Assembly (NCBI GenBank): GCA_016234115.1
Contig: JACRHD010000016.1
Location: 1 to 36,614 of the forward strand
Length of the DNA: 36,614 bases
Direction of reading: 5' to 3'
From: Nitrospirota bacterium
GTDB taxonomy: Bacteria; Nitrospirota; Thermodesulfovibrionia; UBA6902
Below, one piece after another: positions 1-36,614 of this stretch (within the stretch, counting starts at the first letter, position 1; each line of letters starts with the position of its first letter). The notes beneath the pieces are model-generated. The model did not search any database, was not told the origin of the DNA, and saw only the letters and a program-made list of their open reading frames with translations. A program made the translations under genes and the position numbers.

Positions 1-237
1 CGCCGAACATGTCCGTATCGCGTCTACGGAAATCATCTGACATCAGGGGGGTCTCCCCCCCCACTGTCAGAAAAGGTCATCATAATTTGAAAAGGTCAGT
101 TTATTCCGGGATTATGGGCCGCTTTAATTCGAAAAACAACAATTGGCCTTTTCTCTTATTTTTTAACTCGGTGCCTCCGTGCCTCTGTGGTTAACTGCTT
201 TTTCTAAGATTATTGGTGCAAGAAGTTGTTGTTAAAA

Positions 238-437
238 TTAATTCTTCAGCCAGGAAGCCCTAAAAAAAGAATAGAATATTAAAACATAAATTAATAAGAA
301 GGTTGTCAATAGGCAGAAAATATTTTCACCACTTGATGCCGTCTCCACTCTTTGAAAAAGGCGACGATTGACAATAATGGCAATAAGTATTACTATTTTA
401 TTAAGTAATGCCTGAATAGGAAGGTAAGGTGAAATCA
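238..437 (-). pseudogene. Possible remnant of a membrane glycosyltransferase C-terminus
   Basis: The minus-strand frame ending at 238 encodes a hydrophobic stretch with two likely membrane segments. Between them lies the motif NRRLFQRV, followed by another hydrophobic block ending near FYSFFRASW. This arrangement resembles the C-terminal tail of certain family 2 glycosyltransferases, where a membrane helix is followed by an N-R-x-(F/Y) motif and a second helix. There is no room for the catalytic domain, because the frame runs into the antisense of the antitoxin gene at 440. If real, it is a truncated remnant left by rearrangement. The resemblance is from memory only, and chance cannot be excluded. 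Confidence 0.25.
368..409 (+). promoter_or_regulatory. Promoter and operator candidate of toxin-antitoxin operon
   Basis: A perfect -35 box TTGACA at 368-373 is followed, 17 bases later, by TACTAT at 391-396 (four of six matches to the -10 consensus). Transcription would start about 35-40 bases before the antitoxin ATG at 440. An inverted repeat ATTACT (389-394) / AGTAAT (404-409) overlaps the -10 box and is a natural place for the antitoxin to bind and repress its own operon, as AbrB/MazE-type antitoxins usually do. The boxes are seen; autoregulation is inferred. Confidence 0.55.
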
Positions 438-439
438 GG

Positions 440-694
440 ATGACAACCGCAGCAGTCAAGATCACAAGAAAAGGACAGGTTACCATTCCCAAGGAAATTC
501 GGGAAAAACTAAAAACCAATACCGTCTATTTCGAGGTAGTGGATGACACAGTTATAGTGAAGGCGGTAAAGGACGTTGCCGGTTCTCTCAGCGAATATGC
601 AAAGAATGTGAAAGCCGGAACCTCGATGAGGAAGCTGAAAGAAAAGGCATGGGAGGAGGCGGTTCGTGAAAAAGCCGGCAAAAAGTCTTCCTGA
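440..694 (+). CDS. AbrB/MazE-family antitoxin
   Basis: This 84-residue protein has the swapped-hairpin AbrB-type DNA-binding signature in its first half: ITRKGQVTIPKEIREKL at about residues 8-24. The C-terminal half is charged and probably forms the extended segment that wraps around the partner toxin. It would bind and neutralise the PIN-domain toxin encoded next and repress the shared promoter. The start ATG follows an AAGGTGA-like ribosome site. Its end overlaps the toxin gene by 29 bases, the usual arrangement for coupled translation in VapBC-type pairs. Family membership is clear; the exact partner specificity is not visible. Confidence 0.88.
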   Translation: MTTAAVKITRKGQVTIPKEIREKLKTNTVYFEVVDDTVIVKAVKDVAGSLSEYAKNVKAGTSMRKLKEKAWEEAVREKAGKKSS

Positions 695-1076
695 TACAAA
701 TACCATAGTCCGCTACCTTGTGAAAGATGATATCTCCCTATACACTAAGGCCAAGGACTTCTTTGATAGGCTAAAAAATGGAAGTATTAAGGCCATAATC
801 CTCGAAAGTGTCATTGCCGAGTGTATCTACGTCCTGACAAAAATTTACCAGGTGCCAAGGGAGAGGGCTGCTCAAAGCCTGATCGATATTCTGCACTATA
901 AAGGAATTGCAAATGACGACCAGAAAGAACTCATTCTTGCATTATCCCTTTTTTCGAAACAGGGACTGGATATCGTTGATTCTATTTTATACTCAAAGGC
1001 TACTGAAAGCGGAGATCATCTTTTTACATTCGACGCAGAATTAAACAAGCTTGCAAAACGAGTATCACCCACTTAG
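666..1076 (+). CDS. PIN-domain ribonuclease toxin (VapC-type)
   Basis: This 136-residue PIN-domain protein is the expected partner of the preceding antitoxin. The acidic metal-binding residues of the fold are visible: D10 in the LPDTN motif, E52 in VIAEC, D105 in DIVDS (with D102 nearby) and D123 in TFDAEL. Family members are Mg-dependent RNases that cleave tRNA or rRNA and block translation when free of antitoxin. The start is GTG at 666, preceded by GGAGG six bases upstream, and it lies inside the antitoxin gene. All catalytic acids are present, so it is probably active. The RNA target cannot be read from the sequence. Confidence 0.88.
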   Translation: MKKPAKSLPDTNTIVRYLVKDDISLYTKAKDFFDRLKNGSIKAIILESVIAECIYVLTKIYQVPRERAAQSLIDILHYKGIANDDQKELILALSLFSKQGLDIVDSILYSKATESGDHLFTFDAELNKLAKRVSPT

Positions 1077-1154
1077 GTTTCAGGAAATTCTACGCCGCAT
1101 TCTGTATCAACCAGGTTCTAAATTCATCAATAAAGGGACGCCAGCCTAATTCGA

Positions 1155-1192
1155 GGGTTATTCCGGGTTTCCGGAATAACCCTTATTTATTT
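1155..1192 (+). terminator. Rho-independent terminator of toxin-antitoxin operon
   Basis: A perfect 12-base stem GGGTTATTCCGG / CCGGAATAACCC with a four-base loop is followed by a T-rich tract (TTATTTATTTT). It lies about 80 bases after the toxin stop codon on the same strand. The stem is fairly A/T-containing and the tract is interrupted by A, so strength is uncertain. The stem also resembles the CCGGAATAA/CCGGATTATT motif of other intergenic repeats in this window. Confidence 0.6.
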
Positions 1193-1418
1193 TCGATAGC
1201 TCTATGGACGAACCATATCACTGTTTTTTTATTTCTCCGATTCTAAATATAGTTATGCGGGATCTTTTTCTCTCTGTTTTTTTGAACATGAGAGGCGACA
1301 TATCATGCCTCAGCGGCAAAATTATCAAGCTATCATGATGGAAATATATTTTGCCGATTCCTCTCTTTTCAGGGAAGAAATAAAAAACCAGGTCTCTATT
1401 TTTGATTGCGCCATCCAG

Positions 1419-1478
1419 GCCTCGGGGCTGAAGGTGCGCAAAGGACGAAATCTGCCGGGTCTGCTTCTTGAGGAAGGA
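1419..1478 (+). repeat. Degenerate direct repeat, copy 1
   Basis: About 60 bases starting GCCTCGGGGCTGAAGG match a second copy at 1753-1811 with roughly one mismatch in five and one single-base gap. Both run through a CTGCCGGG(T/G)CTGCTT core. No protein or RNA function is evident. It could be the decayed remains of a duplicated gene end or an intergenic repeat family. Confidence 0.55.
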
Positions 1479-1483
1479 AGAAG

Positions 1484-1570
1484 GAGGATGCCGATATGAT
1501 TTTAAAACTATCGCTCAAAAAGCCGGAGGCCTTTTGACCTCAACCATGTCCCCACAATATCGGCATCCTC
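1484..1570. repeat. 14-base perfect inverted repeat
   Basis: GAGGATGCCGATAT at 1484-1497 is matched exactly by its reverse complement at 1557-1570, with 59 bases between. It could form a long-looped cruciform or RNA hairpin, or mark the ends of a very small decayed mobile element. No promoter or gene is attached to it. Confidence 0.55.
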
Positions 1571-1752
1571 GATATTTATTGATGCTGACAAATAAGAGTA
1601 ACCCTCTATCAGGAAAGGTCCTTACCATCAGGTCGCAGAATATGGCAGTTGTATGAGATATTATCGCAGCCGTCTTGTCCCCGCAAGGCATTGCCTATTA
1701 AACCATATTTTTATATGGTTATGTCAACAGTCGGAAAAAATAATTTAATAAT

Positions 1753-1811
1753 GCCTCAGGGCTGAAGGAGCGAACGGGCGAAAGCTGCCGGGGCTGCTTA
1801 TTAATGAAGGA
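1753..1811 (+). repeat. Degenerate direct repeat, copy 2
   Basis: Second copy of the roughly 60-base repeat at 1419-1478, in the same orientation and about 275 bases downstream. Alignment by eye shows conserved blocks GGGCTGAAGG, CGAAA, CTGCCGGG and CTGCTT. The two copies flank an inverted repeat and a small hairpin. Confidence 0.55.
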
Positions 1812-1834
1812 GTGCTTGTTTCGGACTCGCCGCA

Positions 1835-1881
1835 CCCGGATTCATAAACTCCGGGAGTACGATATTTGTGAATAATCCGGG
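1835..1881. repeat. Intergenic CCGGATT inverted-repeat element, short copy
   Basis: This 47-base copy begins CCCGGATT and ends AATCCGGG, so the ends are inverted. Inside it carries CATAAACTCCGG and ACGATATTTGTGAATAAT, both also found, further apart, in the longer copy at 12489-12587. It looks like an internally deleted version of that element. Confidence 0.6.
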
Positions 1882-1907
1882 CGAGGTCAGGTTGGGATTT
1901 CAAAAAA

Positions 1908-1948
1908 GCAGGACTCCCGGTCACATCCCCCGAGACCGGGAGTCCTGC
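1908..1948 (-). terminator. Strong rho-independent terminator of the 1964-4207 gene
   Basis: A perfect 15-base stem, GCAGGACTCCCGGTC at 1908-1922 paired with 1934-1948, has an 11-base loop. On the minus strand it is followed by six Ts (1902-1907 read as A on the plus strand). It starts 16 bases after the stop codon of the secreted protein gene. Length, GC content and T-tract all fit an intrinsic terminator. Confidence 0.88.
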
Positions 1949-1963
1949 GATTCCTCTAAACGG

Positions 1964-4207
1964 CTATTGTATTATCCTCAGCGCCACTGGAGGGGCCGGA
2001 GGGATTGTATCCGTAAAGCCGGAGAGAAGCGCTGTTTGCCAGTTTGATGCATTCTCAAAACCACCCGTGATATCCGGCGTCATAATGCTGTAAACTCCGG
2101 CAGCGTCTTTATCATTAAGCGCAACGCTCAGGCCGATTAATTCATTATTAAAAGGCATTGAATAATACCCTATGGATGTCCAGGGGATTTTAACTTCTAT
2201 AGTATACCCTCCGTCCGTATCAGCATTGTTATTTGCAGTACCGTTGAATTTTACCGCCGATTGCCAGGTCCCATTCCATGAGCCGGAAGGAATGCCGGAA
2301 GAAGTTCCCTGAGAGTCATATTTTGTGTTTAAGATGTTGATGATACCGTGATAATCATCCGGAAGCATATAAGCGGAATTCGGGGTGCTCGATCCTCCGC
2401 CATCATTCAACGTGTCTATAAACCATTCAATCGAATCTTCTGTCCATACTCTGCCGTCTCTGGAAGTTACCGATGCGTTCAGTTGAGTGTCCGTTACACT
2501 GATTCCAAGATATAAGGCCTCCGAATCCCATAATGATTTAACGGTAACAATATTCCCTCCGGACAAAGGTGAAAAACTGATCTCGTCGGCCAGGTCATAT
2601 TCACCGAGGTCCCCGTCAATTGCAGGAGACACGTCTGCCGTGAGAATACTGAGAGAGGCAGTGTCGGTGTAATCAGAACAGCTCTGGACCAGGACAGGAT
2701 TTCCACCGGTGCATCCCGCCGGATATGAAGAGGTCAAAGTTCTGGACCGGGAACCGCCGGGCAGGCATTCGCTCCATGCCGAATAGGTGAAGGAAGTGCA
2801 TGTCTGTGCGCCTGATACGGGAGCTAACTCTGCGAGATAAGAACCGCGACCTTCCCAATTATTCCCTGTCACACTATAGTTATACCCACGATCTGCGCGG
2901 GTATATTTGCCGTTTGTTCCGTGAAAAAAAATATATTCCGCATTAGGGCTGATTGTTGGTGATGGCATATTATGATAATTTACTATGCCGGAAGGATGGC
3001 TCCAAATTGCTGCGCTTGGGCGGGATACTAACAGATTCAGAGTAAAACAGCCATCGCATATTTTATTAGTTGGCTGCGTTTCCGCATAGTTCCTGTCGAA
3101 GAATACTTGGTAAATCCGCTCGTCTCCAATGAGAGGATTCGATCTAGTTGAGCTGCGCACCCAAGGATATGTGGTAGAGTTTCCCGCGATGTAATAGTCA
3201 TTCGATGAACGGGAATCAATGTGTGTAAGGTCAATAACACTGCTCATTTCCGTTGTCTCTTGCCAACAATAAGCAGAATAGCAACTCTCGCTGCTTGCAC
3301 ATTTCCCTCCGCTATTATCGTTCTTTATTCCATAATGGGACGAATACGACCAAAGTCCATCTGGAGCAGATGAACCGTGAATAGTATGCGGATATGGATA
3401 CCAAACCTGGTCAAAGTCACAACTTTGTATCATCTCTTCACGTATCTTTGTCGGATTCGCAAAATTGTTATCACGATCAGTGAACACTCTAAAAGTACTC
3501 CCGCTTGTGGGGTCGCTGTAATCAATGTCAATAATTATTTCATGTTGATGTCCAAGGCTTCCCGTCGCCGCATCTTTAGTAAATCCTATGATATGCGCTT
3601 TGGGATATGAACCATAAGAGATTATTGGCGTTAATTTTCCTGTATCGACATTATAGGCGACTAACTTATACTGATGGCCTGAACATACTCCGCTATTGCC
3701 TTCACACAAAGCATACATTATGTTTGTCTCGCCGGAATAAGGACTCCACACGCCTCTAAAGTCAAAAGAATTGGGTAGTTCAAACGTGTTATTATCCCAA
3801 TCAACTAATGACGAATTGCCGGATGCATTATCAAGGTCTAACTCCTGCAAAGTCGCCTGCGCTGCGGACTCGGCAACACAATTACTTTTTAAACAGCCCC
3901 AGATAAGACCTCTGCCTGTATTTCTTGCGTTAGGGAAACTGCCCGGAAAAGCGGGGTGGTAGATAATGTTTCCCCCCTTGTCTTTTATCCCGGCTTCATC
4001 CAAAAAAACTCTCGAATTATCGATATTAAAGGGATTTCGTTCGGATTGGCCCGTATTATCCATATCATAAGCCGGATGAGATATTCTGTGAATTCTTGTT
4101 ACTGTCAGTTTATCATTTTCAAGTGCGGATACCGACGTTGCCACCAGTAATAGTGTCAATGCCAAAGACGTTAAACTGATTTTTTGCGAATGAAACAAAG
4201 ACTTCAT
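1964..4207 (-). CDS. Secreted protein with TSP1-like and CBM9-like domains
   Basis: This 747-residue protein has a Sec signal peptide (hydrophobic core about residues 10-26, probable cleavage after SVSA28). Residues about 30-465 form a large region rich in Tyr, Trp and paired Cys with a PSPTISPNAEYIFF segment, suggestive of a beta-propeller but not assignable. Residues about 469-511 (SAWSECLPGG ... C) resemble a thrombospondin type 1 repeat. Residues about 518-730 (AIDGDLGEY, LWDSEALYLGI, DSIEWFID) match the CBM9-like/DOMON fold that binds sugars or haem. The tail ends PPAPPVALRIIQ, like linker tails of other secreted proteins. AGGAGG lies four bases before the ATG. It is a single-gene unit with its own promoter and terminator, and may act on or bind the polysaccharide made next door; that is inference. 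Confidence 0.72.
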   Translation of the reverse strand: MKSLFHSQKISLTSLALTLLLVATSVSALENDKLTVTRIHRISHPAYDMDNTGQSERNPFNIDNSRVFLDEAGIKDKGGNIIYHPAFPGSFPNARNTGRGLIWGCLKSNCVAESAAQATLQELDLDNASGNSSLVDWDNNTFELPNSFDFRGVWSPYSGETNIMYALCEGNSGVCSGHQYKLVAYNVDTGKLTPIISYGSYPKAHIIGFTKDAATGSLGHQHEIIIDIDYSDPTSGSTFRVFTDRDNNFANPTKIREEMIQSCDFDQVWYPYPHTIHGSSAPDGLWSYSSHYGIKNDNSGGKCASSESCYSAYCWQETTEMSSVIDLTHIDSRSSNDYYIAGNSTTYPWVRSSTRSNPLIGDERIYQVFFDRNYAETQPTNKICDGCFTLNLLVSRPSAAIWSHPSGIVNYHNMPSPTISPNAEYIFFHGTNGKYTRADRGYNYSVTGNNWEGRGSYLAELAPVSGAQTCTSFTYSAWSECLPGGSRSRTLTSSYPAGCTGGNPVLVQSCSDYTDTASLSILTADVSPAIDGDLGEYDLADEISFSPLSGGNIVTVKSLWDSEALYLGISVTDTQLNASVTSRDGRVWTEDSIEWFIDTLNDGGGSSTPNSAYMLPDDYHGIINILNTKYDSQGTSSGIPSGSWNGTWQSAVKFNGTANNNADTDGGYTIEVKIPWTSIGYYSMPFNNELIGLSVALNDKDAAGVYSIMTPDITGGFENASNWQTALLSGFTDTIPPAPPVALRIIQ

Positions 4208-4265
4208 ACTTCCTCCTGCGCAATGGCACTTCTAATATGAATGTGCCTTAATTGTGTCCTTGCAA

Positions 4266-4309
4266 ATGATAACAATAATGACCACAATTAAATAGTGATG
4301 CAAATCACA
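4266..4309 (-). promoter_or_regulatory. CRP/FNR-type site and -10 box upstream of secreted protein gene
   Basis: Reading on the minus strand, TGTGATTTGCATCACT (4309-4294) matches the TGTGA-N6-TCACA consensus at nine of ten positions. It is also a perfect GTGAT-N4-ATCAC palindrome. TATCAT at 4271-4266 matches the -10 consensus at five of six positions. A start near 4259 would place the palindrome centre close to -42, the class II activator position for CRP/FNR-family regulators. This suggests activated, condition-dependent expression of the 1964-4207 gene. Which family member binds cannot be told. Confidence 0.55.
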
Positions 4310-4411
4310 ATAGGCTGGAAGGAAAGGCAAGAGAAGGTTTCTGCAGATTAATGAGGTCGAAGGCCCAAGTAATCAGATTCCCGGAATAGTGATGAAAATT
4401 ATTGGGTTACA

Positions 4412-4999
4412 TTAGAAATTAAAAATTGTCTTCAGTATTAAGCAGACATCTGAAAATATATTTTTTCGATTTTCGATGTATTGAGATGAAAGCCTGATTT
4501 TTGACGGCAGGACTATGTTTATGTAGTCTTCTTCCCAATTGGTCGATAAAGCAAGCGCCTTCTCCTCTTCCGAGTATTTGATCGATGCCGGATCGGTTAT
4601 GCCCGGACGGATCTGCAAAAGCTTTGCATAATCACTCTTAAACATTTCAACGTATTTCCTTACCTCCGGCCTCGGCCCGACAAAACTCATATCGCCTTTC
4701 AGCACATTTATTAACTGGGGCAGCTCGTCGATTTTATATTTTCTCAGAAACTTCCCTGCTCTTGTGACCCTCTTGTCCCCGCTCACTGTTATTTGAGGGC
4801 CGGTCATCGGCGCGTCGTTCTCCATAGTCCTGAATTTATAAATTCCAAACTCCTTAAAATTTCTCCCTACCCGTATCTGCCGGAATATCACAGGCCCCTT
4901 GCTGTCCAGTTTTACGGCTATGGCGACTATCGCAAGGAAAGGCGAAAGAACAACCAGTCCGGCGCCTGAAAAAAAGATATCAAAGATGCGTTTCAACAT
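4412..4999 (-). CDS. Small phosphoglycosyl transferase (bacterial sugar transferase)
   Basis: This 195-residue monotopic phosphoglycosyl transferase of the PglC/WbaP catalytic family would transfer a sugar-1-phosphate from a nucleotide sugar to undecaprenyl phosphate at the inner membrane face, priming repeat-unit synthesis. A re-entrant N-terminal hydrophobic helix covers residues about 5-28, followed by the basic GPVIFRQIRVGR segment, KFRTM at 55-59, the catalytic Asp91-Glu92 pair in KIDELPQLINVLKGDMSFVGPRPE, and the closing PRPE motif at 109-112. Its length matches the short form without the extra membrane domain of WbaP. Its ATG shares one base with the stop codon of the preceding gene (TAATG), so translation is coupled. 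The substrate is not visible; the adjoining aminotransferase and formyltransferase suggest an amino sugar. Confidence 0.92.
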   Translation of the reverse strand: MLKRIFDIFFSGAGLVVLSPFLAIVAIAVKLDSKGPVIFRQIRVGRNFKEFGIYKFRTMENDAPMTGPQITVSGDKRVTRAGKFLRKYKIDELPQLINVLKGDMSFVGPRPEVRKYVEMFKSDYAKLLQIRPGITDPASIKYSEEEKALALSTNWEEDYINIVLPSKIRLSSQYIENRKNIFSDVCLILKTIFNF

Positions 5000-5406
5000 T
5001 AATACTTGTCCGGGAATTGATTTTTAGTGAGGGAAGTCGGATACTTCCATGTCAGCGATTTCTGAAGGGACAAGAGCATACGTTCGCACTCATTACAGTT
5101 ATGAATTAAACCCGTATACGTGAGTTTATCAATATAACTCTTCTGCAGAGACATTCTGAGATGGTGCCTGGTTCCTCTGAGCTCCTTCAATGCCTGTTTA
5201 ATCCCTTCGAGGGAGCTGTTTATGTTCTTATTGTTCCAGTTCTCTATAATGCTTGAGGGCGCCGAGTTGGAAGACTTTCTCAACTGGGACCCCAACTCGT
5301 GCAATTCAAATTCAGGAAATTCAAATGTGAGATTGCTGATTTCCAGGTGCAGGCTACAGAGTTTCTTGTATACTTCCAAGTCTTCGGGGATTCCTATTTT
5401 TTGCAT
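4999..5406 (-). CDS. Four-helix-bundle protein (S23/23S-IVS-type)
   Basis: This 135-residue protein matches the small four-helix-bundle family first known from 23S rRNA intervening sequences: a PEDLEVYKKLCSLHLEI start, a SQLRKSSNSAPSSIIENW segment, and an ELRGTRHHLRMSLQKSYID third helix. The molecular role of the family is unknown; members often sit singly among polysaccharide genes. Its start lies 53 bases inside the end of the aminotransferase gene, and its stop overlaps the start of the sugar transferase, so it is wedged between two cooperating enzymes. That pattern suggests a late insertion that has become co-translated. The start ATG is supported by the family's usual N-terminal motif. 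Confidence 0.8.
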   Translation of the reverse strand: MQKIGIPEDLEVYKKLCSLHLEISNLTFEFPEFELHELGSQLRKSSNSAPSSIIENWNNKNINSSLEGIKQALKELRGTRHHLRMSLQKSYIDKLTYTGLIHNCNECERMLLSLQKSLTWKYPTSLTKNQFPDKY

Positions 5407-6601
5407 GTCTTGCGTCCTCCTCTCTAAACTTTCCTCTTGAATTCCGGGTGACTATATCGGTGACTGCCTCGACTACACTCCTGACTTCTTCATCCGTCAT
5501 CATCGGATAAATCGGGAGGGTCACAATCTTCTGGAATATTTCATAAGCAATGGGGAAATCTCCCGGGGAGAAACCATAAGTGTTGCGGTAATAGGGATGG
5601 ATATGCAGCGGTATGAAATGGACTGACGTACCTATCCCTCTGCTCTTTAGCTCTGCCATGAATCTATCTCTGTTAATGGTAAGGCGTTCAGGATTCAGTT
5701 TAATTACATATAAATGCCAGCTATGCTGAATATTACTGCTTTCAGCGGGAATTGAGAGTTGAGGCAGCTCTCCAAAGGCCTCATTGTATCTGGATGCAAT
5801 CTGACTTCTCCGCAGCAGCAGAGAGTCCGCCTTTCTGAGCTGGGCGATTCCCAAGGCGGCAGCCATATCGGTCATGTTGTATTTGTAGCCCGGGGCGGTA
5901 ATTTCATAATACCAGTTGCCTTCGGCAGAGTACCTCTTCCAGGCGTCTTTACTTATTCCATGGAGACTCATGATCCTCATTCTATCGGCCCATTCCTGAT
6001 TATCCGTGACCGCCATCCCGCCCTCTCCCGTAGTGATGTTCTTGTTCGCATAAAAGCTGAAGCAGGTAATGTCGCTGATGGTGCCGATATTCTTGTCTTT
6101 ATACTTGCCGGGCAGTATGTGGGCCGCGTCCTCAACGACCCTGAGATCATGTTTGCCCGCAATTTCAAGAAGCGGGTCCATGTCACAGGAATGACCGGCA
6201 AAATGCACGGGTATGACGGCCCTGATTTTGTAGCCTCTTTCGGCAAGCGACTCAATGGTCTCCTCCAGCTTCGCTACGTCCATATTCATCGTGTCGGGCT
6301 CTATGTCCACAAAGACCGGCCTCGCGTTGAAATATCTGACGACCTCGGCAGTCGCGGCAAACGTCATGGGTGACGTAATTACGGCTTCGCCTTCCTTCAA
6401 CCCGATCGCCTCCAGCGCCAGATGAAGGGCCGCGGTGCATGAATTTACTGCGACCGCATGCTTGCAGCCGATGTATTCCGCAAACAGCCGTTCAAAATCC
6501 TTGCATTTTGATCCGGTAGTAAGCCAGCCGGACTTCAACGAGTCGACAACTTCAGATATCTCGTCTTCTGTGATATAAGGTCTGTGAAAGGGAATCAGCA
6601 T
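5354..6601 (-). CDS. DegT/DnrJ/EryC1/StrS-family sugar aminotransferase
   Basis: This 415-residue PLP-dependent aminotransferase would convert a nucleotide-linked keto sugar to an amino sugar with glutamate as amino donor. The fold-type I markers are present: NSCTAALHLAL at about 53-63 for phosphate binding, Asp158 in VVEDAAH for the pyridine nitrogen, and Lys187 in SFYANKNITTGEGG as Schiff-base lysine. It is closest in style to ArnB/PseC/PerA-type enzymes. The last 20 or so residues are basic and overlap the four-helix-bundle gene, and look like an extension created by that insertion. The formyltransferase gene lies 27 bases upstream, so this enzyme probably makes the amine that is then formylated. 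The exact sugar is not readable. Confidence 0.92.
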   Translation of the reverse strand: MLIPFHRPYITEDEISEVVDSLKSGWLTTGSKCKDFERLFAEYIGCKHAVAVNSCTAALHLALEAIGLKEGEAVITSPMTFAATAEVVRYFNARPVFVDIEPDTMNMDVAKLEETIESLAERGYKIRAVIPVHFAGHSCDMDPLLEIAGKHDLRVVEDAAHILPGKYKDKNIGTISDITCFSFYANKNITTGEGGMAVTDNQEWADRMRIMSLHGISKDAWKRYSAEGNWYYEITAPGYKYNMTDMAAALGIAQLRKADSLLLRRSQIASRYNEAFGELPQLSIPAESSNIQHSWHLYVIKLNPERLTINRDRFMAELKSRGIGTSVHFIPLHIHPYYRNTYGFSPGDFPIAYEIFQKIVTLPIYPMMTDEEVRSVVEAVTDIVTRNSRGKFREEDARHAKNRNPRRLGSIQETL

Positions 6602-6628
6602 GATGGTCCGTTATTGTCAATCTCCGTT

Positions 6629-7411
6629 TCAATATTTTTTCAGCATCCTGAGTACGTCTCCGAAATTGATAAATTCTCTCTTGTTTTCCCGCATCATCTG
6701 CCTGTGCATCCTGTCCGGCCAGCTCCAGTACCGGCCCTCGGTATCATTGCTCTGCGGGACCGGCGTTATCTCATTGCTGACAAACAGGCCCACAACCTTC
6801 GACAGCTCTTCCCCGCATCGGGCGCATACCCTTTCATACAGGGAAAAGGCCGTGTCATTGTTCATGACGGGGATCTCGATCTGCCTGTATATCTTACCCG
6901 TGTCCAGTCCTCCATCCATCTGGTATATGCTGGCCCATATAGACTTGTCTCCCCGCGCAAATGCCCAAAGAACAGGCGATACTCCTTTATCCATGGGTAA
7001 TCTCGAAGCATGCACATTTATGACCCCCTTTCTGAAAGACTGTATGAGCCCGTCCTTCAAAATCTGATCAAAGTTGAAGGCCAGCGCCAGGTCCGCCTGC
7101 TGAATGTCTTTTACGACATGACCGGCATTTACATTACTGACGCTGAAGGACCTGATATTATTTTGTTTGACAAGAGACGAAACAGTCTTTCTGCCGAAAA
7201 GGGAATTGTAATATGACAGCAACTGGACCATCGAGCGGTAAAAAAAGTAACGCCAATGGGTCTTTCTGAAGACATCCATCAGATTAGATAATGAACCCTT
7301 TATTTTTGTCGTAAAGACCACCGCAACTATGCTGGTCAGGAACTTCTCCATAACGTGTCTTGCCAGGAGATACGCAAAATAACTGTCATTGACAAACAAT
7401 ACTATTTTCAT
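6629..7411 (-). CDS. Formyltransferase-family protein (probable sugar N-formyltransferase)
   Basis: This 260-residue formyltransferase has the family's catalytic triad: Asn132 and His134 in VINVHASRLP and Asp170 in QMDGGLDTGKI, with the conserved GVSPVLWAFARGD segment between. Such enzymes transfer a formyl group from N10-formyltetrahydrofolate to an amine. In polysaccharide loci they formylate dTDP- or UDP-linked 4-amino or 3-amino sugars. The N-terminal part departs from the usual GTP/folate-enzyme pattern, with an insert rich in aromatic residues (about 50-75), so the substrate may be unusual. It overlaps the deacetylase gene by four bases (ATGA) and sits beside the aminotransferase, which supports joint synthesis of an N-formyl amino sugar. 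Confidence 0.85.
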   Translation of the reverse strand: MKIVLFVNDSYFAYLLARHVMEKFLTSIVAVVFTTKIKGSLSNLMDVFRKTHWRYFFYRSMVQLLSYYNSLFGRKTVSSLVKQNNIRSFSVSNVNAGHVVKDIQQADLALAFNFDQILKDGLIQSFRKGVINVHASRLPMDKGVSPVLWAFARGDKSIWASIYQMDGGLDTGKIYRQIEIPVMNNDTAFSLYERVCARCGEELSKVVGLFVSNEITPVPQSNDTEGRYWSWPDRMHRQMMRENKREFINFGDVLRMLKKY

Positions 7412-8310
7412 TTTGATGCCCTCCTTTCCGGATGCATACCTTTCAAAACATGCGACACCGGAATAAAGTTGAATTCATTTAGTAATTGTTTGAAGCGTGA
7501 TCGGGTCCTTTTGATAAAGACATAGCGGCGCAGGCGATATATAGTTTTAAGATTTGGAAGCGGCGGCGGTTTACTGTCGAGTTCCCACGGATGTATATAA
7601 AACATGAAGACGCCGCGTTTAGCTAAAATCCTGCGCATCCCTTTCCGGAACACCTGGTATGGAAGCAGCCGGAAATAACCGCCGCCGCTCCAGGGCAACT
7701 GCTTTTTCCTGACCGGGAGGGTCGAAAATTTGACTTCCCAGAGGCCGTTAGGGAGTTTTTCAATCGGCAGGGCGTCATTCGTGCCTTTTATTTTCCCGTA
7801 TACATCGTGGTAGGAAACGGGAAACAGACTGGAGTCGTAATGCAGTCCCTGTTCAGCCAATATATCAAGCGCCCAGTCGGTAATTGACGCAGTAGACGCC
7901 CTGAATCCCAGGACCTTTTCGCCTGTTATGTCTTGCACCACGTCAAGAGACCGTCTCAGATCGCCCCGGAACTCGGAAGGGCTCTGAATATTTATCAGCT
8001 TGTGCCAGTAACTGTGACTCGCAATTTCATGTCCCCTCCGATGTATTTCCCGGACCAGGTCCGGATGCTGTTCGGCTACCCATCCCAGGATAAAAAAAGT
8101 CGCCTTTATCCGATAGACGTCGAGTAAATCGAGGACCCAGTGAGTGTTCGGAATTATCCTCTCTTTAAAATTTGACCAGACCTCATGGCCTCCGGGGGAA
8201 GTCCTGAACTGGTAGTCAAGACCGGCCCCGATCAAATGGAACCAGTCTTCGACGTCAATACTGAGAAGGCATTTTGGTTTGCGGCGGTCGGGCCTGTAAC
8301 TTGTTCCCAT
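7408..8310 (-). CDS. Polysaccharide deacetylase, DUF3473/exosortase-locus type
   Basis: This 300-residue NodB-fold deacetylase begins with the SIDVEDWFHL motif (Asp19, Asp22) typical of the subgroup with a DUF3473 C-terminal extension, often found in exosortase A (PEP-CTERM) polysaccharide loci. Other markers are TFFILGWVAE at 71-80, the metal-binding HEIASHSYWH at 94-103, GFRAST at 135-140, and a late FYIHPWELD. There is no signal peptide, so it may act on lipid-linked or precursor sugar in the cytoplasm, as often noted for this group. It removes N- or O-acetyl groups from a polysaccharide or its precursor. It abuts the upstream glycosyltransferase with no gap and overlaps the formyltransferase start. 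Confidence 0.92.
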   Translation of the reverse strand: MGTSYRPDRRKPKCLLSIDVEDWFHLIGAGLDYQFRTSPGGHEVWSNFKERIIPNTHWVLDLLDVYRIKATFFILGWVAEQHPDLVREIHRRGHEIASHSYWHKLINIQSPSEFRGDLRRSLDVVQDITGEKVLGFRASTASITDWALDILAEQGLHYDSSLFPVSYHDVYGKIKGTNDALPIEKLPNGLWEVKFSTLPVRKKQLPWSGGGYFRLLPYQVFRKGMRRILAKRGVFMFYIHPWELDSKPPPLPNLKTIYRLRRYVFIKRTRSRFKQLLNEFNFIPVSHVLKGMHPERRASK

Positions 8311-9594
8311 TTATGAATCCGTGAAATTCCGGCTGATTGCATCAATATACCGTTTTGACAGTTTGTCGTTGACGTCATAGTTTTCTGCTATGTGCGTAAA
8401 TCCCCTTTTCCCCATATCGACTCTTGCTTCCGCTTTCATTGAAAGCAATTTTTTTAATGCCTTTGCGATTTCAGCAGGATTTTCAGGCTGAACAGTAATT
8501 CCCCCTCCGGAAATATCGACCAGGTTGTTCCTGACCTTTGCCGAAAACACTACAGGGAGACCGGCTGCCATATAGTCATATACTTTGTTCAGGTTGACGC
8601 CGTATCTGTATATGGGATTGTCGCGAAGGCATAAAAGGCCGACGTCAGCATGACTCAAGACATTGGGGATCGCCCTCCTGGGTATGGCAGGCCAGATTTT
8701 TACGGAACCCAGTTTATTGTCTGATACGGAACGGATTATATCCTTTTTTGAGTGTCCCTCTCCGACAATACAGAAAGATATGTTGTTCTCGCCTTCATCC
8801 CTTAATATTCTTGCCGCCTCGATGATGTAATCAACTCTGTTGCCGACTCCTATGCCGCCTGCGTAGACGGCAATCATCTTCCCCTTCTGTCTTTCCGCAT
8901 TCATACTGTTCAGGATTTCATCGACCCCGTCATATGCGGTATCACCCTTTGAAGCTTCTATGAATTCAGCCAGATTAATCCCATTGGGGACCCATTCGAT
9001 CTTTTGAGGCGTAATGCCTCTTTCACTGAGATAATCGCTTACGTAAGGCAACGCAGTTATGAAAACAGGCGTTCGCGAGTATAGATATTTTTCCAGCGCA
9101 AACAGCAGGACGACAAAAGGATGATACCTGTGGAAGGCCTTTCTTTCTATCCAGACTTGCGGCCATAAGTCGCGAATTTCCAGGACAAATGCGGCCTCAT
9201 ACTTCTTTGAGAGCCGGTATGCGGCCAATGCGGCAAAGGGACTCGGATATGAGGCAATTATAATATCGGGCGATGTCGCCACTTTGTCAGAGACAGTTCT
9301 TAAGGCGCAGGCAAAATACAGCATATTCAGAAACCGCCTGTGGTTGTTTTGATAGTAGAGGGGCCTTGTCTTCAAATATACTATTCTTAAATTATCTTCA
9401 CTGCTCAGGATGAAGGGTTCGCCGTTCGTTATCTTTTCAATCTTGCCCCAGTGGTTAAAGCTTGAGGTCAGAAAAGTCACTTCGTGTCCCATTCGCGCAA
9501 AGGCCTTTGCAAACTGGTACGATCTTTCGCTTCCGGGCATATCAGGCGTGCTTGCAAACTGATATACCACCCATATTTTCAGATTCTTTGCCAT
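8311..9594 (-). CDS. Glycosyltransferase, GT4 family (WbuB-like)
   Basis: This 427-residue GT-B fold transferase has an N-terminal acceptor domain with the GSERSYQFAKAFARMGHEVTFLTSS pattern in its early part, as in WbuB/WcaI-like fucosamine or amino-sugar transferases. The C-terminal donor domain contains IAVYAGGIG and the NKVYDYMAAGLPVVFSA nucleotide-sugar-binding segment. It would add one sugar to the lipid-linked repeat unit at the cytoplasmic face of the inner membrane. The stop codon is directly followed by the deacetylase ATG on the minus strand, so the two are one translational unit. Donor and acceptor sugars cannot be read. Confidence 0.9.
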   Translation of the reverse strand: MAKNLKIWVVYQFASTPDMPGSERSYQFAKAFARMGHEVTFLTSSFNHWGKIEKITNGEPFILSSEDNLRIVYLKTRPLYYQNNHRRFLNMLYFACALRTVSDKVATSPDIIIASYPSPFAALAAYRLSKKYEAAFVLEIRDLWPQVWIERKAFHRYHPFVVLLFALEKYLYSRTPVFITALPYVSDYLSERGITPQKIEWVPNGINLAEFIEASKGDTAYDGVDEILNSMNAERQKGKMIAVYAGGIGVGNRVDYIIEAARILRDEGENNISFCIVGEGHSKKDIIRSVSDNKLGSVKIWPAIPRRAIPNVLSHADVGLLCLRDNPIYRYGVNLNKVYDYMAAGLPVVFSAKVRNNLVDISGGGITVQPENPAEIAKALKKLLSMKAEARVDMGKRGFTHIAENYDVNDKLSKRYIDAISRNFTDS

Positions 9595-9615
9595 TATTAC
9601 TGATGCTGAAGGCGG

Positions 9616-11286
9616 TTATGCGGAAAACTTCCGGATTACGTTTTTTATCATCCGGGACATCGTGTCATCGACTAAAAGACTGCCTCCGAACGTTATTGAG
9701 CCTACCGAAAAAACACTCCCGCCTCCGGGCTCCTGAAATAAAATGACTTCAGCTCCGCCGTCGCCGGAATTCATGCCCCTGGCCAGCAAGGTCAGATTTT
9801 TCGGCGAGCCGGGGAATATCTTGTCTGTTTCCCATCCGCTCGCGCCGGGTTCTTCCCTGGGTGAAACGTTCAGCCCTTTTCCGCCGATCAAGTCGCCGTT
9901 TTTTACGCCGGTATTGTCATAGACCCAATGATCGGACGCAAGGACTTTATAAGGGGCCCACGTAATATAACCCCTGAGATCATGCGCGACCCCGAGAACA
10001 GTCTCTTCATTAAAACCCTGATGCCTGAAATAGGCGCCGTCTAACACCATCAGGTCATCGCGGGGGAATGTCACTTCCTTGTACATGGTATTGCCTGAAA
10101 GAGAGATTACATTCCCCCCATTTTTAATAAATTCCTTCAGGTGTTCGATCATCCCGTATGACCAGTACTCATTGTGGGTGCTGATTATTATGATCCTGTA
10201 TTTGCTGAGGTACTCTTTGAATACGTCCGGTGAGTGAAGGTCCGTATCTGAATAAAGATCATACTCCAGTCCTTCCCGTTCCAGCCAGGACCACACAAAT
10301 CTTTCACCGACCAGTAAGTGGTCCCGCGTGACCCCGCAGGTATCTTCCACGCAGTTTCTGATGTACAGATCAAGCGGCCTTTGCGTTGAGAGGATGTATT
10401 TTGAAGGGAACGAGGTATAATTTATGTAGAAATTCTGCCCCCCCCAGCTATTATAAGCATGCCACGTATGAGTGGACGCGATTACGGCTAACTGTTTTTC
10501 CACCTTTGCCGGCTTGACAATTATCGGGACAAAAGAGCCGTCGTCGTCGCCGCCCGACAATTTGATCATGTAGCAGCCGCTGCGCGCCTCCTCAGGCACA
10601 CTGAATTTCATAGTCGGTTTCCATCCGCATCCCATGGATGAGGGGAATTTGGTTTTAATGCCCTGATAGGTCCCGGGTATATCATTCATGTCCTGAAGCT
10701 TCATCAATTTTTCGCCGACCCTTATGAATTCCATGGAATATGCGTCCGCTTTCGTACTGATCATTAGGTTCACGTCTTCCCCGGGGAATACGCTCAATTT
10801 GTCCGCGTAGCCGCATGTCTTCCCCAGGGTAGTCGGAATTTCAATACACTCACAGTGCAGAAGCCTTGGAGAAAACAGAATAGAAAGGGCAAGGAGGAAA
10901 TTGGCGTATTTTGGCCAGAAGCCGTTTACTCTGTGGCGAAGCGTGCATGTCATTCGGAATTTATCTTCTCCGACTATTATGTTGATCACGTCAAAGGGAT
11001 ACGCCCAAAACAAAAACCGCCCGTCCCTGTCTGGGGCCACCTCGTATGACCTGGGCAGGAGTTCGAATATCGGTTTCAGCCACAAGAGCGGCCTGACCCG
11101 ATATAGTTTCCGGTGAGTAATTTCAACTCTGACGGGAATGCTTCTGAGGTCTCTGTTTACTAATTTCCTGTATACCTGATGTTCAGGCACGAATGATTCG
11201 GCGTATAGAATTCTGCCGGTGGAGAATTTCGGGACCAGGACCAAAAAAACAAGTACGACTCCGGATATTAATACGGCAGTAAGCAT
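9616..11286 (-). CDS. N,N-dimethylformamidase beta-subunit-like membrane-anchored protein
   Basis: This 556-residue protein has an N-terminal membrane helix (about residues 2-19) and a second shorter hydrophobic stretch at about 128-140. Residues about 165-555 resemble the large-subunit domain of N,N-dimethylformamidase: STHTWHAYNSWGGQNFY at 271-287, a STHNEYWS motif at 369-376, and GGNVISLSGNT at 390-400. In the characterised enzyme, two Tyr and one Glu hold an iron atom. The Tyr residues of the first motif and the Glu of HNEYW are candidates here. A role in formamide or amide hydrolysis, or polysaccharide modification, in the periplasm is inference. The family is common and poorly characterised in EPS loci. 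Upstream lies an ATP-grasp gene 19 bases away. Confidence 0.72.
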   Translation of the reverse strand: MLTAVLISGVVLVFLVLVPKFSTGRILYAESFVPEHQVYRKLVNRDLRSIPVRVEITHRKLYRVRPLLWLKPIFELLPRSYEVAPDRDGRFLFWAYPFDVINIIVGEDKFRMTCTLRHRVNGFWPKYANFLLALSILFSPRLLHCECIEIPTTLGKTCGYADKLSVFPGEDVNLMISTKADAYSMEFIRVGEKLMKLQDMNDIPGTYQGIKTKFPSSMGCGWKPTMKFSVPEEARSGCYMIKLSGGDDDGSFVPIIVKPAKVEKQLAVIASTHTWHAYNSWGGQNFYINYTSFPSKYILSTQRPLDLYIRNCVEDTCGVTRDHLLVGERFVWSWLEREGLEYDLYSDTDLHSPDVFKEYLSKYRIIIISTHNEYWSYGMIEHLKEFIKNGGNVISLSGNTMYKEVTFPRDDLMVLDGAYFRHQGFNEETVLGVAHDLRGYITWAPYKVLASDHWVYDNTGVKNGDLIGGKGLNVSPREEPGASGWETDKIFPGSPKNLTLLARGMNSGDGGAEVILFQEPGGGSVFSVGSITFGGSLLVDDTMSRMIKNVIRKFSA

Positions 11287-11305
11287 GACCTCTACCTCCT
11301 CTGAA

Positions 11306-12472
11306 TTAACCCGACCTGTTATACCTCAACTTTTTTTCATTTTCGTCCAGAAGCAAGATAATTTTGTGCAGCAGGTATCCTATAATCGCGCCCGGGTCTC
11401 GCGCGAAGCTTATTTCATATTCCAGGTCCCTGTCATAGAATTTGAAAAAACTGGGTCTTGCCTTAAACCGGTCTCTTGACTTCAGAAACCACATAATGTC
11501 CCCGGGCAGATACCGCAGATACTTGCCCACCTCGTAATTCCTGTCCTGGGGCACGTCCTCCCCGGCAGCCAGCCTGTACAGGTTATAGAAGAAATCCACC
11601 CCGGCAACGGGCCCTATCTTGATGCTCCTTGTGATTCTCGGGTTTATCTCCATCAATTTCGGAGTGTTGTCTCTCGGGTCCTCAATAAAGTCGCAGTCCC
11701 CCATCCCGTACCACTTCATGACCTTCAGCATCTTTTCCGCAATCGCCAGTATATCAGGGCGATCGACTGTGCAATTGAGGGTGCTTGAGCCGGCCTCGGG
11801 AGGGAAATACCTCGGCTTGTTATAGACTACCCAGGAGATTACGTCCTGCTGTTTGTTCATAAGGATTTCCGCCTTAAACTGCATGCCGCTATGCGGAATA
11901 AACTCCTGCACGATACATTTTCCATGCCTGGCTTCAACTGATGGAAGTCTGTCTTTCAGGGCGGCCTTGGAGTCGGCAAGAGTTATTCCCTTTGCCGCGG
12001 TGCCGAAGCGGGGCTTTATGAGGACCGGATATTTATCTATCTTATTTATCATATCCGGACCTTCTTCGGGAAAATATGTTCGGGGGCACGGAATATTGTT
12101 TTCCATCGCAATCTTCATGGTTTTTGCCTTGTCCAGCGCCTTACCGTATGTCGGAAAATCTACCAGGTACAGATTTACGATGGAGGCCAGTTCATCCTTG
12201 TGTTTTGAAAGCAATTGTGTAATTCTGCCTCCGATGGGAAGAACGAAATTCACTTTTTCAGCCTTAATAAAGCGACAAAGCCATTTGATGAAGGCCTCCT
12301 CGTGAAGGTCCGGAGACGGATAAAGGACCCTCTTGTGGGGATATCTTGAAAAGAAGGTTGTGCATATCCTTACATGGCAGCCCGCTATGACTTTAAATCC
12401 TCTCCTTCTGAATGTCTCGGACGCAATGAGACCGGGAGAATCTTCGACCCCTAATATCAATACTGTTTCCAT
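11306..12472 (-). CDS. ATP-grasp ligase
   Basis: This 388-residue ATP-grasp enzyme has a pre-ATP-grasp Rossmann-like domain starting METVLILGVEDSPGL, the flexible glycine-rich loop in LIKPRFGTAAKGI at 151-163, and the Mg-binding set Asp261, Glu275 and Asn277 in GDCDFIEDP ... LMEINPRI. ATP-grasp enzymes activate a carboxylate as acyl phosphate and join it to an amine or thiol. Members in polysaccharide loci can attach amino acids or other acids to amino sugars. With three FemAB/GNAT-like genes, a formyltransferase and AsnB-type enzymes nearby, amide decoration of the polymer is likely, but the substrate pair is unknown. The C-terminal 80 residues are outside the catalytic core and not recognised. 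Confidence 0.88.
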   Translation of the reverse strand: METVLILGVEDSPGLIASETFRRRGFKVIAGCHVRICTTFFSRYPHKRVLYPSPDLHEEAFIKWLCRFIKAEKVNFVLPIGGRITQLLSKHKDELASIVNLYLVDFPTYGKALDKAKTMKIAMENNIPCPRTYFPEEGPDMINKIDKYPVLIKPRFGTAAKGITLADSKAALKDRLPSVEARHGKCIVQEFIPHSGMQFKAEILMNKQQDVISWVVYNKPRYFPPEAGSSTLNCTVDRPDILAIAEKMLKVMKWYGMGDCDFIEDPRDNTPKLMEINPRITRSIKIGPVAGVDFFYNLYRLAAGEDVPQDRNYEVGKYLRYLPGDIMWFLKSRDRFKARPSFFKFYDRDLEYEISFARDPGAIIGYLLHKIILLLDENEKKLRYNRSG

Positions 12473-12488
12473 TACATTTTACTGATTG

Positions 12489-12587
12489 CCCGGATTATTC
12501 ATAAACTCCGGCAGGTATGATTCAAAAACATATTGGTGCAATCCCTCATCCGGAATCTTCGCGTTACGATATTTGTGAATAATCCGG
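12489..12587. repeat. Intergenic CCGGATTATT inverted-repeat element, long copy
   Basis: This 99-base element is bounded by a perfect 12-base inverted repeat, CCGGATTATTCA at 12490-12501 and TGAATAATCCGG at 12576-12587. It fills the gap between the ATP-grasp and deacetylase-fold genes. Its right 24 bases lie inside the 3' end of the latter and provide its last seven codons and stop. A shortened copy lies at 1835-1881 and a right-half copy at 13371-13402. It is the size of a small palindromic intergenic repeat or a MITE. Confidence 0.65.
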
Positions 12588-13352
12588 TTCAGGACGCGCG
12601 GGGCGCTGTAATGCGTCATTGAACGCCTCAAGGCCCGGGTCATTAATTATTGTCCAGGGAACGTTATTATCACTTGCCGCCGACAGAAGTCTTCTCATAT
12701 TGCCTTCAACCTGTTTGTCCGCGAAAAAATTCGCGGGATGTATTATGACAACGACATTATTCCTCTTCGCCTCTTCGACGACCTCCTGCGGGGTCAATTG
12801 CTCGTTGTCGCTGCGGCGCCTGTCAAGCCAGAACATGCCGGGATAGTATCCGTTTTCAGCCGATAAAGTAGCAGACCGCTTAACGAGCTCATTATTACCG
12901 AAATAAAAGGGGACACCCGTTATCTTTCCCCACTCTCTGTATTTATGGGGTTCATAATCAGGATAGTGATGCCTTCCCAGCTTCTGTTTACCGGACCCAT
13001 GTTTGTTAAAAGAACTGACCTTGACGGGAAATAAGTACGACTGAACAAGCTCAAGCTCTTTTTTGAAGGTTTCAAGGGTCCGGGTATCTTCGGCATGATA
13101 GCCTATCAGGTGTCCGTTTAACATCTCGCTGTTAATCCAGTCTCTCGGGGGGAGGGTGCATCGTCTGAAGTAAATATGCGCTTTAATATCCATATCGGCC
13201 AGAAAAACGAGAAATTTTCTTACATGCTCCAGATATCTTAAAGATGAAATTGCCGGCAGCCAGTAATCCTCGCGTATCTTGCTTAAAACCTTCTCCCTGA
13301 GGTTTGCCCGGCCGTACGGCTTATCGACATCTACGCGAAGAATCAGCGGCAT
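12564..13352 (-). CDS. Polysaccharide deacetylase-fold protein
   Basis: This 262-residue protein has the NodB-like pattern: LILRVDVDKPYGR at the N-terminus (Asp8, Asp10), an internal GHLIGYHAEDTRT segment with His86, and a late VVIIHPANFF strand with the usual Ile-His-Pro. The canonical metal-binding HxxxH pair appears incomplete: the position four residues after His86 is Thr, not His. Activity may therefore use a different ligand or be lost. No signal peptide is seen. The C-terminal residues PDYSQIS and the stop codon are encoded by the intergenic repeat element at 12489-12587, so the natural end of the protein has been replaced. It lies between the FemAB-like and ATP-grasp genes and probably acts on an acylated sugar precursor. 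Confidence 0.72.
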   Translation of the reverse strand: MPLILRVDVDKPYGRANLREKVLSKIREDYWLPAISSLRYLEHVRKFLVFLADMDIKAHIYFRRCTLPPRDWINSEMLNGHLIGYHAEDTRTLETFKKELELVQSYLFPVKVSSFNKHGSGKQKLGRHHYPDYEPHKYREWGKITGVPFYFGNNELVKRSATLSAENGYYPGMFWLDRRRSDNEQLTPQEVVEEAKRNNVVVIIHPANFFADKQVEGNMRRLLSAASDNNVPWTIINDPGLEAFNDALQRPARPEPDYSQIS

Positions 13353-13370
13353 GCTTCACTTAATTATTGA

Positions 13371-13402
13371 CCCGGAATACGGTATTTGCTGAATGATCCG
13401 AG
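13371..13402. repeat. Partial copy of the CCGGATTATT element
   Basis: The sequence CCCGGAAT followed by ACGGTATTTGCTGAATGATCCG aligns with the right part of the long element (CCGGAAT ... ACGATATTTGTGAATAATCCGG), with nine bases missing and a few changes. It lies in the short gap between the FemAB-like and deacetylase-fold genes. A weaker partial match (CCGGATTATT) lies in the next gap at 14438-14447. Confidence 0.5.
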
Positions 13403-13440
13403 TTAAATAAATCTCTCTTGATTCCGGAAGCCTTGTTCGG

Positions 13441-14406
13441 CTAAAACAGCGCCCTTTTATAAAACTTCAATAACAACTCGAGAGGCAATTTGGCCTTGCT
13501 GACCGTGTAATACGGCGTCAGTTTCCCCCCAAAACCCCTGAAATATTTCTCAACCGGCGGCAGCATTGAACCTTCGAAATCGAAGTGCAGTAATTCTTTC
13601 TTCCGGGCGTATCTTATCGCCTCCCACATGGACAACGTGCCGCCGCCGTGATGTTTATTGTCGTCATCATACCCGCCGAGCAGGTAATACGCGGTCTTGC
13701 TGTCATATATACAGAAGGAACACGCGATGGCTTTATCGTCTCTGAAAGTAACAAAGGCAAAGCTGTTGTCGTCGCCGGCAAAATCAAAGAGGATCTTATT
13801 CAGATAAAATTCGTTTACTTCTTTTTGCTGTCTCGAATAGGTCTTTAATACGAGAGAGCGGACCAGCTCCATATCAGTAACTCTTCTTACCGATAAATTG
13901 TCCCTTGTCCCCCTGGTTATATTTTTTCTTCGCTCATTCGACATATTGCTCCATAAGGTCTCGACCGGAGATGATAAATCCACTACATATGTATACTTGG
14001 GGGTTACCTTGAACTTCTTCCAGGAAAAAGGCTGCATATCGATAATGTCTTTGTTGAATGAAATAAGAATGATCGAATACGGCAACTCCTCGATGAATTC
14101 GGCCATCAGGGACAGAGACCTCTTCCACGTGTCCATTACGCTGACGGGATTGCTCGCCTCTATCTTGAGAAACGGCCCGATCTCAGGCGTAAACGGCGGG
14201 TTGCGGTATACGGACAAACAGGTCCTTTTCTCCATGTAGGTCGTAAATCCGCCGATGACGTATCCATTTTTGTCATATATGCCGTAACGCTGCGCATGCC
14301 GGTCAAAGATATTGGTCCATTTAATAGTGTTGAAGACAGAGCCGTACGACAGGGCCAATTCATCAAAATATGACTCATCCCCGTTTTTCAGTGCCAGTAT
14401 CTTCAT
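13441..14406 (-). CDS. FemAB/GNAT-family acyltransferase-like protein
   Basis: This 321-residue protein resembles the GNAT-fold half of FemAB-type aminoacyltransferases and BioF2-like acetyltransferases. An SNERRKNITRGTRDNLSVRRV segment at mid-protein, AFVTFRDDKAIACSFCIYD, and a GGGTLSMWEAIRYARKK ... HFDFEGSMLPPVEKYFRGFGG pattern are characteristic; the terminal (Y/F)-x-x-FGG is a family hallmark. Classical members move amino acids from tRNA to peptidoglycan precursors. Those in polysaccharide loci, including exosortase-associated ones, are thought to acylate sugars. It is followed by the deacetylase-fold gene. The donor is not visible. Confidence 0.8.
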   Translation of the reverse strand: MKILALKNGDESYFDELALSYGSVFNTIKWTNIFDRHAQRYGIYDKNGYVIGGFTTYMEKRTCLSVYRNPPFTPEIGPFLKIEASNPVSVMDTWKRSLSLMAEFIEELPYSIILISFNKDIIDMQPFSWKKFKVTPKYTYVVDLSSPVETLWSNMSNERRKNITRGTRDNLSVRRVTDMELVRSLVLKTYSRQQKEVNEFYLNKILFDFAGDDNSFAFVTFRDDKAIACSFCIYDSKTAYYLLGGYDDDNKHHGGGTLSMWEAIRYARKKELLHFDFEGSMLPPVEKYFRGFGGKLTPYYTVSKAKLPLELLLKFYKRALF

Positions 14407-14497
14407 TATCAGCTCAAGAAAACAGTATTACGCTATTCCGGATTATTTGCGGCAACCATTCCGTATTCAGGGCCCGAAGGGGAGACCAAGGGGACCA

Positions 14498-15670
14498 TCA
14501 GCGCCCGAGGAGTCCTTCATAAACGTTCAGCAAACGTTCTTCCATCGCGTCCCAGTTCCACATCTCGCGCACGGCCTTTCTCCCGGATTCAGACATGCGT
14601 CTCCACTCATCTTCATCTTTCAGTATGTCGATTATCCCCTGGGCGAGCGCCTCGGCGCTGGCGGGGTCAAAGACCTTCCCGCAACCCGCGGCCTTGACGT
14701 AGTTTGCGACCGGCGGCAAATCGGAGCCTAAAACCGGAACACCGCATGCCATATATTCAAACTGCTTGATCGGCACATTCTTGCGCCACTTCCTGATCGG
14801 CAGATTGGCTATCAGCCCGACCCTGGAGATCGATATGTAATTTACTACGTCCCTGTGCGGGACCCAGCCGACTACTTCTATGCCGTCTTCGACATTTCTT
14901 CTTCTTATTTCTTCATCGATCTTCAGCCTTGTATTGCCGTCCGCGCGACCGAGCAGCAATAGCAGGACCTCGGGATTCGATTTCCTGATTATTTCCATTG
15001 CCCTGATCATCAGGAAAAGCCCCTTATTCTCATTGAAGCCGCCGTTGTATATAATAGGTATCCGGTCCTTATATTTTCTCCCCAGTTCACTTACCTTCTT
15101 CTCATCTGAAACGAAGAGAGATAACCGCGGATAGTTGAATATTGTCGTTACCTTGCTTCTGACGTTGTTGAACTGGGAGGCAATGTCATTATCGGTAGTG
15201 ATGACATGGTCCGTCAATACGGCGAGCAGTTTCTGGCTGAGGCCGGCAACGACCGCCAGAAACGGACGCATCAGGCGCGGAATCTTCAGCGAGTCCAGGA
15301 TCATTTCAGGATAAACTTCGTGAACATCATAAATAATTTTCGATCTTGTCAGCAGTCGAAGCAGCGGCAGCGCGAATATCAACTCGAAATCATGAAAATG
15401 ACACACCCGGGGCTGATATTTAATCATGGTAACAATCGCCTCAGGCACAACTGAAAGTCTCGACAAAATAGAGCCTGACCGCTTCAGCGGAAAGAACTTT
15501 ATTTCTCCTTCATTACATTTATAATCAGGGGGCGCGGTCCCCTGGGCCACGACGGAGACAGAACCGTATTTTTTTAACAGGCTTATGACCTCCTTGTAAT
15601 ATATCCTGTCGTCAAGGTGGTTATGTCCCGTGCTCAGCATACAAATTTGTGTCGTGAACGCGCCCATCAA
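14498..15670 (-). CDS. Glycosyltransferase, GT4 family
   Basis: This 390-residue GT-B transferase contains RSKIIYDVHEVYPEMI in the first domain and IPIIYNGGFNENKGLFLMIRA at the start of the donor domain. VPIKQFEYMACGVPVLGSDLPP near residue 310 is the usual nucleotide-sugar loop. The DVHEVYPE motif is common in GT4 enzymes of surface polysaccharide loci. The gene overlaps the next upstream glycosyltransferase by four bases, so the two transferases are likely made together and add adjacent sugars. Specificity cannot be deduced. Confidence 0.88.
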   Translation of the reverse strand: MMGAFTTQICMLSTGHNHLDDRIYYKEVISLLKKYGSVSVVAQGTAPPDYKCNEGEIKFFPLKRSGSILSRLSVVPEAIVTMIKYQPRVCHFHDFELIFALPLLRLLTRSKIIYDVHEVYPEMILDSLKIPRLMRPFLAVVAGLSQKLLAVLTDHVITTDNDIASQFNNVRSKVTTIFNYPRLSLFVSDEKKVSELGRKYKDRIPIIYNGGFNENKGLFLMIRAMEIIRKSNPEVLLLLLGRADGNTRLKIDEEIRRRNVEDGIEVVGWVPHRDVVNYISISRVGLIANLPIRKWRKNVPIKQFEYMACGVPVLGSDLPPVANYVKAAGCGKVFDPASAEALAQGIIDILKDEDEWRRMSESGRKAVREMWNWDAMEERLLNVYEGLLGR

Positions 15671-16938
15671 TTTAATTTGCCGCTGATCATCATGTTGCCT
15701 GGCGATGGGCTTCCGGCATGCCGGAGGGAATTATAAATCCCGATCATTTCTGCGGCATTATATTGCCATGAAAACCCGGTCATGACGACCTTCCGTCCGC
15801 GCTCGCCCATTGTCCGGGCCAGATCACTGTTTGCGGCAAGACAGGCAATCGCCCCGCTTAACGAACTTATGTCCTTTGAATCGATCAGCAGCCCTGTTTC
15901 TCCATCGGCAACAGCCTCCGGAATGCCTCCCACTCTTGCGGCTATCACGGGCAGCCCGCACGCCATTGCCTCCAGCACGGCATTGGGGAGTCCTTCATAA
16001 TGAGAGGGAAGGACGAATATATCAGAGGCGCTTAACCATTTTGAAATGTCCGAATGCGGCTGGTTGCCCGGCAGATGCACCCTTTTCTCCATGCCTCCGG
16101 CGTAAATCTCTTTTTGAATGACTGATTGCCCCGGACCGCTCCCCAGGATAATCGCGTGCAGGGAGGGTCGCCGGGGGACCAGCCTCTTCAAGGCGGCCGT
16201 CAATTCAAAAACACCCTTGTTCTTCTTGAGCTCGCCGACAAAAATAATGACGACATCATTGCCGGAGATCCCCAGCTTTTCCCTGTAACGGGTCCGGGCG
16301 TCCGCATCCCTGAAAAAAAGCTCCGGATCACATCCGTTATGGATGGTCCTGATCGCCTTTTTAGGCGACCCTATCTTTTCAGCGGCCTCCTTCAGGGCGT
16401 TGCTGACACTGACGAGCTGATCAGCCGAGGATATGACTTTCCTGGAACACATCATGGTAATCCTGTCGTAGTGGGGATAAACATTGACATCGCTGCCCCG
16501 CATGCTGCACACCAGCGGTATCCCGTATTTTCTGCTGAACATAAGGGCGACATAACCCGACGATGTGACCGCATGCGCATGAATGACGTGGGGCCTGAAA
16601 TTCCTGATGATCTGATCGACATTATTCCTGATGCCGCAATAAATGCTCCAGCACAGGACCCTGCGATACCATTTCCCGGGGAGATTGACGTAACGCGGGT
16701 AATAAGTTTGTATGTCATCAATAAGATCGGAATGAGGGACATCCATGTAGCTTCGCCATTTATCGTTAAACCGCAAGAGCCCGGATGAGAGGGGGACGGG
16801 AGAGACCACCCTGACATTACACCCCGCCTCCCTGATATGCCTTGTCTGGTTATGAATGAAAATTCCCTTCTGCGGACACATCCTGTTGGGGTACATATGC
16901 GATAAAACCAGTACTCTGACTCTTTCATGTTTATTCAT
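15667..16938 (-). CDS. Glycosyltransferase, GT4 family
   Basis: This 423-residue GT-B retaining glycosyltransferase has an N-terminal VLVLSHMYPNRMCPQKGIFIHNQ opening typical of exopolysaccharide transferases, with HVIHAHAV in the acceptor domain. The donor-domain E-x7-E motif is complete in the segment beginning EGLPNAVLEAMACGLPVI. It should add a sugar to the growing lipid-linked unit. A 125-base gap containing short inverted repeats precedes it, the largest gap within the polysaccharide locus, so an internal promoter there is possible although no clear boxes are visible. No strong ribosome site precedes the ATG. Confidence 0.9.
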   Translation of the reverse strand: MNKHERVRVLVLSHMYPNRMCPQKGIFIHNQTRHIREAGCNVRVVSPVPLSSGLLRFNDKWRSYMDVPHSDLIDDIQTYYPRYVNLPGKWYRRVLCWSIYCGIRNNVDQIIRNFRPHVIHAHAVTSSGYVALMFSRKYGIPLVCSMRGSDVNVYPHYDRITMMCSRKVISSADQLVSVSNALKEAAEKIGSPKKAIRTIHNGCDPELFFRDADARTRYREKLGISGNDVVIIFVGELKKNKGVFELTAALKRLVPRRPSLHAIILGSGPGQSVIQKEIYAGGMEKRVHLPGNQPHSDISKWLSASDIFVLPSHYEGLPNAVLEAMACGLPVIAARVGGIPEAVADGETGLLIDSKDISSLSGAIACLAANSDLARTMGERGRKVVMTGFSWQYNAAEMIGIYNSLRHAGSPSPGNMMISGKLN

Positions 16939-17063
16939 GATATTACAAGAGCCGTATCTTCATGTTTTACGATCATTATTGTTTCTCCGGATTCGGAATC
17001 GAAACCGGAAAGTTCATCTCATGATTAAATCCGATGAGAAGATTTTGCATTGTATGAGTCCGG

Positions 17064-17930
17064 CTATTTCTTAAACTGTGCCAAGCAGGAGATTACATGT
17101 TTCTTGAAAAATCCGAGGTGTTTTCTCTCAATAATCGTTTTCACATAAGGGATGATATTAAAATTATATTTGGCATATACCGGCAAGTCCTCTCTGGCAA
17201 AGCCGAATTTATTTTTGAATTCATTTAGTGAAGGGCGATCCGTACTCCATGCCCCATAGGACACCTGCCTGCATTCCGGCAGCTCCCTGCAACAATCTAT
17301 AATTGAATATGTCAGGGCGTCATTCGGACATTTGTCAAGGTGGTCTGTATGACTCGCAGCGTAATTGATTATCATTGTGTCATTGATCTGAAAGACCTTC
17401 ATATAAGCAATCAACAGCCCTTTATAGAAAGACCCCCAATATTCTTTCTTCCCCTTGTCTCCGTTGAACTGCTTAATTGTCCAGGCGCTCCATTTATCGC
17501 GGTATTTCGTATAGTACTCAGGAGGTTTTCCACGTCCTGTACGAACAGCTTTGGAGATTTCTATTTCTCTGATGTCATCCAAAACAGGCCCGATATCTTC
17601 TATTTTTCTTATAAGGGTCAACTTCAATCCTTTTTTCACCTGGGCCCTCTTGGATGATGACAGACTCAAGAGTGAGTAATTTCTTAACTGCTCCTCATTC
17701 AATAACGCAATGGATTGGTATTTATTTGCATATTGTTTATCGCGGACAAGGTGGCTGTATCCAAGTATTGCCTTGTATAATTTAGGCGTTACTTTTCCCG
17801 GCTCAAGCATTTGCATTGGAACGACCGGTTTATAAAAGAACGGATCAGACTTTATCCACCAGACTCCGTCATTCAGATGAACATCATAACCGATGGTATG
17901 GACCCGCTCAATAAATTCTTCAGAAGTCAT
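17064..17930 (-). CDS. FemAB/GNAT-like protein, copy 2 of tandem pair
   Basis: This 288-residue protein is clearly homologous to the next upstream product (17946-18776). Shared motifs include MTSEE at the start, FYKPV, GYSH-V-D-YAN, PPEYY, CPNDAL and ECRQVS-G-W, ending with FKNKFGF. The second half looks like the GNAT-fold half of FemAB-type transferases, but no named family is certain. No signal peptide or membrane helix is visible, so a cytoplasmic role on precursor sugars is expected. Divergence between the copies is substantial, which suggests separate substrates rather than redundancy. The region is visibly more A/T rich than the genes around 26-33 kb. Confidence 0.6.
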   Translation of the reverse strand: MTSEEFIERVHTIGYDVHLNDGVWWIKSDPFFYKPVVPMQMLEPGKVTPKLYKAILGYSHLVRDKQYANKYQSIALLNEEQLRNYSLLSLSSSKRAQVKKGLKLTLIRKIEDIGPVLDDIREIEISKAVRTGRGKPPEYYTKYRDKWSAWTIKQFNGDKGKKEYWGSFYKGLLIAYMKVFQINDTMIINYAASHTDHLDKCPNDALTYSIIDCCRELPECRQVSYGAWSTDRPSLNEFKNKFGFAREDLPVYAKYNFNIIPYVKTIIERKHLGFFKKHVISCLAQFKK

Positions 17931-17945
17931 TATCGGATTCTCGCG

Positions 17946-18776
17946 TCATGCCTTGCTTAAGCTCATTGACGATACTTTTAAGCTCAATAATCTCTTCACA
18001 AATATTATAAAAGGACTGTATTTCGCGTATGCCGGGAAATCGACCCGTTCAAATCCGAATTGTTCTTTAAATTTATTGATTGAATACTTGGATGCGTTCC
18101 AAGGACCTGCGCTGACTTGTCTGCATTCTGAATTGTCTTTGCAATAATTCAGGACCGCATACATGAGGGCATCATTAGGACATTTGTCAAGAAAATCAGT
18201 GCGACTTTTAGTAGCGCGGAAGTGCATAGTATCATCAATTAAAACCGCATATCGGTATGCAATCAACGATCCATTATGAAATACTCCCCACCATTCTCTG
18301 TTCGGTAAACTAAACTCTTTTATCATAAATGATTTCCATTCCCCATATTTCTCAGAATAATACTCCGGCGGCCGCCCGTTATGAGAACGCGATGACATGG
18401 ATATGCATATTTTCTGAATGTCCTTGATTACGCGCTCAATGTCATCAATCCTTCTTACTTCGTTCAATGCAAGTCCCTTCCTGATCCTAGTTCTTTTATT
18501 TTTCGAGAGACCGGGAAGAGAGAATTTATTCAACGCTTCTTCATTTAAGATCATCATAGGCCGCACATCATTAGCATATTTTTGATCACTGACAAAGTGA
18601 CTATATCCAAATAAAGATTTTATCCTGATCGGTCTTGCCGCCCCGGGATTAAAACTTTCAAAAAAATTAACAGGCTTATAAAAGAGAGGGAAATTTTCCT
18701 GCCACCAGATATTATCGTGCATGTGAATTCCATATCCTGCGGAGATTTGCTGCCTTATGTATTCTTCACTTGTCAT
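17946..18776 (-). CDS. FemAB/GNAT-like protein, copy 1 of tandem pair
   Basis: This 276-residue paralogue of the following gene shares the MTSEE start, a WW pair near residue 25, FYKPV, GYSHFV-D-KYAN, the basic SKNKRTRIRKGL segment, GRPPEYY, CPNDALMYAVL and ECRQVSAGPW. The basic segment sits where FemAB-type proteins have their (S/K)-K-x-R-R-x-I-R-K-(G/A) helix, supporting the assignment to that superfamily. It follows the adenylating enzyme gene by only 17 bases, and the next copy follows by 15, so the three are one unit. One model is that the adenylating enzyme activates an acid that these proteins transfer. That is inference. Confidence 0.6.
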   Translation of the reverse strand: MTSEEYIRQQISAGYGIHMHDNIWWQENFPLFYKPVNFFESFNPGAARPIRIKSLFGYSHFVSDQKYANDVRPMMILNEEALNKFSLPGLSKNKRTRIRKGLALNEVRRIDDIERVIKDIQKICISMSSRSHNGRPPEYYSEKYGEWKSFMIKEFSLPNREWWGVFHNGSLIAYRYAVLIDDTMHFRATKSRTDFLDKCPNDALMYAVLNYCKDNSECRQVSAGPWNASKYSINKFKEQFGFERVDFPAYAKYSPFIIFVKRLLSLKVSSMSLSKA

Positions 18777-18793
18777 CGACTGGATGGTTTTTA

Positions 18794-20152
18794 TTAAAAA
18801 TAGGTAGGTAAATGAGATATAATCAACCGGGTCTTGCCCCTGGCAGTCAAGGGTATATGATCACACTCTTCGACAATCACATTGACTTTGTTCCCGATTT
18901 TTTCTTTTATTACCCGGACCATTGCCTCCGAATCCCTGGGAGAATAAAAGTTATTCTTTACAATCTTCAGCGTAATGTTATGGAAGCCGGTCTGAATAAT
19001 CTGATATTGTTCGATACCCTGCAACCTGTTAAAATTATATAAAAATGAGATCATGGGAACATGTTTTCCATCCGGGGTCTTTAAAAACTCTTGCGATCTG
19101 CCGTCCAGACTTTTCAATATGCGCAGCCCTCTTTTGCAATTACACTCTCCGGATGCCAGCGTTCCAGCATCGTCCACCTGATATCGAATGAACGGCATAG
19201 CATAATTATCCAGATCAGTCAGTATTATATTGCCGGATGTATCAACAACATCAGACCCGTTGGAATTAACGGTTTCAAGAATGACGTGCTCCTCAGTTAT
19301 GTGTTTATTGTGATATTCACACTCATATGCCATAGATCCTATTTCATTACATCCATAGTAATCATACACCGTACCCTTAAAGGAACTTTCCAAAAGGGTC
19401 CGTTGATGGCTATGGAGCATTTCGCCGTATGAAAAAATTACGGGAATTCGAAATCCGTTCATATTATATTTTTCAATCAGCCCGGCATTCCGGCATAAAC
19501 TGGAGGCGAGACCGGACAAACAGAAGGGGTCGAGTGATTTAATTTCATTTAAATATTTTGATAGCTGTTCTTTCTTGGCCAGGGCATAATAAAAATATAA
19601 TTTAATCAGTCGTGACCGCATTTTCCCCAATATACTAATCCTGTTCATGTCGTAATAAGAGAAATTAATTACGGTATCTCCGATATTGTATCCGGCCCAC
19701 GCCCAGCCTCTTAATAATGCCGCTTCCTGCCACATCATGGTATTTTTATCCCGAAACAAGGTAAGCGGTTCGCCGGTGCTGCCGCCCGTCTTGAATTTTC
19801 TTAAATTACGCCTGTTGGCCCCTTTAGAAATTATTTTGGGGAAATTGGTTCTAATTATTTCTTTTGATAGAATCGGGAAACCTTTAAGGTCGTCTATGGT
19901 GCGTATATCGTCCGGTACGATCCCCTTGCTTCTCATCATATCCTCGTAATATGGGACGTTATGATAAACATGTTTAATCAGCTTTCCCAATTTGATGTTC
20001 TGATAGTCTATTAGCCGCTCTCGTGAAGACCACTGCAACTTGTTGAGATGTTTCAATGTCCTGAGGATTTTTATCCCGTGTGTCGTCCCGTATCGCATCT
20101 GGTACACGGGATACAAAACTTCTTCGAAGAGCATATTTTTTAATTTCTTCAT
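18794..20152 (-). CDS. PaaK/CapK-type adenylate-forming enzyme
   Basis: This 452-residue member of the phenylacetate-CoA ligase-like branch of the ANL superfamily has the phosphate-binding loop KTGGSTGEPL at 121-130, a YYGCNEIG-type adenine motif in mid-protein, and LTDLDNYAMPFIRYQVDDAG as the ribose-binding aspartate region. The N-terminal part (LIKHVYHNVPYYEDMMRSKGI) is characteristic of CapK homologues in capsule loci. Such enzymes activate a carboxylic acid with ATP, for transfer to CoA or directly to an acceptor. Here the product may feed the FemAB-like pair just downstream. The substrate acid is not visible. Confidence 0.88.
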   Translation of the reverse strand: MKKLKNMLFEEVLYPVYQMRYGTTHGIKILRTLKHLNKLQWSSRERLIDYQNIKLGKLIKHVYHNVPYYEDMMRSKGIVPDDIRTIDDLKGFPILSKEIIRTNFPKIISKGANRRNLRKFKTGGSTGEPLTLFRDKNTMMWQEAALLRGWAWAGYNIGDTVINFSYYDMNRISILGKMRSRLIKLYFYYALAKKEQLSKYLNEIKSLDPFCLSGLASSLCRNAGLIEKYNMNGFRIPVIFSYGEMLHSHQRTLLESSFKGTVYDYYGCNEIGSMAYECEYHNKHITEEHVILETVNSNGSDVVDTSGNIILTDLDNYAMPFIRYQVDDAGTLASGECNCKRGLRILKSLDGRSQEFLKTPDGKHVPMISFLYNFNRLQGIEQYQIIQTGFHNITLKIVKNNFYSPRDSEAMVRVIKEKIGNKVNVIVEECDHIPLTARGKTRLIISHLPTYF

Positions 20153-20160
20153 ATTGACGC

Positions 20161-21618
20161 TTACCGGTCCTCAGAATAGCGGCGAATTCTCAACAATTCT
20201 TTATCGACAGTCCGAAATTTCGACAGCTTCGGTCGATGCATATCCTTTCCGGACAAGCTTCCCCACTTGAGCATAAGAACGGACAATGAATAATATATCC
20301 ATAAATGGCATTTCAATATAACGCTCGTACCAAGTCCTGAAGAAAGTAACGCAATATAACCCGCCTGTAAAATAATAATAAAATTAAACCAGTATTTGTC
20401 GCGGTTGAAAGAAAAGCTACGGGCCGCGCCATTCATGTTTGCAATTACGCGAAAAAATATCATCAGCAGTATAATGGTGCCGACCAGACCGATACTTGCA
20501 AATACTTTTGAAACAATATCGTGTCCGCCCAATCCTCCTAAGATCAACCCGAATTTCCCATCATCCGTGTCGAAATATTTAAAGTTATCAAACCCTATCC
20601 CTACGAGAGGGTGTTCGATCAGGGCATGGATTCCCTTGAGGAATATGAAGTATCTCAGGTCCTCCGTTAAATCCCTACTTGCCCTTGCTTCAATATTATC
20701 GATCAGGAAATTTGACAGGAGTAATGCCAGGAGAATGAATAATAATGACATCATAAGAAGCTTTTTTACATTAATTATTCTGTGTTTCAAACCTAATGCA
20801 ATATAGGTGATTGCAAAAATGACAAAGACTATAAGCCACGTACGGGACACAGATAGGCCAATTGAATAAAATGCTGCGATGAATAACACTGAGAAAAGTA
20901 ATTTAACCAGGTGACTCCGGGCATTTAAAGAGATAAAAAGTATGAACGGAATTCCGAACATCGCCGTCTTACCGAGCGAATTCGGATTACTGTAAAATCC
21001 GCCTATTCGTCTTACGCCGCCGTAAGCATTAATACTGCCGTGGGCAAAATAGTCCCCAATGGAAAAGAGGGCCACGGTTCCGATGCTCAGAGCTATTGTA
21101 GTAATAAATATTTTTAATTTTCTTTCGTTGTCTATGACATCCTGCATAATAAAAAAAGACATGAATATGTAAGTGGTTATTTCAATGCTTACAGCAAGAC
21201 TGGGCAGGGGCTTATAGGCAAAGATGGATGAAATGCACATTGAGATAATAAACAGCATGATTGTCCTGTTGCTTCTGGCCAGATGAAAGAATTCGGATTT
21301 TCCCTGCAGAAAATATCTTAAAAACCACCCTGCCGCCAAGATAGCAAAGACCAGACGGCCGCCGGAATTCACTAACGGCAATTCAACGAGATCAGCAAAC
21401 GGGGAATAAGCTACAATAAGGAGAAAGCCCCAAAAAGGATATAAAATTGTAATAACGGATAGCGCCAGAACGGATACAAGAAATATCAGGACTTGCAAAG
21501 TGAGAGTGATATCCGTAAAGAAATATTTTGTCATTAAAATTATTATCAGGGAGACTGCAATTGCAATCACGAGCGGCAATTTACCATTTGTTACTATGTC
21601 CTCAACATGTATTCTCAT
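20161..21618 (-). CDS. O-antigen ligase/polymerase-family membrane protein
   Basis: This 485-residue, highly hydrophobic protein has roughly a dozen predicted membrane helices and a large loop in the second half containing ALIEHPLVGIGFDNF. That segment is characteristic of the Wzy_C/WaaL family (O-antigen polymerase or ligase). Such proteins either join repeat units on the periplasmic side or transfer the finished chain to an acceptor. Topology alone cannot separate the two. It is the only polymerase/ligase candidate in the window. The gene lies eight bases before the adenylating enzyme gene. No flippase is visible nearby. Confidence 0.88.
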   Translation of the reverse strand: MRIHVEDIVTNGKLPLVIAIAVSLIIILMTKYFFTDITLTLQVLIFLVSVLALSVITILYPFWGFLLIVAYSPFADLVELPLVNSGGRLVFAILAAGWFLRYFLQGKSEFFHLARSNRTIMLFIISMCISSIFAYKPLPSLAVSIEITTYIFMSFFIMQDVIDNERKLKIFITTIALSIGTVALFSIGDYFAHGSINAYGGVRRIGGFYSNPNSLGKTAMFGIPFILFISLNARSHLVKLLFSVLFIAAFYSIGLSVSRTWLIVFVIFAITYIALGLKHRIINVKKLLMMSLLFILLALLLSNFLIDNIEARASRDLTEDLRYFIFLKGIHALIEHPLVGIGFDNFKYFDTDDGKFGLILGGLGGHDIVSKVFASIGLVGTIILLMIFFRVIANMNGAARSFSFNRDKYWFNFIIILQAGYIALLSSGLGTSVILKCHLWIYYSLSVLMLKWGSLSGKDMHRPKLSKFRTVDKELLRIRRYSEDR

Positions 21619-21666
21619 GGATTATTACTCTTCGTTAACCTGATAAAAGTCAGAGGGCGCGGGTCA

Positions 21667-22956
21667 TTAATCTTTATGAAAGCACTCGTCAAGAACTTCA
21701 GAATATCTTTGCGCGATTGATTTATATGAATATTTATAAATGTCTGAGTTCTCATTAAACTTGACCTGTCCGCATCTGCAGAACTCTTCGTAATATCCTA
21801 AAAGGACCCTTTTCAGGGCATCTCTGTTCTCCACAAACGTCCCGCAACCGGTCTCCTCCAGCAGGTCCTTGATAATACTGCGTTTCCCTCCAAGCGCAAT
21901 GATCGGACGTTGGGCGCCGAAGTACTCAAAAACCTTCGCCGGATAAACGTCCTGCTCCGCGCCATTACTGTCAAGGAGAAGCAATAACAAGTGCGATTCT
22001 CTTTGTTTGTCCAATGCCTCAACGCGCGGGATAAAATCATAATAATTTACAACACCACTGAGCCCATATTTCTCCGTCTTGTTCACAACCTGCTCTTCTT
22101 TCCTCGTAAAGAACCTGATTTCTATCATGTCCTTATTCACCTTTTTCTCAACAATAAGCTGTTTGACCGCGCCGAACAATACAGAAGGGTCCCTTTTCCC
22201 TCCGGCAAGAGTTCCGGTATATGTGATTGTGAACTTGTCTGCCTGCCTGACCGGGACATCAGGAAAATCATCTGCGTCGTATCCGTTCGTTATACAGGTT
22301 ATTTTTTTCATTTCATGGAGTTCTTGCATTGTATCAACAAACTCAGGGGTAGTCGTTACAATGATATCGGCGCCGTGCAGAGTTTTTAATTCCAGTTTTC
22401 TATCAAAGTACTTAATGAATTTATATTTATTATAGAACTGGTTGGTAGTCCAAGGGTCTCTTAAGTCCGCTACCCAGGGGATGTTATGCTTTTTTTTTAA
22501 TTTCCCGGCTATTAAATGAGAAGTAACAGGGGGTGATGTGCTCATGACTACGTCAACCTTTTCTCTCTCGACATATTCAGAGGCCTTTTTAAGCGCGAAC
22601 TTATACCATCCTTTTTGTCTGTCAGGGAAGTATAATATTTCTTTTAATAACTTGGTCGTTGACGATTTAACGGCAATGCCCGCAGGATCGTCGGCAGATT
22701 TCATTTTCAGATTATTATCTCTTCGCAATAAATGTCCACTGCTTATTTTAATTGCGGCTATCATATCCCTTTTGCCTGCTGCTAATATGTTGGTGCCATG
22801 TGGTCTCGCCCCGTCCCGTGTAACGGTGAGTACCACAGGTTCCCACCCAAACGACGGGATATACTTCGAAAGTTTATATGGTCTAAGTGAGCCTACCGCA
22901 GGGCTGGGGGGAAATGCATAAGCAATAATTAAGACCTTCTTCATTTGTTTAACCAT
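21667..22956 (-). CDS. Glycosyltransferase, GT4-like (WbuB/FkpM type)
   Basis: This 429-residue GT-B-like transferase opens with VLIIAYAFPPSPAVGSLR, a typical acceptor-domain motif of this subgroup. DVVMSTSPPVTSHLIA and WVADLRDPW follow in the first domain, and FTITYTGTLAGGKRDP and PAKVFEYFGAQRPIIALGG in the donor domain. The Asp-Leu-Arg-Asp-Pro-Trp motif is common in the sugar transferases of environmental EPS loci. The first Met could be replaced by the internal Met five codons later, which leads directly into the first beta strand; neither has a clear ribosome site. It likely adds one sugar at the cytoplasmic membrane face. Confidence 0.87.
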   Translation of the reverse strand: MVKQMKKVLIIAYAFPPSPAVGSLRPYKLSKYIPSFGWEPVVLTVTRDGARPHGTNILAAGKRDMIAAIKISSGHLLRRDNNLKMKSADDPAGIAVKSSTTKLLKEILYFPDRQKGWYKFALKKASEYVEREKVDVVMSTSPPVTSHLIAGKLKKKHNIPWVADLRDPWTTNQFYNKYKFIKYFDRKLELKTLHGADIIVTTTPEFVDTMQELHEMKKITCITNGYDADDFPDVPVRQADKFTITYTGTLAGGKRDPSVLFGAVKQLIVEKKVNKDMIEIRFFTRKEEQVVNKTEKYGLSGVVNYYDFIPRVEALDKQRESHLLLLLLDSNGAEQDVYPAKVFEYFGAQRPIIALGGKRSIIKDLLEETGCGTFVENRDALKRVLLGYYEEFCRCGQVKFNENSDIYKYSYKSIAQRYSEVLDECFHKD

Positions 22957-22993
22957 ACTGTTGCTTGGGTCGATTCCGGACTTCTGCCTAAAA

Positions 22994-23911
22994 TCATCTC
23001 CTGGACTGTCCCCAAATAAACAATCTCATTCTTTCTATATTGCGGAAAATCTCAATCAAAATGCTTATATAAATAATGGATAGTTTCTGTCGAATTCCAT
23101 TTACGGACTTATCAGGAAACAGATTAAAAGAGGTCCCGATTATCCGGGCAACAATAGTTTTAAAACTATGGGCAAGATTTTTTATTAATTCACTGGTTGA
23201 ATAAGCGTACTTGCCATATTTATCATGCTTCCCCCCCACAAGCCTTGCTGTTCTTCTGTATAATTGAACAATAGAATGCCGCGCCGGATGGGCAACACAA
23301 ACATCATCAGCATACACCTGTACATAGCCGCCGACATATACTCGGAGACCCCATTCATTGTCACCGCCGGATTTCATTTCGCAATTAAATAACCCTACCC
23401 TGTTAAAAACCTCTTTGTAAGTGAAAACGTTTGCAGTAGCCCCATACCTGTGTCTCTCGATATTCTCTTTCTGCCTGAAAATCATTTTGCTTTCATACAG
23501 CTCCACCGCATTCGGTTGATCTGGTTTTTGAAAAAACAGGTTTATTCTTCCGGCGATTAAGCCACAGCCCGGGATATCCTGCATCCTGGCAACGCCTTTC
23601 TCAAGCCAGTCGGCATGCGGAATACAATCGGCGTCGGTGAATGCCAATATTTCCCCCTTTGCATTGATGACGCCCCTGTTTCTGGCGGCATAAGAACTCC
23701 GGATTCCGTCTTCCCTTAACATAACAACCGGATGCCTTTCGACTACCTCGCGCGTATTGTCCGTGGAGCCGTTATCGACGATTATTATCTCGGTCCTGTC
23801 CCCCGGATATGTCTGGCTCATCAACGCGCCGATGCATTTCCCGATGCGGCCCGCATCATTATATACAGGCACTATTACCGAAACTAACGGGTGTTTTCCC
23901 GGCCCGGTCAT
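22994..23911 (-). CDS. Glycosyltransferase, GT2 family
   Basis: This 305-residue inverting GT-A transferase has VSVIVPVYNDAGRIGKC at the N-terminus, a nucleotide-binding VDNGSTDNTREVV, and the metal-binding DxD in AFTDADCIPH. A GGDNEWGLRV segment sits in the acceptor half. The C-terminus carries a hydrophobic stretch (SIIYISILIEIF) that could be a membrane contact. It would transfer a sugar to a lipid-linked acceptor. It overlaps the sulfotransferase gene by four bases and ends the tightly packed block of seven genes from 30960 downward. Confidence 0.9.
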   Translation of the reverse strand: MTGPGKHPLVSVIVPVYNDAGRIGKCIGALMSQTYPGDRTEIIIVDNGSTDNTREVVERHPVVMLREDGIRSSYAARNRGVINAKGEILAFTDADCIPHADWLEKGVARMQDIPGCGLIAGRINLFFQKPDQPNAVELYESKMIFRQKENIERHRYGATANVFTYKEVFNRVGLFNCEMKSGGDNEWGLRVYVGGYVQVYADDVCVAHPARHSIVQLYRRTARLVGGKHDKYGKYAYSTSELIKNLAHSFKTIVARIIGTSFNLFPDKSVNGIRQKLSIIYISILIEIFRNIERMRLFIWGQSRR

Positions 23912-24753
23912 CGTTTCCCGCCGAACCGCTCCAGGGCATATTGATAAATTTCAAGATCAGGCCTGCATATTTCCCTGATACCGGCCTCTTCCTCTTCGGT
24001 TATAATGGACGCCCTATCTGCTTCATTGACCGGGTTTCTGTTCTTATTGCCGATTTTTAACCTAACGCCGAAACACCTCTCGAACCGCTCCGCAAATACA
24101 TCAAGAGATTCCAGGAACCCCACGACCGCAAATTTGCCCAGGTTTTCCCTGGCCCTGCCGATCGACTCCGGCGAGGTATAGTCCCTCGCCTCGTTGACGC
24201 CTCCCAGAAATTTCACGTATTCATGCCCCTGGGACCGTCCGAATTGTGAATTCAAAAATCCCGCAAGGTCGACATTCATTTTGCAATGCTCATCTGTCTT
24301 GTATTTATTAAAGAAATATAATGAACGGAACCTCTTTACAGGGTCCCGCAGTACGGTAATGAATTTGTACGTATCGCCGAACCTTCTGTAACCGGCATCG
24401 CTGAAGGCGAAATGTCCGGAGATGAATTTGACGCCCTGCTGACTCATGAAATACAGCAGGAGTCCTTCACGCAGCTCCTGGATGTGCTTATCATCAGAGA
24501 AATCATGAGGAAAGTTGAGCCCGCGCACAAGGTTGGCCGCGCCCGCGGACGCCCCCGAACTCAGACGGACCAGGCCGTCTGAGTTGTTTGCAGACGGAGT
24601 ATGATAACGTGATCTTATTGCCCGGGCTATCGACGTCCCGCCGCATTTAGGTATGTGGAGGAAGAATATTTTTTCCCGCAGGCAACCGTAAATACGCTTC
24701 TGAATTCCCGAGCGGAGAGATTTTATAACGCATTTATACATGTTGAATTCCAT
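23908..24753 (-). CDS. Sulfotransferase family protein (Sulfotransfer_2-type)
   Basis: This roughly 281-residue sulfotransferase has the 5'-phosphosulfate loop FFLHIPKCGGTSIARA near its N-terminus, the ISGHFAF motif, and the 3'-phosphate motif VLRDPVKRFRSLYFF. This is the pattern of the heparan/chondroitin-type and bacterial polysaccharide sulfotransferases that use PAPS. I chose the ATG at 24753, with GGAAG eight bases upstream, over a GTG at 24768 with no ribosome site. It overlaps the preceding glycosyltransferase gene by 20 bases. It probably sulfates a sugar hydroxyl of the polymer or its precursor. No PAPS synthesis genes are visible in the window. Confidence 0.85.
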   Translation of the reverse strand: MEFNMYKCVIKSLRSGIQKRIYGCLREKIFFLHIPKCGGTSIARAIRSRYHTPSANNSDGLVRLSSGASAGAANLVRGLNFPHDFSDDKHIQELREGLLLYFMSQQGVKFISGHFAFSDAGYRRFGDTYKFITVLRDPVKRFRSLYFFNKYKTDEHCKMNVDLAGFLNSQFGRSQGHEYVKFLGGVNEARDYTSPESIGRARENLGKFAVVGFLESLDVFAERFERCFGVRLKIGNKNRNPVNEADRASIITEEEEAGIREICRPDLEIYQYALERFGGKR

Positions 24754-25990
24754 GAACGTAGCTTCCACGGATTGATAATTTGCCGTAAATTTCCGCCAGC
24801 TCCCTGCTCAATTTATTGATGTCATAATTCTCTTCAATCATTTTTCTGCCCTGCCGTCCCATTTCCGGCCACATTTCGTGATGCTCGATCAGGTAAAGCA
24901 GTCTCTTCGCAAGCGCGTCCGGATCGCGCTCGGGGACAAGAAAGCCCGAAACCCCGTCCTGCACCAGTTCGGCGATGCCGCCGTGCAAGGTGCTGATTAC
25001 GGGCATTCCCGAGGCCATTGCCTCTTTCAGGGCGTTCGGTATCCCCTCCTGATCGCTTTCTGTCGACGTAATGCTCGGCGCGAGCATTACGTGAGCGTCC
25101 CGCAGAAGCAGGAGCGCCTCTTCATGTGTCTTCCAACCCAGCAGCTCCACCTGCGCTTCGACCCCGAGTCTTTTTATCATGTTCCGTAATTCATCACGCA
25201 GGATGCCGTCGCCGATTATACTGTATGAAATCTTTTTGCCTTTCCCGATGACACGGGCCACGGCCTCAATGGCAAAAGCCACTCCTTTTTTTTCTACCAG
25301 TCTTGCTATGGTTATCAACTTTATCGTCTCATCCGCCGTCCGCTTCCGTTCCTTATACTGAATCGCGGAACAGTCGATGCCGGAATGATGAATCAGTATT
25401 TTTTGTCTGTCACAACCCTCCCGGGCGAGGAGGCGCGAAAGCGACCTGCTCACCGGCAAAAACAGGTCTCCTTCCCTGAACAGCTCGTCATACGCCCCGG
25501 GATGTTTCTTTAAATATTTCGTGATATCGAACCCCCTGATGGAGGTGATCATCCCGCATTTTACTGCGCCGGTCTGTTTCAGGAGCGTCCCTTTAAGCCC
25601 GAGGACGCCGAACTGGCAATGAACAATGTCAAAAGGCCCGTTTTTAATGAAGGGGATGACAAGATACAGGAGATTCAGGGACGCCGCCCTTTTGCCGTAC
25701 CTGAAGAAATCAAGGGACCGCGCAACAGCCGTGAAATTCCGCGGCAGGTATCTGACAACATACCGGAGTCCCCTGCAAAACCTCAAAAGTTTATTTCGAG
25801 GCACATCGTGATAAGCGGTATTTTCCATCAGGTGATATTGCTCATACTTCTTGTGTATTTTGCCGTGCCCCGAGGGCCTTTCCGCAAAAATAAATACCCT
25901 GTGGCCCAGGTCCTTCAGCGCCGTGATCTGGTTCAGGACAAAGGTTTGCGACACGCTCGGGAACTCATTGACGATAAACGCGACGTTCAT
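24734..25990 (-). CDS. Glycosyltransferase, GT4 family
   Basis: This 418-residue retaining GT-B transferase opens FIVNEFPSVSQTFVLNQI, the classic start of exopolysaccharide (ExpC/AmsK/EpsD-like) transferases. It has DIVHCQFG in the first domain, IKLITIARLVEKKG at the start of the donor domain, and a complete E-x7-E motif in EGIPNALKEAMASGMPVIST. It should build part of the repeat unit. Its ATG overlaps the stop of the asparagine synthetase gene by four bases, and its 3' end overlaps the sulfotransferase, so the three are co-translated. The sugar is not deducible. Confidence 0.9.
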   Translation of the reverse strand: MNVAFIVNEFPSVSQTFVLNQITALKDLGHRVFIFAERPSGHGKIHKKYEQYHLMENTAYHDVPRNKLLRFCRGLRYVVRYLPRNFTAVARSLDFFRYGKRAASLNLLYLVIPFIKNGPFDIVHCQFGVLGLKGTLLKQTGAVKCGMITSIRGFDITKYLKKHPGAYDELFREGDLFLPVSRSLSRLLAREGCDRQKILIHHSGIDCSAIQYKERKRTADETIKLITIARLVEKKGVAFAIEAVARVIGKGKKISYSIIGDGILRDELRNMIKRLGVEAQVELLGWKTHEEALLLLRDAHVMLAPSITSTESDQEGIPNALKEAMASGMPVISTLHGGIAELVQDGVSGFLVPERDPDALAKRLLYLIEHHEMWPEMGRQGRKMIEENYDINKLSRELAEIYGKLSIRGSYVHGIQHV

Positions 25991-27864
25991 TTTTCATGCC
26001 CTGCATGTCCCGCACTGTACGGACTGCGATGCCTTTCAATCCATAGAGAGAGGCTGAGCAGGGGCCACAGTCCCCAGGCGTAGTCTCTTTCTCCGGATAC
26101 ATGACGCTCGAATATCTTCTTCAGCGCCTTCCGGTCGAGTTCGAGCCCGAGAAAATCGGACCGGCTGAGGACCTTCTCTTCAAAGAGTCCCTTCAGCGAC
26201 GTCCTGAGCCACGTTGCCATCGGTATTTCAAAGCCGCGCTTCCCCTGCGTCTGATAATTTACATATCTTGCCAATGCGCGTCTGAGCGGAAGTTTGCCCG
26301 TCTTCAGTTCAATATTCAAACAGTCGTTCCAGTCGATTTGCGACGCCACTTCTATCACCTGACGGTCGAGTAAAGGGACGCGCACCTCAAGTGAATTGTA
26401 CATGCTGGCCCTGTCTACTTTAAGCAATACCATCGTCAAATGGTAAACGAATTCGTTCCAGCGGGAGTGCTGCGCGGCACGGTCGGGATCGCAACCGCCA
26501 TATGAGAACGCCCCGCACTCCGGCGGCCAGACAGGCAGCGAAGGGAATATTTCCCGCAGGACCGCCTCCGGGAGATGATTATGCATGGAACGATGCCAGT
26601 CCCCCAATGATTTCATGCGCAGGTGGCCGTTTCCACTGCCTCCTGACAGCGCCTTGTTCATTGCCCATCGGACTTTTCTCATCCAGGGCGGCGTCCTGAA
26701 GGCCCCGGCCAGACTGATGAGCCTTGAGAACCTGCCCGGATATCCCCAGAACAATTCGTCTCCGCCGTCGCCGGAGAGCACGACTTTATGGTCCCGGCTT
26801 GCAAGTCTTGAGACCATCAGCGTCGGAAATATCGAGTAGTCGCCGAACGGCTCTCCGCAGGCCTCTATCACGTCATCGATCAAATCAATTGCCTGCCCGG
26901 CGGATATATGCCTGACCCTGTGCTCTACCCCTATTTCACGCGCATAATTGACCGCGTCTTCAGACTCGTCCGTCGTTCTTTCTCCCGTCCCGATAGTAAA
27001 CGCGCGTATGGGACTGTTGCTTAACGACCGCATCTTCGCCACCACGAGGGGCGAGTCGATCCCGCCGGACAAAAAGGCCCCCACCGGGACGTCGCTGACC
27101 AGGTGCCGCCTTACAGCGGCGGTCACTGCTTCATCAACGGCCTCAATCGCTTCCTCCCCTCTTAAAGTAGGCGCGGCATAATGAGGAAGATCGAAAAAGC
27201 GGCCCCTTGAGATATCTCCCTCCGCAGTGACCTCCATCCACGTTCCGGGTTCGAGCATGTGCGTGTTCTCCATCAGGGCATAAGGCGCCGGGACATACGC
27301 CAGGCGCAGATAAAGCCCCAGCGCCTTCTCCGACACCCTGAGATACCGGCCCCACGGATGCTCCAGGAGTTGATCATACTGCGAGCCGAATACTATCCCG
27401 TCGGAACAAACAAGGTAATAGAGCGGCTTGATCCCTGCGTGATCGCGGGCCAGCAGGAGTTTCTTTTCGACCCGGTCATAAAAACCGAGGGCAAACATGC
27501 CGTTGAATCTTGCCAGAGCGCCGCTGCCCCACTCGATCAGCGAATACAATACCGCTTCAGTATCGCTGTTGGAAGAAAATTCAATCCCCCGGCTTTCCAG
27601 TTGCCGCCTCAGATACATGAAATTATAGACCTCTCCATTGAACACAAGCGCGTAACGGTCGCCGATCGCGGTCATGGGTTGATGTCCCCTGAGACTTAAA
27701 TCGATTATCGCCAGTCTCCGGAACGCAACAGTGCAGTGTCTTTTGTCGGACCATGACCCGTGGTCGTCGGGTCCCCGCCTGGACATAAGGGAGCTTATTC
27801 TGTCCCAGTCGGCATACGCCTTCCGTCCCTTCATGAATCGAAATTCTCCTGCTATCCCGCACAT
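25987..27864 (-). CDS. asnB: Asparagine synthetase (glutamine-hydrolysing), amidotransferase
   Basis: A complete class II amidotransferase of 625 residues. It must start at the ATG at 27864, because this puts the catalytic Cys at position 2 (MCGIAGEF); a longer frame to 28002 would bury it. The glutaminase domain covers about 1-190 (with RGPDD and FNGEVYN), and the synthetase domain has the PP-loop LSGGIDS at 265-271 and VLSGDGGDELFWGY at 362-374. Housekeeping enzymes make asparagine, but similar proteins in exosortase-linked EPS loci are thought to amidate uronic acids or amino-sugar carboxyls. The setting beside a diverged homologue and sulfotransferases supports a role in polymer modification. 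Five bases separate it from the upstream gene. Confidence 0.93.
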   Translation of the reverse strand: MCGIAGEFRFMKGRKAYADWDRISSLMSRRGPDDHGSWSDKRHCTVAFRRLAIIDLSLRGHQPMTAIGDRYALVFNGEVYNFMYLRRQLESRGIEFSSNSDTEAVLYSLIEWGSGALARFNGMFALGFYDRVEKKLLLARDHAGIKPLYYLVCSDGIVFGSQYDQLLEHPWGRYLRVSEKALGLYLRLAYVPAPYALMENTHMLEPGTWMEVTAEGDISRGRFFDLPHYAAPTLRGEEAIEAVDEAVTAAVRRHLVSDVPVGAFLSGGIDSPLVVAKMRSLSNSPIRAFTIGTGERTTDESEDAVNYAREIGVEHRVRHISAGQAIDLIDDVIEACGEPFGDYSIFPTLMVSRLASRDHKVVLSGDGGDELFWGYPGRFSRLISLAGAFRTPPWMRKVRWAMNKALSGGSGNGHLRMKSLGDWHRSMHNHLPEAVLREIFPSLPVWPPECGAFSYGGCDPDRAAQHSRWNEFVYHLTMVLLKVDRASMYNSLEVRVPLLDRQVIEVASQIDWNDCLNIELKTGKLPLRRALARYVNYQTQGKRGFEIPMATWLRTSLKGLFEEKVLSRSDFLGLELDRKALKKIFERHVSGERDYAWGLWPLLSLSLWIERHRSPYSAGHAGHEK

Positions 27865-27869
27865 AAGCG

Positions 27870-29033
27870 TCAGTTGTATGGTATTCCCAGTGTTGATAAT
27901 ATTTTCAGAAAAGGCTCCACCTGAGATACGCCCCTGCGTATGTCCGAACGCGGCGGGCCGGGGTTCGCCTCGGGGTATATTACCGGCCCACCATGCAGGC
28001 ATTTGCCTATCAGGGGGCGCACGTCATCCTGTACGGCCCTTTTCAGGTCTACTTCGGAGAGGACCCTTCTCATTGAAGGGCCGTGATATCCGGAGACTGC
28101 AAGCGCGTCGCATAACTGCCTGATAATGGACATATGCGCTCCCTGCCACATGGCCCCTCTGTTCCATAAGCTCTTGAAAAAATATCCGTGCCGGTACGTT
28201 TCATAAGCGCCGAAGGCCCTGGATATCGTGGAACATATCTTGTCCGCCATTTTTCTGTTATGTGAATATGTCTTCCAGAAAGTCGTTGCAAATGTATCGC
28301 CTAACTGGCCCAGCCAGAAGACGACCTTCCGGTCGAATCTCATGGATATCTCACGCAGATGAGGGCCCCACCGGCAGTGCTCAAGATTGTTTCTGCAGCA
28401 ATTGATAAGTATCTCGACGTCAAGAAGGGAGTCGTCATCCCGCAGCAGCATGATACCCACGCTCAATCCGTTATCGGCAATGAACCCTTTTACGAGGTCA
28501 TAGTTCGGCTGACCGCTGACGGCAAGAACAGGATTTCTCCAGGGAAGCAGGAGAAGATTGAGGCTGTCCCGGCCCCCGCAGAGGACAATATTGGTAAATC
28601 CGGGATTGGCGTCCTCAATGGAAGATGTGTCCTGCCTCAGCGCCCCGGCGATCCGGCTTGCGTATTCTTCGGCAGACTTTATGACAAAGCCCGGTGACGG
28701 AGGCCCTCCTATGCGTACAATCTCACTGTCGATGGTCTCATTCCCCGATAAGTAAGGGTATTTTTTGGTTGAAATCTGCCGGACTACCCGGTGGTTCAGC
28801 GACAGGTTTTTTTTATACCGTATCAGGTCAAGAAGCGAATAGGAATAAACGTTTCCGTACCGGTACACAGGATAAAAATAAGGAGAACCCTTAAACCGGC
28901 CGGCCTCCCACAGAGACACCCCATGCCGCGACCATATCATTTCTTCACTAAGGACTTCACACTGTTTAACGGGTGCGACTGACTGTTGAAAGTAATCCTG
29001 TAAACAGGTTGTCGCTGCTGCGGATGTCTTCAT
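27870..29033 (-). CDS. Asparagine synthetase-like protein lacking the glutaminase domain
   Basis: This 387-residue protein has no N-terminal Cys glutaminase domain, but the middle shows an ATP-pyrophosphatase-type loop, NIVLCGGRDSLNLLLLPW (149-166), resembling the SGGxDS loop of asparagine synthetases. WLGQLGDTFATTF (240-252) sits where those enzymes have SGDGGDE. The first 110 residues form an unassigned domain (MIWSRHGVSLWE, YRYGNVYSYSLLDLIRYKK). It may bind ATP and adenylate a substrate, using ammonia from the neighbouring full amidotransferase, or be a non-catalytic partner. It shares an ATGA overlap with the sulfotransferase gene and lies five bases before asnB. Similar standalone proteins act as ligases in peptide cyclisation, another possibility. 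Assignment is by motif only. Confidence 0.6.
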   Translation of the reverse strand: MKTSAAATTCLQDYFQQSVAPVKQCEVLSEEMIWSRHGVSLWEAGRFKGSPYFYPVYRYGNVYSYSLLDLIRYKKNLSLNHRVVRQISTKKYPYLSGNETIDSEIVRIGGPPSPGFVIKSAEEYASRIAGALRQDTSSIEDANPGFTNIVLCGGRDSLNLLLLPWRNPVLAVSGQPNYDLVKGFIADNGLSVGIMLLRDDDSLLDVEILINCCRNNLEHCRWGPHLREISMRFDRKVVFWLGQLGDTFATTFWKTYSHNRKMADKICSTISRAFGAYETYRHGYFFKSLWNRGAMWQGAHMSIIRQLCDALAVSGYHGPSMRRVLSEVDLKRAVQDDVRPLIGKCLHGGPVIYPEANPGPPRSDIRRGVSQVEPFLKILSTLGIPYN

Positions 29034-29959
29034 AAGGTCCCGGTCCCCAGAACGGATTCGACAGTGACGTCAGGGTAAAACCTCTTCATCAGGTCCCCGC
29101 AGTAATAATCTACCCTCTCCTGTAAATAGCGAGGGTCTGTTTTTGCAAGGACATGATGTTTCTTTACCCCTCTGTTCAGCCGGGAATTGATCATGCTTAG
29201 AGAAGAGGGACTTATTCCAAGAAATGCGCAGATCGCGGGGGCCTGCCTTTCTATTTCAAAGGTATTGAAAAGGACGCGCCTGTCTTCGGGTATGCTCTCC
29301 AGTACGGCTTCATAGTACTGCCTGTAAAAGAAAAGGAACGCCTCTAAGCTCGGCATATCATAGTCCTTCAGCGTTTGCTCTCCCCGCGAATAATTCCGAT
29401 ACAGGTCCCCGTAGCGGAACCGGGCCATCCGCGTTTTCTGGGGAGCGACGGCGTTCGTGCCGGCCCTGATGCGGTTGTTGATGCCGTAATCAATATAGGA
29501 ATTCAGCCATGACACCGGGTCCCTCATCGATACGAGAAATTTGGCCTGGGGAAAGAGACGGACCAGAGAGGGTATCATGTAGAAATTATGGGTCGAAGAA
29601 TCCATTTCGAGAAATAAATCATTGTCCCTCCGGACAATAAAGCGCTCATATTCCGTCCTGTCGATCTTCCCTTCAATATAATCGAAAGACCATTTCAGGC
29701 TGTTCTCGGAACCGGCTTCATGACGCGAACGATACCATACCCTGAACATACCGGCCACGGATGTCGTTCCGGTCCTGGGCACGCCGACGCAGTATGCCTG
29801 AAATGTCCTGTGCCGCAAAAGCCCGCACAGGTTTTTCCTGATCTTACCCGCAGCACTCCTGCCCTTGCGGGCGCAAAGACTTACGGCCCCCTGAAAATCA
29901 TTTTGACGGTATTCGTCAACGGCCATTTTTATGTTTTCCATCATTACATTCATATTCAC
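29030..29959 (-). CDS. Sulfotransferase family protein (PRTGTTS-type)
   Basis: This 309-residue protein has the phosphosulfate-binding loop AYCVGVPRTGTTSVAGMF (55-72) and, later, KFLVSMRDPVSWLNSY (140-155), which carries the conserved Arg and Ser for 3'-phosphate binding. This is the Sulfotransfer_1/3-like branch, distinct from the second sulfotransferase at 23908-24753. The two are not close homologues and probably modify different positions. It is coupled by four-base overlaps to the propeller gene upstream and the asparagine synthetase-like gene downstream. No signal peptide is seen; PAPS is cytoplasmic, so it should act on a precursor. Acceptor unknown. Confidence 0.85.
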   Translation of the reverse strand: MNMNVMMENIKMAVDEYRQNDFQGAVSLCARKGRSAAGKIRKNLCGLLRHRTFQAYCVGVPRTGTTSVAGMFRVWYRSRHEAGSENSLKWSFDYIEGKIDRTEYERFIVRRDNDLFLEMDSSTHNFYMIPSLVRLFPQAKFLVSMRDPVSWLNSYIDYGINNRIRAGTNAVAPQKTRMARFRYGDLYRNYSRGEQTLKDYDMPSLEAFLFFYRQYYEAVLESIPEDRRVLFNTFEIERQAPAICAFLGISPSSLSMINSRLNRGVKKHHVLAKTDPRYLQERVDYYCGDLMKRFYPDVTVESVLGTGTL

Positions 29960-30960
29960 TCATTAAACTCAAGGGACATTTCAGCGACTCCTATGCCTGA
30001 TTCCCCCGCAACGCAATAGAACAAATATTTTCTCTCATCCTCCTCAAACACAAAAGGATCACGAAGCTGACAGGCATGGGTCCCGGCGCCTGTTCCTGAG
30101 GGCCCGACAGGATACCGGGCCCCCTCGTAATCCCTTTCCGGCCTCAGGACTTCCCTGGGTCCCGATATGGCCCAATCGGCGGGGTCATCCTTAAGTCTCA
30201 TCGTTGAGACCAGGATCCTTTCAGGCGCATCGCCTATCCTGCTGTAAAAAATCACCAACAAATCCCTGTGAAGCAGTAACGCCGAGTGTCTCATCCTCGG
30301 GAGGATATCGGATATTTTCGTAAAGGGCGACACTCCGTTGTCCGAGCGCAAAAGCTCACCCGACGTTTTGTTCTTCGCAATCGCATAAAAACATCCCTTC
30401 CATGTAAAGACCCGGAAATAGAAATTCCCCAGATACTCATCAGACGGGGCGAAATGCAGGCCGTCCGGGGAGAAGGCTATCCCCGTTGCCTGGCGGCCCT
30501 TCCGCGCGGGGCCGTGAAAGTACATCCTGATCCGCCTCTTGTCGTGATCTACATGAACATCAGGCGAGGCAATATGCCCTTTGAAACCCCTTGCCTCACC
30601 GACGGTCAGAGCGCCGGGGCCGTATATTTTCCACGGGCCCGTAACGGCGTCCGCGCAGGCAAGACGCACGAAAGCGCCTTCATGATGGGCAAAGTACATA
30701 TAATATTTGCCGAGCGGGTCCTTGATCCAGGCCGGGACCCTTATAACGGACGGACCGTTGATGTTGTCCCCTATACTTCCATCGGATTCCGGAGTGATTA
30801 TCGGCCCATGCCCGCAACGGCTGATCGTGACGCGCCTTACGGCATTTTCAGCGGATGACATGCCTCCGTATGAGCAATCATGGAGGAAGTTCCTGACGCG
30901 CCTGACGCTGCTTTGAAGGGCCTGATTGATCAGGTTATTGCGTATGACTAAGGAGCTCAT
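29956..30960 (-). CDS. Five-bladed beta-propeller (GH43/GH68/GH117-like) protein
   Basis: This 334-residue protein shows repeating propeller-style strands typical of the arabinanase/levansucrase/invertase fold: GPSVIRVPAWIKDPLGKYYMYFAHHEG early, GHIASPDVHVDHDKRRIRMYFHG, GIAFSPDGLHF, and RDPFVFEEDERKYLFYC near the end. The Asp in VPAWIKDPLG, the Asp in SPDVHVD and the Glu near the final strands are candidate catalytic acids. No signal peptide is seen, so it may act inside the cell, which is unusual for a polysaccharide-degrading enzyme. It may instead be a propeller that binds or trims a precursor. The gene is coupled by a four-base overlap to the downstream sulfotransferase. Confidence 0.68.
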   Translation of the reverse strand: MSSLVIRNNLINQALQSSVRRVRNFLHDCSYGGMSSAENAVRRVTISRCGHGPIITPESDGSIGDNINGPSVIRVPAWIKDPLGKYYMYFAHHEGAFVRLACADAVTGPWKIYGPGALTVGEARGFKGHIASPDVHVDHDKRRIRMYFHGPARKGRQATGIAFSPDGLHFAPSDEYLGNFYFRVFTWKGCFYAIAKNKTSGELLRSDNGVSPFTKISDILPRMRHSALLLHRDLLVIFYSRIGDAPERILVSTMRLKDDPADWAISGPREVLRPERDYEGARYPVGPSGTGAGTHACQLRDPFVFEEDERKYLFYCVAGESGIGVAEMSLEFNE

Positions 30961-31014
30961 AATTATGACGACCTGATTTGCGAATCAATGATGCGCGCGT
31001 GTTCCAGCCGGGTA

Positions 31015-31989
31015 TTATCTATTGACAATGCCTTCAAGTTTTCTCTTTATAAAACGCGCGCCGTCATATGTATGGGTCGTTTCGAGAAGATCGAATACAA
31101 ATGACAGCAAATGACGCTTTTTGGGGAAATGTCTGTAATGGTATTTGCTGAATATGGCATAGTATGCCTTGAGACGCCTTACGGGCGATTTGATGCTGCA
31201 CGCGATTTTATAATTCATGTTTGAGAGGAAGCGCATGCCTTCTTCCCGGAGTCGCCCGTTTTCCGCGGGCAGTTTTTCGCACATTACATCCAGCAGGAAA
31301 AGTGAATCCTCTACCCAGGCCCGGACGTCCGCGTGATAAGTCTCTTCGCCGGGGTGTTTACGGAAACTCGCCTTAACCTCTTCGATATCGATCCTTTTGA
31401 ATTCTGAAAGCCGTACAAGCGCCACAATATCATCAAAGAGATTGTGAAGCGACCTGAACCCCCCGATCTCCTGCAAGCGTCTCCTGTTGTAAACGGTGCT
31501 GCATAAATACATAGAATGTTTGCGCGCGAGCCATCCCCTGAAAAACTCCGCGGCCGGGGCCCCCGCGGCAGTATTCGGGGTCTCGCCGATTATATTACCG
31601 TCCGTATCTATGAGCCTCGTGCCGGTCAGTATCACTCCGGCGTCGGCGGAGTAATTCGCGGCCTTCATGCAGGTTTCGAGAAAATCAGGGTCGATCAGGT
31701 CATCATCGTGATGCAGCAGAAAGTAGTCTCCCCGCGCCCGCGACAGACAGAAATTCGAGTTTGGGACCGAGCCTATATTTACCGCCTGCTTGAAATACCG
31801 TATCCTCGGATCATTAAAGCCCTTGACGACTTCTTCGGTATGGTCTGTCGAGCAATTATTGGAAACGATAAGTTCGAAGTCGGGATAGGTCTGGTCGAGG
31901 GCGCTCCGCAGCGCCCCCTTCAGAAAGCCGTCGGCCCTGTTGTATGTGGGCATTCCTATGGAAACCAAAGGCGGTTGTTTATCATTCAT
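31015..31989 (-). CDS. Glycosyltransferase, GT2 family
   Basis: This GT-A transferase of about 324 residues has PLVSIGMPTYNRADGFLKGAL at the start, NNCSTDHTEEVV, and a metal site in LLHHDDDLIDPDFL. The start is placed at the ATG at 31989, which has an AGAGG ribosome site seven bases upstream (31997-32001) and begins MNDKQPPLV directly before the fold. A longer frame to 32106 would overlap the upstream kinase gene by 83 bases. It likely adds a hexose or amino sugar. A 54-base gap separates it from the next gene, longer than most here. Confidence 0.9.
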   Translation of the reverse strand: MNDKQPPLVSIGMPTYNRADGFLKGALRSALDQTYPDFELIVSNNCSTDHTEEVVKGFNDPRIRYFKQAVNIGSVPNSNFCLSRARGDYFLLHHDDDLIDPDFLETCMKAANYSADAGVILTGTRLIDTDGNIIGETPNTAAGAPAAEFFRGWLARKHSMYLCSTVYNRRRLQEIGGFRSLHNLFDDIVALVRLSEFKRIDIEEVKASFRKHPGEETYHADVRAWVEDSLFLLDVMCEKLPAENGRLREEGMRFLSNMNYKIACSIKSPVRRLKAYYAIFSKYHYRHFPKKRHLLSFVFDLLETTHTYDGARFIKRKLEGIVNR

Positions 31990-31996
31990 TGTCAAT

Positions 31997-32001
31997 CCTC
32001 T
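31997..32001 (-). promoter_or_regulatory. Ribosome-binding site that decides the 31989 start
   Basis: AGAGG on the minus strand, seven bases before the ATG at 31989, supports the short form of the glycosyltransferase over the upstream in-frame codons that would intrude into the kinase gene. Confidence 0.65.
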
Positions 32002-32023
32002 CATGCAGTTAGTGATAACAGGG

Positions 32024-33187
32024 TCAAATGCCTGCTCGCGAGGTCGCGCTGTTTTCTGTAAGGATGTTTGCGCCGAGTGTTCTTTCATACCGGGTGAACG
32101 CATCAATGTATCTTGCGATGTAATCGGCCATGTTCAACCTGTTGTCCGTCAAGACGCGGTCTGCAAGCCTGGATAAATATTCAAGATAAAAAAGCCTGCG
32201 GTAAGTCCCGGTCTGGGACGATAAGCCGTCTGAAATACCGGGCGGTCCGGAAGATAATCCCGACAGGAAACGGGGAAGCGCCTCGGCGATTTCGGCAGCC
32301 ACCTGTGTCACGGGAAGTTTGCCGCAGGGCGCCCTGTAAAAAAAGTAACTGAAAAAATCGAACAGCAGGCTTCGGGGGCCGGCCGTTTCCCAGTCTACAA
32401 GCCGTATTCCATGCTTTGTATTCAATATGTTTGCCGGGCAGAAATCGCCGTGCGTGAATACAAGCCGGACAGGCAGGTCCGGCCCATTCTTTAACCACCC
32501 GATAATAACATCCGCAAAACTATCGACTTCAGGAAATGGTCTTTTCCTGGCGAATCTGTTGATGTCCAGCCTTGCCCTGAGCTCCTCTATGTATGCCCGG
32601 AGGTCTTTCATTATCGGTTGTCGAAACGATATGAGTCTTTTTATGCAGGGCGCGGCCTCATGAAAAAACACGCTTAAAAAGACCCCGGAGTCAGCGGACC
32701 TGTGTAAAGAAGCAACAGTGCCTCTTACATAATCTTCTTCGTACCATCTCTCGTCGGAATTCGACTTCCTCAGAGAGGGCGCAAAGTCAATACGGGATAT
32801 GTCTCTCAGACGGTCTATTTCGCTGATGACACTCAGGATATTTACGTCATGATCGAAAATCTTTGTCACCGTGCCTCTGTAAAAGTTGAATATTTTATGT
32901 CCCCTGTGAACAGGCGCCGAGAGCTGCCCGTAAAAAGGCAATTCCACAAGTTCGGCGTCCGGCAATTTGGTCCGGCTTTGCATAAAACGGATGAGGGTCT
33001 TCAAATTACTCCTGAAGCGCCCCCGATAATATCTCAAGTTGCGCTTCTGATAATTACGTTTGAGCCAGGGCTTGATGGCCAGCAGATCATCCCCTCTGAA
33101 AAAGAGTATCCAGGCCAGGACCGCGGGATTTTGCCGGAGACAGAAATAGTAATCGCCGATGTTCACATACTTGTAGAGTCGCGCCAT
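32024..33187 (-). CDS. Aminoglycoside phosphotransferase-like kinase
   Basis: This 387-residue protein carries the APH/choline-kinase catalytic motif FTHGDFCPANIL at 244-255 (Asp248, Asn253), and the Mg-binding LVDWE motif at 263-267. Kinases of this kind phosphorylate small hydroxylated substrates; in polysaccharide loci they may phosphorylate sugars, choline or heptose. The N-terminal lobe is less conserved. It is the first gene of the minus-strand polysaccharide locus in this window; a 100-base gap with a long palindrome separates it from the surface-protein genes. No resistance role is implied. The natural substrate is unknown. Confidence 0.82.
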   Translation of the reverse strand: MARLYKYVNIGDYYFCLRQNPAVLAWILFFRGDDLLAIKPWLKRNYQKRNLRYYRGRFRSNLKTLIRFMQSRTKLPDAELVELPFYGQLSAPVHRGHKIFNFYRGTVTKIFDHDVNILSVISEIDRLRDISRIDFAPSLRKSNSDERWYEEDYVRGTVASLHRSADSGVFLSVFFHEAAPCIKRLISFRQPIMKDLRAYIEELRARLDINRFARKRPFPEVDSFADVIIGWLKNGPDLPVRLVFTHGDFCPANILNTKHGIRLVDWETAGPRSLLFDFFSYFFYRAPCGKLPVTQVAAEIAEALPRFLSGLSSGPPGISDGLSSQTGTYRRLFYLEYLSRLADRVLTDNRLNMADYIARYIDAFTRYERTLGANILTENSATSRAGI

Positions 33188-33247
33188 TTGATATCAGTGC
33201 CCGGTCTTTTCCCTGACCCTCGCCTTCATCGGAGCAAAGGTCGCGCT

Positions 33248-33275
33248 GCAGGGGCGAACGGCCGTTCGCCCCTGC
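33248..33275. terminator. 28-base perfect palindrome downstream of surface-protein gene
   Basis: The 28 bases are exactly their own reverse complement (arms GCAGGGGCGAACGG and its complement). They lie 13 bases past the stop codon of the surface protein ending at 33288. There is no good T-tract on the minus strand and only a short TTTT on the plus strand, so it could be a hairpin terminator, an mRNA-stabilising structure or an intergenic palindromic repeat. Similar GGGGCGAAC palindromes occur as dispersed repeats in other bacteria, a remark from memory. Confidence 0.5.
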
Positions 33276-33287
33276 CTGTTTTGTCCG

Positions 33288-34919
33288 TCACTTCCTCCGC
33301 CTTAACAGGACCAGTCCGCCTGCAAGCAGCACGCCGGCCGGCAGGTACGGATACTTGATCGAGTACACGACAGGCGTCAGCGCCGTCCTTGTCGCCGCTC
33401 TCAGCGACTCATGCCGCGCGATGTAACCGGCCATCGGCGGAGACCACCTGTAGTAGATATTCATCACAAACCATTTACCCGGCGGGTTTGTCAGGAGAAA
33501 CTTGTCCCTGAACTTCCTCAATACCGTCACTTCATCCGACAGATAGCTTCCGTAGGCAGCGGTGGCTATGAAGCATCCGCCCCCGCCTCCTTTATCTCCC
33601 TCGCCGGCTGCGACAGGGCCATCAGAAGGGGCCGCGGCGGGCGGGACCGGTGTTACTACCCCGCCCGGATCGACGATTACGCCGTTGACTGTCCCGTCCG
33701 CGTCGCCGCCGCCTCCGTCAGTCAGGGTCAGGGTCACGGTGTTGCCGTTGATTGACGCGCCGCCGAAAATATGCCAGCCGTTGTCGTCCACTTTATAATA
33801 TTCGGACCCCTCGGGCAGGGTTTCCGGGTACGTGATCTTTACAACAGCGGTAGTATCGCCGGGTCCGAGGTTGACCATGAAGGTCACGAGGCCGTATTTG
33901 CACTGGTATTGATCATATCCGGGTCTCCCGGCGCTACTCAGGAAGGGATCGTCGTCATCCATCGACTGAACGTTGGTAAGGGTTATCAGCGGGTTTGACG
34001 CATCAGTGGCGTCAATCGTGATCCTGCCGTTTCCAGTGGACGAATTCGGGGAGGCCTTTGACGGGCTGTTGTCTACATCCTCGTCCTCGTCCACTACACA
34101 GTCTCCGTCCGTATCGTCTTTGGCGATCCCGGACCCTCTTAACGTGATTGTTAAAGGCGCGACATCAAAAAAGGCGACCGGCAGGTTCGTGGTTTTTACC
34201 CCCTCTCCGATTGTTTGCAGATTTTCATCAAGCTGCGGATCCGGGCTGAAGGCCAGCTCTATCGTACACGGCTGGTCCGTATTGAGGACCTGGGGGCAGT
34301 CGTCCCGGACTACCGTGAACTGTGAAGAGCCGATAGGCCCCGCCGGGACCAGGTCTCTGTTGATGCCTGTCTTCCCCGCGTTTGAGATCGTTATATTACC
34401 GGACCTTGACTGCCCCACAGGTACGCATCCAAAATCTATTTTGCCGGGACTTATCACAACACGACGGCAGTCAGGGTCCGAGGGACCGCTGATCAGGGTA
34501 TCTCCGGCTACCGGTGCAGCGGTGTTCTGCAAATTATTTGCAGGGTCGTTGTACTTCAGTTCTCCGGAGAACATGGACGCGCCGCAAACAGGAGAATCCG
34601 CCCATATGGTTATTGTCTGATCTTTTACATCACCCGCAAACTTCGTAAATAACCATTTTATGGTCTGCCCGTCTTCCACACTGATTGCAGGCACCGCCGT
34701 CGGATTACTCCATCCCGCCGGCAAAGTTTCGACAACGGTCAGACCGTTAGGAACATCGGCCTCATCAACATTGATTGAGATCGTATACTGCACCCGCTGA
34801 CCCGCTGTGTGATCGGCGGGCAAAACTCTTTCTCCCGTCACCGTCTGTGCCAGTGTCATGCCGGCGCAGACCGTCAACATTACCGGCATGAGAAATAATA
34901 TCCTGAATACCTTTCCCAC
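33288..34919 (-). CDS. Surface protein with DUF11-like, anchor-D/U and CFI-box C-terminus
   Basis: Start is GTG at 34919, with AAGGAGG eight bases upstream (34928-34934), giving 543 residues; a longer frame to 35123 would overlap the upstream gene. A signal peptide covers about 1-25. Residues about 30-140 form a DUF11-like adhesin domain ([15 protein letters not shown]). Residues about 155-265 match an Ig-like choice-of-anchor D domain ([18 protein letters not shown] ... ITLRGSGI). [15 protein letters not shown] at 269-283 resembles a Ca-binding thrombospondin-3 loop. Residues about 340-420 match choice-of-anchor U ([26 protein letters not shown]). After a Pro-rich linker comes [10 protein letters not shown] (449-458), the CFI-box, then SPP and a final hydrophobic helix with RRRK. 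This is a sorted, probably anchored cell-surface protein. The sorting enzyme is not visible. Confidence 0.78.
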
Positions 34920-34927
34920 GTTATGTC

Positions 34928-34934
34928 CCTCCTT
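34928..34934 (-). promoter_or_regulatory. Ribosome-binding site for the GTG start at 34919
   Basis: AAGGAGG lies eight bases upstream of GTG at 34919. Its near-perfect match decides the start in favour of the short form, which begins directly with a signal peptide. Confidence 0.8.
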
Positions 34935-34960
34935 TTTGTTGTTTGGTTGTGAACCTGTAA

Positions 34961-35887
34961 TTAAACGCCGCCGACATAATCTATCTGCATGGTCACGCGC
35001 TGCCCGTTTGCGCTGTTGTATAAATAGTTTCCGTGGAAAGCCGCTTCCGCCTCCGCCGCTTCCTTCTTTACAACCCTGTAGCCGATCTCCGTGCTCCTGA
35101 TATCGCCTCCCATCAGCAGCCATTTGATCTCTCCGGTGGAGCGATCATAATTCCTGTATGGCAGCGTGCTCTCACTTACTTCCCACCCCTTTGGAATGTA
35201 TTCCTTTACAATGAGCCCGTTCGGCCTGACGCCGCCGAGGGATATGGAAAGGGTGACCTTTATTTCTCCGCTGCCGCCGTCTTCGGACAGGCTGCGCGAC
35301 ACCGAGACGCTCTGGAAAGACGGACCGTCTTGCTGCCCGCTTTCCGGGACAGCCCCGGGTACGGGCGTCTCATCGCCACTGCGGCCTTCACCGGCCCGGC
35401 CCGGTGAAGGACCAGTGTCTCCTAACTGATGACGCGGGTCAGGGCGGCTTGCAAAGACGGAATTTTCCGGGACACGGCCGTTGTCCCTGCCCGGCATTGG
35501 ACCCTGTCCTGCCGAAGCGGTGTTCCACCTCTGTTCTGCATCTTTATTCTGCTGCGCAGGAACAGCCTCCCCTCTGTCTTCAGGCGAAGGATATGTTGAT
35601 GTCCCTTCGCCGGTTACATGGAGTAAGGACGCCGTCTTCGCCCTGAATTCCTGTACCGTCTTTTCAGGCGCAGACAAATTCAATGATGGATGGTTGACGT
35701 TTTTTGCTTCCGGATTATTTGCGCCGGTCATTTTAGTTGCAGAAGCCAACACAATTCCCTGTTTCCCCCCCGTTCGCATCACAGGTTGCTCAGGGTCGGG
35801 GGCCGTAAGATACATAAGGACTGCCGCTGCCGTCATGCATATCGCTGCGATTGTGATGATTATGATCAGCATTTTCTCTTTTTTCAT
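34961..35887 (-). CDS. Membrane-anchored protein with DUF11-like C-terminal domain
   Basis: This 308-residue protein starts at the ATG at 35887, with AAGGAGG nine bases upstream (35897-35903); the in-frame ATG at 35896 touches the ribosome site and is unlikely. One membrane helix covers about residues 5-28. Residues about 35-190 form a Ser/Pro/Gly/Asp-rich linker of low complexity. The C-terminal part (about 190-308) is a DUF11-like domain ([52 protein letters not shown]). This domain is homologous in pattern to the N-terminal domain of the next gene's product, 41 bases downstream. It probably presents the domain outside the membrane, perhaps for contact with the partner. Function is not known. 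Confidence 0.65.
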
Positions 35888-35896
35888 TAAAATCAT

Positions 35897-35903
35897 CCTC
35901 CTT
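35897..35903 (-). promoter_or_regulatory. Ribosome-binding site for the ATG at 35887
   Basis: AAGGAGG, nine bases before ATG at 35887, decides the start. The alternative ATG at 35896 begins immediately next to this sequence. A short GC-rich hairpin (35909-35922, CAGGCC/GGCCTG) lies just upstream and could affect ribosome access. Confidence 0.7.
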
Positions 35904-35982
35904 TTACTCAGGCCGGGGCCTGCGGTTTTTCCACATGCAATTTGTTAAGCACTGTTTCCGGACGGGGGTTTGAGACCCGCCC

Positions 35983-36614
35983 TTACATACATCCTGTCTT
36001 ATACCTGTTGGACGCCTCGTCCCACTGATAACACCCCGCCACCCAGTAGTCGATGAGGTCAAGCAGCGCAAAATCATCCATTTTACCGACCGACCATATG
36101 TCTATGGCATCGAGCAATTCAAAGTCTCCGATGATCCAGTCGCCGTTCCTGTCATAATTGTCGTTGTTGGTCACCGAGACGTCCGGGCCGTCCAGATTGG
36201 TGTAGTTAGCGTCCTCGCTAATCGCCGCTGTCAGTATCGTGTAAGGGACGTTCCCATCGACTTCGTCGTCGGCCTCTCCTTTTACCGTAACGATCTGAGG
36301 CAGGTTCCAGTTTGCCGCCGTGAATGTCAGGCTCACAGGTGATACCGTGCCTTCGGTTGTGTCAGTGCTGCTGAGGGCAATCGTCACATCCGCCGCAGGC
36401 TCGCTGGTCAGCGCTACTGTAAATGTCGCCGTGACTCCTGTCTCTTCAGTCTCAAGCCCGCTCAGCGGCGATACCGTTATGCCGGCCACGTCATTGTCGT
36501 TGTTGGTCACCTGGACGTCCTGGGCATTCAGATTGTTGTAGTTCGAGTCTTCGCTGGTTGCAGACGACGTCAGTATCGTGTAGGCGATGTCTCCATCATC
36601 CGTGTAATCGTCCA
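35983..36614 (-). CDS. Calx-beta-repeat surface protein with dockerin-like tail (5' end cut by window)
   Basis: The open frame continues to the window edge at 36614, so the true N-terminus is missing. A repeat unit of 112 residues (336 bases, GTCGTTGTTGGTCAC blocks at 36160 and 36496) contains VTNNDND, GVTATFTVALTS and EVDGNVPYTILTAA. These are characteristic of Calx-beta-like extracellular domains. The C-terminus has two copies of an EF-hand/dockerin-like helix pair: RNGDWIIGDFELLDAIDIW and MDDFALLDLIDYWVAG. This is consistent with a large secreted adhesin whose tail mediates attachment or calcium-dependent binding. No transmembrane or classical sorting sequence is visible at the C-terminus. 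Confidence 0.8.
   Translation of the reverse strand, partial: DDYTDDGDIAYTILTSSATSEDSNYNNLNAQDVQVTNNDNDVAGITVSPLSGLETEETGVTATFTVALTSEPAADVTIALSSTDTTEGTVSPVSLTFTAANWNLPQIVTVKGEADDEVDGNVPYTILTAAISEDANYTNLDGPDVSVTNNDNYDRNGDWIIGDFELLDAIDIWSVGKMDDFALLDLIDYWVAGCYQWDEASNRYKTGCM

Follow-up and report, generated by a model that had tools for sequence, protein, structure and literature searches.

The 36,614-nt stretch of DNA analysed here (the window; Nitrospirota bacterium, GCA_016234115.1, contig JACRHD010000016.1, about 1% of the genome) probably holds a Wzy-type exopolysaccharide (EPS) cluster, a variant of the XrtA/PEP-CTERM-type EPS loci, whose glycan would carry amide-linked amino acids on its amino sugars. 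To judge by sequence relations and a structural model, the locus is best read as one for an aminoacylated glycan, because FemA1 is VimA-like and has a deacetylase-like neighbour, and because the model of FemA3 matches aminoacyl-tRNA-dependent enzymes. The amide-decorated glycan put forward in the original prediction is supported by these features, and also by a WbpS-like AsnB and a conserved core order. The genes are as follows:

4412-4999, minus strand: initiating sugar-phosphate transferase with a PglC/WcaJ-like catalytic domain (226 bits to the C-terminal half of the TIGR03025 model, below cut-off)
5354-6601, minus strand: PseC-like aminotransferase, 4-amino sugar (TIGR03588 418.7 bits, cut-off 423.5)
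6629-7411, minus strand: formyltransferase, probably N-formylating an amino sugar (PF00551 above cut-off; NVHASRLP motif; a PF00551 protein has the equivalent position in G027)
7408-8310, minus strand: polysaccharide deacetylase, XrtA-locus type (TIGR03006 268.1 bits, just below the cut-off of 276.2)
8311-9594, minus strand: GT4 glycosyltransferase, conserved core (53-57% identity in G134, G027 and G003)
9616-11286, minus strand: dimethylformamidase-like amidohydrolase (PF20254 214 bits)
11306-12472, minus strand: ATP-grasp carboxylate-amine ligase (PF02655, ATP-grasp_3, 40.5 bits, above cut-off)
12564-13352, minus strand: deacetylase-like protein adjoining FemA1 (CE4-like motifs RVDVD, YHAED, IHPANF)
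13441-14406, minus strand: FemA1, VimA-like aminoacyltransferase of FemAB/GNAT fold (PF13480, Acetyltransf_6, and PF02388, FemAB, above cut-off)
14498-15670, minus strand: GT4 glycosyltransferase, core (49-52% in three sister loci)
15667-16938, minus strand: GT4 glycosyltransferase, core (54% in G027, 37% in G134, 26% in G147)
17064-17930, minus strand: FemA2, FemAB-fold transferase of an unnamed family (45% identity to FemA3; 51-52% in G134 and G027)
17946-18776, minus strand: FemA3, FemAB-fold transferase, tandem relative of FemA2 (model pLDDT 76; PDB matches Sba18/Sbb17 and FemX)
18794-20152, minus strand: PaaK/CapK-type acyl-activating enzyme (E 2e-23 to solved phenylacetate-CoA ligases; adenylation motifs TGGSTGEP, YGCNE, DLDN)
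20161-21618, minus strand: Wzy-type polymerase / O-antigen ligase family (PF04932 above cut-off)
21667-22956, minus strand: GT4 glycosyltransferase (42-45% relatives in group B loci; top window match for the glycosyltransferase in the VimF position)
22994-23911, minus strand: GT2 glycosyltransferase (PF00535)
23908-24768, minus strand: sulfotransferase (PF03567 above cut-off)
25987-27864, minus strand: AsnB/WbpS-like glutamine amidotransferase with a revised start (matches to PF00733 and GATase exceed cut-off)
27870-29033, minus strand: putative PP-loop protein of AsnB synthetase type, without glutaminase domain (GGRDS motif; 58% hhalign match)
29030-29959, minus strand: sulfotransferase (PF17784 above cut-off)

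A CFI-box-CTERM protein is encoded at 33288-35123. The ATP-grasp ligase, the three FemAB/GNAT-like proteins, the PaaK/CapK enzyme and the nearby formyltransferase named in the original prediction are all present. Its two AsnB-type proteins are unequal: the first has Cys2 and SGGIDS intact, and the second is a weaker case, which has a GG(R/K)DS motif, matches the AsnB synthetase domain at 58% in a profile comparison, and has no Pfam, NCBIfam or PDB match. The first had been listed as an open reading frame at 25987-28002, and its real start at 27864 is marked by MCGIAG; its best model by E-value is TIGR03108 (392 bits, cut-off 817), and it passes the general asparagine synthase model.

The core order Wzy–PaaK–FemAB–GT–GT–FemAB(VimA-like)–deacetylase is kept in four other Nitrospirota genomes (G027, G134, G147 and G003) and mostly extends into the dimethylformamidase-like amidase and another glycosyltransferase; G003 is without FemA2, and another of the four is without the later genes. 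PaaK, FemA2, FemA1, the deacetylase-like gene and the amidase follow the same order in families f1 and f17, and mostly in f18. That this order is conserved across families argues against independent insertion of the core genes. It had been allowed at the outset that comparison of related loci might reveal such insertions, that is, enzymes of unrelated function lying co-linearly in a polysaccharide locus without a common product. This now seems very improbable for the locus, although the positions of AsnB, the AsnB-like protein, the ATP-grasp ligase and the sulfotransferases are not conserved in sister loci. Close relatives consistently have PaaK, FemA1 and the deacetylase-like gene next to it, while the ATP-grasp and AsnB genes form the variable part, and the amide-forming enzymes need not share one substituent as target.

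The concentration of such enzymes had been presented as unusual. It is above chance, with four of 21 genome matches to PF13480, PaaK, PF00733 and PF02655 falling within the window (binomial 6e-5; 0.02 for any 36.6 kb stretch), but it is not exceptional, because a similar concentration is found on the genome's own exosortase-A contig (two FemABs, PaaK, AsnB and deacetylase) and in Rubrivivax psc1 (FemAB, CapK, three asparagine synthases and deacetylase; PMC3684757). Equally dense stretches lie elsewhere in the genome (contig C53, 64-84 kb; contig C4, 64-91 kb); this comparison with XrtA loci is based on selected genome stretches. Exosortase A is encoded on C53 (221.5 bits, cut-off 208), both exosortases of the genome are on contigs other than JACRHD010000016.1, and neither an exosortase nor a recognised flippase was found on the latter. 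The locus is thus a known kind of cluster, whose enzyme set recurs in related EPS clusters including another in the same genome; new are the unnamed FemAB-fold family, the ATP-grasp gene in place of a TIGR03019 FemAB and the conserved amidase-like protein. As anticipated, no NRPS carrier or condensation domain appeared in the Pfam/NCBIfam matches of the scanned window proteins, a scan that covered proteins other than the GT4 ones. A free small molecule built on the glycan, the other product envisaged, found no support, since Wzy and conserved glycosyltransferases are part of the core.

FemA1 is, by sequence, a relative of VimA, with 31% identity (E 2e-35) to a VimA orthologue picked by its position in the bcp-recA-vimA-vimE order (PMC3663753). 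The active-region motif FDFEGSM..E..FR.FG is common to this orthologue and to 11 of 11 FemA1 rows. Against TIGR03019, FemA1 scores 23.5 bits, far below the cut-off of 260. VimA is credited with adding serine or glycine to the linking sugar of Porphyromonas and Tannerella, and the genetics of VimE, VimA and WbpS include evidence for amino-acid transfer by VimA (PMC7468200). The Lys of FemA2, FemA3 and the TIGR03019 proteins is replaced by Arg in both FemA1 and the VimA orthologue, which makes the use of aminoacyl-tRNA less certain for FemA1. A FemA1 relative also occurs on a Cupriavidus megaplasmid, outside any polysaccharide locus.

In all 11 loci with complete reads of both genes, the deacetylase-like gene lies directly after FemA1, much as vimE adjoins vimA. 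Its product has no match in the family libraries and no significant similarity to the Parabacteroides protein in the VimE position; a low-confidence model (pLDDT 48) has a peptidoglycan deacetylase as a suggestive top match (E 9e-5). Other loci have a different deacetylase-like family in this position, which gives a 95% match to the g06 deacetylase profile. The VimA-like protein beside such a gene might also mean that the cluster makes an amino-acid-bearing linking sugar for anchoring C-terminally sorted surface proteins, as in A-LPS of T9SS bacteria, rather than a decorated polymer. The same idea has been raised for VimA-related proteins (PMC7468200), and the CFI-box-CTERM protein and the exosortase A elsewhere in the genome would fit it. 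We nevertheless consider it improbable, as the contig has no sortase, no Wbp genes were recognised in the window, and no exosortase was detected in four genomes that have FemA1-bearing loci (G093, G139, G027 and G147). VimA-related proteins of exopolysaccharide loci have been proposed to make amino-acid-modified sugars (PMC7468200), and in the literature we found no report of such a product outside T9SS bacteria.

FemA2 and FemA3 have no family-library match above cut-off, and their profile found no match in a PDB sequence search. In a fold search with the FemA3 model, the best PDB matches are aminoacyl-tRNA-dependent enzymes: two of the top structures hold the amino sugar streptothrisamine, FemX and MprF come next, and CoA-using GNATs (Eis2) stand lower. 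An (F/Y)K lysine is kept in six of six FemA2/FemA3 relatives, and its equivalence to Lys305 of FemX is drawn from the motif rather than from structural superposition. A genome-contig search with both proteins gave four loci, three of them in genomes already found, and a plasmid search with FemA3 gave no match. A recent tandem duplication was rejected for the pair, FemA3 grouping with a G147 protein (support 89/94, just below the strict threshold).

In G147 and G027 PaaK is flanked by Wzy and FemA2, and in G134 it adjoins FemA2; in each of the four loci read on both sides, it comes immediately before FemA2/FemA3. This placement would suit ordinary acyl decoration, in which an acyl-CoA made by PaaK would supply the acetyl, hydroxybutanoyl or similar groups that the GNAT/FemAB-like proteins pass to the sugars, without amino acids; acyl-CoA is commonly used by GNAT folds, and Eis2 does appear in the fold search. 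We regard it as rather unlikely, given the FemA3 fold matches, the VimA genetics and the presence in G003 of PaaK without any FemA2, which also weakens the notion of a fixed PaaK-FemA2 pair.

The ATP-grasp ligase, which also has NCBIfam matches of PRK12767 type, fills a variable slot flanked by the deacetylase-like gene and the amidase, where G027 and G003 have a true TIGR03019 FemAB; a literature search on FemAB together with ATP-grasp in loci for O-antigen or capsule gave nothing useful. From the observed gene order, family relations, motifs and FemA3 fold match, we infer how an aminoacylated glycan might arise, including tRNA dependence, all substrates, step order and product. The two deacetylase-like proteins (12564-13352 and 7408-8310) would free sugar amines, onto which FemA1 and FemA2/FemA3 would transfer aminoacyl groups, most likely from aminoacyl-tRNA. 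AsnB might convert a uronic acid to a uronamide, as WbpS does, and the ATP-grasp ligase might form a further carboxylate-derived amide. PaaK would activate a separate acid for acylation, the formyltransferase would act on the PseC-type 4-amino sugar, and the dimethylformamidase-like protein could trim amides outside the cytoplasm.

A bolder and doubtful extension is that FemA2 and FemA3 form an undescribed aminoacyl-tRNA-dependent family aminoacylating Nitrospirota EPS sugars, in a cassette with exchangeable amide-forming enzymes (ATP-grasp, TIGR03019 FemAB, AsnB-like and, in one case, a threonine-synthase-like supplier) at fixed slots and with editing by an exported amidase. If true, it would provide a modular, NRPS-free route to diversify amino-acid-bearing surface glycans. 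The conserved cassette (three FemAB-fold proteins, the deacetylase-like gene and the amidase) offers defined candidates for testing EPS aminoacylation with tRNA-derived amino acids, and also a route to the role of PaaK/CapK in such loci.

Compared with known systems, the locus resembles the Wbp/Vim pathway of Porphyromonas gingivalis and Tannerella forsythia (PMC7468200) in its VimA-like transferase next to a deacetylase-like gene, the shared active-region motif and a WbpS-like amidotransferase in the wider cluster. It differs in that no Wbp dehydrogenase/acetyltransferase set (WbpA/B/D/E, diacetamido uronic acid) was recognised among the annotated window genes, no T9SS was seen, the deacetylase-like gene is not recognisable as VimE by sequence, and the FemA2/FemA3, PaaK and ATP-grasp genes are extra. 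With XrtA/PEP-CTERM EPS loci such as psc1 of Rubrivivax gelatinosus (PMC3684757), it shares the association of FemAB, TIGR03006-type deacetylase, CapK, asparagine synthase, Wzy and sugar transferase, and it departs from them in lacking an exosortase on the contig and in the ATP-grasp gene in the TIGR03019 slot. Aminoacyl-tRNA-dependent FemABX-type transferases acting on amino sugars, such as Orf11 of BD-12 (reviewed in PMC12945691), are approached by FemA1 through PF02388, by the FemA2/FemA3 lysine and by the FemA3 model (Sba18 and Sbb17, structures 9wqy and 9wqx), although identity to FemA3 in the structural match is only about 11%. Finally, the amidase, which is 64-66% identical in G027, G134 and G003, aligns with N-acetyl-(R)-beta-phenylalanine acylase and N,N-dimethylformamidase (DMFase) and has their PF20254 domain and two of the three iron ligands of DMFase (Y278 in place of Y399, E373 in place of E521; Y440 is not aligned), but it stands apart from that family in its polysaccharide setting and in a hydrophobic N-terminal segment that is probably a membrane anchor.

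The contig under study (C67 of a 3.5 Mb genome in 69 contigs) is taken up whole by the window, and every gene of the polysaccharide locus lies on its minus strand. The enzymes that the original prediction placed between 11306 and 20152 (an ATP-grasp ligase, three FemAB/GNAT-like proteins and a PaaK/CapK enzyme) are all present, as seen from family and profile matches, the identity between FemA2 and FemA3, a structural model of FemA3 and motifs. Of the two AsnB-type proteins proposed nearby, AsnB itself stands, and the second is supported by a single motif and a weak profile hit. The AsnB start is at 27864 and not at 28002, so that there is no overlap with the preceding gene.

7408-8310, minus strand, TIGR03006-type deacetylase
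9616-11286, minus strand, amidase
11306-12472, minus strand, ATP-grasp protein
12564-13352, minus strand, deacetylase-like gene
13441-14406, minus strand, FemA1 (VimA-like)
17064-17930, minus strand, FemA2
17946-18776, minus strand, FemA3
18794-20152, minus strand, PaaK
25987-27864, minus strand, AsnB
27870-29033, minus strand, second AsnB-type gene

The best reading of this locus is that of an amino-acid-bearing exopolysaccharide, which we consider reasonably probable. The polymer may be sulfated as well, as suggested by two sulfotransferase genes (23908-24768 and 29030-29959) whose products fall in different Pfam families; the protein at 29956-30960, between the latter and a GT2 gene, has a sub-threshold match to GH43 only. 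Also within the operon is a 23S rRNA-intervening-sequence (four-helix-bundle) protein (4999-5406), overlapping an aminotransferase gene; a relative of this four-helix-bundle protein lies near the equivalent place in the comparison genome G027 (L013:8035-8463). A CFI-box-CTERM protein with choice-of-anchor domains (33288-35123) adjoins the operon, and a pair of AbrB-like and PIN-domain-like ORFs (440-1076), on the opposite strand, resembles a toxin-antitoxin module when read by eye.

The order PaaK, FemA2, two glycosyltransferases (GT), FemA1 and then the deacetylase-like gene is common to the window and three other genomes (G147, G134 and G027), the one exception being in G134, where the first GT stands just before PaaK. 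The amidase, a GT4 gene and the TIGR03006-type deacetylase continue the cassette in G027 and G134, and this continuation is lacking in G147. In G003, a genome of the same genus as ours, the cassette is present without FemA2. That gene order is conserved across two taxonomic families (f1 and f17) and partly in a third (f18) speaks against independent insertions, an argument that covers the core genes, some slots within the core being variable. The slot that separates the deacetylase-like gene from the amidase holds the ATP-grasp gene in the window, a FemAB protein over the TIGR03019 cut-off in G027 and G003, and nothing in G134, in which an ATP-grasp-like gene (24% identical) is placed after the next GT. 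Similarly, FemA2 is followed by a second FemA in the window, by an AsnB-like gene on contig L017, and in G134 by a threonine-synthase-like enzyme along with a split AsnB-like pair. This threonine-synthase-like PLP enzyme (L011:1345-2694, within the G134 cassette) may be a source of an amino acid for the glycan. In another set of loci (G175, G176, G139, G093 and G069), AsnB stands in place of PaaK-FemA2, with FemA1 followed by a deacetylase-like gene of a different family; the FemA1-deacetylase pair is also kept in G149 and G221.

Where present, the amidase is the most conserved of the cassette genes (64-66%). A profile alignment with dimethylformamidase (DMFase) covers two of that enzyme's three iron ligands (Y399 and E521), positions that were counted by hand from the printed alignment, and the N-terminus of the amidase appears hydrophobic by eye. 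We infer that it removes amides outside the cytoplasm.

FemA2 and FemA3 have no above-cut-off match in the family libraries, and the possibility that they are recent copies of each other was rejected. The model of FemA3, built from six sequences (mean pLDDT 76, pTM 0.72), gave Sba18 and Sbb17 as best matches in a fold search, followed by FemX and MprF. Sba18 and Sbb17 are aminoacyl-tRNA-dependent peptide synthases that were crystallised with streptothrisamine; Orf11 of the BD-12 pathway, also FemX-like, converts streptothrisamine to glycylthricin using Gly-tRNA (PMC12945691). Three further genomes of the class, of which two lie outside the family, have high-scoring FemA3 relatives, and such relatives are absent from all nine same-genus genomes. 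In a contig scan, the relatives with names came from Thermodesulfovibrionales or 'Nitrospirae' metagenome bins and from one short 'Flavobacteriales' contig. The FemA2, AsnB-like protein and GT4 encoded on the Flavobacteriales-binned L017 (1-4188) resemble those of Nitrospirota loci, which reflects either mis-binning or transfer.

FemA1 is 31% identical to a Parabacteroides protein encoded in the gene order bcp-recA-GNAT-deacetylase, a VimA orthologue by position given the operon order bcp-recA-vimA-vimE (PMC3663753). The motifs FD(F/L)EGSM and E(R/K)(F/Y)(F/L)R.FG occur in each of the 11 aligned FemA1 proteins as well as in this orthologue. In P. gingivalis, replacement of vimA by the T. forsythia gene alters which amino acid the linking sugar carries, and deletion of wbpS leads to loss of the uronamide (PMC7468200).

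The view that such a concentration of amide- or ester-forming enzymes is unusual did not hold, as similar sets are found on another contig of the same genome (C53) and in Rubrivivax psc1. The binomial figure of 6e-5 for the hits inside the window assumes independent hits, and polysaccharide genes generally cluster, which by itself would raise the chance of such a count. On C53, a FemAB that passes the TIGR03019 cut-off stands next to a deacetylase that passes that of TIGR03006, in a stretch that also carries AsnB, PaaK and a second FemAB, 16-36 kb from an exosortase A over cut-off; no exosortase was found on C67. Rubrivivax psc1 contains a deacetylase, FemAB, CapK, Wzy and three asparagine synthases (PMC3684757), and it had already been noted that VimA-related genes in loci of this type have deacetylases and asparagine synthases as neighbours (PMC7468200). 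The enzyme combination is a variant of this already known type; new here are FemA2/FemA3 as an unnamed family, slots with exchangeable content and a conserved amidase.
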